From: Ochrobactrum sp. RH2CCR150
GTDB taxonomy: Bacteria; Pseudomonadota; Alphaproteobacteria; Rhizobiales; Rhizobiaceae
NCBI GenBank assembly: GCA_014138095.1
Contig: JACGXE010000010.1
Coordinates: 62,001 to 126,000, forward strand
Direction: 5' to 3'
Length of the DNA stretch: 64,000 nucleotides
Part shown: in pieces, positions 1-64,000 of the stretch
Layout: every line of letters begins with the position of its first letter
How positions within the stretch are numbered: the first letter of the stretch is position 1
Translations under genes and position numbers: made by a program
Notes under the pieces: model-generated
Told to the model about the DNA's origin: nothing
The model's input: the letters and a program-made list of their open reading frames with translations, nothing else
Databases searched by the model: none

Positions 1-761
1 GCAATACTGGAGAGTTCTACAGCCTGACCGAAGACGAAGTCATTCGTTTGCAGTCACTGGCAATTGAGGCTGCCGCTGGAAAAGCCGCAGTTACAGCCGC
101 CGCAGGACGTTCGGTGCGTGAAGCCATAAAAGTGGCAAAAGCGGCAAGCGCGGCCGGTGCGGACGGTGTGATGATTCATCACCCGCTGGACCCCTTTGCG
201 GCGCCTCATGCTCAGGTGGATTACTTTATCGCAATTGCTGAAGCGATCGATCTGCCCATCGTCGCCTATATCCGCTCTGATCTGATCCCGCTTGATGAAA
301 TGGTCAGGCTTGCCACCCATCCAAAAGTTGCCGGGGTAAAGTTCGCATCCCAGAACACGATGCTGTTCTTTGAATGCTGCCGGGCAACAAAAGGGATGGA
401 TGCGACCTGGATTTGTGGCCTCGCGGAAAGCTGGGCCCTCCCCTTCTATGCGCTCGGCGGACGCGGTTTCACATCCGGGCTGGTCAATGTTGCGCCCAAG
501 CGTTCGCTCGCGGTGTGGAGTGCACTGGAAGCCGGCGATTACAACCGCGCGCGTTCGCTTGTTGAGAGCATCGCCGAATTCGAAACCATGCGCACAAAAT
601 ACCGCAATGGCGCCAATGTGACGGTCGTAAAGGAAGCCTTGCAAATCCAGGGGCTAGCCATTGGCAAAGTCCGGCTTCCGGGGCTGCCGCAACTTGAAAA
701 GCATGACCGCGAAGCGCTTCAGCAGATCGTCGCGGGTTGGGAGACAGATGGCTTAGTCTGA
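1..761 (+). CDS. DapA-family lyase, KdgD-like (5' truncated by window edge)
   Basis: The reading frame is open from base 3 and starts inside the gene: the first visible residues, NTGEFYSL, are the internal loop typical of dihydrodipicolinate synthase-family (class I, TIM-barrel) enzymes, so the N-terminus lies outside the window. The Schiff-base lysine is the K in AGVKFAS (codon about 339), and the catalytic Tyr is in VAYIRSD (about 267). Family members include 5-keto-4-deoxyglucarate dehydratase (KdgD), 2-keto-3-deoxy sugar-acid aldolases and DapA itself. The YIRSD/VKFAS context fits KdgD-like proteins better than DapA. Uronate dehydrogenase, a lactonase and an enolase-superfamily enzyme downstream make a 2-keto-3-deoxy-aldarate or -aldonate the likely substrate; this is inference. 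The KdgD product would be alpha-ketoglutarate semialdehyde. The matching dehydrogenase is not in the window. Confidence 0.85.
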   Translation, partial: NTGEFYSLTEDEVIRLQSLAIEAAAGKAAVTAAAGRSVREAIKVAKAASAAGADGVMIHHPLDPFAAPHAQVDYFIAIAEAIDLPIVAYIRSDLIPLDEMVRLATHPKVAGVKFASQNTMLFFECCRATKGMDATWICGLAESWALPFYALGGRGFTSGLVNVAPKRSLAVWSALEAGDYNRARSLVESIAEFETMRTKYRNGANVTVVKEALQIQGLAIGKVRLPGLPQLEKHDREALQQIVAGWETDGLV

Positions 762-829
762 CAAATGAAATCAGGGCGTCCTGACAGGGAGAAGACGGGC
801 GCACCGCAGAACCAAAAATGGAGGAGAAC

Positions 830-2014
830 ATGAATAAGGGAATTTCGCGCCGTACATTCATGGCGGGGGCCGGGCTTGCAACGGGCATGGGTATCATGCT
901 GCCAAAAGGTGCCTGGGCGCAGTCGGCAAAGCTGCCGTCATCACCCGTAGCATTGAACGTTATCGATGCTGCAGGCAATCTCGCCCTGACCCAACCGATA
1001 TTTGATAATTTTGCATCCGAACAAAAGGCGCTCGTTTCACGCTTTACATTCAATAAAGCGCCAGCCCCTGAACTGCCCGGTAAGATCAAGGCTCAGCAGC
1101 GCGCCAACCGCATCGACATCGATCTGGTCATTGTCGGCCCTGATGCGCTATCTGCAGGTCTTGCAGACGATATCTGGACGGATATCATCGCCTTGCCGGA
1201 AAACGGTCTGCCCAAACTGCAGGACCTTTATCTTGAGCCAGCATGGCGCATGCAGGAAATGTCCAAGGGCAAAGGCGTTGTGGTGTCCTATTACCCGTCC
1301 GGTCCCCTTCTTGAATTCCACCCGGACAAGGTCAAGACCGCGCCGAAGAACGCGGAGGAACTTCTGGCCTGGACGAAGGAGAACCCCAATAAGTTCATCT
1401 ATGCCCGTCCTGCCAATTCCGGTCCGGGCCGCACATTCCTGATGGGCCTGCCCTATCTTCTCGGCGACAGCAATCCAAAAGACCCTATCAATGGCTGGGA
1501 GAAGACCTGGGCCTATCTGAAGGAATTGCACAAGAACATCGAATATTATCCGGCAGGTACCGGCGCACTGATGAAGGAACTGGGCGAAGGCACCCGCGAT
1601 ATGACCGTGACCACCACGGGCTGGGACATTAATCCGCGTGCGCTCGGCGTCGTGCCGAAGGAAATGGGCGTCAGCAAGCTTGAAGGTTTCCATTGGGTTT
1701 GCGATGCGCATTATTTTGCAATTCCAAAGGGCGTTTCGGAAGAAAAGATCGCCGTGCTGATGGAGTTCATCAAATTCGCCTTGAAGCCGGATCAGCAGGC
1801 TTATTCTTACGATGCCGGTTATTTCTACCCCGGTCCGGCGGTCAAGGACGTTACGATCGAGATGGCGCCGAAGGAAAGTCAGAACATCATCGCTGAATTC
1901 GGACGTCCCGAATATGCCGAATGGATCGCCAATAATCCGATTGAGCTCCCGCTCGAACCGGAGGCGCTTGTCGCTGCTTTCCGGCGTTGGGATGAAGAGG
2001 TCGCGGCCAGTTAA
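830..2014 (+). CDS. ABC transporter periplasmic binding protein, Tat-exported
   Basis: This 394-residue extracellular solute-binding protein is of the spermidine/putrescine-iron type (family 1-like). The N-terminus carries a twin-arginine motif (SRRTFM), a hydrophobic stretch and an AWAQ cleavage region, so it is probably exported folded through Tat. An upstream in-frame ATG at 818 would place the strong Shine-Dalgarno GGAGGAG inside the gene, so the ATG at 830 is the better start. The gene is first of a binding protein-ATPase-permease-permease set lying inside a sugar-acid catabolic operon. The ligand is therefore probably a uronate, aldonate or oligosaccharide derived from one, although similar proteins are often annotated for polyamines. 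Confidence 0.88.
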   Translation: MNKGISRRTFMAGAGLATGMGIMLPKGAWAQSAKLPSSPVALNVIDAAGNLALTQPIFDNFASEQKALVSRFTFNKAPAPELPGKIKAQQRANRIDIDLVIVGPDALSAGLADDIWTDIIALPENGLPKLQDLYLEPAWRMQEMSKGKGVVVSYYPSGPLLEFHPDKVKTAPKNAEELLAWTKENPNKFIYARPANSGPGRTFLMGLPYLLGDSNPKDPINGWEKTWAYLKELHKNIEYYPAGTGALMKELGEGTRDMTVTTTGWDINPRALGVVPKEMGVSKLEGFHWVCDAHYFAIPKGVSEEKIAVLMEFIKFALKPDQQAYSYDAGYFYPGPAVKDVTIEMAPKESQNIIAEFGRPEYAEWIANNPIELPLEPEALVAAFRRWDEEVAAS

Positions 2015-2035
2015 GGCTTTTAAGCGGGTATTTCC

Positions 2036-2058
2036 GGGCGAGCCACACCGGCTCGTCC
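2036..2058 (+). other. Intercistronic hairpin between binding protein and ATPase genes
   Basis: GGGCGAGCC (2036-2044) pairs with GGCTCGTCC (2050-2058) around a 5-base loop; one pair is G-U. It sits 22 bases after the binding-protein stop, with no T-run after it. It is more likely to protect the upstream mRNA 3' end or attenuate than to terminate fully. Confidence 0.55.
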
Positions 2059-2068
2059 AGAAACGCCC

Positions 2069-3160
2069 ATGATCGTCAAACCAATCATGGTGTTTGCGTC
2101 AATGTCCTTTCAAGAACTCCGGCTAGACCGGATGAGCCGATCATTCGGAACTTTCAATGCGCTGAGGGAGATTAACCTCACCATTCGGAAAGGCGAATTC
2201 ATCGCACTTCTCGGCCCTTCCGGCTGCGGAAAGTCGACAGCTCTCAATTGCATTGCCGGTCTTCTCGGCACGACGGGCGGTGGCATCTATATCGATAACC
2301 GTCGTGTCGACCAGCTAAAGCCCGAGGATCGCGGCTTTGGTATGGTTTTCCAGAACTATGCGCTGTTTCCGCATATGAACGTTCTGCAGAATGTTGGCTT
2401 CGGCCTTAAAATGCGCGGGCTGGCCAAGAGTGAAATTGAAAAGCGCTCACGCGCTGCACTGGCTTTGGTGCGCTTGCAGGGACAGGAAGAAAAACTCCCC
2501 GGACAACTCTCAGGCGGTCAACAACAGCGCGTGGCTATCGCCCGCGCGATTGTGATCGAGCCACCACTGGTTCTGATGGATGAGCCGCTTTCCAACCTCG
2601 ACGCCAAGCTACGTCTTGAGATGCGCGCTGAAATCCGCCGCATCCATAATCAGCTTGGTTCCACTACAATCTACGTTACGCACGATCAGGACGAAGCCTT
2701 GTCGTTGGCAGATCGCATTGTGGTGTTGCGCGACGGCGAGATCCGTCAGGTTGGCAAGCCTAACGAGCTTTATGAAGCGCCGCTTTACAGAGATGTTGCT
2801 GCATTCATGGGGTTTCGAAACGCGTTGCCCGGCAAGATCACCCGTATCGAAAACGGACAGGCGACGATTGCCGTTGCTGACAGTGAACTGACCGGGCGTG
2901 CGGCTGACACATTGAAGGTGGGCGATGAAGCCGTGTTGATGGCTCGCGGCGACGATGTCGTTTCAGGCTCCGATCATCGAAATGTCTTACAGGCCACGGT
3001 TGAGACCATCGAATATCGCGGTCGTGAATATGTGGGCACAGCGCGCACGCAGACGGGTCTGGAACTTATCTTTCACGGCCCCAGAGGCGTTGAACCCGGT
3101 AGTCAGATCGCACTCGGTATCGATGCCGCCAATGCGCTTGTCTTTCCGGCGGAGGGCTGA
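2069..3160 (+). CDS. ABC transporter ATP-binding protein (MalK/PotA type)
   Basis: This 363-residue importer ATPase has Walker A GPSGCGKST, Q-loop FQNYALFPHM, signature LSGGQQQR, Walker B VLMDEPLSNLDAKLR, the switch histidine in VTHDQDEA and a C-terminal TOBE-like domain from about residue 265. It energises the two permeases that follow. The start is uncertain: ATG at 2069 or 2102 are both in frame and neither has a clear Shine-Dalgarno; the conserved domain begins just after the second (SFQELRLDRMSRSFG). Only three bases separate its stop from the next start. Confidence 0.93.
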   Translation: MIVKPIMVFASMSFQELRLDRMSRSFGTFNALREINLTIRKGEFIALLGPSGCGKSTALNCIAGLLGTTGGGIYIDNRRVDQLKPEDRGFGMVFQNYALFPHMNVLQNVGFGLKMRGLAKSEIEKRSRAALALVRLQGQEEKLPGQLSGGQQQRVAIARAIVIEPPLVLMDEPLSNLDAKLRLEMRAEIRRIHNQLGSTTIYVTHDQDEALSLADRIVVLRDGEIRQVGKPNELYEAPLYRDVAAFMGFRNALPGKITRIENGQATIAVADSELTGRAADTLKVGDEAVLMARGDDVVSGSDHRNVLQATVETIEYRGREYVGTARTQTGLELIFHGPRGVEPGSQIALGIDAANALVFPAEG

Positions 3161-3163
3161 GAC

Positions 3164-4081
3164 ATGGCCGACATAGCTCAAGAGAGATATGCCGAGGCTC
3201 CAATAACGCCCAGTTTGCGGCAAAGGCTGGCCAATCGCGGCTTTGACGGCGTGACACTGCTCATCCTGCCCGCGCTGCTGTTTGTGATCGGCGTCTTCAT
3301 TTACCCGTTTCTCTATGGTCTGGTACTGTCGTTCAATCCGCTGGACGGAGGCGGAGCACTTGCCAATTACGCCAAATTCTTCTCTGATCCGTTTCTTTAT
3401 AAAACCATCGGCGCCACTCTGTGGCTTGCCGTGCCGGTTACGATCATCAGCGTGATGTTTGCTGTACCTATTGCTTTGCGCGTTCGATTGATGCGACGTC
3501 AGAGGCTGCTGACGACCATACTGGTCCTGCCCATTACGCTCGGCACAGTTCTGATTGCAGAAGGTCTTCTCAACTATCTCGGTCCACAAGGCTGGTTCAG
3601 CCGCACGCTGATATTCATCGGCCTGATCGACAGCCCGTTGAAGCTGACCAACAATTACTGGGGTGTCTTTGCCTCGCTTGTCATAACCGTCTTTCCGTTC
3701 ACGTTTCTGCTGACACTTTCTTACATCACCGGCATTGACCCTGCATTGGAACGGGCGGCGGCCACACACGGAGCCAATAGCTGGCAGCGTTTTCGATATG
3801 TCATGTTGCCCTTGCTGGTACCCGGACTGGTCGTCGCGGCCTGCCTCACCTTCGTTCAGGCTTTCGCCGTCTTCCCTTCCGCCGTGCTTTTGGGTGCACC
3901 ATCCGGCCCCACACGCGTCATATCCATTGCTGCTGCACAAGCGGCATTCGAGCAGTATGACGACTCCATGGCATCTTCGATCGCCATGATCATGGCAGCC
4001 GTACAATTGCTCGTCGTCGGTGCGCTTCTTGGCGTTCGCTCACTTTTCTATCGTGGCTCGACAGCCGGCGGGAAAGGATAA
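3164..4081 (+). CDS. ABC transporter permease, first subunit (PotB-like)
   Basis: This 305-residue inner-membrane permease has a long first segment (LLILPALLFVIGVFIYPFLYGL) and the binding-protein-dependent transport domain. The EAA-type loop is visible as DPALERAAATHGANSWQRFRYVMLPLL, which contacts the ATPase. GGAGGG lies about eight bases before the ATG. It forms a heterodimer with the next gene, three bases downstream. Confidence 0.92.
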   Translation: MADIAQERYAEAPITPSLRQRLANRGFDGVTLLILPALLFVIGVFIYPFLYGLVLSFNPLDGGGALANYAKFFSDPFLYKTIGATLWLAVPVTIISVMFAVPIALRVRLMRRQRLLTTILVLPITLGTVLIAEGLLNYLGPQGWFSRTLIFIGLIDSPLKLTNNYWGVFASLVITVFPFTFLLTLSYITGIDPALERAAATHGANSWQRFRYVMLPLLVPGLVVAACLTFVQAFAVFPSAVLLGAPSGPTRVISIAAAQAAFEQYDDSMASSIAMIMAAVQLLVVGALLGVRSLFYRGSTAGGKG

Positions 4082-4084
4082 ATC

Positions 4085-4927
4085 ATGGTTCGGGATACAT
4101 CCCTTCTCTCCAAACTCTGGATCACGGTTGTCTGGCTTCTGACCGGCTTTTTCGTCCTCAATGTTCTGGCGGTCATCACGGCTGTCGTCGTATCGAGCTT
4201 CGGCACGCGCTGGCTGGGTACCTGGCTTCCGGACGCTTTCACCACGCGATGGTACGCGGCGGCCTGGGCCGAATTCCAGCTGGATCAGGTTTTGCTCGTC
4301 ACGTTCCAGGTGGTCTTTGCGGTTGTCATCCTGTCCGGCTTTCTCGGCGTAACCGCTGCCTACGCCATGGCTCGACGCGATTTTCCCGGTAAGAAATTGG
4401 TGTTGCTGGTCTTCCTTTTGCCCCTGCTCGTCCCACCGATAACCTTCGGCATACCGCTTGCAACCGTGCTCTACAAATTCGGCGTTGGCGGAACATTCTG
4501 GGGTGTGGTTCTTGCCAATCTCGTACCAACCGTCCCTTTTGTCATTCTCGTGATGATCCCGTTCATTGAGCAGATCGACCCCAAGGTCGAAGCAGCAGCG
4601 CGTGTCTTCGGCGCTGGCACATTCAAACTTTTCATTCATGTACTCCTGCCGATGCTACTGCCGGGTGTTTTGGCGGCCATGCTTCTGGTTCTGGTGCGAA
4701 CTGTGGCAATGTTTGAACTGACCTTCCTGACAGCAGGCCCAACATCGCAGACACTTGTGGTGGCACTTTACTATTCAGTGTTCGCAGCCGGTGTTCGTTC
4801 CGTCCAATCCATCGACGCCATGGCCGTGATCTACATGGTGACCTCGTTGGTCTGGCTTCTTCTGGCTCTGCGCTTCGTCAACCCCACGCAAATTGTTGCG
4901 CGCAACCGTCAACCATCCGCGCATTAG
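4085..4927 (+). CDS. ABC transporter permease, second subunit (PotC-like)
   Basis: This 280-residue permease has about six membrane segments and an EAA loop at DPKVEAAARVFGAGTFKLFIHVLLPMLLPG. The Shine-Dalgarno AAAGGA lies within the tail of the preceding gene. Together with the upstream permease it forms the transmembrane channel of the sugar-acid-operon importer. The size and topology match the PotBC/ThiP-half class. Confidence 0.92.
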   Translation: MVRDTSLLSKLWITVVWLLTGFFVLNVLAVITAVVVSSFGTRWLGTWLPDAFTTRWYAAAWAEFQLDQVLLVTFQVVFAVVILSGFLGVTAAYAMARRDFPGKKLVLLVFLLPLLVPPITFGIPLATVLYKFGVGGTFWGVVLANLVPTVPFVILVMIPFIEQIDPKVEAAARVFGAGTFKLFIHVLLPMLLPGVLAAMLLVLVRTVAMFELTFLTAGPTSQTLVVALYYSVFAAGVRSVQSIDAMAVIYMVTSLVWLLLALRFVNPTQIVARNRQPSAH

Positions 4928-4953
4928 CGTGCAAGACTGAACAGGAGCCTATG

Positions 4954-6153
4954 ATGAAGATCACGGCTGTCGAAACGGTGCAGTTGCCGCACCTGAACAA
5001 CATCTTGTGGGTTCAAATCCACACCGATGAAGGAATCGTGGGGCTGGGTGAGACATTTCGCGGTGCAAATGCAGTGGCCGCCTATATTCATAGTGATATC
5101 GCGCCACAACTGATCGGGCAGAACCCGCTTGAAATCGACCGGATATCCAAACTCCTGCTGGAACCTTATGTCGGTTTTCGGTCTTCCGGTGTGGAAATTC
5201 GCGCTGCATCCGCCATCGATATCGCGCTTTGGGATATCTTTGGCAAGGTCACCGGACAACCGATCCATCAGTTGCTGGGCGGGCTGTCGCGGCAATCCAT
5301 CCGCACTTACAATACCTGTGCAGGCTACACCTATAACAAGAGCGGTGCACGACGCTACATAGGTGATACGGACGAAGGCAAAGAAGGGCCTTATGAAGAC
5401 CAACTTGCCTTTCACCGCGACGCGGGAGCGCTTGCCGAAAGCCTTCTCTCCGAAGGTATAACGGCCATGAAAATCTGGCCGTTCGATCCATTTGCTGTAG
5501 CGTCGGGAGGTAACTTTATTCATGCGCAGGATCTCGACAAGGCCCTCGTACCATTTCGACAGATACGCGATGCTGTCGGCGACCAGATGGAGATCATGGT
5601 CGAGTTCCACTCCATGTGGGACCTGACATCAGCACTGACGATTGCACGAGAGTTAAAGGCGTTCCGTCCATTCTGGTCGGAAGACCCGATCAAGATGATG
5701 AACCCGCAAGCGCTTGCCGTCTATGCGCAAAAGTCCGGTATTGCGGTTTGCGCCAGCGAAACAATGGCAACCCGCGCGCAATTCCTCGATGTCCTGCGCG
5801 CCGATGCTTCCGATTACATCATGCTCGATATTTCTTGGTGCGGCGGACTTTCCGAAGCAAAAAAGATCGCCACCATGGCCGAGGCTTTCCAGCGACCTAT
5901 TGCACCGCATGATTGCACGGGACCGGTCGTGTTCGCAGCCTCCATTCACCTGTCACTCAATGCGCCGAACGCCATTTATCAGGAGTCGGTCCGGGCCTAT
6001 TACACCTCATGGTATCGCGATCTGGTTACAGTGATGCCGCGTATTGAAAACGGTCTGATTTATCCTTTTGAAGGTGCCGGGCTTGGCCTCTCACTCTCTG
6101 GCTTTGTCCTCGAACATCCTGACGTTATCCGCAGAAAGACGAACGCATTATGA
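4954..6153 (+). CDS. Mandelate racemase/muconate lactonizing family enzyme
   Basis: This 399-residue member of the enolase superfamily has an N-terminal capping domain, then a (beta/alpha)7beta barrel. Visible catalytic features are a KIWPFDP segment at the second strand (general base Lys), metal-binding acids in MVEFHSMWD, WSEDPI and CASETMAT, and a His-Asp dyad in APHDCTGP. Such enzymes dehydrate sugar acids or cycloisomerise aldarolactones. Next to uronate dehydrogenase and an SMP-30 lactonase, a role as acid-sugar dehydratase or galactarolactone cycloisomerase is plausible, but its subgroup differs from the well-known Agrobacterium Gci. Two ATGs in tandem (4951, 4954) follow AGGAG; the second has better spacing. 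It overlaps the next gene by four bases. Confidence 0.9.
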   Translation: MKITAVETVQLPHLNNILWVQIHTDEGIVGLGETFRGANAVAAYIHSDIAPQLIGQNPLEIDRISKLLLEPYVGFRSSGVEIRAASAIDIALWDIFGKVTGQPIHQLLGGLSRQSIRTYNTCAGYTYNKSGARRYIGDTDEGKEGPYEDQLAFHRDAGALAESLLSEGITAMKIWPFDPFAVASGGNFIHAQDLDKALVPFRQIRDAVGDQMEIMVEFHSMWDLTSALTIARELKAFRPFWSEDPIKMMNPQALAVYAQKSGIAVCASETMATRAQFLDVLRADASDYIMLDISWCGGLSEAKKIATMAEAFQRPIAPHDCTGPVVFAASIHLSLNAPNAIYQESVRAYYTSWYRDLVTVMPRIENGLIYPFEGAGLGLSLSGFVLEHPDVIRRKTNAL

Positions 6154-7028
6154 TTGGACCGTTTCACTGCATTGCCGATCTGCGCAGCGAATTGATGGAA
6201 AGCCCGGTCTGGGACGAGCGTCGGGCAACGCTTTTTGCGTGCGATATCAATGGGCGCAAGGTTTACGAAATAGACCTCGAGAACGGCCCGGTTCGCGACT
6301 GGATCTTTGAAGCCGAGGTGCCGTGCGTTGGGCTTGCCGAAAGCGGCAAGCTGATCGTCGCGCTAGCACGTGAAATCATTCTGTTCGATCCAGATAGCGG
6401 TGACAGGCAGCCTCTGTGGAGCGGCTATGATGAGCCAGAAACATCGCGGCTCAACGACGGCAAGATCGGTCCCGACGGCGCGCTGTGGATTGGCAGCATG
6501 GATTGTCGTCTCGAACGCGAGCCTATCGCAAAGCTCTACCGTATCACGGCGGACGGGCATGCAGAGATCATGGCGCAAGGTTTTGAGGTATCGAATGGCC
6601 TCGCCTGGACACCCGATGGAACCACAATGTTCCATACAGATTCCCGTGGTCCATGGATCGACCGCTATGAGTTCAATCCCGCTACGGGCCATATAGGCGA
6701 CCGCAAACGCATCCGCGATCTCGACGAAGACACCGGCAGACCGGACGGCGGCGCGTGCGATGCCGAAGGCGCTTACTGGAGTGCAGGCGTATCGGCTGGT
6801 GTCCTGAATCGCTTCGACGCTGATGGAACCTTACTCGCCAGCTTTACGGTTCCAGTCCCGGCACCGACAATGCCATGTTTCTGTGGTCCTGATCTGAAAC
6901 AGATCGCGCTGACCTCGCACCGCCTTGGATCGGCCGATAAATTGGCTTCCGCCCCGCAATCCGGCGGCGTGCATCTGGCAACCAGTACCGTTGCCGGGGC
7001 AAAAGTGGCGCGCATGAAGGGAATTTGA
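6150..7028 (+). CDS. SMP-30/gluconolactonase family lactonase
   Basis: This 292-residue six-bladed beta-propeller has family motifs ESPVWDERR at the N-terminus (metal Glu), SRLNDGKIGPDGALWIGSMD, SNGLAWTPDGTTMFHTDS and PDGGACDAEGAYW, supplying the metal-binding Glu, Asn, Asn and Asp. These enzymes hydrolyse aldono- or aldaro-lactones in the cytoplasm. The start overlaps the preceding stop by four bases (ATGA). Since the next gene makes an aldarolactone from a uronate, the likely reaction is opening of glucaro- or galactarolactone. Confidence 0.9.
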   Translation: MIGPFHCIADLRSELMESPVWDERRATLFACDINGRKVYEIDLENGPVRDWIFEAEVPCVGLAESGKLIVALAREIILFDPDSGDRQPLWSGYDEPETSRLNDGKIGPDGALWIGSMDCRLEREPIAKLYRITADGHAEIMAQGFEVSNGLAWTPDGTTMFHTDSRGPWIDRYEFNPATGHIGDRKRIRDLDEDTGRPDGGACDAEGAYWSAGVSAGVLNRFDADGTLLASFTVPVPAPTMPCFCGPDLKQIALTSHRLGSADKLASAPQSGGVHLATSTVAGAKVARMKGI

Positions 7029-7032
7029 TGGA

Positions 7033-7812
7033 ATGAAACACCTCCTTTTGACCGGCGCTTCCGGCAATCTTGGCCGCATGTTGACGCAGAAACTCTCACA
7101 AGCCGGATACCGCCTCCGCTTGTCCGATATTGAGCCCTTTCCCGATCCGCTGCCTGAAGATGCAGAATTCATCCAGGCGGATTTGAGCAATGCCGAAGCG
7201 GTTGCCGATCTCGTTTGCGGCACCGATGCGATATTGCATTTCGGCGGCATTAGTATTGAAAAGCCCTATGATCTTATCGCCAGAGCCAATCTTCTCGGCG
7301 TCACCCATATTTTCGAGGCCGCGCGCGCCGAAAAACAGCGGGTGATTTTCGCCAGCTCCAACCACACGATTGGCTTTTATGAGCGCGACGTGGTTTTGAA
7401 CAGCGACGATCCATTCAAGCCGGATGGTTATTACGGGCTGTCCAAAGCTTATGGTGAATTGCTCGGACGGATGATGTTCGAGAAGCATGGCGTCGAAAGC
7501 GTTCATGTGCGGATCGGCTCATGCCTCCCCGAGCCGACTGAAGCGCGCCACCTTGCCACCTGGCTTTCGCAAAATGATCTGGTGCGCTTGTCGATCGGTG
7601 CGGTCGAGGCGGAGGAAACCGGCTTTGCAGTGGTTTGGGGGATTTCCGCCAATGCCGGTCGATGGTGGGAAAAAGACGATGCCAGTCGCATAGGCTACGT
7701 ACCGCAGGATGACGCCTCGCGTTTCGGCAGTCTCGCCGAAAACGGCGATCCGATCACGCGTCGCTATCAAGGGGGCGCTTTTACCGCACAAGACTATACG
7801 CGTGGCGATTAG
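7033..7812 (+). CDS. udh: Uronate dehydrogenase (extended SDR)
   Basis: This 259-residue NAD-dependent short-chain dehydrogenase has the dinucleotide motif GASGNLG at the N-terminus, FASSNHTIGFY and YGLSK (catalytic YxxxK), RIGSCLPEPTEARHLATWLS, and VVWGISANAGRWW. These blocks match Pseudomonas and Agrobacterium uronate dehydrogenase closely from memory, including overall length (about 265). It oxidises D-glucuronate or D-galacturonate to the aldarolactone with NAD+. It is the best-defined enzyme of this operon and sets the substrate class. The gene begins four bases after the lactonase stop. Confidence 0.88.
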   Translation: MKHLLLTGASGNLGRMLTQKLSQAGYRLRLSDIEPFPDPLPEDAEFIQADLSNAEAVADLVCGTDAILHFGGISIEKPYDLIARANLLGVTHIFEAARAEKQRVIFASSNHTIGFYERDVVLNSDDPFKPDGYYGLSKAYGELLGRMMFEKHGVESVHVRIGSCLPEPTEARHLATWLSQNDLVRLSIGAVEAEETGFAVVWGISANAGRWWEKDDASRIGYVPQDDASRFGSLAENGDPITRRYQGGAFTAQDYTRGD

Positions 7813-7904
7813 CCTCCATGGGCCAGTCCATAGAGGCACAGACACAACTAAAGTAGGCTCGCTGATGATAGGCCGGGCCAGACAATTTTCGGGGAGAACT
7901 TGAA

Positions 7905-9638
7905 ATGCCCAGGAAGCAATATGCCGATCTGCGTTCTGCGCGCTGGATGTTACCGGATGATCAGCGCTCTTCGGGCCATCGTTCCAGAACCATGCAGATG
8001 GGCTATGATCCGGTAGACTGGGAGGGCAAGCCAATCATCGCGATCATCAATACGTGGTCAGATGCTCAGCCTTGCCACGCCCATTTCAAAGACAGGGTCG
8101 AATGGGTCAAGCGTGGCATCTTGCAGGCCGGCGGCTTTCCCCTGGAACTGCCTGCATTGTCTTTGTCCGAAAGCTACGTGAAACCCACAACAATGCTCTA
8201 TCGCAACATGCTCGCAATGGAGACCGAAGAACTGTTGCGCTCGCATCCGGTCGATGGTGCAATTTTGATGGGCGGATGCGACAAGACCACGCCTGCACTC
8301 ATCATGGGTGCCACAAGCGCTGGCCTACCCTTCATTTTCTTGCCTGCAGGTCCGATGCTTCGCGGCAACTATGCCGGTAAAACGCTTGGGTCAGGCACCG
8401 ACATGTTCAAATTCTGGGACGAGCGCCGCGCTGGCACCATTGGCAAGGAAGAATGGCAAGGCATAGAAGGTGGCATCGCTCGAAGCTACGGACACTGCAT
8501 GACGATGGGCACGGCCTCAACGATGACCGTGATCGCAGAAGCAATGGGGCTCTCGCTTCCCGGCGCATCTTCCATTCCAGCCGCTGATGCCAACCATCAA
8601 CGCATGTCGACCCAATGCGGACGTCGCATTGTCGACATGGTATGGGATGATCTGAAGCCCGATCAGATTATAACTGCTGCTGCTGTCAAAAATGCCGTCG
8701 TTGTTGCCATGGCGACTGGATGTTCGACCAATGCAATCATTCACCTGATTGCCATGGCGCGCCGCGCTGGCATTCCGTTGGAGCTTGACGATCTTGACCG
8801 TATCGGGCGCACCACGCCGGTGATCGCCAATATTCGGCCATCGGGATCTACATATCTGATGGAAGATTTTTATTACGCTGGCGGCATTCGCGCATTGATG
8901 AAACATCTTGCAGACAAGCTCGACCCCACGGCTATCACCGTGACAGGTGAAGCACTCGTGGAAGGGCTGGAGAAGGTACAGGTTTGGAACGATGATGTGA
9001 TCCGCCCGCTATCCAATCCCGTTTATCACGAGGGTTCACTGGCTGTCTTGAAGGGCAACCTGTGCCCCGATGGTGCCGTCATCAAGCCCGCCGCCTGCGA
9101 TCCGAAATTCCATCGCCATAAAGGCCCGGCATTGGTTGCAGACAGCTACCCCGAGCTGAAGAAGATCATTGATGACCCCGACTATCCGCTGACACCGGAT
9201 ACGGTACTTGTATTGCGGAACGCTGGACCGCAGGGTGGACCGGGCATGCCGGAATGGGGCATGATCCCGATGCCAAAGGCACTTTTGAAGCTCGGCCTGC
9301 GAGATATGGTGCGCATTTCCGATGCCCGCATGTCGGGAACGAGTTTTGGCGCCTGTGTTCTGCATGTGGCCCCGGAATCCTTTATCGGAGGACCACTTGC
9401 CCTGCTGAAAACGGGCGACATCGTGGAACTGGATATCCCCGCCCGCAGCCTCAACATGCTTGTTCCGGACGAAGAACTGGCTGAGCGCCGTGCAGCTTGG
9501 AAAACACCTGAGCCCAAATATGAACGCGGCTATGGCTTTGTCTTTTCCAAACATGTCGAACAGGCAGACAAGGGTTGCGACTTCGACTTTCTGAAAACTG
9601 ACTTTGGCCGTCCGGTCGACGAACCGGTGATCTATTAA
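7905..9638 (+). CDS. IlvD/Edd-family sugar-acid dehydratase (L-arabonate dehydratase-like)
   Basis: This 577-residue dehydratase has candidate iron-sulfur ligands at Cys57 (QPCHAH), Cys125 (GGCDKTTP) and Cys198 (YGHCMTMGT). The spacing equals the Cys59/127/200 set known for Rhizobium L-arabinonate dehydratase, a [2Fe-2S] member. It would dehydrate an aldonate to the 2-keto-3-deoxy acid. It lies 92 bases after udh with Shine-Dalgarno GGGGAGAA before the ATG. It could act on arabonate, xylonate, fuconate or a hexonate. Its presence beside a uronate pathway shows that the operon handles more than one sugar acid. Confidence 0.88.
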   Translation: MPRKQYADLRSARWMLPDDQRSSGHRSRTMQMGYDPVDWEGKPIIAIINTWSDAQPCHAHFKDRVEWVKRGILQAGGFPLELPALSLSESYVKPTTMLYRNMLAMETEELLRSHPVDGAILMGGCDKTTPALIMGATSAGLPFIFLPAGPMLRGNYAGKTLGSGTDMFKFWDERRAGTIGKEEWQGIEGGIARSYGHCMTMGTASTMTVIAEAMGLSLPGASSIPAADANHQRMSTQCGRRIVDMVWDDLKPDQIITAAAVKNAVVVAMATGCSTNAIIHLIAMARRAGIPLELDDLDRIGRTTPVIANIRPSGSTYLMEDFYYAGGIRALMKHLADKLDPTAITVTGEALVEGLEKVQVWNDDVIRPLSNPVYHEGSLAVLKGNLCPDGAVIKPAACDPKFHRHKGPALVADSYPELKKIIDDPDYPLTPDTVLVLRNAGPQGGPGMPEWGMIPMPKALLKLGLRDMVRISDARMSGTSFGACVLHVAPESFIGGPLALLKTGDIVELDIPARSLNMLVPDEELAERRAAWKTPEPKYERGYGFVFSKHVEQADKGCDFDFLKTDFGRPVDEPVIY

Positions 9639-9648
9639 GAGGCAGACG

Positions 9649-10374
9649 ATGAGCGATTATGTTCTCTCGGACGAAACCCGCGCGAAGCTGAAGAAGGTCT
9701 CCACGGCCTCGGTGGCGACAGCGCTTTACAAACGTGGCCTGCGCAATCAGTTCATTCAGGGCTCGTATCAGGTGGCACGCAAGCCCGAAAACATGGTCGG
9801 ACAGGCCTTCACCTTGCGTTATATCCCTGCGCGTGAAGACCGAAACCCGATTACAGTTTTCCGCAACCCTGATCACAAACAGCGTGTTGCGATCGAAACC
9901 TGCCCGCCCGGCTGGGTGCTGGTGATGGATGCGCGCAAAGATGCACGCGCGGCAACCGCTGGGTCGATACTGGTAACGCGGCTTGCGCTGCGTGGCGCGG
10001 CAGGGATTGTCTCGGACGGCGGCTTTCGCGACGTAACGGGAATCGGTGAACTACCCATGCCCGCTTATTGCGCGAAAGCATCGGCACCAACAAACCTGAC
10101 CTTGCACGAAGCCATCGACATCAATGTACCTATTTCCTGCGGTGACGCAGCAGTTTTCCCCGGTGACGTCCTAGTTGGCGATGCCGATGGCGTCATGGTT
10201 ATTCCCGCGCATCTCTGTGAAGAAATAGCAGAGGAATGTATCGGCATGGAAACCTACGAAGATTTCGTGCTGGAACAGGTCAACAACGGTGAAGCTATAA
10301 TCGGGCTCTACCCCTGCACCAAGGAGGAATTCGAAAAGAAATTCCAGACATGGCGGCGCGACCATAATCGATAG
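9649..10374 (+). CDS. RraA family protein (HMG-aldolase-like)
   Basis: This 241-residue protein has the RraA/menG fold. The divalent-metal and substrate signature DGGFRD and a late GDADGVMVIP are present. Despite the RNase E regulator name, catabolic-operon members are class II pyruvate aldolases or oxaloacetate decarboxylases (4-hydroxy-4-methyl-2-oxoglutarate aldolase type). Ten bases separate it from the dehydratase, so it probably cleaves or decarboxylates a keto-acid made by that enzyme; the exact substrate is unknown. It is longer than plain RraA (about 160), as is usual for this catabolic subgroup. Confidence 0.82.
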   Translation: MSDYVLSDETRAKLKKVSTASVATALYKRGLRNQFIQGSYQVARKPENMVGQAFTLRYIPAREDRNPITVFRNPDHKQRVAIETCPPGWVLVMDARKDARAATAGSILVTRLALRGAAGIVSDGGFRDVTGIGELPMPAYCAKASAPTNLTLHEAIDINVPISCGDAAVFPGDVLVGDADGVMVIPAHLCEEIAEECIGMETYEDFVLEQVNNGEAIIGLYPCTKEEFEKKFQTWRRDHNR

Positions 10375-10428
10375 GCAGATCAGCGCTCTTGAACGACATG
10401 TCAGATCCGACTGACAACAATCTGCCGT

Positions 10429-11217
10429 TCAAACCGCATGTTTTACCCTTGCCAGCATTTTCGCTTCGTCCGGGCGCAGGGTCAGGACCCGCACGCCATT
10501 GCTGGTGACGGCAACCGTGTGCTCGAACTGTGCCGACAGCTTCCCGTCGCGGGTGACGACGGTCCAACCATCCTTTTCAGTTTTCACCTTGGCGGTCCCC
10601 TGATTGAGCATTGGCTCGATGGTGAAAACCATGCCTTCGCGCAAACGCGCACCGGTACCCGGTTTGCCGAAATGCAGAACCTGCGGCTCCTCGTGCATTT
10701 GCGTGCCGATACCGTGACCGCAATATTCACGTACAACGCTGTAGTCATGCCGCTTGGCATGGCGCTCTATGGCATAGCCAATGTCGCCCAGCGTCGCGCC
10801 GGGGCGTACCGCCGCAATGCCTTTCCATAAGGCCTCATAGGTCAAGCGTACCAGACGGGATGCAAACGGGGCGACTTCGCCAATCATGTAGGTCTTACTG
10901 GAATCCGCAATATAGCCACCCTTTTCAAGGGTAATGTCGAAGTTAATGATCTCTCCATTGGCAATGATGTCATCATTGGACGGCATGCCGTGGCATACAA
11001 CATCGTCTTTTGAGGCGTTCAGCACGAAGGGATAGTCATACTGCCCTTTACTGGCAGGCCGCGCCTGCAATTCGCCGGTAATGAACGCCTCGACCAGATC
11101 ATTGACCTGCATCGTTGTCATTCCCGCAAGCGGCGTGCGATCCAGAAGCGTAAACACAGAAGCCAGCAATGCTCCGGATATTGCCATCTGCTCAACTTCG
11201 GCAGGCGTCTTGGTCAT
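10429..11217 (-). CDS. map: Methionine aminopeptidase, type I (ParD-associated copy)
   Basis: This 262-residue pita-bread metallopeptidase has all five metal ligands: Asp in INFDITL, Asp in YIADSSK, His in YCGHGIG, Glu in FTIEPM and Glu in QFEHTV. The substrate-site His is in VCHGMPS. It should therefore remove N-terminal Met from nascent proteins. Its start overlaps the stop of the ParD-like gene by four bases, so the two are translationally coupled. A housekeeping map is normally elsewhere in such genomes, so this may be a second, regulated copy; that is inference, as only this window is visible. Confidence 0.92.
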   Translation of the reverse strand: MTKTPAEVEQMAISGALLASVFTLLDRTPLAGMTTMQVNDLVEAFITGELQARPASKGQYDYPFVLNASKDDVVCHGMPSNDDIIANGEIINFDITLEKGGYIADSSKTYMIGEVAPFASRLVRLTYEALWKGIAAVRPGATLGDIGYAIERHAKRHDYSVVREYCGHGIGTQMHEEPQVLHFGKPGTGARLREGMVFTIEPMLNQGTAKVKTEKDGWTVVTRDGKLSAQFEHTVAVTSNGVRVLTLRPDEAKMLARVKHAV

Positions 11218-11426
11218 GATGGCCGCACCACCATCACCGGGATTTCGACCTGTGCCGAGCGCAACTGCATCTGCACAATTTCGTTGAATGACATATCAGG
11301 ATTGGCCTGCGCCAGCATCCCGATTTTCATCCAGTATTCTGCCTGTGCATTGATAGAACGGCACATGACGTCGCTCGCCTTACGCAATTCTTCATGCAGG
11401 TCGTCACCGATCTTCACGATACCCAT
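11214..11426 (-). CDS. ParD-like antitoxin-family protein
   Basis: This 70-residue protein begins MGIVKIGDDLHEELRKAS and continues with SINAQAEYWMKIG, the pattern of the ParD_like family related to ribbon-helix-helix antitoxins. The ATG at 11426 has a good GGAGG seven bases upstream; longer in-frame starts lack one. No ParE/RelE toxin follows. Instead the gene overlaps a methionine aminopeptidase by four bases. A perfect palindrome over its own promoter suggests autorepression, as for antitoxins. I do not know whether the pair acts as a toxin-antitoxin module. Confidence 0.8.
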   Translation of the reverse strand: MGIVKIGDDLHEELRKASDVMCRSINAQAEYWMKIGMLAQANPDMSFNEIVQMQLRSAQVEIPVMVVRPS

Positions 11427-11448
11427 TGATGCCTCCATGCTCCATTGG

Positions 11449-11478
11449 AATATATGAAACATATACGTTTCATATATT
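11449..11478. promoter_or_regulatory. Perfect 12-bp inverted repeat, likely operator of the parD-like/map pair
   Basis: AATATATGAAAC (11449-11460) and GTTTCATATATT (11467-11478) are exact reverse complements separated by 6 bases. The repeat lies 23 bases before the ParD-like start and directly downstream of a -10 box, so a bound dimer would block transcription. This is the arrangement of autoregulated ribbon-helix-helix proteins. Confidence 0.75.
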
Positions 11479-11481
11479 ATA
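11476..11481 (-). promoter_or_regulatory. -10 box TATAAT of the parD-like/map operon
   Basis: A perfect TATAAT on the - strand overlaps the outer edge of the inverted repeat. It places the transcription start inside the right arm of the palindrome. No good -35 box is seen at the usual distance. Confidence 0.5.
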
Positions 11482-11606
11482 AGCAATCTGCGGAAAACTC
11501 TTGTGCATCATCTATGATCGCTTATCTGCACGGCTGTGCACATTTCTATTCAAAACAGAACAATTGAACCATTTAACAAAAATTCGGAATGAATTTTACA
11601 AATGCG

Positions 11607-11637
11607 TTGACAGCTCTGCGCAAAAAGCAAAGATTAT
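11607..11637 (+). promoter_or_regulatory. Candidate promoter of the afuABC-like operon
   Basis: A perfect TTGACA (11607-11612) is followed by weak -10 candidates (AAGATT at 11630 with 17-base spacing, or GATTAT at 11632). It lies about 80 bases before the binding-protein start. Confidence 0.35.
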
Positions 11638-11691
11638 GCACACGTTTGCAAAAACGTCGGCGTGGAGGCGCCGGACATTGGGAGGGAAACA

Positions 11692-12717
11692 ATGCGTTCG
11701 ACATTTTTGGTTGCGGCGCTCGCCGCTGGTATATCGTCAATAACTTTCGCGGCACATGCCGCTGGCAATCTCAATTTGATCTGTTCCGCTGACGTCGTGA
11801 TCTGCGAGCAGATGAAAAACATGTTCGAAAAAGATAACGGTATCAAAGTGAACATGGTTCGGCTTTCTTCCGGCGAAACCTATGCCAAGATCAGAGCCGA
11901 GGCACGCAACCCAAAAACCGATATCTGGTGGGCTGGTACCGGCGACCCACATTTGCAGGCAGCCTCCGAAGGGCTGACGCTGGAATATAAATCTCCGATA
12001 CTCGATCAGTTGCAGGACTGGGCCAAGAAGCAGGCGGAAAGTGCCAACTATCGCACAGTTGGCGTTTATGCAGGTGCGCTCGGCTGGGGCTACAACACCG
12101 ATATTCTGGCGAAAAAGCAGCTGAAAGAACCCAAATGCTGGGCCGATTTGCTTGATGCGTCCTACAAGGGCGAAATTCAGATGGCCAACCCGAACTCCTC
12201 CGGCACGGCCTATACTGCGCTTGCAACGCTTGTGCAGATCATGGGTGAGGACAAGGCTTATGATTATCTGAAGAAACTAAACGAGAACGTCTCTCAGTAT
12301 ACCAAATCCGGTTCAGCACCGGTCAAATCTGCTGCGCGCGGGGAGACCGGCATTGGCATTGTTTTCATGCATGACGCAGTGTCAATGACGGCTGAAGGTT
12401 TTCCGGTCAAGTCGATCGCTCCTTGTGAGGGCACGGGTTATGAAATCGGTTCCATGTCGATCGTCAAAGGCGCCAAGAACCTCGACAATGCCAAGAAATG
12501 GTATGATTGGGCGCTCACGGCAGATGTTCAATCTCATATGAAGGACGCGAAATCCTTCCAGCTTCCGTCGAACAAGTCCGCTGAAGTTCCAAAAGAATCG
12601 CCGCGCTTTGAGGATATCAAACTCATCGACTATGACTTCAAGACCTATGGTGATCCCGCCAAGCGCAAAGAGCTTCTGGAACGGTGGGACAAGGAAATCG
12701 GCGCACACGCCAATTGA
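11692..12717 (+). CDS. afuA: AfuA-like periplasmic binding protein (hexose-phosphate type)
   Basis: This 341-residue binding protein has a Sec signal peptide ending near AAHAAG. The start at 11692 follows GGGAGGGAAACA. Blocks such as LICSADVVICEQ, DIWWAGTGDPH, NPNSSGTAYTALATLVQ, QYTKSGSAPVKSAARGE and PCEGTGYEIGSMSIVKGAKNLDNAK resemble AfuA of Actinobacillus. AfuA was first called an iron(III) protein and later shown to bind hexose phosphates. The neighbouring fused permease, ATPase and sugar-phosphatase-like gene fit phosphosugar uptake. Many databases still label such proteins Fe(3+) transporters, and ligand identity is not proven by sequence. Confidence 0.85.
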   Translation: MRSTFLVAALAAGISSITFAAHAAGNLNLICSADVVICEQMKNMFEKDNGIKVNMVRLSSGETYAKIRAEARNPKTDIWWAGTGDPHLQAASEGLTLEYKSPILDQLQDWAKKQAESANYRTVGVYAGALGWGYNTDILAKKQLKEPKCWADLLDASYKGEIQMANPNSSGTAYTALATLVQIMGEDKAYDYLKKLNENVSQYTKSGSAPVKSAARGETGIGIVFMHDAVSMTAEGFPVKSIAPCEGTGYEIGSMSIVKGAKNLDNAKKWYDWALTADVQSHMKDAKSFQLPSNKSAEVPKESPRFEDIKLIDYDFKTYGDPAKRKELLERWDKEIGAHAN

Positions 12718-12749
12718 TCCGGTTTTGAACTTTCTATCGTCGTTTGGAC

Positions 12750-12771
12750 GCGTTGCCGCTGCTGGCAACGC
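12750..12771 (+). other. Intercistronic hairpin between afuA and afuB
   Basis: GCGTTGCC (12750-12757) pairs perfectly with GGCAACGC (12764-12771) around a 6-base loop. It sits 32 bases after the binding-protein stop, and no T-run follows. It probably lowers downstream expression relative to the binding protein. Confidence 0.55.
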
Positions 12772-12853
12772 GCCTGCCCTGAATTGTTTTACGGCGAACT
12801 CCTGAAACGTTCATCGCCGCCAATCCGAGACACGAAGGGAAGCGGGCACCCCC

Positions 12854-15079
12854 ATGGTTCAGCAAAATCGCAGACTGGATATTGTTCTGGCGCTCGCGCT
12901 GGTCGCCTTCGCTCTATTACCATGGTATCGCATAGAGGATGGCTTTCTGAGCTTCGGCTGGCTAGCAGGTCTTTTCAGCGAAGGTGCAACCGCACCTGGC
13001 ATTTTGCAGATCGTTGCCTTTTCTCGCCTTTGGCTCGCCGTGCCCGCCGCCTTGATGCTGGTTTGTGCATTTGCGCGCATAGCCTTGCCTGTTGGTGGCC
13101 GCAGCCCCCTTCTGATCTGGGCAAGCCTTCTTGGTCTTCTATTTCTCGTTCTTCAGGGGCTGGCAATCGGCTTTTCCGGCTGGAACTGGACCATCAGCGA
13201 AAACCTTTTTGGTCCGCTCGCTGATGGACAACCGGCCTTCGGTGCCGGTGCTCTTCTGATCTGCCTTTGCTTCCTACTGATTTTCTCGTTTGGCCTCGCC
13301 GAGCGCGGCGTGATGAAAGGCGATGCATTTGTCGTCTCTTCCATCACCTTGCTTGTCGCGCTTGTTGGTGTGTTTGTATTCTATCCGGTGCTCAGTATGT
13401 TTGCCGGTTCAGTTCAGGATTTTGACGGTTCGTTCAATCCGGCTGGATTCATCGGCAACATACAAGATTCCTCGATCTGGAGCTTCGCCTGCGTGATTGG
13501 CGAAGGACGCTGCGGTGTAGCATGGCGCACATTATGGCTTGCCCTCATGACGGCATCCGGTTCCACGATTCTGGGGCTCGCTTTCGCACTGGTCGCGACC
13601 CGGACCGGCTTTCCCTTCAAGAAAGGGCTTCGGCTTCTAACCATTCTACCGATCATCACGCCGCCATTCGTTGTCGGTCTCGCACTGACCTTGCTGTTTG
13701 GGCGCGCAGGTGTCGTCACAGAACAGATATCCAACATATTCGGCGTAGAGCCGGGCCGTTGGCTTTATGGTCTCACAGGCATCTGGATTGCGCAGGTTCT
13801 GTCCTTCACGCCAATTTCCTTTCTGGTTCTCATTGGCGTTGTTGAAGGCGTATCACCATCCATGGAGGAGGCATCGCAAACCTTGCGCGCCGACCGTTGG
13901 CGCACATTCCGCAGGGTTTCGCTGCCACTGATGGCGCCGGGCCTTGCCAACGCCTTCCTCATCGCCTTCATCGAAAGCATGGCCGACTTCGGTAATCCCA
14001 TGGTTCTGGGCGGCAGCAATGGGGTGTTGTCGACCGAAATCTTCTTTGCGGTAGTCGGCGCGCAAAACGACCCCTCGCGCGCAGCCGTACTGGCCATGGT
14101 GCTTTTATGCTTCACGCTCAGCGCCTTTCTTATTCAGCGCCTTTGGCTCGCGGGCAAGAATTTTGCGACCGTTACCGGCAAAGGCGACTCCGGCATGCAT
14201 GCCGGACTACCCCGCGGGTTGAAAATCGGTGTCTACGCACTCGTCATTCCATGGATGATGTTTACCATCGTCGTCTATCTGATGATCCTCGTTGGTGGCT
14301 TTGTGCGACAGTGGGGTCTCGATAATACACTGACACTAGAGCATTATACCCGCGCCTTTTCCGTTGCATGGACGGAGAATGGTATCGCATGGACCGGCGT
14401 CGCTTGGAACTCATTCTGGACCACGATGGAGATTTCTCTGCTATCGGCCCCGCTGACAGCCGCCGTTGGTCTGCTCACGGCCTATCTGATTGTTCGACAA
14501 AAGTTCGTCGGGCGCAATGTCTTCGAGTTCGCGTTGATGCTGAGCTTTGCCATTCCAGGCACTGTGATTGGCGTCAGTTACATTATGGCGTTTAATCTGC
14601 CACCACTCGAAATGACGGGCACTGCGGCAATCCTCATCGCCTGCTTTGTCTTCCGCAATATGCCGGTTGGTGTTCGCGGTGGCGTCGCAGCGATGAGCCA
14701 ACTCGACAAGAGCCTCGACGAAGCTTCGCTGACTTTGCGCGCAAACAGTTTCAGAACCATTCGCAAAGTCATTCTGCCGCTATTGCGCCCTGCCATCACC
14801 GCCGCGCTGGTCTATTCATTCGTGCGCGCTATCACGTCAATCAGCGCGGTCATCTTTCTGGTCTCGGCTCAATACAATATGGCAACATCTTACATCGTTG
14901 GCCTCGTCGAAAACGGCGAATTCGGGGTCGCCATCGCTTACTCTTCAATGCTGATTGTGGTGATGATCGTCATCATCACTGGCTTCCAAATGCTTGTCGG
15001 CGAACGCAAACTCAGACGAGAAAACCGTGTTGCTGCAGTCACGCCCATCAAAACCGTCAATCAGGAGAAAGTAGCATGA
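12854..15079 (+). CDS. afuB: Fused double permease of the AfuB/FbpB type
   Basis: This 741-residue membrane protein contains two binding-protein-dependent transport domains, each with an EAA loop: SMEEASQTLRADRWRTFRRVSLPLMAPG in the first and KSLDEASLTLRANSFRTIRKVILPLLRP in the second. The first about 170 residues add several extra hydrophobic segments before the first transport domain, making it longer than many FbpB proteins (about 690). One polypeptide thus supplies both halves of the channel. Its 3' end overlaps the ATPase start by four bases. Confidence 0.92.
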   Translation: MVQQNRRLDIVLALALVAFALLPWYRIEDGFLSFGWLAGLFSEGATAPGILQIVAFSRLWLAVPAALMLVCAFARIALPVGGRSPLLIWASLLGLLFLVLQGLAIGFSGWNWTISENLFGPLADGQPAFGAGALLICLCFLLIFSFGLAERGVMKGDAFVVSSITLLVALVGVFVFYPVLSMFAGSVQDFDGSFNPAGFIGNIQDSSIWSFACVIGEGRCGVAWRTLWLALMTASGSTILGLAFALVATRTGFPFKKGLRLLTILPIITPPFVVGLALTLLFGRAGVVTEQISNIFGVEPGRWLYGLTGIWIAQVLSFTPISFLVLIGVVEGVSPSMEEASQTLRADRWRTFRRVSLPLMAPGLANAFLIAFIESMADFGNPMVLGGSNGVLSTEIFFAVVGAQNDPSRAAVLAMVLLCFTLSAFLIQRLWLAGKNFATVTGKGDSGMHAGLPRGLKIGVYALVIPWMMFTIVVYLMILVGGFVRQWGLDNTLTLEHYTRAFSVAWTENGIAWTGVAWNSFWTTMEISLLSAPLTAAVGLLTAYLIVRQKFVGRNVFEFALMLSFAIPGTVIGVSYIMAFNLPPLEMTGTAAILIACFVFRNMPVGVRGGVAAMSQLDKSLDEASLTLRANSFRTIRKVILPLLRPAITAALVYSFVRAITSISAVIFLVSAQYNMATSYIVGLVENGEFGVAIAYSSMLIVVMIVIITGFQMLVGERKLRRENRVAAVTPIKTVNQEKVA

Positions 15080-16137
15080 CTACGATCCGTCCCGGCTCCG
15101 TGACTTTCGAAAACGTCTCCAAAACATTTGGAAGCTTCACCGCCCTGCCCGACCTGTCTCTGACTGTCGAGCCCGGAACGCTCGTCACCCTTTTGGGTCC
15201 ATCGGGTTGCGGCAAGACGACTACGCTGCGTCTGCTCGCTGGGCTGGAACACCCAACGTCGGGACGCATTCTGATTGGCGGAAAAGACGTTACAAATCTA
15301 CCGGCCAATGAGCGTGATGTTTCCATGGTATTCCAGTCTTATGCTTTGTTTCCGCATATGACTTCGCTCGATAACGTTGCCTATGGGCTTGAATCTTCCG
15401 GCCTAAAGAAAGCAGAAGCACGAGAACGCGCGGAAGAAGGTCTAAAGCTCGTCGGTTTGGCGGGTATGGGGCACCGCCTGCCCGCTGAGCTCTCAGGCGG
15501 GCAACAGCAACGCGTGGCGGTGGCGCGTGCTTTGGTGCTGGAACCGCAGGTTCTGCTTTTGGATGAGCCGCTTTCCAATCTGGATGCGCGGCTTCGCCGG
15601 CGGGTCCGAACGGAAATTCGTGAACTACAACAACGCCTTGGTTTTACGGCGGTTTATGTCACCCATGATCAGGACGAAGCGCTGGCTGTCTCGGACACCA
15701 TCATCGTGATGAAGGAAGGCAATATTGCCCAAAAGGGCAGCCCGCGTGACCTCTACGAGTCCCCTGCCTCGGCCTTCATCGCGGACTTTATGGGCGAGGC
15801 CAACGTCGTGCCCTGCGAAGTGATCGCGACCGAAAACAATGAGGCTGTGATACGGATTGGGGCGCTGACGCACCGTGTCGCTGCGCGCAATGCCAGAATG
15901 GGCTCGGCACAACTGGCGATCCGCCCGAATGCCGTCAGTCTGCAACCGATGGCTGGTGGTGATTTTCCCGGTCGCATCGCACACGCTGCCTATCTTGGAG
16001 ATCACATTGAATATGAGATCGAAACCGAGCATGGCAAACTCTTCATAGTTGATCCTGAAGCAGATCAGGCACTGCCGCCACTCACCGACGTCTCGATACA
16101 CTTCAAGACGCGTGGGCTCGCGCTTATCAATCAATAA
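15076..16137 (+). CDS. afuC: ABC transporter ATP-binding protein (AfuC/FbpC type)
   Basis: This 353-residue importer ATPase has Walker A GPSGCGKTT, Q-loop FQSYALFPHM, signature LSGGQQQR, Walker B LLLDEPLSNLDARLR, the switch His in VTHDQDEA, and a C-terminal TOBE region from about residue 245 that may sense substrate. It is coupled to the fused permease by an ATGA overlap. AfuC and FbpC cannot be told apart by motif, so the assignment follows the binding protein. Confidence 0.92.
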   Translation: MTTIRPGSVTFENVSKTFGSFTALPDLSLTVEPGTLVTLLGPSGCGKTTTLRLLAGLEHPTSGRILIGGKDVTNLPANERDVSMVFQSYALFPHMTSLDNVAYGLESSGLKKAEARERAEEGLKLVGLAGMGHRLPAELSGGQQQRVAVARALVLEPQVLLLDEPLSNLDARLRRRVRTEIRELQQRLGFTAVYVTHDQDEALAVSDTIIVMKEGNIAQKGSPRDLYESPASAFIADFMGEANVVPCEVIATENNEAVIRIGALTHRVAARNARMGSAQLAIRPNAVSLQPMAGGDFPGRIAHAAYLGDHIEYEIETEHGKLFIVDPEADQALPPLTDVSIHFKTRGLALINQ

Positions 16138-16189
16138 TAGGCCAGAGCAGCGCCTTGGTGCCTACCACTACTCCCAATGAAAGCAGAAA

Positions 16190-16990
16190 ATGACGAACCT
16201 TATCAATCAGGACCTGGAAGTGCGACTGGCTCTTGCCAAAGAAATTGCATTAGCTGCCGGTGCTAAGGCGCTCGATTATTTCAACAATCGTGAAGCACTG
16301 ACTATTGAAATCAAGCGCGACCCGCAGGACGTCGTCTCCATCGCTGACCGTGATGTTGAGCAGCTTATTCGCACCCTTGTTTCGCAAAAATTTTCAGACG
16401 ACGGCTTTCTCGGCGAGGAATACGGACTGGATGAAGGATCGTCCGGCTATACTTGGGTCGTGGACCCTATCGATGGGACCAGTCCATTCGTTAATGGCAT
16501 GCCGAACTGGTGCGTTTCGATTGCTGTTTTGAAGGATGGCGAACCTGTCATTGGTGTCATCAAGGCTCCATGTTTCGGTGAGCTTTATGCCGCTGCAAGA
16601 GGTCTCGGCGCGACACTCAATGGCAAGACATTGAAGCTCGATTCAACGAAGACCATTCAAAACGCTGTCACCGGCATCGGTGCCAACAACTATGTCACGC
16701 CACAGACTGTAGCCAAGATCGTCGAAAATCTTCTGGAGGCCGGCGGCACTTTCGTTCGCAACGGTTCTGGCGCTTTGATGATTGCCTATGTCGCAGCAGG
16801 CAGGCTTGTGGGTTACTATGAACCATACATGCATGCCTGGGACTGCATGGCGGGCTTTTGCCTCGTTCGCGAAGCGGGCGGATATACCCACCCTTTCCCT
16901 GTCGATGGAGAAAACATTGTCAAAGGCAGCCACGTATTTGCCGCAGCCCCCGGAGCCATCGATGATCTGAAAAGAGTTGCTAGCCTCTAA
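16190..16990 (+). CDS. Inositol monophosphatase-family phosphatase
   Basis: This 266-residue Mg-dependent sugar-phosphatase has family motifs LGEEYG (metal Glu), VVDPIDGTSPF (DPxDGT metal loop) and MHAWDCMAG (WDxxAG). Family members hydrolyse inositol phosphate, histidinol phosphate, fructose-1,6-bisphosphate or related phosphomonoesters. It lies 53 bases after the ATPase on the same strand. If the transporter brings in a hexose phosphate, this enzyme may dephosphorylate it or a derivative. A HisN role is possible, but the SPFVNGMPNW context is unlike the usual HisN sequence. Confidence 0.9.
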   Translation: MTNLINQDLEVRLALAKEIALAAGAKALDYFNNREALTIEIKRDPQDVVSIADRDVEQLIRTLVSQKFSDDGFLGEEYGLDEGSSGYTWVVDPIDGTSPFVNGMPNWCVSIAVLKDGEPVIGVIKAPCFGELYAAARGLGATLNGKTLKLDSTKTIQNAVTGIGANNYVTPQTVAKIVENLLEAGGTFVRNGSGALMIAYVAAGRLVGYYEPYMHAWDCMAGFCLVREAGGYTHPFPVDGENIVKGSHVFAAAPGAIDDLKRVASL

Positions 16991-17067
16991 GCATATTTCT
17001 CTAGTGCGCGCGTATATCGACTTCGAAAGTGGAGCCCGATATGCACATTGTTCTGGCGTCACCGATA

Positions 17068-17907
17068 CTATTTTACGGTTTGGGGGAAGAGGAAGGTGAC
17101 GCCTGCCTTGATCCCCCATTTGGGGCCTTCCTCTGGTGCCTCCAGCCAGTATTTCGCGCCAAGCGAGAGGCTCATCGTTTGATCGCCGACCTTTACGATC
17201 TGCGAGAACGAGCCCGAAACTGGAACAGTCCATTGATCGGCTGTCCAGTCATAATCGGCATCAAGATTGGCCGATATGGTCCTGCCTTTGCCGATATGCC
17301 ACGCGATGAACGGTTGAAGTTCTGTCTGGTTCACGTCCGGTCTGCTACCGGCTCCGAGCACCGACCAGATATGGTTTGCTGACATGCCGGTCGTAATCGA
17401 ATTTGTCTGATAGAGCAGCAAACCCGACGGCCCGAGAGAAAGTTTTCCAGTGCCAAGCAGGTCGTCTGTTGCAGTCGGAATAGAAAACTGCGGACCAAAC
17501 GCCCAGATCAGGGGGCCGTGAGCTGCCGGGGTGAAGGAGAAAGTCTGCGTGATATCCCCCAGCCCAAAAGTGCCGCCCGCCTCGCCAAACGGGTTGGTGT
17601 AAACCAACGGAATATCCGTATGGGAAATGACATTCCATCGGTCATTGAACTGCATCGGAATGACAGGCTCGACATCGAGAGAAAAGCCCCGCACCTTCCC
17701 GGTTCCGCGCCCGAAATCGAGGTCTGAATGAACGGGCACACTGATCATAAACGAGGCAGGATTGGAGACTTTACGCGCAAGCTCGTCAACATCATCATTT
17801 GCAGATTGAGCGAGCGATGATACCGCCGTCGTCAGAAGCGAGATCATCGCGCCTACGATAAGTGGCCCGGTTCGTGCACGGTGCCTCGATCGCAAAAAAC
17901 ATATCAT
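17068..17907 (-). CDS. Predicted outer-membrane beta-barrel protein (neuromedin U-like/MetA-pathway family)
   Basis: This 279-residue protein has a Sec signal ending near SSLAQS, then alternating hydrophobic/aromatic strands with repeated turn patterns (FSLDVEPVIPMQFNDRWNVISH, GLGDITQTFSF, AFGPQFSIPTATD), ending in VTFLFPQ. It matches the group often mislabelled neuromedin U in bacterial genomes, predicted to form outer-membrane pores. It is the last of three envelope genes on this strand. Function and substrate are unknown. The ATG at 17907 has only a weak Shine-Dalgarno; 17847 is the alternative. Confidence 0.72.
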   Translation of the reverse strand: MICFLRSRHRARTGPLIVGAMISLLTTAVSSLAQSANDDVDELARKVSNPASFMISVPVHSDLDFGRGTGKVRGFSLDVEPVIPMQFNDRWNVISHTDIPLVYTNPFGEAGGTFGLGDITQTFSFTPAAHGPLIWAFGPQFSIPTATDDLLGTGKLSLGPSGLLLYQTNSITTGMSANHIWSVLGAGSRPDVNQTELQPFIAWHIGKGRTISANLDADYDWTADQWTVPVSGSFSQIVKVGDQTMSLSLGAKYWLEAPEEGPKWGIKAGVTFLFPQTVK

Positions 17908-17981
17908 TCAGGCGAATTCCCATATGTGCAGCCTCTACATTGAGGTCTGGCTGGAGCCTCATATGCGATACGCACAGAGCG

Positions 17982-18641
17982 CTATTTTGCCGTAGCTTGG
18001 GAGAACGCTACGCCGGTGATGCGGTCACCATCGAGACGGTAGACAAGCGATTGCTCTACCGTCGCGCCTGAAACTTTTCGCTCATTTGCATAGCGTGCAA
18101 ATTGCTTGGCCTTCACCTTCCCCAAACGTTCCTCCAGAGCATGTTTGTCATCTTTCAGAGCCGGAATGGGTAGTTTGAGACTGGTCAGATCAATACGCGG
18201 CTGATCACATTTTACAGCCTTATCCGTCACGAGTTCCGCCGAGATCAGATTAAGAACGGCGCCCTGACCCTTTCTCTTGTTCAAACCGTCCGATATGAAC
18301 CAGATCCGCCGGGGCAAATTATCCCCCTTTATCTCATAGCAAAGCCAAGCGGTCTTAACCGATGACACGGTATGGCTATGAACGGTACCGCCCGCCACCG
18401 ACTGAATTTCCTCCAGGGAGGTTTTCCCGAGCGATACCTCCTTGTCAGCCAGCCTGATCAGATTATCGAAAGGAACGCTGAATTGAACAACCGTGGCAGT
18501 AGCCGTCTCACCACTCAGAACCATGGCTGGAAAGCCACTGAGCTTGTCATTATCTGCCTGCGCCGGGGAATGCACAGAGACTGTAAATATCGTTCCAACC
18601 ACGACCGAAAATCCGGCCATTTTACCTGATCCGATATTCAT
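17982..18641 (-). CDS. Secreted hypothetical protein
   Basis: This 219-residue protein is not one I recognise. The start at 18641 has GGGAGAAGG just upstream. The N-terminus (MNIGSGKMAGFSVVVGTIFT, ending at PAQADND) is a Sec signal peptide, so the mature protein is periplasmic or secreted. It has an even mix of charged and hydrophobic residues and no transmembrane segment. A stretch KQFARYANERKVSGATVEQSLVYRLDGDRI lies near the C-terminus. It lies between two predicted outer-membrane proteins, 74 and 81 bases from them, so the three are probably one operon. Confidence 0.65.
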   Translation of the reverse strand: MNIGSGKMAGFSVVVGTIFTVSVHSPAQADNDKLSGFPAMVLSGETATATVVQFSVPFDNLIRLADKEVSLGKTSLEEIQSVAGGTVHSHTVSSVKTAWLCYEIKGDNLPRRIWFISDGLNKRKGQGAVLNLISAELVTDKAVKCDQPRIDLTSLKLPIPALKDDKHALEERLGKVKAKQFARYANERKVSGATVEQSLVYRLDGDRITGVAFSQATAK

Positions 18642-18722
18642 GCCCTTCTCCCTCATCAAGCGATATTGGAAACTGTCATGTACATGCTGTCCTGGACGAG
18701 GGCTCACATCTGCCCATAGATC

Positions 18723-19706
18723 CTAGTCTGCCGAAGCCACCGGTTTGCTCATCGAAAGAGGCATCGACAGTGTCAGAATAACTGCATCGCCTTCTGCCCG
18801 GTTTTCCGCCGCGAACTCATGGAAATATTTAACGCGGGCGGACAGTGGCGTTTCGCCCAGCTCAAAGTTCCAGCCCACTGTCGCACCAATGGCAGCCACA
18901 CGACCCTTGAACGGGGCCGCAGCCCCATCTCCACTATCGCCGGAAAGCTGCTGATAGTAATAGCCAACCAAACCCGCATCGAATTTGGCATTGATGTGTT
19001 TTACGGCTGCCCATTCAAAATGGAACTCGTTACCTGTTCTGTAGTCGGTAGCGGGGTTCTCCGCATTGAATGTCATACCGACCACACCAGAGAGATCCCA
19101 GCCGATTGCAGGGTCCAGCCAGGTTCCGGCGGCATATATGTCTGCGCCCCAATGGTGAAACGCGATATTGGAGATCTCGCCATCCTGATAATCACCAATT
19201 GGCACATTGACCATTGTGCCGACCTGGTAATGGAAATTGCCAGTCTGCCAACCAAGAAATCCACTGACGATGGGGTCACCAATGGTAAACACCGTATCCC
19301 GAACGCCCCTCGAAACCTCGCCGACGCGCGGACCATTCAAAACGACATCGGCTTCGGTCTTCTTCCACCCAAAGGGCAGCGATGCGCCTAAACCGAGTGA
19401 ACCTCCGGCAATGGTCTCTGGCAAGACCCACATTACGGTCGGAACCTCTATAGCCGCTGTTCCCGTCACACCAACGGCCAGCTTGCCACCTGTCGGAAGG
19501 CTTTTATTTCCGCCAAGATCCCCGCGATAATAGTAAAAATCGTTCTGAAAATAGACGCCGGGAGGGGGAGTTATACCCGCTGCGGGTCCCTTCGATCCCA
19601 ACAGGTAAAAACCCGCTCCTCCTTCCGCACTCATTGCAACAGATGGGACAAGCAACGATCCTGCAAGTGACCCCAGTGCCAGCATATGCAGCGAAAATCG
19701 ACCCAT
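18723..19706 (-). CDS. Outer-membrane channel-like protein (phenol-degradation 'meta' family)
   Basis: This 327-residue protein has a signal peptide (LALGSLAGSLLVPSVAMSAE) and the pattern of the MetA-pathway/SphA-like transporter family: GAGFYLLGSKGPAAGITPPPGVYFQNDFYYYRG near the N-terminus, repeated amphipathic strands, and a C-terminal LTLSMPLSMS. These are thought to be outer-membrane barrels for uptake of hydrophobic substrates. The ATG at 19706 is chosen for its GAGGGGATG Shine-Dalgarno; an earlier in-frame ATG at 19790 gives a highly charged extension with no signal. A copy of the 16-bp shared motif lies 106 bases upstream. Confidence 0.75.
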   Translation of the reverse strand: MGRFSLHMLALGSLAGSLLVPSVAMSAEGGAGFYLLGSKGPAAGITPPPGVYFQNDFYYYRGDLGGNKSLPTGGKLAVGVTGTAAIEVPTVMWVLPETIAGGSLGLGASLPFGWKKTEADVVLNGPRVGEVSRGVRDTVFTIGDPIVSGFLGWQTGNFHYQVGTMVNVPIGDYQDGEISNIAFHHWGADIYAAGTWLDPAIGWDLSGVVGMTFNAENPATDYRTGNEFHFEWAAVKHINAKFDAGLVGYYYQQLSGDSGDGAAAPFKGRVAAIGATVGWNFELGETPLSARVKYFHEFAAENRAEGDAVILTLSMPLSMSKPVASAD

Positions 19707-19811
19707 GACATCCCCTCGACTGCGAGCAAACTGCTCAGTATTCTTTCGAATCCATGAATACTTATTCTCTTGATACTCGTTTCTTTTCATATTTTGCGCA
19801 ATGTCTAATGA

Positions 19812-19827
19812 GTACGTTACGGTAAAT
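19812..19827 (-). promoter_or_regulatory. Shared 16-bp motif, copy 1 (upstream of meta-family gene)
   Basis: Read on the - strand it is ATTTACCGTAACGTAC, identical to copies 2 and 4. It points toward the outer-membrane gene starting at 19706. The TTAC-C-GTAA core is an inverted repeat. Confidence 0.75.
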
Positions 19828-19913
19828 CCTCACCGATAAAGGACTTCGCACTTCGACTTTATAAACGACAGCTCGATACGACGATCATCCAGTCGACTGA
19901 ACGTAATATATAA

Positions 19914-21605
19914 TCAATTCTGTACGGTCGGTTTGGGCAGCTCTGCCCGCGTCTGTCCAATCTGGATTTGATCCATGATGACATTCGCGACCATAGGTGG
20001 AACGCTCATTCCTTCCAGCTCGTTACCGACTGCTTGATGCAGGCCGGGATTGGATTGCGTCACATCTTTCAACTCCGCAGTGGCTTCGGTTGGTCTCAGT
20101 TGAACGAGCGCCGCCAAGCGAAATCCTAACGCCAAGTCATTCTGCGGAGGTAATTGATTGGCAAATGACAATACATCATGCCAGTCACCCCGCCGAGCAG
20201 CGTCGAGTGCGAGGACCGTGCGCGCTTTCAAAGCCATGTTGCGCTTCTGCTGTTCACTTTCGTTAATCAAGGCAATGGCTTGATCCCAGTTTTGGTTAGC
20301 AAACAGGACCAGAGCCAAGGTCGCCTTGATCTCCAGATTATTGGGATTGAGAGCCACAGCGCGCTTACCAGCCTCCAGCGCATCTTCAATCCTGCCTTTA
20401 CGAAAATTGGCGTCCATCAAGGCAAACTCGGCTCGATCAGACCACGGCGCGATAGAGACAGCATCCTGTGCAAGTTCCAGACTGCGATCGAGCGCATCTT
20501 TCGTGATGATTGGCCCGCCGGAGTTAACAAGAACACGGGAAAGAGCAGCCATTGCATCTGTCTGCCGCGGATCATATTTCAACGTCCGCTCAAGACAATT
20601 CCGGCTGTCTGATTGTACCTGACCTTTCGCCAACTCTATTTCTGCTTTAAGAACACAGACATTCCCAAAGAATTGGCTCTTAACATCCGTCGCGACCCGG
20701 CTATTGATTACGCCGTTCGCGGCCGCCAGCTTTTGAGAAAGAGCGGATGACAGAGCCGCTCGCACCTGCTCTACGGCTTGCCCCGATCCAGACACCTCTT
20801 CGACGCCTGAACTCACAATAACGTTCTTGACCTCGTCCGTTACCTGCCACCAGACGCTCCTGGTCTGGTCTGCAACCCGATACCGCATGCGTACCGTATA
20901 GGCGGGGAGCCGCATCTGGGGATCAATGGATCCGCTATCGTTGGAACGAAGTGCCAGTGTGTGAAAATTGCCAAGTGCGATCAGCAATGAATCGCGAACA
21001 TTTTCAGCCTCTAGATTAAAGGCGGGGTTCTCAGGGCTAAAGTCAATTGCAACTGTCGGTTTGACAGTGTCCGTAGAGCGATTAGTGCGAAAATAGACGA
21101 GTGCTAAAGAGATCAGCAATGCGAAACTGGCAACTGCCAGATCCATGTACTTGAGACGGCGCCTTAGGGTTAAGGGCGGCGATGATGGAGGCGGAATTGG
21201 CTCCTGCCCGACAAGAGTATCAGAAGTCGGCGTCTCAGCGGTTGTACGACGACTGAACGCCAGCGCGTACTTACCTTTTGGAAGTTCTATCTCAATCGGG
21301 TTTTCTCTACCAAATGCCTCATAATATTGCACCAGAGCAGCGCGGAGACGGCTGACTTCTATACGGACAATTGGATCGGTAGAAGGATCAAAACTGTCTG
21401 GCCGACCGAGAACATCTATCGCAATTGAATACCCTTTTACGCCGTCATCGCAACCTGCAAAGTGAAGGCCCGCGATGTAATTGAGTATGGCTTTGCCCCG
21501 ATCAGTCGCACGAAAACGCTTATCCGCAGTCAGATCAGCCAGCGCAGATTTAATTTCCTCATCTGAGATTTCTCGGTCGTCAAACGCATTACTATTCCGT
21601 GCCAT
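19914..21605 (-). CDS. Membrane-anchored TPR regulator-like protein
   Basis: This 563-residue protein has three parts. Residues 1-125 carry the conserved block common in rhizobial signalling proteins (FRATDRGKAILNYIAG, GYSIAIDVLGRPDSFDPSTDPIVRIEVSRLRAALVQYYEAFG, IEIELPKGKYALAF), which usually lies cytoplasmic at the N-terminus of CadC- or cyclase-like proteins. One transmembrane helix follows at about 158-178 (LAVASFALLISLALVYF). The rest is periplasmic with a tetratricopeptide region at about 370-500 (SVAPWSDRAEFALMDANFRKG, AVALNPNNLEIKATLALVLFA). A CadC-like one-component regulator is possible. It is the only regulator candidate between the four 16-bp motif copies, so it may control them; this is inference. 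DNA binding is not proven. Confidence 0.72.
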   Translation of the reverse strand: MARNSNAFDDREISDEEIKSALADLTADKRFRATDRGKAILNYIAGLHFAGCDDGVKGYSIAIDVLGRPDSFDPSTDPIVRIEVSRLRAALVQYYEAFGRENPIEIELPKGKYALAFSRRTTAETPTSDTLVGQEPIPPPSSPPLTLRRRLKYMDLAVASFALLISLALVYFRTNRSTDTVKPTVAIDFSPENPAFNLEAENVRDSLLIALGNFHTLALRSNDSGSIDPQMRLPAYTVRMRYRVADQTRSVWWQVTDEVKNVIVSSGVEEVSGSGQAVEQVRAALSSALSQKLAAANGVINSRVATDVKSQFFGNVCVLKAEIELAKGQVQSDSRNCLERTLKYDPRQTDAMAALSRVLVNSGGPIITKDALDRSLELAQDAVSIAPWSDRAEFALMDANFRKGRIEDALEAGKRAVALNPNNLEIKATLALVLFANQNWDQAIALINESEQQKRNMALKARTVLALDAARRGDWHDVLSFANQLPPQNDLALGFRLAALVQLRPTEATAELKDVTQSNPGLHQAVGNELEGMSVPPMVANVIMDQIQIGQTRAELPKPTVQN

Positions 21606-21653
21606 ACCACCCCTCGCGGACCCGACATGAGAATAAATTAGCTGTTTGAGATT

Positions 21654-21681
21654 AAAATAAACCCCACGCGACTATTGTCAA
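21654..21681 (-). promoter_or_regulatory. Candidate promoter of the TPR regulator gene
   Basis: On the - strand a perfect -35 TTGACA (21676-21681) and a -10 TATTTT (21654-21659) are 16 bases apart, about 49 bases before the start codon at 21605. Confidence 0.5.
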
Positions 21682-21726
21682 TATTTTCGGATAATTAAAG
21701 AACAATGTTTCATTTCGGGACGCCGC

Positions 21727-22050
21727 TTAGCGATGTGATAAGCAATATTGCAGGACATCCTCCTCGATTTCCTTACATATTGTCTCATACTCCAAGGAAA
21801 GCGGGGTGGTTTCAACTTCATCCCGCCTCAGCCTTTCCAACATATTGCTAGCTTCATCATAAGCCTCGAAAAGGCCGATCAGCGGTTCCACGGAGAATTG
21901 TTTCAACTCCGAGCGGACAGATGGAAGCTTTAACATAAGTTTACTAAGTCCGCTTCTCGACGCAGAGCTGGCGTTGCGGCGGACTGGTCCATCCTGGTTC
22001 ACTGTCCACGGATCTCCCCTCAACGGATCTTCGTATTTGAAGAATGACAT
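21727..22050 (-). CDS. Small orphan protein (107 aa)
   Basis: I do not recognise this protein. It is soluble with no signal peptide, basic in the middle (VRRNASSASRSGLSKLMLKL) and acidic and helical toward the end (YDEASNMLERLRRDEVE, EYETICKEIEEDVLQYC). No Shine-Dalgarno precedes the ATG, and the 16-bp shared motif ends only 18 bases before it, so the mRNA may be leaderless or the start may be wrong. It is divergent from the arylsulfatase gene, which has its own motif copy. The motif and clean gap favour a real gene. Confidence 0.55.
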   Translation of the reverse strand: MSFFKYEDPLRGDPWTVNQDGPVRRNASSASRSGLSKLMLKLPSVRSELKQFSVEPLIGLFEAYDEASNMLERLRRDEVETTPLSLEYETICKEIEEDVLQYCLSHR

Positions 22051-22068
22051 TAATTCGGGCGAGCGGCA

Positions 22069-22084
22069 GTACGTTACGGTAAAT
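22069..22084 (-). promoter_or_regulatory. Shared 16-bp motif, copy 2 (upstream of 107-aa gene)
   Basis: ATTTACCGTAACGTAC on the - strand, exactly matching copies 1 and 4. It occupies -34 to -19 relative to the start codon at 22050, where a promoter -35 or activator site would lie if transcription begins at the ATG. Confidence 0.78.
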
Positions 22085-22168
22085 GCAACGGGGCCATATG
22101 GTGATCTGAACGTTCACGAGCCGCACGTATAAATCAGAGTCAATGGCGCAACGCGTATATCATCGCCC

Positions 22169-22184
22169 ATTTACTGTAACGTAC
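22169..22184 (+). promoter_or_regulatory. Shared 16-bp motif, copy 3 (upstream of arylsulfatase)
   Basis: ATTTACTGTAACGTAC on the + strand, one mismatch from the other copies. It ends 126 bases before the arylsulfatase ATG. Copies 2 and 3 point away from each other, 84 bases apart, making a divergent control region. Confidence 0.75.
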
Positions 22185-22310
22185 TTACCGTCGCTTCCGA
22201 ATTGTTCGAGCCTCCCAAAGTTGCCATCGATATGAGCATCGACGACATCCCAATTTGCCTCGCGAACAGGAGCACGGAATGTTGAATACATCCATTTTGA
22301 GGAGGCCGCT

Positions 22311-23927
22311 ATGAGGAACCCCGTCATCCGCAGGCTACTTTCAGCAACCGCCGCATTTGTCATAACAGTGACCTCTGCGACGGTTGCCACACCCACTTAC
22401 GCGCAGCAAAATGCGCCCGCTGAACCCGCGGCGAAGCCGAACATCCTCGTCATTTTCGGTGACGACATCGGCCAGACGAATATCAGTGCCTATTCGTTCG
22501 GTGTCATGGGCTATCGCACTCCGAATATCGACCGGATTGCGCATGAAGGGCTGATGTTCACCGACTATTATGCCGAGAACAGTTGTACCGCAGGTCGTTC
22601 GTCCTTCATCACCGGTCAGACACCAAAACGCACTGGCTTGTCGAAAGTTGGCGTACCGGGTGCAACGGTCGGCCTGCAGCCTCGCGACGTCACCATCGCT
22701 CAGGCGCTAAAGCCTCTTGGCTATGCAACCGGCCAGTTCGGTAAGAACCACTTAGGCGACCGCGACGAGTACCTGCCGACCAATCATGGCTTTGACGAGT
22801 TTTATGGCAACCTCTACCATCTCAACGCCGAAGAGGAACCTGAAAACCCGAACTGGCCGAAGGATGATGAAGCCTTCACCAAAATGAGCACGCCGCGCGG
22901 CGTCCTCAAGGCAAGCGCTGACGGAAAAATCGAGGATACCGGTGCTCTGACAAAGAAGCGCATGGAAACCATCGATGATGAAACAACCGATGCTGCAATC
23001 GACTTCATCAAGCGCCAGGTTGACCAGAAGAAGCCCTTCTTCACCTGGATGAACACGACGCGCATGCATCTTTTCACCCATGTCCGTCCTTCAATGGTCG
23101 GCCAAAGCGGCATGACCGGCAATGAATATGCCGACGGCATGATCGAGCATGACGGCGACGTCGGAAAGCTCTTGAAGACGCTGGATGACCTCGGCGTCGC
23201 GGATAATACAATCGTCGTCTACACGACCGATAATGGACCGAACCGCTTCACCTGGCCGGACGCGGCGAACTCGCCGTTCCGTAATGAAAAGGACTCCAAT
23301 TTCGAAGGCGCCTTCCGCGTGCCCGCTATAGTCCGCTGGCCGGGCCATATCAAGCCCGGACAAGTAGCCAATGACATGTTCTCCGGCATGGACTGGTTCC
23401 CGACTTTACTGGCAGCTGCTGGCGATGCGGATATCAAGGACCGCCTTTTGAAGGGCACGAGCATTGGCGGAAAGCAGTTCAAGGTGCACCTGGACGGCTA
23501 TAATCAGCTGCCATACCTCACTGGTCAGGAAACCAAGAGCGCACGCAACGACTTCCCTTACTTCAACGATGATGGCGTTCTGGTCGCCTATCGTCTTGGC
23601 GATTGGAAAGCGGTCTTTGTAGAGATGCAGCACCCCGGTGGCTTCGCCGTGTGGCAGCAGCCCTTCACGCCGTTGCGTGTCCCCAAGCTCTACAACCTGC
23701 GTATGGACCCATATGAACGCGCCGATATCGTCTCCGATCAGTACTTTGATTGGTTGGTGAGGAACGACTTCAAGCTGGCTCAGATGACCATGCATGCAGC
23801 GGAGTTCCTGCAGACCTTCATCGAATATCCACCAAGTCAGGAACCGGCAAGCTTCTCGATTGATCAGATATCTCGCGATGTCGAGGCCAAGATCAAAGAG
23901 AACGCGGCAAAGGCCAAAGCGAACTGA
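22311..23927 (+). CDS. Secreted arylsulfatase, Cys-type
   Basis: This 538-residue enzyme has a Sec signal peptide cleaved near TYAQQN, so it is periplasmic. The sulfatase signature is SCTAGRSSFITGQ with Cys92, which must be converted to formylglycine. Further active-site features are the metal Asp pair in FGDDIGQ, KNHLGD, and YTTDNGP. It hydrolyses sulfate esters of an unknown substrate. Shine-Dalgarno GGAGG sits five bases before the ATG. The maturase it needs is encoded at 30289 in the same motif-marked region. A strong terminator follows the gene, so it is a separate transcript from the MoxR-Bat operon. Confidence 0.93.
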   Translation: MRNPVIRRLLSATAAFVITVTSATVATPTYAQQNAPAEPAAKPNILVIFGDDIGQTNISAYSFGVMGYRTPNIDRIAHEGLMFTDYYAENSCTAGRSSFITGQTPKRTGLSKVGVPGATVGLQPRDVTIAQALKPLGYATGQFGKNHLGDRDEYLPTNHGFDEFYGNLYHLNAEEEPENPNWPKDDEAFTKMSTPRGVLKASADGKIEDTGALTKKRMETIDDETTDAAIDFIKRQVDQKKPFFTWMNTTRMHLFTHVRPSMVGQSGMTGNEYADGMIEHDGDVGKLLKTLDDLGVADNTIVVYTTDNGPNRFTWPDAANSPFRNEKDSNFEGAFRVPAIVRWPGHIKPGQVANDMFSGMDWFPTLLAAAGDADIKDRLLKGTSIGGKQFKVHLDGYNQLPYLTGQETKSARNDFPYFNDDGVLVAYRLGDWKAVFVEMQHPGGFAVWQQPFTPLRVPKLYNLRMDPYERADIVSDQYFDWLVRNDFKLAQMTMHAAEFLQTFIEYPPSQEPASFSIDQISRDVEAKIKENAAKAKAN

Positions 23928-23937
23928 CATTCGAAAT

Positions 23938-23970
23938 AACGGCACGCGTTTTGGCGCGTGCCGTTTCTTC
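23938..23970 (+). terminator. Rho-independent terminator after arylsulfatase
   Basis: AACGGCACGCG (23938-23948) pairs perfectly with CGCGTGCCGTT (23955-23965) around a 6-base loop and is followed by TTCTTC. It ends the sulfatase transcript 18 bases before the moxR start, so the MoxR-Bat operon has its own promoter or depends on read-through. Confidence 0.8.
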
Positions 23971-23987
23971 GTCGACAGGAGCAAAGC

Positions 23988-24968
23988 ATGACTGCACGCG
24001 ATGATATTCTGAAACTCGGCGACCGTGTGGGCCAATCTGTCATCGGACAAGAGCAAATGGTTGAGCGCTTATTGCTGGGTGTCATTTCAAATGGCCATAT
24101 ACTTGTCGAGGGGCTTCCGGGACTAGCCAAAACCCGTGCAATCAAAAGCCTTGCAAAAAATCTCGAATCCGAACTTTCTCGTATCCAGTTCACGCCCGAT
24201 CTGCTGCCGGCCGATGTCACCGGCTCTGAAATTTACATTTCGGACGGCTCAAAGAGCGCCTTCCAGTTTCAGCAGGGACCGATCTTCGCCAATCTCATTC
24301 TTGCCGACGAAATCAACCGCGCGCCCGCCAAGGTTCAATCGGCTTTGCTGGAAGCGATGGAAGAACGACAGGTAACCGTCGGTGGAAAGAGCTATCAGTT
24401 GCCGGACCTGTTCATGGTCATGGCAACGCAAAATCCGATCGAGCAGGAAGGGACCTACCCTCTGCCCGAAGCGCAACTGGATCGCTTTCTACTTCACATT
24501 CGGGTCGATTATCCCGATGAACAATCCGAAGCCGCAATCATGCGCCTTAACAGAAGCGAAGAGCAGGAAGCCCACGACAAGGCTCCCGCAAAAGAAAAAA
24601 CTACTCGTCTATCGGCACAGAGCATCTTTGATGCGCGCACGGAAATCGGCACAATCACTGTTTCCGAGCCGGTCGAAAAATACATGGTCGCACTCGTCTT
24701 CGCGACACGTTATCCAGATCGCTATAATGCTGACCTCGCCAAGCTTTTACAGGTGGGCGTAAGCCCGCGCGGTGTGATCGCCCTTGACCGCATGTCGCGC
24801 TCCTATGCATGGTTGAAAGGCCGCGATTTTGTCACGCCGGATGACGTCAAGGCGATTGTGCACGATGTTTTCCGGCACAGGCTGCTGTTGTCCCATGAAG
24901 CACATGCATCAAACACAACGCCCGATCAAATCATAGACCGCATCACAGAACTGGTAGCCGTGTCATGA
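23988..24968 (+). CDS. MoxR-family AAA+ ATPase
   Basis: This 326-residue AAA+ protein has Walker A GLPGLAKTR, the Walker B region ILADEINRAPAKVQSALLEAMEERQ, sensor 1 in MATQNPIEQEGTYPLPEAQLDRF, and a C-terminal lid. MoxR proteins act as chaperones with von Willebrand A partners, which is exactly what follows (DUF58, BatA, BatB). The ATG at 23988 has AGGAG upstream; an earlier in-frame start at 23958 lies inside the terminator. It overlaps the next gene by four bases. Confidence 0.93.
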   Translation: MTARDDILKLGDRVGQSVIGQEQMVERLLLGVISNGHILVEGLPGLAKTRAIKSLAKNLESELSRIQFTPDLLPADVTGSEIYISDGSKSAFQFQQGPIFANLILADEINRAPAKVQSALLEAMEERQVTVGGKSYQLPDLFMVMATQNPIEQEGTYPLPEAQLDRFLLHIRVDYPDEQSEAAIMRLNRSEEQEAHDKAPAKEKTTRLSAQSIFDARTEIGTITVSEPVEKYMVALVFATRYPDRYNADLAKLLQVGVSPRGVIALDRMSRSYAWLKGRDFVTPDDVKAIVHDVFRHRLLLSHEAHASNTTPDQIIDRITELVAVS

Positions 24969-25918
24969 GTGCAGGTGCGAGCGTGGAAAACGGCGTCTAC
25001 GTAGACACATCCGCACTCGTTGCACTTGAGGCGCAAGCGCGTGATCTGAGCTTCGTGCAGAAATCGCCCAGCCACCGCCAGCTCGCCGGACGGATGCGCT
25101 CGGCTGTGCGTGGCCGCGGTCTCTCTTTCGAAGAACTGCGGGAATATCTGCCCGGGGATGATATCCGTTCCATCGACTGGCGTGTCACCGCGCGCACGAT
25201 GAAGCCGGTTGTGCGGGTTTATAGCGAAGAGAAGGAACGCCCTGCTCTCCTGATCGTCGATCAGCGCATCAACATGTTTTTCGGCAGCAGACGCGCTATG
25301 AAATCTGTCACTGCAGCCGAGTGTGCGATGCTGTGCGCCTGGCGCATTTTGGGGTCCGGTGATCGTGTCGGGGGTATCGTGTTCGGCGACACAAATACCG
25401 CACAGATCAAGCCGCAGCGCAGCCGCAATGCGGTGATCGGATTGGCAAGCCAGATCGCGGAGAAAAACGCCGCGCTGAATGCCAGTTTTGCGCATGATCC
25501 CGCGCCATCGATGCTGAATGACATTTTGCATCACGTCAGCGCCATCGCCTATCACGACTATCTTGTGATCGTTGTCAGCGATTTCGATGGCCATGACGAT
25601 ACGACCCGTGATTACTTGTTGCAGATATCAAGCCGCAACGACGTGATCTGCCTTCTGGTCTACGACCCCTTTCTGCTCGATCTCCCAAAGACCGGTGAAA
25701 TTGTGGTCAGTGGTGGCACCACACAGGCTGAACTGACCTTCGGCAAGGGCACGATGCGCAACTCTATCGATAGTTTCGCGCGCAATCGCGGGCGCGAGTT
25801 TCGTTCCTGGCAACGAGAACTTGGGCTCCCCATGCTGCCAATTTCGGCGGCAGAAGAAACCGCGCCGCAATTGCGCAATCTCCTTGAAAAGTCCATGTGG
25901 CGCCAAAGGAGACGGTAG
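24965..25918 (+). CDS. DUF58 domain protein
   Basis: This 317-residue soluble protein contains the DUF58 signature RGLSFEELREYLPGDDIRSIDWRVTAR followed by RVYSEEKERPALLIVDQ. The domain resembles a degenerate von Willebrand A fold and is almost always encoded directly after moxR. It is a presumed client or adaptor of the MoxR ATPase. It is coupled by ATGA overlap upstream, and its stop overlaps the GTG start of the next gene. Confidence 0.92.
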   Translation: MSAGASVENGVYVDTSALVALEAQARDLSFVQKSPSHRQLAGRMRSAVRGRGLSFEELREYLPGDDIRSIDWRVTARTMKPVVRVYSEEKERPALLIVDQRINMFFGSRRAMKSVTAAECAMLCAWRILGSGDRVGGIVFGDTNTAQIKPQRSRNAVIGLASQIAEKNAALNASFAHDPAPSMLNDILHHVSAIAYHDYLVIVVSDFDGHDDTTRDYLLQISSRNDVICLLVYDPFLLDLPKTGEIVVSGGTTQAELTFGKGTMRNSIDSFARNRGREFRSWQRELGLPMLPISAAEETAPQLRNLLEKSMWRQRRR

Positions 25919-26388
25919 TGGATCAAGCAACAGAAACCGCCCTACGGTCGCTCCACGATATTGCCATTCCGCCGCCTGTCTCATGGATGCCGCAAACCTG
26001 GGGATGGGGGTTGCTGGCAGCCTTGCTTCTGTTGGGAATTGCCATCCTCATTGTCCGATGGGCAATCCGCTATCGTCGCAATGCCTATAGACGTGAGGCG
26101 CTCCGCGTTCTGGAGACAATTTCCAACAATGCACCGATGACGCAATCGTCTGGAATTAAAATCGCCGAGCTGATGAAGCGCACAGCGCTATCCGCTTGGC
26201 CGCGCATCGATGTCGCAACCCTATCCGGTCGCCAATGGGTTCGTTTCCTTGAGCAGCACAGTCCAGAACCGCTCGGAACCAACCTGAAGGCGCTCCTGAC
26301 GGGTCAGGAATATGAACCGGGACCGATAAAAGACTTGCCTGTGATCGTCGGCCAGGCGCGCTTGTGGATCGAGAGGCATCATGTATGA
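25918..26388 (+). CDS. DUF4381 single-pass membrane protein
   Basis: About 156 residues. One transmembrane helix is near the N-terminus (WGWGLLAALLLLGIAILIVRWAIRY), preceded by the LHDIAIPPPVSWMPQTWGW motif typical of DUF4381 proteins of Bat operons, and followed by a cytoplasmic helical domain. I prefer the GTG at 25918, with AAGGAG 7-12 bases upstream; an ATG at 25897 would add seven residues and overlap the DUF58 gene further. It probably anchors or links the MoxR-Bat complex. Confidence 0.85.
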   Translation: MDQATETALRSLHDIAIPPPVSWMPQTWGWGLLAALLLLGIAILIVRWAIRYRRNAYRREALRVLETISNNAPMTQSSGIKIAELMKRTALSAWPRIDVATLSGRQWVRFLEQHSPEPLGTNLKALLTGQEYEPGPIKDLPVIVGQARLWIERHHV

Positions 26389-27370
26389 ACTCGATCATCC
26401 GTGGCTCTTGCTTCTGTTGCCAGTACCTTTGCTGTTCTGGTGGCTCCTGCCAAGCTATCGGGTGTCGACCGCTTCAATCAGGCTGCCCTTCTTCAAAGAT
26501 GTCGCGCGAGCAGCAGGCGTTGAGCCAACGGTAGGATCGATCATTCCACGGCGAAGCTGGTGGCAGATCGCCCTCGATCTGGTCGCCTGGGGCTTCATGG
26601 TTCTGGCGTTGGCTCGACCGCAACTGATCGAACCGCCGATTTTCAAAACAATACCACAGCGTGATATTCTGCTGGCTCTCGATCTTTCGCAATCGATGGA
26701 TACGCGCGATTTTGCAACACCAAGCGGGGCCTTGGACACGCGTATCAATGCTGTGAAAACAGTCGTCGCCGATTTCGTTGCACGACGTGCAAGCGACAGG
26801 CTGGGCTTGATCGCTTTCGGCGATGCCCCCTACCCTCTAGCGCCTTTCACGATGGACCACGATTTAATCCGGACAATGATTGGCTCACTCGTGCCGGGCG
26901 AAGCCGGTCCCAGAACGGCAATGGGCGACTCCATCGGCCTCGCCATTCGCATGTTCGAAAAAACGAACGTGCCTGAAAAGGTTCTCATCCTGCTGTCCGA
27001 TGGCAATGACACGGCCAGCAAGATGCCACCTCTGAAAGCCGCCGAGATTGCCAAAGACGACCACATCGTCATTCACACCGTTGCGATTGGCGACCCATCC
27101 GCGACGGGCGAGGATAAGGTCGACACGCAGACATTGCAGGCCATCGCCACGCAAACAGACGGGCGCTACTCCTTCGGTCAGGATCAGGCCAGTCTCGCCG
27201 CCATCTACGATATGTTGGACCGTATAACACCACAGCAACAGAAGGAATTGGCATGGCGACCACGACGGGAGCTTTTCCAGTATCCGGCTGCACTGTCGCT
27301 GATGATATTGATCTTTTCTCTTTGTCTTAGTGTTGCACAGACACGAATGTCGCGGAGAGCAGCTGCATGA
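26381..27370 (+). CDS. batA: BatA-like von Willebrand factor A membrane protein
   Basis: This 329-residue protein has two N-terminal transmembrane helices (LLLLLPVPLLFWWLL and IALDLVAWGFMVLALA), a VWA domain at about 85-280 with an intact MIDAS (LALDLSQSMD, the Thr/Asp sites, LLSDGND) and a C-terminal helix (ALSLMILIFSLCLSVA). Metal binding by the MIDAS is expected. The domain faces the periplasm in known topology models. It is coupled to its neighbours by 8- and 4-base overlaps. Bat proteins were named for aerotolerance in Bacteroides; in proteobacteria the role is envelope stress. Confidence 0.9.
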   Translation: MYELDHPWLLLLLPVPLLFWWLLPSYRVSTASIRLPFFKDVARAAGVEPTVGSIIPRRSWWQIALDLVAWGFMVLALARPQLIEPPIFKTIPQRDILLALDLSQSMDTRDFATPSGALDTRINAVKTVVADFVARRASDRLGLIAFGDAPYPLAPFTMDHDLIRTMIGSLVPGEAGPRTAMGDSIGLAIRMFEKTNVPEKVLILLSDGNDTASKMPPLKAAEIAKDDHIVIHTVAIGDPSATGEDKVDTQTLQAIATQTDGRYSFGQDQASLAAIYDMLDRITPQQQKELAWRPRRELFQYPAALSLMILIFSLCLSVAQTRMSRRAAA

Positions 27371-28923
27371 TCTCCGACTTTCACTTTCTTCGCCCCGTTT
27401 GGCTGATTTTACTGGTAGCGCCGCTCATTCTGGTCTGGCTTGCCGCGCGATCGTCGAATGTCAGGCAGAAGTGGAAAAATATGATCGCTCCACATCTGCT
27501 TGAACGGCTGGTTATCGAAGGGGATAGCAAACGGCGTTTTCAACCCGCGACACTTCTGGCGCTCATCATGGCCATCATGATCCTCGCAATCGCCGGTCCT
27601 AGCTGGGATAAGGAAACACCGCCATTCGTGCATGACACGGCGTCGCTGGTGATCGCGGTCGATCTTTCCCAGACAATGGATGCCATCGACATCAGCCCGA
27701 GCCGCATCGAACGAGCAAAGCTGAAAATCCACGATATTCTGGCAAGCCGCACTGGGGCCAGAACGGCAGTGATCGCTTATGCCGGGACCGCACATCTGGT
27801 TTTGCCGCTCACCGACGATGCCGATCTGATTAAATCCTATACCGATGCGCTTTCGACGGGCATCATGCCGCGTCCCGGCAAGGATACGACCGCCGCCCTT
27901 AGCCGTGCCACTGACCTTCTGAAAGAAGACGGTTCTTCCGGAACGATACTGTTCATGACCGATGGAGTGGAAGCTCCCGCCATTAAATCACTGAGCGATG
28001 AACGGGACAATGGCATTGTCGTATTGGTCATTGGCACAACAGATGGTGGACCAATCAAGACCGGAGATGGTGGCTTTCTTTCATCGGACAATGGTGCGCG
28101 CCTCGTTACAAAACTCGATTCTGACAGCCTGGAACAACTGCGTTCCTCCAACAATGTCGCGGTAACTACTGTCACTGACGACGACGCCGATGTTCGATGG
28201 ATCACCGCACAGATACAAGGAAACTTTGCGCAGCAGCAATCGGACAAGGATAGCCGATGGCGCGACAGCGGATGGTGGATTCTCATTCCGGCGGCGTTGC
28301 TGTTCGCCCTCACTTTCAGGCGCGGCTGGGTTGTCCGGCTGGGGAGTGTGATCATTGCGATTCATCTGATCGGAAACGATCCGGCAAGCGCTGGCACGTT
28401 CGAAGACATGTGGCTAACGCAGGATCAACAGGGGCGAATTGCTTTTCAAAACAACGACTTTTCCAAAGCTGCGAAATTGTTTCGCAACCCCATGTGGCGT
28501 GGTGTAGCCGCGTATCGAGCGGGGAGCTATCAGGATGCGATCAATGCCTTCGCCACCATCGACAGTCCGGATAGCTGGTACAACCAAGGCAATGCGTTCG
28601 TGCATCTGAAGAAGTTTGCGGAGGCTGTTTCAGCCTATGAAAAGGCGCTTCAGGCAAATCCTGCATCGGAAGATATTCAAGCCAACCTCGCGACAGCAAG
28701 ACGCCTTCTGCAAGCGCAGCAGAAAGAAGAACAGGATCAGGCGGAAGATCCGGGTTTGAAGCCCGACAGCGTCCAGTTTGATGATAAAGGCAAACAGGGC
28801 AAAGATGCCGAAATTGCCGTGTCAGAACAAACGTCCCAGATGTGGATCAAGAACATTGCCGTAAGCCCTGCAGCCATGTTGGCGCGCCGCTTTTCGATTG
28901 AAGCGGAAGGTGGTGCCAAATGA
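27367..28923 (+). CDS. BatB/BatC fusion: VWA plus TPR membrane protein
   Basis: This 518-residue protein has a VWA domain with MIDAS IAVDLSQTMD and FMTDGVE at about 90-290, flanked by transmembrane helices (near 15, 60 and 305-330). After the last helix come TPR-like repeats (SWYNQGNAFVHLKKFAEAVSAYEKALQANPASEDIQANLATARR, about 395-440) and a charged tail. In Bacteroides, BatB (VWA) and BatC (TPR) are separate; here they are one chain. It overlaps batA and the next gene by four bases each. Confidence 0.88.
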   Translation: MISDFHFLRPVWLILLVAPLILVWLAARSSNVRQKWKNMIAPHLLERLVIEGDSKRRFQPATLLALIMAIMILAIAGPSWDKETPPFVHDTASLVIAVDLSQTMDAIDISPSRIERAKLKIHDILASRTGARTAVIAYAGTAHLVLPLTDDADLIKSYTDALSTGIMPRPGKDTTAALSRATDLLKEDGSSGTILFMTDGVEAPAIKSLSDERDNGIVVLVIGTTDGGPIKTGDGGFLSSDNGARLVTKLDSDSLEQLRSSNNVAVTTVTDDDADVRWITAQIQGNFAQQQSDKDSRWRDSGWWILIPAALLFALTFRRGWVVRLGSVIIAIHLIGNDPASAGTFEDMWLTQDQQGRIAFQNNDFSKAAKLFRNPMWRGVAAYRAGSYQDAINAFATIDSPDSWYNQGNAFVHLKKFAEAVSAYEKALQANPASEDIQANLATARRLLQAQQKEEQDQAEDPGLKPDSVQFDDKGKQGKDAEIAVSEQTSQMWIKNIAVSPAAMLARRFSIEAEGGAK

Positions 28924-30206
28924 ACATCCTGTTTCGCCTCGTCATTTTCACCTTGCTTCTCACGACCAAGTTATTCGTCAACAATGCCGCAGCGCAGGAA
29001 CCCATCATACGCGCCAAAATCGAAGAAACCGGCACGATCGTGCCTGGGCAGCAAGTCCATCTCGTACTCAATGTGCTTGCTCCGGGTTTCTTTACCTCGC
29101 CACCCCAATTTCCATTATTCGCGCTTCCCCACGCTCTGGTGACTCTGCCTGACGAAAGGTCCCAGAACGTTACGGACACCATAAACGGCGTTCAGTTCAG
29201 CGGCATTCAAAAGCGCTATTCCATCATACCGCAAGTGAGCGGCAACTACGCTATTCCGACAATCCAGATTTCGTTCGACTATCTTGAAGATGGAAACCCC
29301 AAGCAAGCCACCGTGACGAGTCCACCCCTGTCTTTTACAGTCGGCGCTGCTCAGCAGGCGGGACAACCGGAATTTGCCGCCAGTTCCCTGGACCTGACGC
29401 AAAATTTCGACCGGGCACCGGACAAGTTGCAGACGGGGGATGCTCTGGTCAGAACACTGACCGTTACCGCGACCGATACGGTGGCGATCACCATTCCGCC
29501 CATCAATGTTGGAACGTCGCTAGGGCTAGACCAGTATGTGAAGCCAGCGACCATAACGGACAATGTCCCCGTTGGACGAATGACCGCAAGCCGTCGCGTC
29601 GAAACCATTGTCTATACCGCATCGAAGCCCGGTATTTTTTCGCTGCCCGCGATTTCGTATCGCTGGTTTGACGTAAAGTCGCAACAGCCTCAAAACGCAA
29701 CTCTGGCCGCGACAACTGTAACGGTCGCTCCGGGATTGGCGAAGCCATCGCCCCCCGTTGGGCCAATTGGCCACAAGTTTGCAAGTCGGCAACTCGTTTG
29801 GATAGTGGCGATAACCGTGGTTCTCATCGCAGCAGCTCTTGCGGTCGTCATGCGGTATCGGGCGCGACTTTGGAAGCTTCTGCACGACTGGGATGAGCGA
29901 CGCCAGAACTCAGCTGGCAGGCAAAAACGACAGACAGTTCGCATTATCAAAACCGGCGATTACGCACAGATCAATGCTGCTTTGGAAGTTTGGTCTCGTC
30001 GCAACGGCTACCCTTCCCTGAAGGATTGGGCTGAAACAGCGAAGGACAAGTCCCTCATCACGCAGGTCGAAATCCTGCAGCGACAGCTATATGGAAACGT
30101 CAGAGGAGAAGAGGTTGATCGCCGCGTTCTCGTTCGCGGGGTTGAGAACCGCATTTCGCATAAAAGCGCTACAAAGCCGCCTGCGCTTGTTGGGCTGAAT
30201 CCCTGA
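28920..30206 (+). CDS. batD: BatD-like protein
   Basis: This 428-residue protein has an N-terminal signal or anchor (IFTLLLTTKLFVNNAAAQE), immunoglobulin-like beta segments typical of the BatD (oxygen tolerance) family (VHLVLNVLAPGFFTSPPQFP, RYSIIPQVSGNYAIPTIQISF), a transmembrane helix near 290-315 (LVWIVAITVVLIAAALAVVM) and a cytoplasmic C-terminal domain. It completes the moxR-DUF58-DUF4381-batA-batBC-batD operon. A 16-bp motif copy begins 13 bases after its stop and belongs to the next unit. Confidence 0.87.
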   Translation: MNILFRLVIFTLLLTTKLFVNNAAAQEPIIRAKIEETGTIVPGQQVHLVLNVLAPGFFTSPPQFPLFALPHALVTLPDERSQNVTDTINGVQFSGIQKRYSIIPQVSGNYAIPTIQISFDYLEDGNPKQATVTSPPLSFTVGAAQQAGQPEFAASSLDLTQNFDRAPDKLQTGDALVRTLTVTATDTVAITIPPINVGTSLGLDQYVKPATITDNVPVGRMTASRRVETIVYTASKPGIFSLPAISYRWFDVKSQQPQNATLAATTVTVAPGLAKPSPPVGPIGHKFASRQLVWIVAITVVLIAAALAVVMRYRARLWKLLHDWDERRQNSAGRQKRQTVRIIKTGDYAQINAALEVWSRRNGYPSLKDWAETAKDKSLITQVEILQRQLYGNVRGEEVDRRVLVRGVENRISHKSATKPPALVGLNP

Positions 30207-30218
30207 CTTGTCTGTCTG

Positions 30219-30234
30219 ATTTACCGTAACGTAC
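30219..30234 (+). promoter_or_regulatory. Shared 16-bp motif, copy 4 (upstream of sulfatase maturase)
   Basis: ATTTACCGTAACGTAC on the + strand, identical to copies 1 and 2, ending 54 bases before the maturase start at 30289. It makes the maturase the start of a separately controlled unit despite the close Bat operon. Confidence 0.77.
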
Positions 30235-30288
30235 TTCCAGCCGAACAAACACAAAGGCAACCTTTTTATAATTTCGCGGAGGATGACG

Positions 30289-31254
30289 ATGGGTATGAAC
30301 GCTTCGAGCAAACGTTATTCCGAGCAGGCTTCAGACGAAATGGCCTGGATACCGGGGGGCGCATTTCAGATGGGGTCGGACAACCATTATCCTGAAGAAG
30401 CGCCGCGACATCCGGTAAAGGTGGACGGGTTCTGGATCAGCACAACACCTGTCACTAACAGGCAGTTTGCCCGTTTTGTTGAAGAGACGGGCTATGTCAC
30501 GATGGCAGAAAAAGCACCCGACCCGCGAGATTATCCCGGCGCTCTTCCCGAAATGCTGCGCGCAGGTTCACTTGTTTTCACGCCGCCGAAAAGGGTCGAA
30601 GGCCGCGATATAGGCCAATGGTGGAAATTCAAATTCGGAGCAAACTGGCGCAAGCCATTGGGCGGGCTTAGTGATTTACGCGGCAAGCTCGATCATCCGG
30701 TCGTTCACGTGGCGCATTGCGATGCACTTGCCTACGCTCAGTGGGCAGGTCTCGATTTACCGACTGAAGCCGAATTCGAGTTTGCCGCCAAAGGCGGGCT
30801 AGAGGATCTGGAATATGCCTGGGGCGACGAGCTGATGCCGGGCGGCATCGCCATGGCCAACACGTGGCAGGGCGTGTTCCCCGTAAAAAGCACGAAACCG
30901 GCTGGGCGCGAGCGAACATCACCAGTGCGGTCCTTCCCCGCCAACGGTTACGGCGTTTACGACATGATCGGCAATGTCTGGGAATGGACCAATGATTACT
31001 GGTCGACCAAACATGCGGAACCGGCGGCCAGTCCCTGCTGCATACCGCGCAATCCGCGTGGCGGCGAGGCATCGGCCAGTTTAGACCCGCAACAGCCCGA
31101 TATCCGCATCGCCAGACGTGTGCTTAAAGGCGGTTCCCATCTCTGCTCGCCCGATTACTGCCGCCGCTATCGTCCGGCTGCACGCCATGCGGAACCTGAG
31201 GACACATCCACAAGTCATGTTGGATTTCGGTGTGTGAAACGGCCAGCGAACTAA
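30289..31254 (+). CDS. Formylglycine-generating enzyme (sulfatase maturase, SUMF1 family)
   Basis: This 321-residue protein has the FGE-sulfatase domain over its length: WIPGGAFQMGSD, HPVKVDGFWISTTPVTNRQFARFVEETGYVT, DLPTEAEFEFAAKGG, YGVYDMIGNVWEWTNDYW and RVLKGGSHLCSPDYCRRYRPAARH. The two catalytic Cys of true FGEs are present as C-x4-C (residues 286 and 291), unlike EgtB or other SUMF1 relatives. It would oxidise the Cys of the CTAGR motif of the arylsulfatase at 22311. The ATG at 30289 has GGAGG six bases upstream; one at 30283 abuts that site. It has no signal peptide, so it acts before export. Confidence 0.93.
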   Translation: MGMNASSKRYSEQASDEMAWIPGGAFQMGSDNHYPEEAPRHPVKVDGFWISTTPVTNRQFARFVEETGYVTMAEKAPDPRDYPGALPEMLRAGSLVFTPPKRVEGRDIGQWWKFKFGANWRKPLGGLSDLRGKLDHPVVHVAHCDALAYAQWAGLDLPTEAEFEFAAKGGLEDLEYAWGDELMPGGIAMANTWQGVFPVKSTKPAGRERTSPVRSFPANGYGVYDMIGNVWEWTNDYWSTKHAEPAASPCCIPRNPRGGEASASLDPQQPDIRIARRVLKGGSHLCSPDYCRRYRPAARHAEPEDTSTSHVGFRCVKRPAN

Positions 31255-31264
31255 GGGGGAGTTC

Positions 31265-32239
31265 ATGCACTTGCTTGCACGGATTGTGCTGATCGTTACT
31301 TTCCAGATTTCAACATCTGCATGGACTGCAGACCTTGCCTCCTGGAATGACGGCAAGTCCAGACAGCAGATTGTCGATTTTGTCGAGAAGGTAACCAAGG
31401 AAGGCAGCAAGGATTACGTCGCGCCTGCCGACCGGATCGCAGTGTTCGACAATGACGGTACGCTCTGGACAGAGCACCCCTATTATTTTCAACTGGCCTT
31501 CATGCTGGACCGCGTCAAGGCACTGGCTCCCGATCATCCGGAATGGAACACAACAGAGCCGTTCAAGTCAATCCTGGCGGGGGAGTTGGCTGGCATCGCG
31601 AAAAGCGGTGAAAAGGGTGTTGTCGAGCTTGGCATGGTGACCCATGCCGGCATGACAACGGACGAATTCAACAAAATCGTCACGGATTGGTATGCAACGG
31701 CCAAGCACCCTAAAACGGGCAAGCCATTTGCGGAAATGACATTCCTGCCCATGCGCGAACTGCTCGATTATCTGCGCGCTCATGACTTCAAGACATTCAT
31801 TGTGTCGGGCGGCGGTGTTGAGTTCATGCGTCCCATGACCGAGAAGGCCTATGGCATCCCCTCGGAACAGGTGATCGGGAGCAGCATCAAAACGCAATAT
31901 GCCCTTGAAAATGACCAGCCCGTCCTGAAACGTTTGCCAGAGATCGACTTCATCGACGACGGCCCCGGCAAACCGGTGGGTATTAACCGGGTCATCGGCA
32001 AAAGGCCGATTTTCATCGCGGGCAACTCGGATGGTGACTATGAAATGCTGCGATGGGGCACTGCCTCTCCTAACAGCTTGGGCATCATCATCCATCACAC
32101 CGATGCAGACCGGGAATATGCCTATGACCGGCAATCTTCATTCGGGAAATTGGACAAGGCTCTGACCGAAGCTCCGCAAAGAAATTGGGTAGTCGTCGAC
32201 ATGAAGAACGATTGGAAGAAGGTCTATGCCTTCGAATAG
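31265..32239 (+). CDS. Periplasmic HAD-family phosphatase
   Basis: This 324-residue protein has a signal peptide (IVLIVTFQISTSAWTAD), followed by HAD motifs: AVFDNDGTLW (nucleophile Asp in DxDGT), FIVSGGG (motif II Ser) and IAGNSDGDYEML (motif IV acids). It resembles phosphoserine phosphatase-like secreted HADs and probably hydrolyses a phosphomonoester in the periplasm. It begins 11 bases after the maturase stop with GGGGGA upstream, so it is probably co-transcribed. A role together with a sulfatase suggests mineral-ester scavenging or envelope remodelling; that is inference. Confidence 0.88.
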   Translation: MHLLARIVLIVTFQISTSAWTADLASWNDGKSRQQIVDFVEKVTKEGSKDYVAPADRIAVFDNDGTLWTEHPYYFQLAFMLDRVKALAPDHPEWNTTEPFKSILAGELAGIAKSGEKGVVELGMVTHAGMTTDEFNKIVTDWYATAKHPKTGKPFAEMTFLPMRELLDYLRAHDFKTFIVSGGGVEFMRPMTEKAYGIPSEQVIGSSIKTQYALENDQPVLKRLPEIDFIDDGPGKPVGINRVIGKRPIFIAGNSDGDYEMLRWGTASPNSLGIIIHHTDADREYAYDRQSSFGKLDKALTEAPQRNWVVVDMKNDWKKVYAFE

Positions 32240-32295
32240 TCCGCTCATCCCACACGTCATCATTCGTGGACCATAAACACTCAAGGAGGACTCCA

Positions 32296-33066
32296 ATGCC
32301 GATCCACAGGCGCATTCTCCGATGTACAGCGAGCGGACTATTCCTGCTCGGTATGATTACGATTTCTGCCGCGCAAGACGGCAAGGCCGCTTCTGACAGG
32401 ACTGAACCCACTTCAATTCAAGCGTTAGAGAACATGGGTAAACATCTGCAGTCTTTGCAGAAATTTTCCCTTGAATCTCAAACCAGTGTGGACGCCGTTC
32501 TGGATACCGACCAAAAACTGGAGATTGGTGGCGAAATTTCCTATGAGGTCGAGAGGCCAAACAAACTCCGCATTGATTTGAAAACAGATGTTGTACAGGG
32601 TGAGTTCATTTATAACGGAACGACCTTTACCTATGTCTCGCCAAACAGCAACACTTATGCTCAGGTTCCGGCCCCTGCGACCATCAAGGAAACGCTGGAA
32701 GAAGCCGCCCAGAAATATCATCTGACCTTCCCATTGGCGGATTTGTTCGCCTGGGGCACACCAGATGCACCTATCAAAGAAATTGTCGAAGGGTTCCACG
32801 CTGGCAGCGCGACAGTAAATGGCAAGCCGACAGATCATTGGGCTTACCGCACCGGGGATCAGGATTTTGAAGTCTGGATTGCATCGGACGGTCCACCCTT
32901 ACCCCTCAAAGTCTCACTTGTGGATCGCGACGATCAAACGCGTCCGCGCATGACAGCCGTTCTTAACTGGAACGAAACACCTGACATTCAGGCGAGCGCA
33001 TTCGAGTTCACGCCTGCGCCCAACGCACAAAAGCTCCGCTTCCTGGAAGAGGGGAATCCGCAATGA
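32296..33066 (+). CDS. DUF2092 periplasmic protein
   Basis: This 256-residue protein starts at 32296 after AAGGAGG. The signal peptide (SGLFLLGMITISAAQD) is followed by a LolA/LppX-like beta fold of the DUF2092 family (ALENMGKHLQSLQKFSLESQTSVDAVLDTDQKLEIGGEISYEVERPNKLRI, then FDVEV-like DQDFEVWIASDGPPLPLKV). The fold suggests carriage of a lipid or hydrophobic ligand. It overlaps the next gene by four bases and follows the HAD gene closely, so it belongs to the same operon. Confidence 0.82.
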   Translation: MPIHRRILRCTASGLFLLGMITISAAQDGKAASDRTEPTSIQALENMGKHLQSLQKFSLESQTSVDAVLDTDQKLEIGGEISYEVERPNKLRIDLKTDVVQGEFIYNGTTFTYVSPNSNTYAQVPAPATIKETLEEAAQKYHLTFPLADLFAWGTPDAPIKEIVEGFHAGSATVNGKPTDHWAYRTGDQDFEVWIASDGPPLPLKVSLVDRDDQTRPRMTAVLNWNETPDIQASAFEFTPAPNAQKLRFLEEGNPQ

Positions 33067-33740
33067 AACTCTTTCGTATCACGATAGGACTTTTGTTCGC
33101 CACGGCCATGATTGCCCCTCAGATTGCCGAGGCTCGTGGAGCCTTCGGCGGGCGCATGCCGCGTATGAATTTGGGCGGCGGCGGAATGCATGGCTTCGGC
33201 GGTGGCGGTGGTTTTCATGGTCCCCGGATGGGCGGCTTTAACGGCCCAGCGCATTTCGAACCTCGCTTTAATCCATTGATGCCGCACCCTCGCGGCGGCA
33301 ATGTTCCGCATGCCAGAACGGCACCGGGCCTGCATCCAGCGCATCATCCGGCGCCCGGCCCGCATCCCGGTCCCAACCCGAAACCACACCCGGCTCCGCA
33401 TCCAGCGCCGACGCCCCACCCCGGACCGGGACCTGCTCCACATCCGGGTCCCGGGCCAGTTCCGCCCGGACCGGGCCCTCATCCTTTACCGCCCCCTCCT
33501 CCGCCGCCTCCCGGGCCATATTGGCCGGGCTATTGGAATGGGGGCTGGGATCCGGCAGCAGCAGCCATTATTGGCACCGCCGCAGCCGTGGCCATTGGTA
33601 CGGTCATCGCCAATGTTCCGCCAGACTGCACCAATGTTGTCGTCAACGGCATAAACTACAAGGAGTGCAACGGAAACTGGTTCGAGCCGAAATATAACGG
33701 ACATAGCGTCGTCTATGTCGCGGTGGCTCCGCCGAAGTAA
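33063..33740 (+). CDS. Secreted Gly/Pro/His-rich low-complexity protein
   Basis: This 225-residue protein has a signal peptide (ITIGLLFATAMIAPQIAEARG), a glycine-rich segment with Phe/His (LGGGGMHGFGGGGGFHG), and a long proline/histidine/glycine tract at about residues 85-160, built of PHPG, PHPAP and PGPGP units. Then comes a hydrophobic helix (AAAAIIGTAAAVAIGTVIANV) and a C-terminal module with two Cys (PDCTNVVVNGINYKECNGNWFEPKYNG). The C-terminal module is common in secreted rhizobial proteins. The His content suggests metal binding, unproven. The gene is coupled to the DUF2092 gene by ATGA. Confidence 0.78.
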   Translation: MKLFRITIGLLFATAMIAPQIAEARGAFGGRMPRMNLGGGGMHGFGGGGGFHGPRMGGFNGPAHFEPRFNPLMPHPRGGNVPHARTAPGLHPAHHPAPGPHPGPNPKPHPAPHPAPTPHPGPGPAPHPGPGPVPPGPGPHPLPPPPPPPPGPYWPGYWNGGWDPAAAAIIGTAAAVAIGTVIANVPPDCTNVVVNGINYKECNGNWFEPKYNGHSVVYVAVAPPK

Positions 33741-33750
33741 TGCGACAGGC

Positions 33751-33788
33751 GCTTACCCGCTTCGGTGTGACAGACGAAGCGGGTAAGC
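33751..33788 (+). terminator. Long hairpin ending the maturase operon
   Basis: GCTTACCCGCTTCG (33751-33764) and CGAAGCGGGTAAGC (33775-33788) form a perfect 14-bp stem with a 10-base loop, 10 bases after the stop. No clear T-run follows, so it may stabilise the 3' end as much as terminate. Confidence 0.65.
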
Positions 33789-33941
33789 TACCAACATCGG
33801 AAAGGCAGTTCGTCAGAGATGTGGAAAGGCAATCTGACTGCAGACAACTCTGCATGGATTGCGCATCCATTTATGCTAGATTACAGAAAGTATAAGTCCG
33901 ATGCAGATTTGTGACGGCTTGGCGTAAGGAGTTTCAGGCCG

Positions 33942-34772
33942 ATGGTACAGATCAATCGTTGGGTATACAGAGGGGTAGCCCTAGCCTGCCTGTTTGTAAC
34001 CTCCAATACGATGGCAGCTGATCAATCGACCACCTCCGCTCCGCAGGAACAGCGCGGCTGGATTATCACGCTCGGTGCCGGAACTGAATATGGCCCGTCC
34101 TACGAAGGCGCCCACGACAAATCTTTCAGCTTTGTACCCTCCTTCGACATACGACGTTTTGGCGAGGCAGCGGACCTCAGCGCTCCTGACGACAATATCG
34201 ATTATTCGCTGTTTGAACTGGGTGGCGTTGAGATCGGTCCTGTCGCGAGCATTCGTGGCAATCGCAAACCCTCCGACGATCCAAGCTTACAAGGACTGCA
34301 CGAAATCCGCTGGAGCGTCGATGCAGGTGCCTTCGCACAATATTGGGCTATTCAGGACAAGCTGCGCTTCCGTGTCGAAGCCCGACAGGGTTTTCGGCGT
34401 GACGATGGCTTTGTCGCGGATCTGGGTGCCGACTGGTTTCAGCGTGCAGGCAAGGACCTGATTTTCTCTGTCGGCCCTCGCCTCTCTTTCGCCAACGCAA
34501 CCTATATGCAGAACAGTTTCGGCGTCAGCGCCGGTGAAGTGGCGAATGGGGCTGTTTTGCCAGCCTATGATGCACGCGGCGGCGTAAAATCGGTTGGTGT
34601 CGTGGCGAGCGTTACTTACCAGCTAACCGATACAATGAGCATTCAAGCCTATGACAAGTTTGAACGATTGGTTGGCGATGCCGTCGACAGTCCGATTGTC
34701 ACGCAAGGCGGATCGCCGAACCAGAATTCCATCGGCATCATCTTGAGCCGATCATTTGAGTTCAGATTCTGA
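33942..34772 (+). CDS. MipA/OmpV family outer-membrane protein
   Basis: This 276-residue protein has a signal peptide (GVALACLFVTSNTMAADQS) and the MipA/OmpV pattern: WIITLGAGTEYGPSYEGAHDKSFSFVPSFDIRR near the N-terminus, aromatic beta strands, SNATYMQ-like FANATYMQNSFGVS, and the terminal IGIILSRSFEFRF ending in Phe as outer-membrane barrels do. It is proposed to be a scaffold for murein synthesis complexes or a pore. Its end overlaps by 21 bases the convergent small membrane gene at 34752. Confidence 0.87.
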   Translation: MVQINRWVYRGVALACLFVTSNTMAADQSTTSAPQEQRGWIITLGAGTEYGPSYEGAHDKSFSFVPSFDIRRFGEAADLSAPDDNIDYSLFELGGVEIGPVASIRGNRKPSDDPSLQGLHEIRWSVDAGAFAQYWAIQDKLRFRVEARQGFRRDDGFVADLGADWFQRAGKDLIFSVGPRLSFANATYMQNSFGVSAGEVANGAVLPAYDARGGVKSVGVVASVTYQLTDTMSIQAYDKFERLVGDAVDSPIVTQGGSPNQNSIGIILSRSFEFRF

Positions 34773-35150
34773 TAGTTCTTCTTCAACCTGTTCGGCCGTG
34801 GATACCAGCCAGACACCCGACAGGATGAAAATGCTCCCGGCGATCTGCAAGAGATTGGTCGGTTCCTGAAACCAAAGCCAGCTTGCGGCCAATACTGCCA
34901 CATAGCTGATAGCGGATATCGGAAAAGCCTTGCTGAGATCGAAATCGGCAAGCACTTTCATCCAGAAGAAAAAGCACGCAATCTCCACCGCTACGGTTGC
35001 CAGCATCCATTGCGAAGTCGCCGCTGCGATTACCCAGCCAAAGCCTGTCGCGGTGATCTGATCCAGATGTCCGGCTGCGAACTTCACGAAGATCTGCGCC
35101 AATGTGTTGAAGACTGGAATAGCAATCCAAAGAGAAATGTGACTTTTCAC
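34752..35150 (-). CDS. ArnE/ArnF-like four-helix membrane protein (second copy)
   Basis: This 132-residue protein has four hydrophobic helices and the small-multidrug-resistance/EamA half fold. The segment LADFDLSKAFPISAISYVAVLAASWLWFQEP matches the LSxAFPxxAxSY core of ArnE/ArnF flippase subunits. The start is GTG, after GGAGACGAA. It overlaps the transferase gene by four bases. Together with the partner at 37138 it could form a heterodimer that moves a lipid-linked or small amine substrate across the inner membrane. Substrate is unknown. Confidence 0.8.
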   Translation of the reverse strand: MKSHISLWIAIPVFNTLAQIFVKFAAGHLDQITATGFGWVIAAATSQWMLATVAVEIACFFFWMKVLADFDLSKAFPISAISYVAVLAASWLWFQEPTNLLQIAGSIFILSGVWLVSTAEQVEEELSESELK

Positions 35151-36325
35151 GACTTCGTCTCCGGTGTTTCATCGATGGCAAACATGGGTGAAACGAGTTT
35201 CAACAGGGCCTGTATTATCGGATTGCGGTGCCTGAAGAACATCGTGTTGCGCGTCAGGCGGCTGCCAAGCCTGACCTTGTTTTCATAGTAAGCTTGTCCG
35301 CTTTGATAACGTCGCATTCCGTGCTTGATGCAATATTCGAGATTATTGAACCAGCTCAGATAATAGAGATTGTACTTGCGGCCAGCCTCCGCATCCATGC
35401 AGAAGAACTTGTCCACCAGCACCTTCTCGTCGCAGACGAAGACATTAGCCGCGAGAATTTGATCGTCCACCTTATAGACGGTGCAAAATGCGCGGCCCCG
35501 CATCTGCCTCAATATTCCAGTGAAATAGGCGCTGGTGAGCGCTTCAAACTGCCACTCGCTGCGATCGCGCGTGTCGTTATAAAGTTCCATGAAGCGCGGC
35601 AAAAAATCAGCAATGTCCGCGTGATACTCGACAGTCACTGCATCGCGACTGCGCAATTTGCGGCGCATATCCTTGCGTGTTCCCGGTGACAAACGCGCCA
35701 TATAGTCGTCAATCGATGCAAAATCGATGTCCAGCCAAGCGGTTGCCAGTCCGGGTATGACGGCATAGCCGCCACTTGCAAACACAGTTTGCAAGACAGC
35801 GGGAAGCGTCTCAGGCACATCTTTGATGCCACGAAGGGCGCAACCTTCCGCATCGGCCATTCGGCTGAAGCCATCAAGCAGTTGCTTGAGCAAAACCGGC
35901 TGCATCTCAGGCGTTACAGACGAATGAAATCCCGGCACGCCATTTTCGGTGCAGGGCGAGCCAAGACAGGCAAGGCGCAGAGTGAGAAAACTCGACCAAT
36001 AGCGCCGGACACCACGCACCATCCGGCGCACACGCCCCTCCTCTAATGTCGTATCAAGTTGATACTCCGTCAGAAAAGCTGGCATTGCAGCAACAACGCG
36101 CTCGTTTTGTACAATCGTGACATAGCGCCAGTGGAAACCCTCGATCCCTGCCTGCTCAACCGCGAGCAGATAATCGTAGTTCTCGATTTCATTGGGAAAA
36201 CAGTCGTTCCAGGCCTCGCGACCGATATGCACAATGGAGGCGACGACCCGCGTTTCGGCGAGCGCCGTCTTGCCAATCAAAACCGGGGTGCATGCTGGCA
36301 ATCCGTCAAACAAGCTCGCAAGCAT
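35147..36325 (-). CDS. FemAB/GNAT-like acyltransferase
   Basis: About 392 residues. I choose the ATG at 36325 (GAGGGGCAGA upstream) over a more distant one at 36385, which overlaps the hydrolase by 80 bases. The C-terminal half carries a GNAT fold like that of BioF2/FemAB-type proteins: RLSPGTRKDMRRKLRS, FMELYNDTRDRSEWQFEALTSAYF, AANVFVCDEKVLVDKFFCMD, and YYLSWFNNLEYCIKHGMRRYQSGQAYYENKVRLGS. Such enzymes transfer amino-acyl or acyl groups to cell-wall or lipid acceptors. It is fifth in a tightly overlapped operon with two small flippase-like genes, so an envelope acceptor is plausible. Confidence 0.8.
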   Translation of the reverse strand: MLASLFDGLPACTPVLIGKTALAETRVVASIVHIGREAWNDCFPNEIENYDYLLAVEQAGIEGFHWRYVTIVQNERVVAAMPAFLTEYQLDTTLEEGRVRRMVRGVRRYWSSFLTLRLACLGSPCTENGVPGFHSSVTPEMQPVLLKQLLDGFSRMADAEGCALRGIKDVPETLPAVLQTVFASGGYAVIPGLATAWLDIDFASIDDYMARLSPGTRKDMRRKLRSRDAVTVEYHADIADFLPRFMELYNDTRDRSEWQFEALTSAYFTGILRQMRGRAFCTVYKVDDQILAANVFVCDEKVLVDKFFCMDAEAGRKYNLYYLSWFNNLEYCIKHGMRRYQSGQAYYENKVRLGSRLTRNTMFFRHRNPIIQALLKLVSPMFAIDETPETKS

Positions 36326-37124
36326 TCTGCCCCTCGAAATAGCTGGCGGTGAAATCCGCGACCGACCGATGCTGCCGATCGACATGGATCATGTGATAGC
36401 TGTCCTCAATCCAGTGCAGGCTATTGGGCGCGCCCAGATGTCGGGCGATATATTCCGCCTGTCGCGGATTGCTCAGATCGTCTTCGCGCGCATGGAGGAT
36501 AAGTGTCGGGGTACGAATAGCGGGAAGCTGCTGTCGAAATGTCCGCCCCAGACGGTACATTTCAATGATCCCGGTCCCGGGGAAATGTTCCAGCACACCT
36601 TCTGCCGACATGCCTGTCATGAGGCGGCGCAACCGGTCATCTTTGATACCCATCGCTGGCGTTTCGGAAAAATTGAGACGATTGAGAAAAGGAACGTGGG
36701 CCAACCAGCCGATCTGCCGTGACAAGAACGGATAGAAGAAGGGCACCCCCCAGCCATCGTAATGAAAGCACGGCGAATAAAGTGCGACGGCCTTTATGGA
36801 ACCCGGATTTCTATGCGCTGACAAAAGCGCAAGCTTTCCGCCAACACAAATGCCAGCCGCATAGGTCGTTTCGGAATAAGCTTTCAGCTTCTCCGCCGCC
36901 TCATCGACACTATCAAGCCAATCGCGCCAATGGCTCGCACGAAATGACGCTTCGCTTTCTCCATGTCCAGCAAGAAGAGGAGCATAGACCGTAAAGCCAC
37001 GTCGATTGAGAAGCCGCCCGACCAGACGCATCTCTGCAGGAGCGCCAGTCATACCGTGAACCAGTAACACGGCCTGTCCGTTCGTTCCCGGCATGAAGAA
37101 TGAAAATGGATCGGAGAGATTCAT
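36306..37124 (-). CDS. Alpha/beta hydrolase with Cys nucleophile
   Basis: This 272-residue hydrolase is of the monoacylglycerol lipase/serine aminopeptidase type. The oxyanion motif LLVHGMTG, Asp in LILHAREDDLSNP and His in IEDSYHMIHVD are present. The nucleophile elbow reads GICVGG, with Cys (codon TGT) where GxSxG has Ser, as in dienelactone hydrolases. A lid region of aromatic residues follows (FHYDGWGVPFFYPF). The enzyme may be a thioesterase or transacylase rather than a plain esterase; this is inference. It overlaps the transferase gene by 20 bases. Confidence 0.85.
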   Translation of the reverse strand: MNLSDPFSFFMPGTNGQAVLLVHGMTGAPAEMRLVGRLLNRRGFTVYAPLLAGHGESEASFRASHWRDWLDSVDEAAEKLKAYSETTYAAGICVGGKLALLSAHRNPGSIKAVALYSPCFHYDGWGVPFFYPFLSRQIGWLAHVPFLNRLNFSETPAMGIKDDRLRRLMTGMSAEGVLEHFPGTGIIEMYRLGRTFRQQLPAIRTPTLILHAREDDLSNPRQAEYIARHLGAPNSLHWIEDSYHMIHVDRQHRSVADFTASYFEGQNACELV

Positions 37125-37137
37125 GAATTTTGCTTTC

Positions 37138-37494
37138 TCAAAGCCCTGTCAGGCCGACGCAAACGACGCCGATTGTGATCAGAGAAACACCAAAGGCGTG
37201 GCGTTGATTGATCTTCTCAGAGAAGAATAATGCCCCAGCGACAACCATTGCTGCATAGCTCAACGCCATCAAAGGAAAGGCGATCGATAGCGGAACCTGT
37301 TCCAGCACCAACATCCAGCAGAACAGTTCCACGGCCCAGAACATCACACCCAACCATGTGACCGGCAGCAACAGGGTACGCCACATATCCGGCGCACGGT
37401 CCGCCGCAAATTTGAAACAGACCTCGCGTCCCACTTCCGTAAGGATGCAGAGAATCACCAAAGCCAGCATCGACAAGGAAAGCGTTCCGGTCAT
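37138..37494 (-). CDS. ArnE/ArnF-like four-helix membrane protein (first copy)
   Basis: This 118-residue protein has four predicted helices. LVLEQVPLSIAFPLMALSYAAMVVAGALFFSEKI shows the same LSxAFPxxAxSY core as the gene at 34752. ArnE and ArnF (about 111 and 128 residues) are an obligate pair that flips aminoarabinose-undecaprenyl phosphate; the present pair copies this size relation. It overlaps the arginase-fold gene by four bases. Confidence 0.8.
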   Translation of the reverse strand: MTGTLSLSMLALVILCILTEVGREVCFKFAADRAPDMWRTLLLPVTWLGVMFWAVELFCWMLVLEQVPLSIAFPLMALSYAAMVVAGALFFSEKINQRHAFGVSLITIGVVCVGLTGL

Positions 37495-38447
37495 TGCGCC
37501 ATCATCCCGCTCAATGTATGCAAAAGCTGATGATTGAGTGCGCTGTTGACTGCAATTGCGCGCTCAATGGCATCAGGCCCGGCTGGCTGATCGAGCATGA
37601 TCTCGATACGTTTTGCCATCCGACGCGTGAACGATCCGCGATAATTAGCGTGCGAATAATCGCCGATCACATCGGCCCCGATAATGCGGTGACGTCCTCT
37701 GATCGCGCGCAATGCCTCCAATAGAAATGGCAACCGCATCTGACCCTGATCCCAGTTGGTGATGACTTCATCACGGGCCAGAACATCCTTGTCGATGGTG
37801 ATGTAAACAGCCTCAGTGCCAATGCGGGAGGTTAGACGCGATATGAAATCCACCTCTCCACACTTGGCAATTGTCCGCCAGTCGATATAGCCCCGTCGGT
37901 GGGAATGGCTTGCTCCGGAACCATAGTTGCGCCAGACGCGACTTGACGCATGGTCATAAGGATAAAGTTCCAGCCGCTGGTCGCGCAGAAGGGACAGATT
38001 AGCGCCCTTCCATTCCGGAAAATTCAGGTCGCTGCTGCAAACACCAATGGTGATGATCTTCTTTACCAGAGGATTTGAGGTAGCGCGATTGACCCAGGAC
38101 CCGCAATGCACACCATTCTTAAAATGAACCCAGTCAGGATGATTATCGAAATGGATAAGGGTAACTGGTTGGGATGACTGCTCCAGCGCCAACTCCAGCA
38201 ACAGAGAAGTGACGTGGTGAAAATCACCTGATCCCATGAAGCACAAGGGAGCCGTTCCGCCAGCCCTGGTATAGACCACGGACAGCCGCTCTTTCAGCTT
38301 GGTCAGTTCATCCGGACGAGCCCAAAGACGAAGCAAGTCGCCTTCAGCCTTCACCATGGTTTCGGATGCGCCGGCATCGCGGCACGTCTTCATGAAGTCG
38401 GATTGCAGCTCCAGCGCGTCATCGAGATGAAGTAGATGGAGCTGCAT
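37491..38447 (-). CDS. Arginase/ureohydrolase-fold protein
   Basis: This 318-residue protein has arginase-family metal-ligand motifs in diverged form: GSGDFHHV (family GGDHS), LIHFDNHPDW (DAHxD) and ITIDKDVL (SxDxD). Both Asp-x-His-x-Asp and Asp-x-Asp are kept, so a dinuclear Mn site is likely. Substrate residues differ from arginase and agmatinase, so another guanidino- or amide compound is probable. The gene begins five bases after the aminotransferase stop and is translationally coupled downstream. The family also includes formiminoglutamase and histone-deacetylase-like enzymes. Confidence 0.82.
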   Translation of the reverse strand: MQLHLLHLDDALELQSDFMKTCRDAGASETMVKAEGDLLRLWARPDELTKLKERLSVVYTRAGGTAPLCFMGSGDFHHVTSLLLELALEQSSQPVTLIHFDNHPDWVHFKNGVHCGSWVNRATSNPLVKKIITIGVCSSDLNFPEWKGANLSLLRDQRLELYPYDHASSRVWRNYGSGASHSHRRGYIDWRTIAKCGEVDFISRLTSRIGTEAVYITIDKDVLARDEVITNWDQGQMRLPFLLEALRAIRGRHRIIGADVIGDYSHANYRGSFTRRMAKRIEIMLDQPAGPDAIERAIAVNSALNHQLLHTLSGMMAQ

Positions 38448-38452
38448 TTTTG

Positions 38453-39877
38453 TTATCGCTTTGCTGCGCGCACGAAGAGTTGGTCAAGCAGCGTCAGCGC
38501 AAGATCGATCTCCTCGCGGGAAATCATCAGGTTAGGAGCCAGCGTGATGACATTCTTGTGGTAGCCGCCAACGTCGAGCACGAGACCATAGTTCTTGCCA
38601 TTGACAGTAAGATCGCCCTTCATGCCCTCATCGCACATCCAGTCAAGCGTCGCCTTGTCCGGCGTATAGCTGTCTTCCTGACAAACCTCTAACCGGAGCG
38701 CGAGGCCAAGACCGTCAACTTCGCCGATTGTCTTGTGCTTTGCCTGCAGCTGCTTCAGACCATCGAGGAAGTAAGCGCCCTTCTCCATGATAGAGGCGCC
38801 GTAGTCTTCCTCTTCTTCCAGCATCCGCAGGGTCTCAAGGGCAACAGCGGTACCCATGGGGTTACTTGCAAATGTGGAATGGGTCGAGCCGGGAGGGAAA
38901 ACGCCCGGATGGATCATGTCTTCACGCGCCCAGATACCCGACAGCGGGTTGAGACCATTGGTGATTGCCTTGCCGAACACCAACACATCCGGGTTGACGC
39001 CAAAATGCTCAATCGACCAGAGCTTTCCGGTGCGATAGACTCCCATCTGAATTTCGTCGACGACCAGCAAAATGCCGTGTTCATCGAGAACCTTCTTCAG
39101 TTCTTTGAAGAAATTCATCGGCGGAATAACATAACCACCCGTGCCCTGAATCGGCTCCACATAGAAGGCCGCGAATTCGGACTTGCCAGCCTTCGGATCC
39201 CAGACGCCGTTGTATTCGCTTTCAAACAAGCGAGCGAATTTCTGCACGCAATAGTGGCCGTATTCTTCCTTGCTCATACCCTTGGGACCGCGGAAATGAT
39301 AAGGAAATTCAATGAACTGCGCGCGATCAGAGAAATGACCGTAACGACGGCGATAACGATAGCTCGATGTAATCGAAGATGCGCCCAGCGTACGTCCGTG
39401 ATAGCCGCCTTCAAAGGCAAACATCAGACTCTTGCCGCCGCTGAAGTTGCGCACCAGCTTGAGTGAATCCTCAACCGCCTGCGATCCGCCAACGTTGAAA
39501 TGTACCCGACCTTTTGTTCCGAACTTGCGTTGCGCGTCCTGCGCAATTAAAGCTGCAAGTTCCACCTTCTCGCGATGGAGATACTGCGAGGCAACCTGTG
39601 GCAGCGTATCAAGCTGGCGATGCGCGGCCGCATTCAAACGCGGATTGCGATAGCCGAAATTGACGGCCGAATACCACATCTGCAAATCGAGAAACGGCGT
39701 CTCCTGCTCGTTGAACAGGAACGATCCTTCGCAACCGGTGAAAAAGGCCGGATTTTCCGAGTAATGGACAGTGTCACCATGCGAGCAATAAAGCTCTTCA
39801 AGGAGACGCAGATCGCTTTCGGTTTCAGCAACAACCGAATAGGGTTGGGACGAATTGGAAGTCACAGTCTTGTTCAT
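38453..39877 (-). CDS. Class III (omega) aminotransferase
   Basis: This 474-residue PLP enzyme has fold-type I class III motifs: NVGGSQAVEDSLKLVRNFSGGKSLMFAFEGGYHGRTLGA, YVEPIQGTGGYVIPP, LLVVDEIQMGVYRTGKLWSIEH (PLP Asp) and VFGKAITNGLNPLSG (Schiff-base Lys). Substrates of this class are omega-amino groups such as ornithine, diaminobutyrate, GABA or putrescine. It is the first gene of a six-gene overlapped operon, 138 bases after a HAD phosphatase. It probably makes or uses the amine that the arginase-fold enzyme, transferase and flippase-like pair handle. Confidence 0.9.
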   Translation of the reverse strand: MNKTVTSNSSQPYSVVAETESDLRLLEELYCSHGDTVHYSENPAFFTGCEGSFLFNEQETPFLDLQMWYSAVNFGYRNPRLNAAAHRQLDTLPQVASQYLHREKVELAALIAQDAQRKFGTKGRVHFNVGGSQAVEDSLKLVRNFSGGKSLMFAFEGGYHGRTLGASSITSSYRYRRRYGHFSDRAQFIEFPYHFRGPKGMSKEEYGHYCVQKFARLFESEYNGVWDPKAGKSEFAAFYVEPIQGTGGYVIPPMNFFKELKKVLDEHGILLVVDEIQMGVYRTGKLWSIEHFGVNPDVLVFGKAITNGLNPLSGIWAREDMIHPGVFPPGSTHSTFASNPMGTAVALETLRMLEEEEDYGASIMEKGAYFLDGLKQLQAKHKTIGEVDGLGLALRLEVCQEDSYTPDKATLDWMCDEGMKGDLTVNGKNYGLVLDVGGYHKNVITLAPNLMISREEIDLALTLLDQLFVRAAKR

Positions 39878-40015
39878 GGATGTGCTTTCTGGGAGTTATG
39901 ATAATTGTCTTTGCAACAGGCGTATTTCGGGCGTCGGCTTGCCGCTTTTGGGCGGATTAGCCGTTACAAAGGTTGGGACTTACAGCTCTTGGAACTCAGC
40001 GAGACAGGTGATTAC

Positions 40016-40696
40016 TCAAGCAGCAGCGAAGCTCTGTGGAAGCGCCTCTTCCCGCAACGCGGGTAACAAGGCACGCAGACTTCGTGTGATATCGTGGAAG
40101 CCATCATAGGCTATGAACGGGATATTCCGGCTTCGGCAATGATCTGCCAGAGATTTCTTGGCGAAGATGAGTTCTGGTCGGTCGGACACGCAGAAGTCCG
40201 ACCGACCATCGCCAACGTAGACGCGAGGGACGGCAACATCGAGAACCCTGCATTTGCAGACGCCTGATGCAGCCCGACATCCACTGTCGGCGTAAGGAGA
40301 AAGGAGTGCGTAGCGATCGCGCCCGGCATGTTCGGTTACAAGAAAACGGTTGGCGACCACCGGCAACGAGCCGAGATCAAATCGCGAAAGAATGCGACGG
40401 ATAAAATAGTCCACACCATCGCTGACAATGGTAACGGCTAGGTTTTCCGACTGGCAGAAGGCGACGAATGCAATGAAGCCGGGATCGATCTCGATTTCAT
40501 CAAGCACCCTGTCAAGTTCATCAGGACGCGCATTAATCAAGGCAATCTGCTGACGCATGCAGGCACCGGAATCGATCTCACCCGCGGCCCATTGCGCCTC
40601 GATTTCCTCCCATGATGGATCGGCAAGACGAGACAGAACATAATCTGTTGCATCATGCGTCGAGATCGTTCCATCAAAGTCACAGTAAATATGCAT
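40016..40696 (-). CDS. HAD-IB phosphatase (MtnX/SerB-like)
   Basis: This 226-residue soluble HAD has the nucleophile motif IYCDFDGTIS at the N-terminus, motif II TIVSDGVDYF and motif IV VYVGDGRSDFCVS. It resembles MtnX (methionine salvage) and phosphoserine phosphatase. An extra Cys-rich loop (SGCRAASGVCKC) is present. The ATG at 40696 follows AAGGGCTGATGAA. No other methionine-salvage gene is near, so the substrate is probably an intermediate of the adjacent aminotransferase pathway. Confidence 0.82.
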   Translation of the reverse strand: MHIYCDFDGTISTHDATDYVLSRLADPSWEEIEAQWAAGEIDSGACMRQQIALINARPDELDRVLDEIEIDPGFIAFVAFCQSENLAVTIVSDGVDYFIRRILSRFDLGSLPVVANRFLVTEHAGRDRYALLSPYADSGCRAASGVCKCRVLDVAVPRVYVGDGRSDFCVSDRPELIFAKKSLADHCRSRNIPFIAYDGFHDITRSLRALLPALREEALPQSFAAA

Positions 40697-40822
40697 TTCA
40701 TCAGCCCTTGGTAATTGGCTGAGCTTTTAGCAACCCTAACTGAGGCGATGATGATGGGAAACTGAGGCGAAACTGAAATCTGGACAGTTTTTTGAAAGAA
40801 TCTGCATTTTTTGCAAATAGAG

Positions 40823-42223
40823 TCAGCGCCAAGATGGGACCGCAACCGCTCTACCAATAACAAGGTCGACGCGCAAACCCCGGCCGTTATCAGGCACGTC
40901 CAGTGACACTTTTACCGAAAGACGGGTCGCAATATCCGCGACGATGGCAAGACCCAATCCAGTCCCTTCTTCCTGCGGCGAGCCAACACGGTAAAACCGT
41001 TGGAACACCGCTTCGCGTTGTTCCAACGGTATACCCGGACCGGTATCGCAAATCGTCAACAGCCATTCCGTTTCGTTCGTGTCTTGAAGTGAAACGTAAA
41101 TGTCGCCCCCCTCCGGCGTATATTTGGTCGCGTTTTCGACCAGGTTCTCGATAAGCAGGAGTAACAAAGGCTCGTCGGTGTCGACCCAGGCATCTTCAAC
41201 GCCATCCAGGGTGATATCCAGACACTTCTGCCGAATGACCGGGCCCAGTTCGGCCAGAACGGACGCGGCCATATCATAGAGATTGAACCGGCTATATTGG
41301 ACCTGCTGATGGCTGACGCGTCCCGCCTGCAAGAGCTGTTCAATCAAACGCAAAGCCTTTTCGTTGCTTTGCACGAGACTGGCGACGATGGCCTTCCGCT
41401 CATCTTCATTATCCGATTGTTGCAACATCTGGAGCAACAGCTTCAAACCAGCATGAGGTGTGCGCAACTGATGTGCAGCGTGATCGGCGAACCGCCGTTC
41501 GGCGGTAAGCGAGCGATCAAGCTTGCTCATCAACTGGTTGACAGAGCGCCCAAGAGGCGTGAGATCGCGGGGCAATCCATCTGTCGGGATAAATGAGAGA
41601 TCATCCGATGAACGGCTGCGTATCTGATTGATCAGCCCGTGAATCGTCCGCAAACCACGCCGGATGCCGAACCACATCAGCAATCCGATCAAGGGAATGA
41701 GGATCAGAAGCGGGATGACCAGATTGAGCAGAATGTTGGAGACCAGAGTATTGCGCAGTTCAGTTTTCTCACCGACCTCAACAACAAACTGGTCACCCGG
41801 TATCTGGAGCGCATAAACGCGCCAAAGCTCACCGTCATAGACGACATCGGACAGACCGCTTCCCGACAAGGGCTGTACCGGACGAAAAGCGGTCGTGGAA
41901 TAGACAGCTATCCCTCCGTTTTTCCAGACGCGAAACATATGCGCATCGGCATAATCGTCGACGTCTTCATTCAGCGCCAGCTGGTCCCCCATGGCGAAGT
42001 CCAGATCCTTGAACTGGCGAGCCTCATTGAAATTGTGTTTCTGCAGCGGCTTTTGAAGTAAATTCCATAACACATTGGCATCGTTGATCAGTTGCGCATC
42101 ATAGATATGATTGATTTCGCGCAGCGCACTTTGGAAAGCGAACACGCCGATAATAACCAACGCGATGAGAATTGTCGGAGCGACGCGGATAAACAGGCTC
42201 CACGTCAAGGTGGGCTGTTTCAT
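40823..42223 (-). CDS. Sensor histidine kinase (PmrB/QseC type)
   Basis: This 466-residue kinase has transmembrane helices at about 13-33 and 164-186 that flank a periplasmic sensor domain with an acidic patch (NEDVDDYADAH, residues 85-95). A HAMP-like linker follows, then the phospho-acceptor His251 in HAAHQLRTP, N box ENLVENATKYTP, G1 DTGPGIP and G2 GTGLGLAIV. Acidic sensor patches in this group bind metals or cationic peptides. It overlaps the response-regulator gene by four bases. The HAD-aminotransferase cluster follows 126 bases downstream on the same strand. Confidence 0.92.
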   Translation of the reverse strand: MKQPTLTWSLFIRVAPTILIALVIIGVFAFQSALREINHIYDAQLINDANVLWNLLQKPLQKHNFNEARQFKDLDFAMGDQLALNEDVDDYADAHMFRVWKNGGIAVYSTTAFRPVQPLSGSGLSDVVYDGELWRVYALQIPGDQFVVEVGEKTELRNTLVSNILLNLVIPLLILIPLIGLLMWFGIRRGLRTIHGLINQIRSRSSDDLSFIPTDGLPRDLTPLGRSVNQLMSKLDRSLTAERRFADHAAHQLRTPHAGLKLLLQMLQQSDNEDERKAIVASLVQSNEKALRLIEQLLQAGRVSHQQVQYSRFNLYDMAASVLAELGPVIRQKCLDITLDGVEDAWVDTDEPLLLLLIENLVENATKYTPEGGDIYVSLQDTNETEWLLTICDTGPGIPLEQREAVFQRFYRVGSPQEEGTGLGLAIVADIATRLSVKVSLDVPDNGRGLRVDLVIGRAVAVPSWR

Positions 42224-42876
42224 CGTTCAACCATATATCCGACACCGCGCATCGAGGTGATGAAATCCGCCCCCAGTTTCTTGCGCAGATTGTAGATAAT
42301 CACCTCGGTGGTGTTGCTTTCAATGGCGCTTTCCGTGCTGTAGAGCGCATATTCGATATCGCGCTTGGTCACATATTTGCCTGCGCGTTCCATCAAAAGC
42401 TTCAGCAGTTGAAACTCTTTCGCGGTAACGGCAATTTGGCCATCGCTTCCGCGCACAACCATTGCTGCCGGGTCAACTTCAATCGGGCCGCTTTTCAGAA
42501 TGCTATCTGCACGTCCGTCTCGCCGCCGCAACACAGCGCGCAAACGGGCGAGCAATTCTTCCAGATCGAATGGTTTGGTGAGATAATCATCGGCGCCACT
42601 GTCTAGCCCCTCAACCCGTTGTTGCGGCAGATCGCGCGCCGTCAACAGGAGGATAGGTATACTGTTACCCGATTGTCTGGCTCTGCGCAGAACGTCTATG
42701 CCACTTAGTTTCGGCAGATTAACATCAAGCACCACGATGCTGTATTCGAGCGTTGCCAACGCCTCGACTGCAGCCTCGCCGTCCTGCACCCAATCAACGC
42801 CATAAGCATGTTTCTCAAGGACCTGAGAGAGAGAACGCCCTAATATAATATCATCTTCAACAAGTAAGACGCGCAA
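42220..42876 (-). CDS. OmpR-family response regulator (PmrA/QseB type)
   Basis: This 218-residue protein has a receiver domain (acidic pair VEDD, phospho-acceptor Asp51 in VVLDVNLP, Thr in LLTARD, Lys in YLTKPF) and a C-terminal winged helix (TAKEFQLLKLLMERAGKYVTKRDIEYALY, then NTTEVIIYNLRKKLGADFITSMRGVGYMV). It is first gene of the kinase pair. The likely targets are its own operon and the cluster downstream; this is inferred from position. Confidence 0.93.
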   Translation of the reverse strand: MRVLLVEDDIILGRSLSQVLEKHAYGVDWVQDGEAAVEALATLEYSIVVLDVNLPKLSGIDVLRRARQSGNSIPILLLTARDLPQQRVEGLDSGADDYLTKPFDLEELLARLRAVLRRRDGRADSILKSGPIEVDPAAMVVRGSDGQIAVTAKEFQLLKLLMERAGKYVTKRDIEYALYSTESAIESNTTEVIIYNLRKKLGADFITSMRGVGYMVER

Positions 42877-42982
42877 TCTTCTAACCTTCAGCCATGAAGA
42901 ATTTGAATTCTTAGCCCGGCCATTCCGGCAATTTTACGACAGTCGTTAGCGCTGCATTATGAATCAGAGCGCAGTCCTTTGC

Positions 42983-43969
42983 TTATCCCCGCTCAATAAC
43001 GCGAATGTGTTGCCCTTCGCCAATATCGATGAGTTGCGTGGGCGGCGGTATCTGATGAACATCATGCTTGCCGAAATTCTGCGGATAGAAAGCGTAGCCC
43101 TCCGGCGCTTCCGGGGCGGCTTTGTCGTCGAGAAGACGTCCCCCTGCAAGCTCCGTCATGGGATCTGGAATGGCCGAGATCAACCGCCTTGTGTAAGGAT
43201 GGGTCGGATTTGAGAAAATTCGATCCCAGGGTCCGCTTTCGACAATCTGTCCGAAATACATGACGGCCACACGGTCGCTCATATGTTCCACGACGCTCAG
43301 ATCATGGCTGATCATGATATAGGACAGGCCGAGCCTTTCCTTCAACTCCAGCAAAAGATTGATGATTTGTGCGCGAATGGAGACGTCGAGCGCCGAGACA
43401 GGCTCATCGAGAACAATCACCTTGGGATTGAGCAAAAGTGCCCGCGCAATCCCGATGCGTTGGCGCTGACCGCCTGAAAACTCATGCGGGAAACGTTTTG
43501 CATGCTCGGGTTTCAAACCGACAAGGCGCAAGATTTCCTCGATCCGCCCATCCACCTCGCTGCGTGATGTCACGCCATGAAGCCGCAACGGGGCGGCAAG
43601 TGAGGTATAAACCGTCTGGCGCGGATTGAGCGAGGCAAACGGATCCTGAAACACCATCTGCGCCATTTGTGCGCGTTCAAGCCGCGATGGTTCGTGTCTG
43701 CCGGTGATCGGGCGTCCTTCAAAGTAAATCTCGCCGCTTGTCGGCTTCTGCAACCCCACAATCGAAAGCGCGAGGGTGGATTTACCACAGCCGGATTCAC
43801 CCACAATTGACAGGCACTCGCCCTTGTTCAGCGTCAGGCTGAGATTATTGACAGCACGCAGCAACTGTCTGGAACGGCTGAAGACGCCACCAGAGACGGG
43901 AAAATAGACGCAGATATCGTCAATGGTGACGAGCGGTTGCGTTGTTCGGGTTGAATGCATGTCATTCAT
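42983..43969 (-). CDS. Peptide/nickel-type ABC ATPase (DppF/OppF-like)
   Basis: This 328-residue ATPase has Walker [10 protein letters not shown], signature FSGGQRQRIGIARAL, Walker B VIVLDEPVSALDVSI, His in MISHDLSVVEHM, and the C-terminal oligopeptide/dipeptide extension (NPTHPYTRRLISAIPDP). It overlaps dppD-like by eight bases. It is the last gene of the importer operon that starts with the amidohydrolase. Confidence 0.93.
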   Translation of the reverse strand: MNDMHSTRTTQPLVTIDDICVYFPVSGGVFSRSRQLLRAVNNLSLTLNKGECLSIVGESGCGKSTLALSIVGLQKPTSGEIYFEGRPITGRHEPSRLERAQMAQMVFQDPFASLNPRQTVYTSLAAPLRLHGVTSRSEVDGRIEEILRLVGLKPEHAKRFPHEFSGGQRQRIGIARALLLNPKVIVLDEPVSALDVSIRAQIINLLLELKERLGLSYIMISHDLSVVEHMSDRVAVMYFGQIVESGPWDRIFSNPTHPYTRRLISAIPDPMTELAGGRLLDDKAAPEAPEGYAFYPQNFGKHDVHQIPPPTQLIDIGEGQHIRVIERG

Positions 43970-44942
43970 GATGGAAACACCTCACCACACCCGCATCTTG
44001 AAGCGGCGTCCATCCCGGCTTTTCCGCGCGACATATTTCGGTTGCGCGCGTGCAGCGCGGTTCAAACCGGCACCCTTTTGGAAAAGCGGAAATGGAGGGC
44101 ACTACGCCTTCAATTTCCTGCAACTGCCGTTGTCCTTCCTTCTGACGCGAACCAAGCTTGGGCAGCGATGCAAGAAGACCATGGGCATAGGGGTGCGACG
44201 GATGCTGGAACAGACCAGCTGTTATGCGCTCTTCAACCAGATGTCCCGCATACATGACGCCGACGCGGCGGCACATCTTGGCAATGACACCGAGATCATG
44301 ACTGATCATCAACACGGACGTTCCGCGTTCAGCACAAAGCTCCTGCATCAGACGCAGGATTTCGGCCTGCACGGTAACATCGAGCGCTGTGGTCGGTTCG
44401 TCTGCAATCAGAAGATCAGGATCGCAAGCCAGAGCGATCGCAATCATCACGCGCTGACGCATGCCACCCGACATCTGGTGGGGATAGTTCTTCACCCGTT
44501 GATCGGGCGCCGGAACCTGCACATTTGCAAGCGCTTCAACCGCCTTGCGCTCGGCTTCATGCCAGGTCGCGCCTTGATGCAGCACAAACATTTCCGCTAT
44601 CTGCCGTCCAACAGGCGACAGAGGATTGAGCGCAGTCATTGGCTCCTGAAAAATCATCGCGATGCGACTGCCGCGCAGTTTGCGCATTTCGCGCGACGAC
44701 AGACTGTGCAAATCCTGTCCGTTGAAGCGGATAGCGCCACCGGTAACTGACAGAGGTTTGCGCAGCAAACCGATCATCGACAACGCTGTTACGCTCTTGC
44801 CGCAACCGGATTCACCCACGAGACCGAAGGTCTCTCCCGCGCCAATGGTGAAGGATACATCTTCAACCACATTGTGCCTGGTGGAGCCGGACACGATATC
44901 GATGCGAAGGTTTTCCACCTCCAGAAGTGCTTTTTCGCTCAT
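43962..44942 (-). CDS. Peptide/nickel-type ABC ATPase (DppD/OppD-like)
   Basis: This 326-residue ATPase has Walker [10 protein letters not shown], signature [16 protein letters not shown], Walker [17 protein letters not shown], His in [12 protein letters not shown]. The C-terminal [19 protein letters not shown] and the Cys pattern [14 protein letters not shown] may bind an iron-sulfur cluster, as reported for some DppD proteins. The start is the ATG at 44942, overlapping the permease stop by four bases; a longer frame upstream to 45053 runs inside the permease and is rejected. Confidence 0.93.
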
Positions 44943-45760
44943 ACCTTGCGTGTCCTCATATGCGGGTCGAGCCAGTCGCGCAGGCCATCGCCGAAGAGAT
45001 TGAGACCAAGCACGGTGAGGAAGATCGCCACGCCGGGGAAAATCGCGGCCCATGGCGCATTGACGATGAGTTCGCGCGCGTCGGTCAGCATGTTACCCCA
45101 GCTTGGATCAGGCGGGCTGATACCAAGCCCGAGATAGGAAAGCGCAGCCTCGGCGAGAATGGCGTCACCCATGCCAAGTGTGCCAATGACGAGGATCGGA
45201 CCGATCATATTGGGCACAATCTGCGTGATCATGATGCGAATATCACTGTAGCCCAACATTTTTGCCGCTTGCACATAACCTTGCTTCTTGAGCGAAAGCG
45301 TCGAGCTGCGGGCGATGCGACATGTCCACGACCAGTTTGTCAGACCAAGCGCCAGTAAGAGGCTGGGGAGGCCGGGGCCGAGAACCGCCATGATGGCCAG
45401 CGCAAAAATCAGTGACGGGATTGCCAGCATCAGATTGGTCAACCCGTTGACGAAATCGTCCCACCAACCGCCGAAATAGCCCGCCGATATACCGAAGCCG
45501 AGACCGATCACCGTGTTGATGCATTGCGAGACAATGCCGACCGTCAACGATATCTGCGCGCCATAGAGAATACGCGAGTAAACGTCGCGGCCTTGTGCAT
45601 CAGTCCCGAACCAGAACTGGGCGTCGGGCGGCAATTCGGCATTCATAAGATCGGCATCAAGAACCGGATGATAATGAGCCAGCAACGGCGCAAAGACTGC
45701 CGCTACCAGAATGATGATGCATACGAGCCCGCCGAATACGAGATTAAAACGCAGCTTCAT
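44939..45760 (-). CDS. Peptide-type ABC permease (DppC-like)
   Basis: This 273-residue permease has an N-terminal helix ([22 protein letters not shown]), the [21 protein letters not shown] motif characteristic of DppC/OppC, and the EAA-like loop [24 protein letters not shown]. The ATG at 45760 is preferred over a TTG at 45811 lying inside the upstream permease. It pairs with the DppB-like protein encoded next upstream. Confidence 0.92.
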
Positions 45761-45764
45761 TGGC

Positions 45765-46700
45765 TTACTCGTGGCTGATGCGCGGGTCGATGACCGCGTA
45801 AAGAATGTCAACGATCGTGTTGATGACGAGGAACCATAAAACGATCACGAGAATTGCGCCTTGCACAACGGGAATGTCGCGCAGTGAAACGCTGTCGATC
45901 AGCAAAGAGCCAAGGCCGGGCCACGAGAAGAGCTTTTCCACGACGACGGCCTGCCCCATCATCGATCCGAATTGCAGGCCGATTGTCGTTATGATCAGCA
46001 CAAGCGCGTTGCGCATGACATGCCATTTTACGAGCCTGAAGCTGTTCATACCCTTCGAGCGTGCCGTGCGGATGAAATCAGCGCCCATCACTTCCAGCAC
46101 TGCGGCGCGCGTTGTTCGCGCCAGCAAAGCCAAGGGTGCTACACCCAAAGTCAGCGCGGGTAGAATGATGTTGCGTATACCGCCGTCGCCATAACCGAAA
46201 CTGGGCAGCCAGCCGAGTGTCAGCGCAAAAAGATACATAGCCAACAGACCAAGCCAGAATTGCGGCATTGAAAGCCCGGAAACTGCACCGATCATCGTCG
46301 TGCTGTCAAGAATGCTTCCGGGCTTGAGGGCCGCGAGAAACCCCAGCGGCACGCCGATCAAAATTGCAAATCCCATTGCTGCAAAGGCAAGTTTCAAGGT
46401 CGGCCACATGCGTTCCTGAATAAGCGTAGCGACCGGCTGTCTTGAGCGATAAGACGTGCCGAGATCGAACTTGGCGAGTTGAACGAGATAGTTGCCGAAA
46501 CGCACGTGAACGGGTTTGTCGAGGCCGAATTCCTGCGTGATTTTTTCGACCAGTTTCGGGTCGCTCATGCCTTTGCCGCTGGCAACAAGACCTGTAGCGA
46601 TGCTGCCCGGAACAACGCTGAAGATGACGAAGACCAGCAACGACACCGCCAGAACAGTCGGGATCATCTGCAAGACGCGACGGACAATGAAATAGAGCAC
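45765..46700 (-). CDS. Peptide-type ABC permease (DppB-like)
   Basis: This 311-residue permease begins YFIVRRVLQMIPTVLAVSLLVFVIFSVVPGS as DppB/OppB proteins do, has the EAA-like loop DFIRTARSKGMNSFRLVKWHVMRNAL, and ends with VDILYAVIDPRIS. It follows the binding protein with a 93-base gap that contains a hairpin. AGGAGG lies before the ATG. Confidence 0.93.
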   Translation of the reverse strand: MLYFIVRRVLQMIPTVLAVSLLVFVIFSVVPGSIATGLVASGKGMSDPKLVEKITQEFGLDKPVHVRFGNYLVQLAKFDLGTSYRSRQPVATLIQERMWPTLKLAFAAMGFAILIGVPLGFLAALKPGSILDSTTMIGAVSGLSMPQFWLGLLAMYLFALTLGWLPSFGYGDGGIRNIILPALTLGVAPLALLARTTRAAVLEVMGADFIRTARSKGMNSFRLVKWHVMRNALVLIITTIGLQFGSMMGQAVVVEKLFSWPGLGSLLIDSVSLRDIPVVQGAILVIVLWFLVINTIVDILYAVIDPRISHE

Positions 46701-46751
46701 GCAGTCCTCCTTTCGGATCAGCGACGAAGCGCTGGAGCAAAGGGGATATGT

Positions 46752-46775
46752 GGTCCGCTCGCGAACGAGCGGACC
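46752..46775 (-). other. Intercistronic hairpin between binding protein and DppB-like permease
   Basis: GGTCCGCTCG and CGAGCGGACC form a perfect 10-bp stem closed by a CGAA tetraloop (a stable loop type). It is 19 bases after the binding-protein stop on the - strand. No T-run follows in that direction. Confidence 0.6.
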
Positions 46776-46793
46776 GATCCATGTGAACCAGGA

Positions 46794-48389
46794 TTAACGA
46801 CCGGACGGAACCGTGTCGTCGACCCACAGCTTTTCATAGGACTGAACAGCAATTTCAGCCGCATTCGGTTGCAAGCCATGCAACCACGGCTGATGCGCCA
46901 TGACAGCCTTGTTGTAGTTGAAGAACCAGACTGGCGCCTCTTCCTGCAACAGATTATTGGCCTTCTTCAGAAGTTCATTCTTCTCTTCGTCGGTCTTGGC
47001 AGCCTTTGCAGCATCGACAATCTTGTCGAATTCCGGATTGGAGAACTTCTGATAGTTACAGGCCGATTGCGGCGTGGTCGAATAGAAGCACTGCATCGCG
47101 GTCAGTGCATCCGGGCCGCTTTCCAGTGACCACATATAGGCCTGGAAATTACCAGCCGGGACGACATCAGCAAGAACTGACGCCTCGACAGGCTTTGCCT
47201 TCACCTTGATGCCGACTTTTGCCAGCATCGGAATGATCGCCTGAACAATGGTCAAACCCCAGCTTTCATTCTGCGTTGCAGTCAGCTCGAACTCAAAACC
47301 ATCCGGATAACCGGCCTCTGCGAGCAGGGCCTTGGCTTTTTCAGGGTCGTAAGGATAGGGCTTCGCATCCTTGTCGAATGCTGGCGACGAATTCGGGAGC
47401 CAACCAACTGCACGGTAAGCCTTGTCCTTGACGAGACGCTTGATGATGAGATCACTATCGATGGCGTAGTTGATCGCCTGGCGAACGCGCTTGTCCTGAA
47501 ACGGCTTGAAATCGGGATTGAAGCCGACCGCGCGCGTATAGGCCTCGGCAACTTCTAGCATGTTTTTCGCAAGTTCCGGATCTGCGCGATAGGTGCTGTA
47601 TTGTGCTGGTCCAAGCACCGCTACGTCGATTTCCTTGTTGCGGAAGGCAACATCACGTGCAGCGGCATCGCCCATGATCATAATATTGATCTTGTCGGCA
47701 TAAGGCTTGCCCTTGTCGTAATACTTATCCCACTTCTCAACCGTCAGACGGGAGCCGGGGACATATTCGGCAAACTTGTAAGGTCCAAGCCCAATCGGGT
47801 GACGCTGAAATTCCTCACTATCGCCCTGCCCGGCCGGATAAATCGCCGTGTTGTTGTACATAAACTGATAACCGGGATCGATTGGCTGCTTGAGTGTGAT
47901 TTCCAGCGTATGATCGTCGATCTTCTTCAGGCCGGAGATTTCCTTGGCCTTGCCCTGCGCGTATTCGTCCGCGCCTTTGATTTCAGCAATGTAACGCGCT
48001 GGAGGCATGGCCTTCTTCGGGTCCATCATCCGGGTATAGCTCCAGATGATATCGTCTGCCGTCAGCGGCTTGCCGTCATGGAAGAATGCATCCTGACGCA
48101 GCTTGTAGGTATAGACGAGCTTGTCGTCCGAAACGCTCACATCCGTTGCCAGGCCCAATACGGGTTTGTTCTGATTTGCATCCCAATCATAAAGCGAACG
48201 ATGGATAGCCTTGGCGTAAAATTCATCCTGTGTTGCAGGCGAGGACTGAATATCCAGCGTCGAGAAACTGTCACCATAAGGCGCGACAAAGTTGATGACA
48301 CCGCCGGAGCGCGGCGCGTCATCGGCAAAAGCCGCAGTTCCCGCCATCAATGCGACGGACATTGCTGCAAGCAATGCAAATTTCTTCAT
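46794..48389 (-). CDS. Peptide-type ABC binding protein (DppA/OppA-like)
   Basis: This 531-residue family 5 binding protein has a signal peptide (LLAAMSVALMAGTAAFADD). Family features are SVSDDKLVYTYKLRQDAFFHDGKPLTADDIIWSYTRMMDP (the LR-x-VKFHDG-type signature), HPIGLGPYKF, and KRVRQAINYAID. The ligand may be a peptide or another amide-containing compound. An amidohydrolase gene upstream in the same operon suggests that an imported amide is hydrolysed. Confidence 0.93.
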   Translation of the reverse strand: MKKFALLAAMSVALMAGTAAFADDAPRSGGVINFVAPYGDSFSTLDIQSSPATQDEFYAKAIHRSLYDWDANQNKPVLGLATDVSVSDDKLVYTYKLRQDAFFHDGKPLTADDIIWSYTRMMDPKKAMPPARYIAEIKGADEYAQGKAKEISGLKKIDDHTLEITLKQPIDPGYQFMYNNTAIYPAGQGDSEEFQRHPIGLGPYKFAEYVPGSRLTVEKWDKYYDKGKPYADKINIMIMGDAAARDVAFRNKEIDVAVLGPAQYSTYRADPELAKNMLEVAEAYTRAVGFNPDFKPFQDKRVRQAINYAIDSDLIIKRLVKDKAYRAVGWLPNSSPAFDKDAKPYPYDPEKAKALLAEAGYPDGFEFELTATQNESWGLTIVQAIIPMLAKVGIKVKAKPVEASVLADVVPAGNFQAYMWSLESGPDALTAMQCFYSTTPQSACNYQKFSNPEFDKIVDAAKAAKTDEEKNELLKKANNLLQEEAPVWFFNYNKAVMAHQPWLHGLQPNAAEIAVQSYEKLWVDDTVPSGR

Positions 48390-48434
48390 GATCTTCCCCT
48401 TTTGATTTTTGTAGATCCGATGAATGAACGTATT

Positions 48435-48464
48435 CAGGCAACGAAGCTTTGGCTTCGCTGCCTG
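48435..48464 (-). other. Intercistronic hairpin between amidohydrolase and binding protein
   Basis: CAGGCA-A-CGAAGC pairs with GCTTCG-C-TGCCTG with a single A-C mismatch and a 4-base loop. It is in the 81-base gap between the two genes and may process or attenuate the operon mRNA. Confidence 0.5.
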
Positions 48465-48470
48465 TTCTCC

Positions 48471-50102
48471 CTACGAACGTTCGAACACCACTTCACCTTC
48501 GCGAATGGTGAGCATGCAATGCGTATCGTTGAGAATTTCCTCCGGCTTCGCCGTGAGCATATTGCGCGAGAAAACCGCAATATCAGCCGCCTGTCCCGCA
48601 ACCAGCTTGCCTTTGACGTTTTCAAGCTTCTGCGAAAAAGCACCATATTCAGTGTAGACCTGAAGAGCCTCTTCAATGGTCACGCGTTCGCGCGCATCCA
48701 TGACCGTGCCCTTACCCGTTTCGCGCGTCAGCATCGAATAGATATTGGGATACGGATTTGGATGGCAGACCGGCGCATCGCTTCCGGTCGCAGGCTTGAA
48801 GCCAAGGTCTTTCCACGTCTTGAGCGGGTAGCTTGAAAGCGCCCTCTTCTCACCCAGAACGGAAATATAGGCATCACCAAAATCATAGATGAAGACTTGC
48901 TGTGGGCACGGATAAATACCGGCTTTCTTCATGCGCTCATGCTGTTCCGGTGTGGAGAATCCGCAATGCTCAATGCGGTGACGGCGGTTCGAATCCGGAT
49001 AGGCTGCAAGCGCCTTCTCATAAGCGGTAATGAGCTGTCCAATGGCCGCATCGCCGATGGCGTGGCAGGCCAGCTGATATCCCTTCTTATGGGTATCCAG
49101 CACCAGTGCTTCCAGCTCTGCATTCGGCAATATCTGCACACCAATATTGTTGTCGTCGCCGAGATAGGGCTTGCTCATCCAGGCGGTGCGACCGCCAGCA
49201 GAACCATCGAGGAATATCTTGACCGCGCCAACCGTCAGCATGTCATCGCCAACACCTGAGACCAGTCCGGCTTCGTAGCATTTTTCAACGATTGAAGGGC
49301 CAGGATCGCCCAGCAGAACCAGCCACGTGCGCACTGGCAGCCGCTTCTGCAACTTGGCAATATTGTAGGCGCGAATTTCATCAAAGCCCGCGACCTGACC
49401 GACCGCCGCATCCATAACGCTTGTAATGCCAAAGGAAAGCAGCAGATTGCCCGCCGCCTCAATGGCTTCGATCATTTCTTCCGTGGTCGCTGTCGGGATC
49501 GCCTTGCGAACTGCGCCTTGTGCATTTTCGGCAACCATACCGGTCAGAACGCCGTTCTGCTGCTCAATCAGACCGCCATCCGGCACGGGCGATTTTTCAT
49601 CAATACCGGCGAGTTCAAAGGCCTTCGAATTGAAGATCGATACGTGACCGCAGGCACGCACCAGCATGACAGGATGGTCTGGCGCGACCGCATCGAGTTC
49701 CGATTTATGGGGATGGCGACCAACATCAAGCTTGGTTTGATCATAACCACGTGCCTTGATCCAGGTGCCCGGAGGGACCGTCGCCGCCTTTTCGCGGATT
49801 GCATCAAGCAGGCTTTCAAGCGTTGGAGCTGCATGGGCCGTCGCGTCAAGCCATTTAAGCGTAAGCCCGACCGATATCAGGTGAAGGTGAGAATCGTTCA
49901 GTCCCGGTGTGGCGAAACGACCTTTCAGATCGATCAGCTCTGTTTTGTCGCCCTTAAGGCCCCAGACCTGATCTTTGGTACCAGTGGCAAGCACCTTGCC
50001 TTGCCAGATTGCCAGGGCTTCGACCGTGCCCTCTTCGTATCCACACCAGATCGTGCCGTTATAAATTATGGTATCAGCACGCATTTCGGGCATTACAGAC
50101 AT
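48471..50102 (-). CDS. YtcJ-like amidohydrolase
   Basis: This 543-residue member of the amidohydrolase superfamily has a metal-binding NDSHLHL at the first strand, a region with Lys (KIFLDGSAGGRTAWM), HIEHC-like RIEHCGFST, and a late GSDAPVCHPNPYPNI, with the His ligands and terminal Asp expected. The YtcJ/YtcJ-like branch hydrolyses N-substituted amides and formamides of unknown identity. It is the first gene of the peptide-type import operon with GGGAGGGG before the ATG. It may act on the imported ligand. Confidence 0.88.
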   Translation of the reverse strand: MSVMPEMRADTIIYNGTIWCGYEEGTVEALAIWQGKVLATGTKDQVWGLKGDKTELIDLKGRFATPGLNDSHLHLISVGLTLKWLDATAHAAPTLESLLDAIREKAATVPPGTWIKARGYDQTKLDVGRHPHKSELDAVAPDHPVMLVRACGHVSIFNSKAFELAGIDEKSPVPDGGLIEQQNGVLTGMVAENAQGAVRKAIPTATTEEMIEAIEAAGNLLLSFGITSVMDAAVGQVAGFDEIRAYNIAKLQKRLPVRTWLVLLGDPGPSIVEKCYEAGLVSGVGDDMLTVGAVKIFLDGSAGGRTAWMSKPYLGDDNNIGVQILPNAELEALVLDTHKKGYQLACHAIGDAAIGQLITAYEKALAAYPDSNRRHRIEHCGFSTPEQHERMKKAGIYPCPQQVFIYDFGDAYISVLGEKRALSSYPLKTWKDLGFKPATGSDAPVCHPNPYPNIYSMLTRETGKGTVMDARERVTIEEALQVYTEYGAFSQKLENVKGKLVAGQAADIAVFSRNMLTAKPEEILNDTHCMLTIREGEVVFERS

Positions 50103-50419
50103 TCAGCGATCCCCTCCCTAAGTTACCGCTTTCATAGAACTATTGAGCAGAGTTCCACTGATGTATCAACCGTTCAAGCCGTGGATTTGACAAATTTTTT
50201 GGGAGCAACTTGAGCAGATTGACGAACTTGGCGACGGTTTGCCGAAACGGCTTGCAAACGCAATTGTCCAGCCAGCTTTATTGTAAGCTGGCTAATAGAA
50301 GCATACAATTTGAACGGGAATAACGAGCCGCGCTTCAACAGCAATAGCGGCCACGGATTATAAGAAGCACTAAAAAACTGAAGGCGGAGCCGCATGGCCC
50401 CGCCTTCCTTTTTCATCGA
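50103..50419. other. 317-base intergenic region with two inverted repeats and a terminator
   Basis: No gene is visible. It holds a perfect 9-bp inverted repeat (AGCCAGCTT at 50270-50278, AAGCTGGCT at 50285-50293), a smaller one (GTTTGC at 50237, GCAAAC at 50254) and the gdhA terminator at 50371-50407. The part near 50190 is AT-rich and probably holds the promoter of the amidohydrolase operon, but no convincing -10/-35 pair is seen. Confidence 0.6.
50371..50407 (-). terminator. Rho-independent terminator of gdhA
   Basis: On the - strand a stem of 11 pairs with one mismatch (GAAGGCGGGGCC against GGCTCCGCCTTC, loop ATGC) is followed by CAG and a run of six T. It starts 13 bases after the gdhA stop. 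Confidence 0.82.
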
Positions 50420-51814
<1,395 letters not shown>

Positions 51815-51907
51815 CTAGAATAAAATTTGACCAATTTGAATAAGTATTAAGCATTAGTTTTGCAAAAAGCGCGCAGACGCCCATTTTTAAAGCACGACCA
51901 TCCCGAA

Positions 51908-52792
51908 CTAGCGCCGCCACGCAACGTATAGCGAACTGCTGATCAAGATCACGACGCCTAAAAATGTAACATTGTCTGGCACTTGGGCAAAGAATAGCCA
52001 GCTGAAGAATGTGGAGGTAATTATTTCAGTATAAGCAAAAGGCGCAACCAATGACGCCTCGCCATAATGATAGGCTCTAATGATCAGATACTGGCCAGCA
52101 AGACCGACAAGCGTCATGCCGACCGCCATCGTCCATTGAAACAGATCAAGCCCCTGCCAGAAGATGAACATCAAAGGTGCTACCACGATGAGCGCCGAGA
52201 AATGTGTCTGGAAGGTCAACGCAATCGGCGGAACACGTCGCACGCCGCTTGAGCCCTTTTTTATCGCAATGACATATCCGGCCATCGCCGCACCCGATGC
52301 CAGTGCCAGCAGGCTACCCATTTCCAGTGCGTGGTGCGTTGGCCGAATGATGACCAAAGTGGCGGCAAAACCAATAAGAAGCGCGCCCCATCGGGCGAGG
52401 CGCACCCTTTCCTTTAGAAACAGGCCTGAAAACAAGGTCACAAACAATGGCTGTACAAAGCTGATCGCCACCGCATCCGCGATTGACAGAAATTTCAGCG
52501 AACTGAAGAAGCAGACGCCTGCCAGAATGCTGAAGAAGCCCAATGCGAAAGCATTGCGCCAGCCCTGCTGTGGTGGAAGCACGGGCTGACGGCTCACAAT
52601 CATAAGAGGCATCAGAAACAATGTGCCGAGCAGCATGCGCAAGAAGACGACCTGCATGGCTGGTATCTGGCTGGCAACCAGATATTTCGCTTGCACATCA
52701 ATCATCGGAACAAGCGTCATCGCCAGCACCATCATAAGAATGCCGGATCCGTTCGTACTGCTCCGATGCGTGATTACCGCATCCGACGACAT
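51908..52792 (-). CDS. DMT/EamA-family transporter
   Basis: This 294-residue protein has ten predicted transmembrane helices and two EamA repeats (first: SILMM...VFLRMLLGTLFLMPL; second: TFQTHFSALIVVAPLMFIFWQGLDL and later APFAYTEIITSTFFSWLFFAQVP). It probably exports a small metabolite or amino acid. The start at 52792 follows GAGGGGTAGG; a longer frame to 52867 is possible. It stands alone between gdhA and the polyamine-type operon. Confidence 0.88.
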   Translation of the reverse strand: MSSDAVITHRSSTNGSGILMMVLAMTLVPMIDVQAKYLVASQIPAMQVVFLRMLLGTLFLMPLMIVSRQPVLPPQQGWRNAFALGFFSILAGVCFFSSLKFLSIADAVAISFVQPLFVTLFSGLFLKERVRLARWGALLIGFAATLVIIRPTHHALEMGSLLALASGAAMAGYVIAIKKGSSGVRRVPPIALTFQTHFSALIVVAPLMFIFWQGLDLFQWTMAVGMTLVGLAGQYLIIRAYHYGEASLVAPFAYTEIITSTFFSWLFFAQVPDNVTFLGVVILISSSLYVAWRR

Positions 52793-52905
52793 GATGTTAC
52801 CTACCCCTCGCGGAGATTTTCGATAGGCCGTTGATATCAAGCCCTCGAAAACATTCTGCCCCGCCACTTGCTCTCATTTTGCCCGGCAAAAAAGATTGCC
52901 GCTCA

Positions 52906-54210
52906 TCACTCGAACCAGCGTGCTGCCCTGTCCTGAAAGCGATACCACGTTCCCACCATGGGCAGGAACCAGGGATTGCCGTTGTAGAAATAGAGACGCG
53001 GGAAATGACTTACGATCGTACCGCGGTCAGAATTTGGGACGCCCAGCATATATTCAGCCATTCGGTGACCAAGATAGGTCTGATTGGAAATACCACCGCC
53101 ATTACAACAGGACAGATAATAGATACCGTCTTCCATTCGTCCGCCATGCGAACAGAAGTCATAGGCGAAGCAGACATTGCCAAGCCAGCCATGACTCAAT
53201 TTTACGCCGCGTGTTTCGGGAAAAGTATGTTCCATGAACGCGCGTAATCCGGCAGCACCTTGTTCTTCCGTGGAATTGCGAAACCGCGCTCGACCTCCGA
53301 AAAGGATACGCTTGCCGTCTGGAGAGCGACGGAAGTAATAGAGAATATGCTTGGTATCGCCCACCGCCCGGTTGTTGGGAATCAGCCGCTCCAACAAGTC
53401 GAACGACATTTCCTCCGTAGCGATCATATAGCTTTGCACTGGAATGGTTCGCTGACGAAGCCACTTCACCTCCGGCCCCACATAGCCGTTCAAACCCAAC
53501 AAGATCTTTTCCGCATGGATTTCGACCGAGGTCCTGTTCTGGACGTCTTCCATAAACGCCACATGCCCCTCGGCGCTTTTGCGGGCACCCTTATACCGCC
53601 ATCCGGTGAAAATACGCACACCCAACGCCCGGGCACGGTTGGCCAAAGCGCGCACATATTTCGCCGGATGGATGGTTCCCTGATCGTGGCGAACCATCGC
53701 GCCGCGGTAAATATCCGTCTTGAGCACGCTATGGATCTGTGACTCATCAAGGATTTCGTATTTCTCCCGGTCCTGTGGGGCAAGACCATCACGAAATGCG
53801 CGCAGTTTGGCCAAATCCTTGCGTGAATGGGCAGCAGCAACACTTCCGGCAAGGTTCAGATCAATCGGGTCCTGCAGAGACTGCGCGCGTTTGACCATGA
53901 AATTCATCGATGAACCATAATCATCCATGATTTCCCGAGCTCGCTTTTCCCCAAAACGCGCAGTTGCCTGAGCAAGCGTGAACTTCGGCGCATTGCCAAT
54001 CTGCCCACCATTACGCGAACTGGCCCCTTCACCTATGCGCATGGCATCCACAACCATGATGTCGGTCTGCCCGGCTTCCGCCAAAGTAATGGCCGCCGAA
54101 AGGCCCGTATAGCCGGAGCCGATGATCAGCACGCTGCACGACGTCTTGTCGAACACTCGCTCGCCATGTTGCGGTTCGGCCGCTTCCCACCAGAAAGGCG
54201 TCGTCTTCAT
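52906..54210 (-). CDS. FAD-dependent amine oxidase (DadA/PuuB-like)
   Basis: This 434-residue D-amino-acid oxidase-family flavoprotein has an N-terminal Rossmann motif (SVLIIGSGYTGLSAAITLAEAG), the SSRNGGQIG segment that cradles FAD, and C-terminal FGGRARF and NGGGISNQTYLGHRMAEYMLG. PuuB (gamma-glutamylputrescine oxidase) is a close type. The ATG at 54210 follows GGAGGGG; a start at 54237 is less likely. It ends the operon with a polyamine-type importer, which suggests oxidation of an imported amine. Confidence 0.88.
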   Translation of the reverse strand: MKTTPFWWEAAEPQHGERVFDKTSCSVLIIGSGYTGLSAAITLAEAGQTDIMVVDAMRIGEGASSRNGGQIGNAPKFTLAQATARFGEKRAREIMDDYGSSMNFMVKRAQSLQDPIDLNLAGSVAAAHSRKDLAKLRAFRDGLAPQDREKYEILDESQIHSVLKTDIYRGAMVRHDQGTIHPAKYVRALANRARALGVRIFTGWRYKGARKSAEGHVAFMEDVQNRTSVEIHAEKILLGLNGYVGPEVKWLRQRTIPVQSYMIATEEMSFDLLERLIPNNRAVGDTKHILYYFRRSPDGKRILFGGRARFRNSTEEQGAAGLRAFMEHTFPETRGVKLSHGWLGNVCFAYDFCSHGGRMEDGIYYLSCCNGGGISNQTYLGHRMAEYMLGVPNSDRGTIVSHFPRLYFYNGNPWFLPMVGTWYRFQDRAARWFE

Positions 54211-54259
54211 AGTATCCCCTCCGTCATAACCTGACATTCACTCAGACAGCACAAGCCGC

Positions 54260-54655
54260 TCAAACGCGGCTGTCCAAAGCTGATCCGTCACTGGTTGTTG
54301 TGAAATAGATCTTCTTGACTGTACTGGTGGTCTTCCAGCTGCCGGTAAATCCCGGTTCAAGCACAACAAGATCGCCCGGACCAAAATGTTTGGGTTGCTC
54401 AACGCCATCCTCGAACAACGTGATCTGGCCCTCGAGAATATAGAAGGTTTCAAACGTGCTTGTGTCGCGCACAACGCGATGATGGCCCGTCGTTGCCGAC
54501 CAGACCCCACTGGCTATCCGTCCGTCGAGCAGAGGCCAGGACCGAAACTCCGGAGCGCCCTCAAGCACGAGAGCGGGATTGGGATAGCTAGCCTCACCGG
54601 ACCCTAGATCCCCGGTTGCTGCCGATTTGAGTTTATCCACGAATTCATTCCCCAT
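54260..54655 (-). CDS. Cupin-domain protein
   Basis: This 131-residue single-cupin protein has TGHHRVVRDTSTFETFYILEGQITLFEDG and the second motif FGPGDLVVLEPGFTGSWKTTSTVKKIYF, as in DUF861/ethanolamine-utilisation-type cupins. The His ligands are reduced, so metal binding is uncertain. Its start codon directly abuts the ATPase stop (54656), so it is translated by coupling. Function is unknown; a role in a downstream step of amine oxidation fits the operon. Confidence 0.82.
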   Translation of the reverse strand: MGNEFVDKLKSAATGDLGSGEASYPNPALVLEGAPEFRSWPLLDGRIASGVWSATTGHHRVVRDTSTFETFYILEGQITLFEDGVEQPKHFGPGDLVVLEPGFTGSWKTTSTVKKIYFTTTSDGSALDSRV

Positions 54656-55729
54656 TTAATTGAGCAAAATGCAGTCTTTTGCATCGAAAGCGATCTGTAC
54701 CGGAGCATCTGTCAAGAGCGCCCCGTCGCGCGCGCTGCCATAAGTTGTAATTGTGCGACCGTTCGGCAGTGAGACCGTGTAAAGCACTCGATCACCGGAA
54801 TAGGTTGACGTGGCCACCACACCGGAAAGCATGATGTCGCCAACTGCGTTTGCAGTACCGGATGATGCGCCGAGCCGAATATCTTCCGGACGCACCACCA
54901 GTTCAGCCTTTCCGATGCGGTCAGCACCTGCGTTAAAATCTACGCCCGCGAGCTTGAATTCGGCAGCGGCGAATTGCGGCCCCGATGCCGTGTGGGTGAG
55001 TGCGCCTTCAAATATGTTCGACTTTCCGATGAAGTCGGCCACGAAACGCGACCCCGGCTTGCGATAGAGGTGATGACCGCTGTCATATTGTTCGATCCGC
55101 CCATGGTTCATGACCGCAATGCCATCAGACATGTGCATGGCCTCTTCCTGATCATGGGTCACATTGATGAAGGTGGTCCCAAGCCGATGATGGATATCTC
55201 GCAATTGATCCTGCAAGTCGATGCGCAGCTTTTTGTCCAGCGCCGACATGGGTTCGTCGAGCAACAGGAGATCAGGTTCGAACACCAATGCCCGCGCAAG
55301 CGCCACACGCTGCTGCTGCCCGCCTGACAGTTCGTGTGGTTTCCGCCGTGCAAACTTATTGAGCTGGACCAGTTCAAGTATGGCGTTAACCTGACTGGAA
55401 ATCTGATCGCGGTTCTTGCGACGAACTTTGAGCGGATAGGCAATATTGTCAAAGACACTCATATGCGGAAACAACGCATAGCCCTGGAAAACGAGGCCAA
55501 AATTGCGCTTTTCCGGCTTGAGGGCAGTGATGTCTCGACCTTCCAGCCGGATATCGCCGCTCGACACATCTTCGAACCCGGCCAGAATTTTCAGCAATGT
55601 GGTTTTCCCGGAGCCGGACGGCCCGAGCAAGGTGACGAAACTGCCCTTGGTAATGCTCAATGATACATTGTGCAGGGCCTGCATGGTTCCGTAGAATTTG
55701 TTGATGTCGTGAATATCGATAAACGCCAT
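54656..55729 (-). CDS. Polyamine-type ABC ATPase (PotA-like)
   Basis: This 357-residue ATPase has Walker A GPSGSGKTT, Q-loop FQGYALFPHM, signature LSGGQQQR, Walker B LLLDEPMSALDKKLR, His in VTHDQEEA and a TOBE region from about residue 270. LSALDK-type sequence and context point to PotA/FbpC-like importers for putrescine, spermidine or related amines. It is transcribed after two permeases. Confidence 0.92.
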   Translation of the reverse strand: MAFIDIHDINKFYGTMQALHNVSLSITKGSFVTLLGPSGSGKTTLLKILAGFEDVSSGDIRLEGRDITALKPEKRNFGLVFQGYALFPHMSVFDNIAYPLKVRRKNRDQISSQVNAILELVQLNKFARRKPHELSGGQQQRVALARALVFEPDLLLLDEPMSALDKKLRIDLQDQLRDIHHRLGTTFINVTHDQEEAMHMSDGIAVMNHGRIEQYDSGHHLYRKPGSRFVADFIGKSNIFEGALTHTASGPQFAAAEFKLAGVDFNAGADRIGKAELVVRPEDIRLGASSGTANAVGDIMLSGVVATSTYSGDRVLYTVSLPNGRTITTYGSARDGALLTDAPVQIAFDAKDCILLN

Positions 55730-55754
55730 GGTAGTGCTCCGCTTTATCGGAATT

Positions 55755-56537
55755 TCAGTGTTTGGCCGGTTTGCCGAGTTGCTGTAGCCAGTGCATCACG
55801 GCCAGCAATGCGAAGCTGATGAGCGATAGCAGCAGCGCCACAACAACCAGCGTTGGCTGCAAGCGATCCCGCAGTCCTGAAAACAGCATGACTGGCAGGG
55901 TTGTCGATTCCGGCGAGGCAAGGAAAAGCGCCGCCACCACTTCATCAAACGACGTCGTGAAGGCGAAGAGTGCGCCAGCCATAAAGCCGGGCGCGGCAAG
56001 CGGCAGGGTGACGGTCATGCAGCGGTGACGACGCGATGCTCCCAGTGAAGCAGCGGCGCGATCAAGGTCCGGGTCGAGCCCACGCAAGGATGTCATCACC
56101 GAAAGGAAGACCAGAGGGGCGGCGAGAATGGAGTGGGCGAGCACTAGCCCCATATAGCTGCCGGATAGTCCCATACGACCGAATGAATAGGCAAAGGCGA
56201 CGCCAATGACGATACTGGGAACAACCATCGGCGATACAAACAGTGCGGTTAGAATAGTTTGCAGCCAGCGGTTAAGGAGCATAACGCCCGTCGCGGCCAG
56301 ACCGCCCACCAGAAGCGCAACTACTGTCGTACCGATTGCCACTTTTAAGCTATTGAAGAATGAGCGAACCCATTGTTCTTGCGCAAAAACCTCATGGAAC
56401 CATTTCAGCGAGAAGCCTTCCATCGGATAAGTCAGAAAAGAACTTTCATTAAAAGCCAATGGCATGATGAGCACCAGTGGAACTATCAGAAAAGCCAGCG
56501 CAAACAGGGTCGAAGCCCAGAAGATGATACGGGACAT
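55755..56537 (-). CDS. Polyamine-type ABC permease (PotC-like)
   Basis: This 260-residue permease has about six helices, FNESSFLTYPMEGFSLKWFHEVF near the N-terminus as in PotC/PotI, and the EAA-type loop DPDLDRAAASLGASRRHRCMTVTLPLAAPG. The start codon overlaps the preceding gene by one base (56537). Confidence 0.92.
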   Translation of the reverse strand: MSRIIFWASTLFALAFLIVPLVLIMPLAFNESSFLTYPMEGFSLKWFHEVFAQEQWVRSFFNSLKVAIGTTVVALLVGGLAATGVMLLNRWLQTILTALFVSPMVVPSIVIGVAFAYSFGRMGLSGSYMGLVLAHSILAAPLVFLSVMTSLRGLDPDLDRAAASLGASRRHRCMTVTLPLAAPGFMAGALFAFTTSFDEVVAALFLASPESTTLPVMLFSGLRDRLQPTLVVVALLLSLISFALLAVMHWLQQLGKPAKH

Positions 56538-57709
56538 CAGGCAACCCCTCCTCTGCGATTTGCAAGCCAGCGAAGCGCGCCGAAAAGAGAAACCAGCATC
56601 ACAACGATAGACAGAAGCAGCACCGAGAGAGCCGAGGCCATCCCCCAGTTGAGCGCGCGCTTGACGAAGTCAGCAATATAGAAAGACAGCATCTGGTCTT
56701 TCGGACCGCCCGTAAGCGCGGGTGTGATGTAGAAGCCAAGTGCCAGAATGAACACCGTTCCTGCTGCAACACCAACACCACGCAAGCTTTGGGGGAAATA
56801 GACGCGCAGGAAAGATTCCGCCGGGCCTGCACCAAGACTACGGGAAGCATCAACCTGTGACTGCGGAATTGTCCGCATCACATTCATCATCGGAATAATG
56901 GCAAATGGCAGCAGCACATGTGTCATTGCAACGATGACGCCGAAGCGATTGAAGATCAGTTGCAGCGGTTCATTTATCAAACCAGTCCAGAGCAGAAATG
57001 TATTCAAGACACCAGAAGTCTGAAGCAGGATCACCCATGCGGTCGTGCGCACGAGGATGGAGGTCCAGAAACTCATCAGCACTGCAACCAGAATGAAGGC
57101 TGCCATTTTGCGCGGAGCGTGCAAGGCGGCGTAGGCAAGAGGATAGCTGATCAGCAAGGTGACGAGAGTAACCTGGATCGCGATGGCCAGCGTACGCCAC
57201 ATGATCTGAAGGTATATGTCGTCGCCACCAGTCGTAAGCTTGCCTTCCTCGTTCACCTTGAAACCCGTGGCCCGTTCGAAGTGACGGAAGCTGATCCGGT
57301 CGGAATTCTGTGCGATAACCGTCCAGTATTTTTGTTCGTTCCAGCGCGGATCAAAGCCTGTCAGTCCAACGAGATCAGGCTCAATCGTATCGGCGGCGCG
57401 GGCCGTCTTGAGGAACAGTGTTCGAAAGCCGCTTAATTCCTGATTGAGCTCACGAGCAACCGCCGCCTGCTGACTGCCATCCATGGCCCGCATATCGGCA
57501 ACAAGAGCGGCCGCCTGTGCATTTCGGTCCAGACTGTCAGCCGCCCTAAAATGCACCAAGCTGCCCGATAGTTCCCGATTGTCGAGACTGAGCGAAATGA
57601 CCGAGCCTATTGGCACGAGATAAAGAAATACGTATATGACTAGCGGCACGGCCAGGCAGACAAGTGCTGCCAGTCCGCTGCCGCCCGGCTTGCGGGACGC
57701 TGCAATCAT
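56537..57709 (-). CDS. Polyamine-type ABC permease (PotB-like) with large periplasmic insert
   Basis: This 390-residue permease has helix 1 at about 12-33 (LAALVCLAVPLVIYVFLYLVP), then an insert of about 120 polar residues before helix 2, rich in acidic and Ala-Arg segments. The usual permease core follows, with EAA loop SQVDASRSLGAGPAESFLRVYFPQSLRG. The extra region may contact the binding protein. The start at 57709 follows AAAAGG; a longer frame to 57805 is less likely because it enters the binding-protein gene. Confidence 0.88.
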   Translation of the reverse strand: MIAASRKPGGSGLAALVCLAVPLVIYVFLYLVPIGSVISLSLDNRELSGSLVHFRAADSLDRNAQAAALVADMRAMDGSQQAAVARELNQELSGFRTLFLKTARAADTIEPDLVGLTGFDPRWNEQKYWTVIAQNSDRISFRHFERATGFKVNEEGKLTTGGDDIYLQIMWRTLAIAIQVTLVTLLISYPLAYAALHAPRKMAAFILVAVLMSFWTSILVRTTAWVILLQTSGVLNTFLLWTGLINEPLQLIFNRFGVIVAMTHVLLPFAIIPMMNVMRTIPQSQVDASRSLGAGPAESFLRVYFPQSLRGVGVAAGTVFILALGFYITPALTGGPKDQMLSFYIADFVKRALNWGMASALSVLLLSIVVMLVSLFGALRWLANRRGGVA

Positions 57710-57734
57710 TCTGCTAACCTTTTTGGGACTTTTG

Positions 57735-57757
57735 CTCCGGCGGACCAACCGCCGGAG
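57735..57757 (-). other. Intercistronic hairpin between binding protein and PotB-like permease
   Basis: CTCCGGCGG (57735-57743) and CCGCCGGAG (57749-57757) form a perfect 9-bp stem with a 5-base loop in the 80-base gap. On the - strand the next bases include a short run of A and T (AAAAGTCCC), so weak termination is possible. Confidence 0.58.
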
Positions 57758-57789
57758 GAACTCGACAGGAATTATCGATAGACGAGACT

Positions 57790-58818
57790 TTACTGGGTTG
57801 CCCAACGGTTCCAGCGCTCGGTCAAGTCGTCCAGATGTTCCACCCAGAAAGAGTCTGAATAGAAGGCTGCATCCTTGATATTGTCTGCAGCAGGCAGTTC
57901 TTTCAGCATTTCGGGCGTCAGGGATTCTGCTGCCTTGGTGTTGGAAGGGCCATAGGGCATCAGAGACGAAAATTTGGCCTGATTCTGCGGATCGTTGACG
58001 ATCTTGAACAGATCATTGATCTTGTCCTTGTAAGGCGAACCTTTGACCATTGCCCAACCATCCATGTTTACCAGATGGTTTTTCCAGACAAACTCGATAG
58101 GCTTGCCTTCGCGCTTGGCCATGACTGCGCGACCATTATAGCCGGTCGACATGGCGACATTGTTGGAGGCGAGCCATTCGATAGGCTGGGCACCGGATTC
58201 CCAGAATTGCAGCAGATCCTTGATCTTGTCGAATTGCGCAAAGGCCCGGTCGACGCCCTCAGGCGTCGCCAACACTTCATAGACTTTATCTGGCGCCACA
58301 CCATCGGCCATGAGCGCATATTCGAGGTTCATGCTCGGACTATTACGAATGCCGCGCTTGCCAGGAAATTTTTCACGGTCGAAAAAGTCTTTCCAGTCCT
58401 GTGGGGGCTGCGGAAAAGTTTTGGAGTTATAGGCATAACCATTGCCAATCACCACATTGCCGACACCACATGGGGTCGCCGCGCCCGGCAACAGATTATC
58501 CTCGCCAATCGCCTTCCAGTCGAGCTGCTCCAGCAGGCCCTCATCGCAAGCGAGCTGAAGCTCCGAACCGCCCATGATGAGAAAATCCCACGTGACATTG
58601 CCGGTATCGACCATGGCCTTGATTTCAGCCAGACCGCCCAGATAGGTCGTTTCGACAATGTTGACACCCAGTTTTTCTGCGATGGTTTTGAAATAGGCTT
58701 CGCGCTGGGCGTCCTGATAATTGCCGCCCCAACCTGCAACGGTAAAATCTCTGGCCATCGCAACAGCGGAAACGGACGTCATAACAGCGCAGATTGCTGC
58801 AATTTTCATAGCTCTCAT
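57790..58818 (-). CDS. Polyamine-type periplasmic binding protein (PotF-like)
   Basis: This 342-residue binding protein has a Sec signal peptide cleaved near AVAMARDFT. FTVAGWGGNYQDAQREAYFK at the mature N-terminus and GWAMVKGSPYKDKINDLFKIV near the end match spermidine/putrescine and related family members; the AGWGG variant is common for opine- or amine-type ligands. The start at 58818 follows GGGAGGAA; a later Met at 58809 is possible. It is the first gene of the operon. Confidence 0.9.
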   Translation of the reverse strand: MRAMKIAAICAVMTSVSAVAMARDFTVAGWGGNYQDAQREAYFKTIAEKLGVNIVETTYLGGLAEIKAMVDTGNVTWDFLIMGGSELQLACDEGLLEQLDWKAIGEDNLLPGAATPCGVGNVVIGNGYAYNSKTFPQPPQDWKDFFDREKFPGKRGIRNSPSMNLEYALMADGVAPDKVYEVLATPEGVDRAFAQFDKIKDLLQFWESGAQPIEWLASNNVAMSTGYNGRAVMAKREGKPIEFVWKNHLVNMDGWAMVKGSPYKDKINDLFKIVNDPQNQAKFSSLMPYGPSNTKAAESLTPEMLKELPAADNIKDAAFYSDSFWVEHLDDLTERWNRWATQ

Positions 58819-58913
58819 GATGATTCCTCCCAAAATCCCGAGATATTATTCCCCACGCTTGATCGGCACTAATAGGTCTGTTCTTGTTTGCGATCTGTAC
58901 GTGTTGTGCTAAA

Positions 58914-58941
58914 ATTATGACTGCATTAAAATTTTTGTCAA
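58914..58941 (-). promoter_or_regulatory. Promoter of the PotF-like operon
   Basis: On the - strand a perfect -35 TTGACA (58936-58941) and a -10 CATAAT (58914-58919) are 16 bases apart. It overlaps the divergent regulator promoter and the inverted repeat. Confidence 0.6.
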
Positions 58942-58954
58942 ATATTTTTAATGC
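58923..58954. promoter_or_regulatory. Inverted repeat over divergent promoters, likely XRE-regulator operator
   Basis: GCATTAAAA (58923-58931) and TTTTAATGC (58946-58954) are exact reverse complements 14 bases apart. They lie within the overlap of the two divergent promoters, as expected of an operator for the XRE-cupin protein at 59014. Confidence 0.6.
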
Positions 58955-58963
58955 TATTAAATT
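58935..58963 (+). promoter_or_regulatory. Candidate promoter of the XRE-cupin regulator
   Basis: A -35 TTGTCA (58935-58940) and -10 TAAATT (58958-58963) are 17 bases apart, about 50 bases before the ATG at 59014. Confidence 0.45.
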
Positions 58964-59013
58964 GTCGATCATTATTTATAATCGTTCAAGTTGAGTCTAA
59001 GCGAGGGTGGCGA

Positions 59014-59610
59014 ATGTCGACGGAACTGAATGTCCTTGATCCGCAAAGCGATGCTGTTCAGGTTGGTGAGACGTTGCGCCTGCGCCGTCAAATGCGCGGC
59101 ATGTCGCTTAAGCAGGTCGCAGAACCGGCAGGAATATCCGTCGGTATGTTGAGCCAGGTGGAACGTGGGCTGGCAGCCCCGTCAATCAAGACGCTCCGGG
59201 CCATTTGTTCCGCTATGGATATGCCCGTCAACTGGCTCTTCCACCGCGACACGGACCTGGAAAATCAGGCCAACGAATTTATTGTGCAGCGCAATTGCAG
59301 GCGCTCCCTGACCTATAATGACGGCGCGCTGATCAAGGAATTGTTGACGCCTGACACCCAACCACAAATTCAAATGCTTCGCTTTCTGATGGAGCCTGGC
59401 GCAGATTCAGGCGAGCCCTATTCCAACACGGATGGCGGCAAATGCGGATTGGTTCTACAAGGAACGCTTGGTCTTGAACTCGACGCGCGCCAGTTCGTCA
59501 TCAATGCGGGCGACAGTTTCGCCTTTCCGGCCCGATCTATGGTGCGATTCTGGACGGTGGGCGACAATACCTGCGAGGTCATATGGGTGGTATCACCGGC
59601 AACCGTTTAA
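59014..59610 (+). CDS. XRE-family regulator with C-terminal cupin
   Basis: This 198-residue protein has an HTH_3 domain at about 18-72 (LRLRRQMRGMSLKQVAEPAGISVGMLSQVERGLAAPSIKTLRAICSAM) and a small cupin domain at about 120-195 (GKCGLVLQGTLGLELDARQFVINAGDSFAFPA). This is the architecture of PuuR-like regulators of putrescine catabolism. The ATG at 59014 follows GAGGGTGG; the frame upstream to 58951 would cover the promoter. It is divergent from the PotF-like operon and probably controls it in response to the amine or its product. Confidence 0.88.
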   Translation: MSTELNVLDPQSDAVQVGETLRLRRQMRGMSLKQVAEPAGISVGMLSQVERGLAAPSIKTLRAICSAMDMPVNWLFHRDTDLENQANEFIVQRNCRRSLTYNDGALIKELLTPDTQPQIQMLRFLMEPGADSGEPYSNTDGGKCGLVLQGTLGLELDARQFVINAGDSFAFPARSMVRFWTVGDNTCEVIWVVSPATV

Positions 59611-59708
59611 CGTTGCGGGCGCGTTGATCACTCCACTGTATAGATGGATGCATGCAGAACGTTCCGTTCAGGCAACCTCACTTGAACAGTGGCCTGAGAA
59701 CACGATAA

Positions 59709-59740
59709 AGGCGCGGCTTTCAAACCGCGCCTCTTCTTTA
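59709..59740. terminator. Bidirectional terminator between regulator and VOC gene
   Basis: AGGCGCGG (59709-59716) pairs with CCGCGCCT (59725-59732) around an 8-base loop, followed by CTTCTTTA on the + strand. It separates the regulator (ending 59610) from the convergent VOC gene (ending 59759). Confidence 0.72.
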
Positions 59741-59758
59741 TTCACCGTCCGGTAGATC

Positions 59759-60619
59759 CTAGTGCTCTGAGAACTCCAGCACTGTACCGCTGGCGCTCTC
59801 GGGCTGCACCGCTACACCTGCGGACGTTTGCGCAAACGAAACGCCACGTGCGGACAGCGCATCGCGCGCTTTATCCAACGAACGGACCCGAATGCGAAGC
59901 GCTGCAAATGCGCTGGCGGGTGTCTTGCTCAGATCAACTTCCGGATAAAGCGATGCGGCCCGCTCACGATCGACAACCAGTAGATCGGCTGAATTTGGAC
60001 CGGTCAGAACCTTCCAGCCACCGTCGTACTCAACAGCTTCCCCGGCCTTGAACAGACGAGCAAATTCTTTTGCAGCCTGTGCGGGTTCATCCGAAATGGC
60101 TACGATGGCAGATAGTCCAATCGCCCCATTTTCGTGTTCGATCAGTTCCGGCAACCAGACCGTCTCACGCGTCTTGTGCTGGCACATGAACACCATGCCC
60201 TGCGGAACTTCGCTATTTGCGAAGGATACAGTTTCGAACGCTGCAACGCCTTCACCACCACTCGGCAATTGCACAGGGCGCTGGAAAGCACCGACTTCGC
60301 CCGTCGTTATGCCAAGCGCTGCAAGCTCCGCCTTTGCCTCACGCGCGCTGTCGATCCGGCAGGCAATAGCATGCAGCCCTTCCCCTTGCGCGGCCAGCTT
60401 CTCGCGCTGGTGCAGATTACCCGGCGTTTCAGCAACAATCCCCAGAAGCTCGAAATAATCATCCGGGAACATGATCGTGTAGTTGCCGGTGCCTTTCTCC
60501 TTGCTGTGCAGCCCGCGTGGGCTCAGCGTGAAACCAAAGCGGCGATATTGCTCGGCACTTTTCTCCAGATCGTTAACCAGCAGAAAAACGTGATCGACGC
60601 CTTTTACCGGATGAGACAT
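59759..60619 (-). CDS. VOC/glyoxalase-fold protein (lactoylglutathione lyase-like)
   Basis: This 286-residue protein has two vicinal-oxygen-chelate modules. The first begins HPVKGVDHVFLLVNDLEKSAEQYRRFGFTLSPRG with YFELLGIV, and a second region ends GVAVQPESASGTVLEFSEH. Members are dioxygenases, isomerases or glyoxalase-like hydrolases. The ATG at 60619 follows AAGGAAACT. It lies 45 bases after an SDR gene on the same strand and may be co-transcribed. Substrate is unknown. Confidence 0.85.
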   Translation of the reverse strand: MSHPVKGVDHVFLLVNDLEKSAEQYRRFGFTLSPRGLHSKEKGTGNYTIMFPDDYFELLGIVAETPGNLHQREKLAAQGEGLHAIACRIDSAREAKAELAALGITTGEVGAFQRPVQLPSGGEGVAAFETVSFANSEVPQGMVFMCQHKTRETVWLPELIEHENGAIGLSAIVAISDEPAQAAKEFARLFKAGEAVEYDGGWKVLTGPNSADLLVVDRERAASLYPEVDLSKTPASAFAALRIRVRSLDKARDALSARGVSFAQTSAGVAVQPESASGTVLEFSEH

Positions 60620-60664
60620 GTGGAGTTTCCTTTTTTCATAAAAACAGATGCTTGGAGTTGAGGC

Positions 60665-61423
60665 TTATTTCTTTGTCGGCGCCAATACAATCTCATGGAT
60701 GGTGACGCGCGGATTCATATTGGCAACATAGAGGGCGGTTTCGGCCATGTCTTCAGGCTGGATGACGTCATCCATGCGCGCGGGGTCGAAACCCGGGCGA
60801 CGTGCCAGAAGCGGTGTAGCCACCTCGCCCGGGCAAAGAACGGTGGAGCGTATACCATTTTGCCCTTCCTGCGCGTTCAGGCTGGCGCTCAGATCATTGA
60901 GCGCATGTTTGGATGCGCCATAGGGCACGCCGCCAGCCGGTGATGAAAAACGTCCCGCCCAGGACGATGTGTGGATCATCAGACCGCCACCCTGCCTGCG
61001 CATGGGCGCAAGTGCGGCGGCAATCACATTGATCGCCCCCTTGATATTGATGTCGATAACATCTTCCCATGAATCGAAATCGATATCCGCCCAGCTGCGA
61101 CGCGGAATATTAAGACCGGCATTGTTGCAGAGTATATCGAGACGCCCAGCCCAATTGACGATGGCATGGGCCGTATCTGTCATCGCTTTGCGGTCAAGCA
61201 CATCAGCCGGGAATGTTCGTACCTCGCCGCCAGCCGATGTTATTTCATCCGCGACAGATGCCAACGCGTCCGCTTTCCGGCCTGTCAGAGCCACCGGCCA
61301 GCCGTGGCTCGCGAACCGTCGCGCCATGGCCGCGCCGATGCCCGACCCGGCACCGGTGATCCAGACCGCACCTGGCTTGGCTTTGCCCGCATTTTCGCTC
61401 TGTTCGGGAGAAATCTGGCTCAT
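60665..61423 (-). CDS. Short-chain dehydrogenase/reductase
   Basis: This 252-residue classical SDR has the cofactor motif TGAGSGIG, the NNAGLN element, the catalytic Ser (HTSSWAG) and YGASKHA (YxxxK), and a C-terminal APTKK. It oxidises or reduces a small alcohol or ketone using NAD(P). The start at 61423 follows TTGGAG; a TTG six bases earlier is possible. It is divergent from the peptide-type ABC operon with a palindrome between them. Confidence 0.9.
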   Translation of the reverse strand: MSQISPEQSENAGKAKPGAVWITGAGSGIGAAMARRFASHGWPVALTGRKADALASVADEITSAGGEVRTFPADVLDRKAMTDTAHAIVNWAGRLDILCNNAGLNIPRRSWADIDFDSWEDVIDINIKGAINVIAAALAPMRRQGGGLMIHTSSWAGRFSSPAGGVPYGASKHALNDLSASLNAQEGQNGIRSTVLCPGEVATPLLARRPGFDPARMDDVIQPEDMAETALYVANMNPRVTIHEIVLAPTKK

Positions 61424-61481
61424 CAACAAACTCCAATATAGAAAATCGACATTTATTAACGCATGGTTGTCGAGAAATTAT

Positions 61482-61505
61482 ACTAATTTTATCATTCAAA
61501 TTAGT
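61482..61505. promoter_or_regulatory. Inverted repeat between SDR and peptide ABC genes
   Basis: ACTAATTT (61482-61489) and AAATTAGT (61498-61505) are exact reverse complements with an 8-base spacer. It lies directly before the + promoter. No regulator gene is next to it, so the binding protein is unknown. Confidence 0.5.
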
Positions 61506-61510
61506 TTATC

Positions 61511-61538
61511 TTGACAAAATCATAGCGGATTCTAGCAT
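61511..61538 (+). promoter_or_regulatory. Candidate promoter of the second peptide ABC operon
   Basis: A perfect -35 TTGACA (61511-61516) and a -10 TAGCAT (61533-61538) are 16 bases apart, about 130 bases before the start at 61670, so the leader is long. Confidence 0.5.
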
Positions 61539-61669
61539 AACCGTGCTTGCATAAGAAAAAGCCCCTTGAAGACTGCTTTAAAGAGCGTTTTCAGGGGGTT
61601 GAACAATATCGGGACGTGCGGGAAAAGAGGTCTGAAAGCCCTCCTCAACGTCCTTCAGGGGAACAAAGA

Positions 61670-63256
61670 ATGCATATCAGAAAAGCTGGCCTTGGCCTGT
61701 TTCTCGCGGCCTTTTCGCTTGCGACGGCGTCGTCCCACGCCGAAGAAGTAAAGCGCGGCGGCACAGTCATTGTCCATATGAATACCGAGCAGGGCGTCCT
61801 CAACCCTGCGCTTCGCGCCTCCACCGGCGTTTATCAGATCACCGGCCGCATCATGGAGCCGCTGATCGACCGCACCTATGAGGGCTATGTGCCGGTTCTG
61901 GCAACGAGCTGGTCTTCGTCGGAAGACGGCAAGGCCATCACCTTCAAGCTGCGCGAGAATGTGCGCTGGCACGACGGCCAGCCGTTCACCTGCGATGACG
62001 TTTCGTTCAGCGCGATGAACCTCTGGAAGAAGCTGCTTAACTATTCGACGACGCTTCAGGCCAATCTTGAGGCTGTCGACTGTACCGACCCGCATACCGC
62101 CGTGTTCCGCTATTCCAAGCCGATGCCGCTGGAATTGCTGGTCGCAGCCATGCCGGATCTCGGTCATCCGGTGCCAAAGCATCTTTATGAAGGCACCGAT
62201 ATTCTGAAGAACAAGTACAATTCCGCGCCGGTCGGTACGGGTCCGTTCAAGTTCGTCGAATATGAGCGTGGCCAGCACATCATTGCCGAACGCAATGACG
62301 ATTACTGGCGTGGCAAGGAATATCCTTACCTCGACCGCATCATCTGGCGTTTCATGCCGGACAAGGCTGCAGCTGCCGCAGCGCTTGAAGCTGGTGAGAT
62401 GATGGAAACCGCCTTCAACGGCATTTCCATGTCGGATACCGAGCGCCTCCAGAAGGATGGCCGTTTCGACACCGGCACCAAGGGCTTCGAAAACAACGTC
62501 GCCCACTCGACCATCGAGTTCAACCTGCGCAATCCGATCCTTGCCAATCTGAAGGTTCGTCAGGCGATCTATCACGCGCTCGACATTGATTTTGCGATCA
62601 AGACGATCATGCGCGGCTACGCAAAGCCGGGCCGTGGTCCGATCCCGAGCGCTGGTGGCGCAAATTATACCGATCAGGTCCAGACCTATCCTTATGACGT
62701 CGAAAAGGCCAAGAAGCTGCTCGATGAGGCCGGCTATCCGGCAGGCCCCGACGGCATTCGCTTCAAGCTGCGCCATCGTCCGGCGCCATGGGGCGAATAT
62801 ACGCAGCTTTGGGCTGAATATTATGCGCAGGCCATGAAAGAAGTCGGCATTGACGTCGAAATCCTGACCAATGATGCCCCGGGCTTCCTGAACGGCGTTT
62901 ATCGCGATCACGACTTCGACACAGCAAGCGGCTGGCACCAGTTCCGTTCTGACCCGGCAGTCTCGACCACCGTCTGGCTGCGTTCCGGCGCTCCGGTCGG
63001 CACGGCATGGTCCAACCAGTTCGACTACAAGTCTGACGAAATGGACAGCCTGATCGACAAAGCCGCAAGCGAGCTCGACCCTGCCAAGCGCGCCGATCTC
63101 TACCATCAGATCCAGCAGCTTGAGATGAAGGACCTGCCGGTCATCTTCGCCATCGAACATCCGTTCGTCGGTGTGACCAACAAGGTTCTCAAGAACCACC
63201 ACAATACGCCACGGTGGGATTCCTCAAGCTGGTACGACCTCTGGATCGACCAATAA
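61670..63256 (+). CDS. Peptide-type ABC binding protein (family 5)
   Basis: This 528-residue binding protein has a signal peptide (LGLFLAAFSLATASSHAEE) with start at 61670 after AGGGGAAC; a longer frame from 61547 lacks a signal. Family 5 features are EDGKAITFKLRENVRWHDGQPFTCDDVSFS, APVGTGPFKF and LKVRQAIYHALDIDFAI. The gene opens an importer operon whose permease follows. Ligand is probably a di- or oligopeptide, but members also take up other compounds. Confidence 0.93.
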   Translation: MHIRKAGLGLFLAAFSLATASSHAEEVKRGGTVIVHMNTEQGVLNPALRASTGVYQITGRIMEPLIDRTYEGYVPVLATSWSSSEDGKAITFKLRENVRWHDGQPFTCDDVSFSAMNLWKKLLNYSTTLQANLEAVDCTDPHTAVFRYSKPMPLELLVAAMPDLGHPVPKHLYEGTDILKNKYNSAPVGTGPFKFVEYERGQHIIAERNDDYWRGKEYPYLDRIIWRFMPDKAAAAAALEAGEMMETAFNGISMSDTERLQKDGRFDTGTKGFENNVAHSTIEFNLRNPILANLKVRQAIYHALDIDFAIKTIMRGYAKPGRGPIPSAGGANYTDQVQTYPYDVEKAKKLLDEAGYPAGPDGIRFKLRHRPAPWGEYTQLWAEYYAQAMKEVGIDVEILTNDAPGFLNGVYRDHDFDTASGWHQFRSDPAVSTTVWLRSGAPVGTAWSNQFDYKSDEMDSLIDKAASELDPAKRADLYHQIQQLEMKDLPVIFAIEHPFVGVTNKVLKNHHNTPRWDSSSWYDLWIDQ

Positions 63257-63267
63257 GCAATAAACAA

Positions 63268-63290
63268 CCGCTGCCGGTTTCCGGCAGCGG
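63268..63290 (+). other. Intercistronic hairpin between binding protein and DppB-like permease
   Basis: CCGCTGCCGG (63268-63277) and CCGGCAGCGG (63281-63290) form a perfect 10-bp stem with a TTT loop, 12 bases after the binding-protein stop. The following TTCCCCC is not a strong T-run. Confidence 0.6.
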
Positions 63291-63342
63291 TTCCCCCACT
63301 TTTATGAATGCTGACTATGAATATCTTGCAGGATAATCCGCA

Positions 63343-64000
63343 ATGTCCCTGCCCCCAATTCTGACTTTTGCGCTGCGCCGTATCTTGCAGGCAATCCCCG
63401 TCATTCTCCTCATCATGATCGGGGCGTTTCTGCTGATCAAGCTTGCGCCCGGCGACACGGTTGACGCGCTTGTTGGCGACATGGGCGGCGCTGATCCGCA
63501 ATTTGTTGCCAATCTGCGCACCGAATATGGCCTCGACCAACCGGTCTGGGTGCAGCTGTGGATTTACATGACCAAGCTGGCGCGGTTCGACTTCGGCTGG
63601 TCCTATGTCTATGAACTGCCTGTACTCGATGTGCTGAAGGCACGTCTTGTGCCAACGCTCCTGCTCATGCTCTCTTCCCTGTCAGTAGCCTTCATTTTCG
63701 GTATCGCGCTCGGCGCTTTCGCGGCGCGCAAGGCCTATTCGCTGACCGACAATGTCATTTCAACACTTGGCCTTGTCTTCTACGCCATGCCGAGTTTCTT
63801 CCTCAGCCTCATCTTGATGTTCATCTTTTCCGTCAAGCTGGGCTGGCTGCCGGTCGGCGGTTACAAGACACTTGGCGGGTTTTATACCGGCTGGAAGAAT
63901 GTCTGGGATATCGCGGTTCACCTCGTCATGCCGACGACGGCGCTTTCGCTTATCTATCTCGCCTTCTACATGCGCCTGATGCGCACAAGCGTGCTGGAAG
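63343..64000 (+). CDS. Peptide-type ABC permease (DppB-like), 3' truncated by window edge
   Basis: The frame is open from the ATG at 63343 to the end of the window (219 codons). LTFALRRILQAIPVILLIMIGAFLLIKLAPGD at the N-terminus is the DppB/OppB signature, followed by LRTEYGLDQPVWVQLWIYMTKLARFDFGWSYVY and several helices. The visible part ends before the EAA loop, in YLAFYMRLMRTSVLE. DppC- and ATPase-type genes are expected beyond the window. Confidence 0.93.
   Translation, partial: MSLPPILTFALRRILQAIPVILLIMIGAFLLIKLAPGDTVDALVGDMGGADPQFVANLRTEYGLDQPVWVQLWIYMTKLARFDFGWSYVYELPVLDVLKARLVPTLLLMLSSLSVAFIFGIALGAFAARKAYSLTDNVISTLGLVFYAMPSFFLSLILMFIFSVKLGWLPVGGYKTLGGFYTGWKNVWDIAVHLVMPTTALSLIYLAFYMRLMRTSVLE

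What the first reader, a model, noticed from the sequence alone, without database searches (positions are those of the whole stretch)
19812..30234. A four-copy 16-bp motif marks a sulfatase/envelope regulon
ATTTACCGTAACGTAC occurs at 19812-19827 (-), 22069-22084 (-), 22169-22184 (+, one mismatch) and 30219-30234 (+). Each copy is intergenic and oriented toward the following gene: the outer-membrane meta-family operon, the 107-aa orphan, the Cys-type arylsulfatase, and the formylglycine-generating enzyme operon. No other full copy was seen by eye in the window. Four near-identical 16-mers with consistent orientation in about 10 kb are very unlikely by chance. They suggest a common activator or alternative sigma factor. 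A 9-bp inverted repeat (TTAC-C-GTAA) lies inside the motif. The TPR regulator at 19914 is the nearest candidate controller.
Basis: partly seen in the sequence, partly recalled or inferred. Interest (0 to 1): 0.82.

Follow-up and report, generated by a model that had tools for sequence, protein, structure and literature searches.

The report
Operator of membrane-anchored sulfatase-gene regulator
A short repeated DNA sequence in this bacterium looks like the landing site of a little-known membrane-anchored switch protein that turns on its own gene together with a sulfate-removing enzyme, that enzyme's activator and envelope proteins, and the same pairing of switch and site recurs in related bacteria.

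Summary
In detail: four near-identical 16-mers, no other copy within 3 mismatches in the window (0 of 100 shuffles reach four) and two more within 2 mismatches in the 5.5-Mb genome. Relatives place the host in the Brucella genus, Ochrobactrum side. The motif extends to RTTACNGTWACGTACTT, built on a dyad GTWAC-N-GTWAC. It recurs beside homologues of the TPR protein at 19914-21605 in Brucella, Rhizobium, Ensifer, Agrobacterium and Pseudochrobactrum: 96 hits versus 1 for the reversed pattern in 79 loci, and 22 versus 0 in six loci fetched later. It sits before promoter-heading genes (orph107-regulator 36 of 41, maturase 25 of 27, sulfatase 20 of 25) and hardly ever before operon-internal genes (regulator 0 of 42, vWA1 0 of 25). 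The TPR protein is predicted to be CadC-like: a winged-helix-like domain absent from Pfam and NCBIfam, one membrane helix, then alpha-beta and TPR parts. A -10-like element is over-represented exactly 38 nt from the motif start (34 of 85), favouring an activator. Binding is inferred, not shown. New variant of a known kind.

The parts
19810..19826 (-). operator copy 1 (TTTACCGTAACGTACTC), before the Phenol_MetA_deg outer-membrane gene
   Evidence: orthologous site in five Brucella relatives, as a 2-mismatch form in one
22067..22083 (-). operator copy 2 (TTTACCGTAACGTACTG), before orph107-TPR regulator: probable autoregulation site
   Evidence: before orph107 in 36 of 41 occurrences counting site or core, 30 of 41 counting the oriented 17-bp site alone
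22170..22186 (+). operator copy 3 (TTTACTGTAACGTACTT), before the arylsulfatase-MoxR-Bat-like operon
   Evidence: before sulfatase in 20 of 25 occurrences counting site or core, 15 of 25 oriented site alone
30220..30236 (+). operator copy 4 (TTTACCGTAACGTACTT), before the formylglycine-generating enzyme gene
   Evidence: before FGE in 25 of 27 occurrences
19914..21605 (-). candidate regulator, 563 aa: winged-helix-like N-terminal domain (about 12-120), linker, one membrane helix (about 152-175), alpha-beta part (184-294), TPR part (299-555)
   Evidence: co-occurrence
21727..22050 (-). orph107, small protein of unknown function, directly before the regulator
   Evidence: upstream of the regulator in 37 of 42 loci
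18723..19790 (-). outer-membrane protein, Phenol_MetA_deg family (E 2e-56)
17068..18707 (-). two further genes downstream of the outer-membrane gene (241 and 279 aa, no Pfam family), probably the same operon
   Evidence: operon membership inferred from the ORF list
22311..23927 (+). arylsulfatase, Cys-type active site CTAGR at residue 92
23958..30206 (+). MoxR AAA ATPase, DUF58, DUF4381, two VWA proteins, BatD-like: Bat-like operon behind the sulfatase
30283..31254 (+). formylglycine-generating enzyme with both catalytic-region cysteines (GGSHLCSPDYCRRYR; role of the cysteines recalled)
31265..33740 (+). HAD hydrolase, DUF2092 protein and a 225-aa protein, downstream of the maturase

Best explanation
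The four copies are operators of one regulator, the protein encoded at 19914-21605. It is a membrane-anchored one-component activator built like CadC/ToxR: an N-terminal winged-helix domain in the cytoplasm binds the dyad GTWAC-N-GTWAC-GTACTT, one membrane helix anchors it, and the alpha-beta plus TPR part faces the periplasm and senses an unknown signal tied to sulfated material or envelope state. The site ends on the -35 region, so the bound protein would contact RNA polymerase and raise transcription of its own operon (orph107-regulator), the sulfatase-MoxR-Bat operon, the sulfatase maturase operon and an outer-membrane protein operon. Shown by sequence: the sites, their conservation, their linkage to the regulator gene, the spacing to a -10-like element, and the predicted fold. 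Inferred: binding, membrane topology, activation, and the signal.
Against: No binding or expression data. In the window only 1 of the 4 sites has xAnnnT at +38 (the maturase promoter has TATAAT at +48 instead). Foldseek gave no match at E<=0.001 for the DBD and Pfam/NCBIfam do not recognise it. 44 of the 79 regulator loci lack the GTACTT-type site: 6 are of the AA-flank clade, 38 are more distant homologues. Within about 1.5 kb of 13 distant DBD homologues found class-wide there is no exact core; 2 have one with one mismatch. In G020 the match counted is probably chance. Sites are missing before 5 of 25 sulfatases, 6 of 15 outer-membrane genes and 12 of 18 MoxR genes, 5 of the latter in the AA-flank clade without explanation. 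Orientation in the membrane rests on weak charge bias (4 versus 3 K+R).
Confidence: 0.75

Rival explanations
1. The same regulator binds the same dyad but represses: the sites are operators that block the promoter until a signal arrives.
For: Autoregulation and dyad operators are common in repressors (recalled). Sites overlap the presumed -35 region.
Against: Spacing to the -10-like element is fixed nearly to the nucleotide (TANNNT at +38 in 17 of 78, neighbouring offsets 0 or 1) and further half-sites lie upstream, not downstream (44 versus 3), which is the geometry of activators that replace a poor -35 (recalled); position 18 is rarely the G of a canonical -35 (0.14).
Confidence: 0.15
2. The motif is a promoter element of an alternative sigma factor.
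For: Several unlinked promoters share it, oriented, near genes.
Against: It is a dyad with a separate sigma-70-like xAnnnT at +38. None of the 30 window genes scanned against Pfam is a sigma factor; some 25 further likely genes of the window were not scanned there. Linkage is to the TPR gene.
Confidence: 0.03
3. A different protein binds the sites: orph107, usually close by, or an unlinked factor that shares phylogeny with the cluster.
For: orph107 is beside the regulator in 37 of 42 loci; an orph107-like gene follows a site with no regulator in the 18 kb read in G010 (L078).
Against: G052, Bosea and four Rhodobacterales loci have a DBD homologue plus site or core but no orph107 detected at E 1e-4; orph107 matches no Pfam family; the TPR protein has a winged-helix-like domain.
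Confidence: 0.07

Closest known systems
CadC of E. coli (ToxR-like receptors)
   Same: Predicted order winged helix - disordered linker - one membrane helix - alpha-beta part - TPR part; quasi-palindromic site at the promoter (CadC: PMC5430869 abstract and introduction read; alpha-beta sandwich plus TPR in PMC9214523, passage read). One distant homologue here lies beside a basic amino-acid decarboxylase and a permease.
   Different: DBD not matched by any Pfam or NCBIfam model and predicted without an N-terminal beta sheet; targets are sulfatase, maturase and envelope genes; a defined GTWAC dyad, whereas CadC is described as preferring AT-rich DNA (abstract).
ToxR/TcpP and VtrA/VtrC co-component cassettes
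   Same: Membrane-tethered activator encoded with a small partner gene, as orph107 here (PMC9214523 abstract and passages).
   Different: orph107 shows no signal peptide or membrane segment by eye, so it is not a periplasmic partner on present evidence.
Transmembrane transcription regulators (TTRs), PMC10269533
   Same: One-component regulator with a membrane region (abstract and sections 6 and 12 read, one passage seen).
   Different: That census used Pfam DNA-binding models, which do not see this domain.
OmpR/PhoB response regulators
   Same: Predicted fold of the DBD; site overlapping -35 as at pho boxes (recalled).
   Different: No receiver domain.

Membership tests
ToxR-like / CadC receptors | N-terminal cytoplasmic OmpR-type winged-helix DNA-binding domain | tested here: inconclusive
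ToxR-like / CadC receptors | single transmembrane helix | tested here: met
   one hydropathy peak, 154-172, score 2.12, next elsewhere 1.05; helix 152-175 in the model
ToxR-like / CadC receptors | C-terminal sensor domain in the periplasm | tested here: inconclusive
   position fits; flanking charge bias weak
ToxR-like / CadC receptors | no receiver domain | tested here: met
   Pfam at E<=0.001 finds TPR-type families only, apart from a weak HrpB1_HrpK row over the same stretch
CadC | periplasmic alpha-beta sandwich followed by TPR domain | tested here: inconclusive
   TPR by Pfam; alpha-beta elements 184-294 in the model; CadC not among the 50 rows listed
ToxR-like / CadC receptors | binds promoter DNA and activates transcription | not testable with these tools
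   only promoter geometry
Alternative sigma factor promoter | factor-specific -35 and -10 elements, no sigma-70-type -10 | tested here: not met
   dyad plus xAnnnT at +38 in 34 of 85
Formylglycine-dependent sulfatase system | Cys-type sulfatase motif and FGE with two catalytic-region cysteines | tested here: met
   CTAGR at 92 and GGSHLCSPDYCRRYR at 283; families

The most novel reading that the evidence does not exclude
The N-terminal domain is an unrecorded DNA-binding family of alphaproteobacterial membrane-anchored (and, in Bosea, soluble) regulators, overlooked by censuses that rely on Pfam; clades of it read related dyads with different flanks (GTACTT, AANCTTG), and one branch governs an accessory sulfatase-maturation and envelope regulon found on chromosomes and plasmids.
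Probability: 0.6. Interest if true: 0.75.

Novelty: new variant of a known kind. Interest (0 to 1): 0.62.

Why it matters
It pairs an unannotated regulator class ('hypothetical protein' in the 13 of 25 listed plasmid records that annotate it) with a defined operator, so regulons can be read off genome sequence in many rhizobia. It gives a testable answer to how formylglycine-dependent sulfatases and their maturase are switched on together in this group, and adds a candidate DNA-binding domain to the transmembrane transcription regulators.

Tried and rejected
Mismatch scan of the own genome with the 17-bp pattern at 3 mismatches is noise: 45 hits versus 129 for the reversed pattern. Regulator-blind exact search in 397 genomes of the order: hits in 4 genomes; the reversed pattern hits 5 by my count. 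The own genome and G060 are regulon loci. The single exact hits in G222 and G411 are at chance level and neither has a close regulator (3e-29 and 1e-6); G222 may yet be a fragment of a regulon, since the gene before its hit is a DUF900 hydrolase with a 1-mismatch site of its own, and a DUF900 gene also follows a site in L147. Matches without the trailing TT in G020 C22, G002 C76 and G031 were set aside as chance. TetR-type reading of the dyad dropped: no such gene among the 30 window genes scanned by Pfam. Class-wide DBD search: 10 of 240 genomes; no exact core within about 1.5 kb of the 13 non-own members, 2 with one mismatch, and the reversed core at one mismatch also occurs. The Rhodobacterales core at -105 in 4 of 4 loci is weak support, as those upstream regions are 87% identical overall. 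Residues that differ with the flank type (G67, A89) are confounded by clade. PDB profile search of the DBD: 0 hits at E<=10. VIA rows for the full model are filled mostly by TPR proteins. Literature: the 15-mer (0 papers) and 11-mers (4 papers, listing only, by title on expansins, Chlamydia, zebrafish and Spironucleus). Topic searches: (12 of 15 listed); by their listings none describes this regulator or operator. Subscription papers and preprints are not in that library.

Full report
Observation. The 16-mer ATTTACCGTAACGTAC is found at the four stated places and nowhere else in the window within 3 mismatches; 0.16 matches are expected and 0 of 100 shuffles reach four. In the whole genome (5.54 Mb, 40 contigs) up to 2 mismatches adds two places. 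One of them, C13:45913-45929 in the longer form, lies over the called start of a DUF1254/DUF1214 gene, some 50 nt inside the longest reading frame. A gene of these families follows a site also in G024 (L071) and in Agrobacterium pusense (L251), so this copy is probably a further member of the regulon. A 1-mismatch site at C10:134961-134977, outside the window, precedes a gene 26% identical to the 279-aa protein. C27:14049 was not followed up.

Host. The relatives that carry the cluster are Brucella-genus species of the Ochrobactrum side: B. haematophila, B. tritici, B. cytisi, B. thiophenivorans, Ochrobactrum teleogrylli and others. No tool names the species of the window itself. Within the genus the cluster is accessory: a close regulator homologue (E<1e-40) occurs in 10 of 35 genomes searched, own genome included.

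Conservation. In five near relatives (G016, G017, G021, G024, G030) the sites before the orphan, the sulfatase, the maturase and the outer-membrane gene are kept, the last as a 2-mismatch form in G016. In G001, G002, G010 and G020 gene order has changed, yet sites still stand before several of the same genes, MoxR included where it heads its own operon (G001, G010). A search with seven regulator sequences gave 79 loci with record titles (161 stretches matched a pattern, 132 were confirmed relatives, the best 80 kept). The pattern RTTACNGTWACGTACTT with up to 2 mismatches hits 96 times in them, in 35 loci, against 1 hit for the reversed pattern. Eight of these 35 are Brucella genomes that helped to derive the pattern (30 hits and the one control hit); the other 27 loci with hits hold 66. 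Of the 44 loci without a hit, 6 belong to the AA-flank clade described below and 38 are more distant homologues. A test on six plasmid loci, chosen for new species from 25 rows listed of 42 records and not used to define the pattern, gave 22 hits against 0, with hits in 6 of 6. One of the six has no annotation; of 19 sites in the other five, 18 lie within 200 nt upstream of an annotated start on the same strand.

Promoter-head control. Over 43 sequences (the window, 39 named loci, L077, L224, L225) a site or core lies within 300 nt upstream of orph107 in 36 of 41 cases, FGE 25 of 27, sulfatase 20 of 25, outer-membrane gene 9 of 15 and MoxR 6 of 18. Other genes of the clusters have 0 of 42 (regulator), 0 of 22 (DUF58), 0 of 22 (DUF4381), 0 of 25 (vWA1), 0 of 20 (vWA2), 0 of 18 (BatD), 1 of 27 (HAD), 1 of 7 (241-aa protein) and 2 of 10 (279-aa protein). 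Dropped before counting were matches without the first quarter of the query (orph107 excepted) and genes with under 350 nt of sequence upstream; related species count separately. Of the 12 MoxR genes without a site, 7 follow the sulfatase directly (the window and six Brucella loci) and 5 are in the AA-flank clade and unexplained.

Which protein. All 10 genomes with a close regulator have a motif match; 2 further genomes have a match only. One of the ten, G020, counts through a match that is probably chance; its genuine sites beside the regulator are 2-3-mismatch variants. One of the two extra genomes, G052 of another family, has the site between a 26%-identical regulator homologue and a divergent gene for an Orn/Lys/Arg decarboxylase followed by a permease. 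That is the gene company of CadC. In the R. leguminosarum/Agrobacterium-type clade (L135, L137-L141, L157) the same core appears with another flank, AANCTTG, before and after the regulator gene (34 core hits versus 7 reversed in 47 loci). A Bosea gene encodes the N-terminal domain alone with a coiled-coil-like tail, beside an outer-membrane protein homologue and two core sites. The domain therefore behaves like a separate module. Not all evidence agrees: 13 distant members found class-wide have no exact core nearby.

How it works. Aligning 85 non-redundant sites, A at +39 and T at +43 from the motif start occur together in 34, against a mean of 4.2 and a maximum of 11 at other offsets (neighbours left out) and at most 13 in 500 shuffles. 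With this -10 at +38 to +43 and a 17-bp spacer, a -35 hexamer would cover +15 to +20, where the motif's own CTT[AC]C lies. Extra GTWAC half-sites occur 44 times in the 100 nt upstream and 3 times in 100 nt downstream. This is the arrangement of an activator that overlaps and replaces a weak -35 element; that inference uses recalled knowledge of PhoB- and CadC-type activation. Against it, only the orph107 site of the four window sites fits the +38 rule; the maturase promoter has TATAAT ten bases further on. The periplasmic sensing step and the signal are guesses from the gene content: a Cys-type sulfatase (CTAGR) and a maturase with both cysteines, an outer-membrane protein and a MoxR/Bat-like operon.

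Known and new. The design matches ToxR-like receptors as described in PMC5430869 (abstract and introduction read), and CadC's periplasmic part is described as an alpha-beta sandwich plus TPR domain in PMC9214523 (abstract and passages read). The census of transmembrane transcription regulators PMC10269533 (abstract, sections 6 and 12 and one passage read) relied on Pfam models and so would not count this domain; that is my inference. The library searches listed no paper on this operator or regulator. I file it as a new variant of the ToxR/CadC kind, not as a proven member.

Noticed in passing
22050 and 19790 (called starts): If the -10 lies 38 nt from the motif start, the called ATGs of orph107 and of the outer-membrane gene fall at or before the transcription start. 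Better starts may be GTG at 22002 (after GAGGGGAGA) and ATG at 19706 (after GAGGGG, followed by a signal-peptide-like stretch).
   Followed up: partly
L067:6897-8227 (own genome, contig C13): A second regulator homologue in the own genome is split into two frames; about 10 kb away a 2-mismatch site lies at the start of a DUF1254/DUF1214 gene.
   Followed up: partly
L118, L119, L146 (O. teleogrylli, B. tritici, B. cytisi): The regulator frame is interrupted in these assemblies although sites persist; in B. cytisi many neighbouring genes are also split, so assembly errors are possible.
   Followed up: no
L086:8223-14784 (G052): A distant regulator homologue is divergent from an Orn/Lys/Arg decarboxylase and an Asp-Al_Ex permease with a site between: a CadC-like gene set in another family of the order.
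   Followed up: partly
L154:9914-10525 (Bosea): Stand-alone copy of the N-terminal domain with a coiled-coil-like tail and no membrane helix by eye.
   Followed up: partly
L135, L137-L141, L157: Related clade with operator flank AANCTTG instead of GTACTT; domain residues 67 and 89 differ in step with the flank, but clade and flank cannot be separated.
   Followed up: partly
21727-22050: orph107 is a conserved partner gene of the regulator (37 of 42 loci) without a Pfam family; it could be a cytoplasmic co-component.
   Followed up: no
L087:5028-8112 and L072:7763-10321: Second sulfatase and outer-membrane gene loci with sites elsewhere in G016 and G024.
   Followed up: partly
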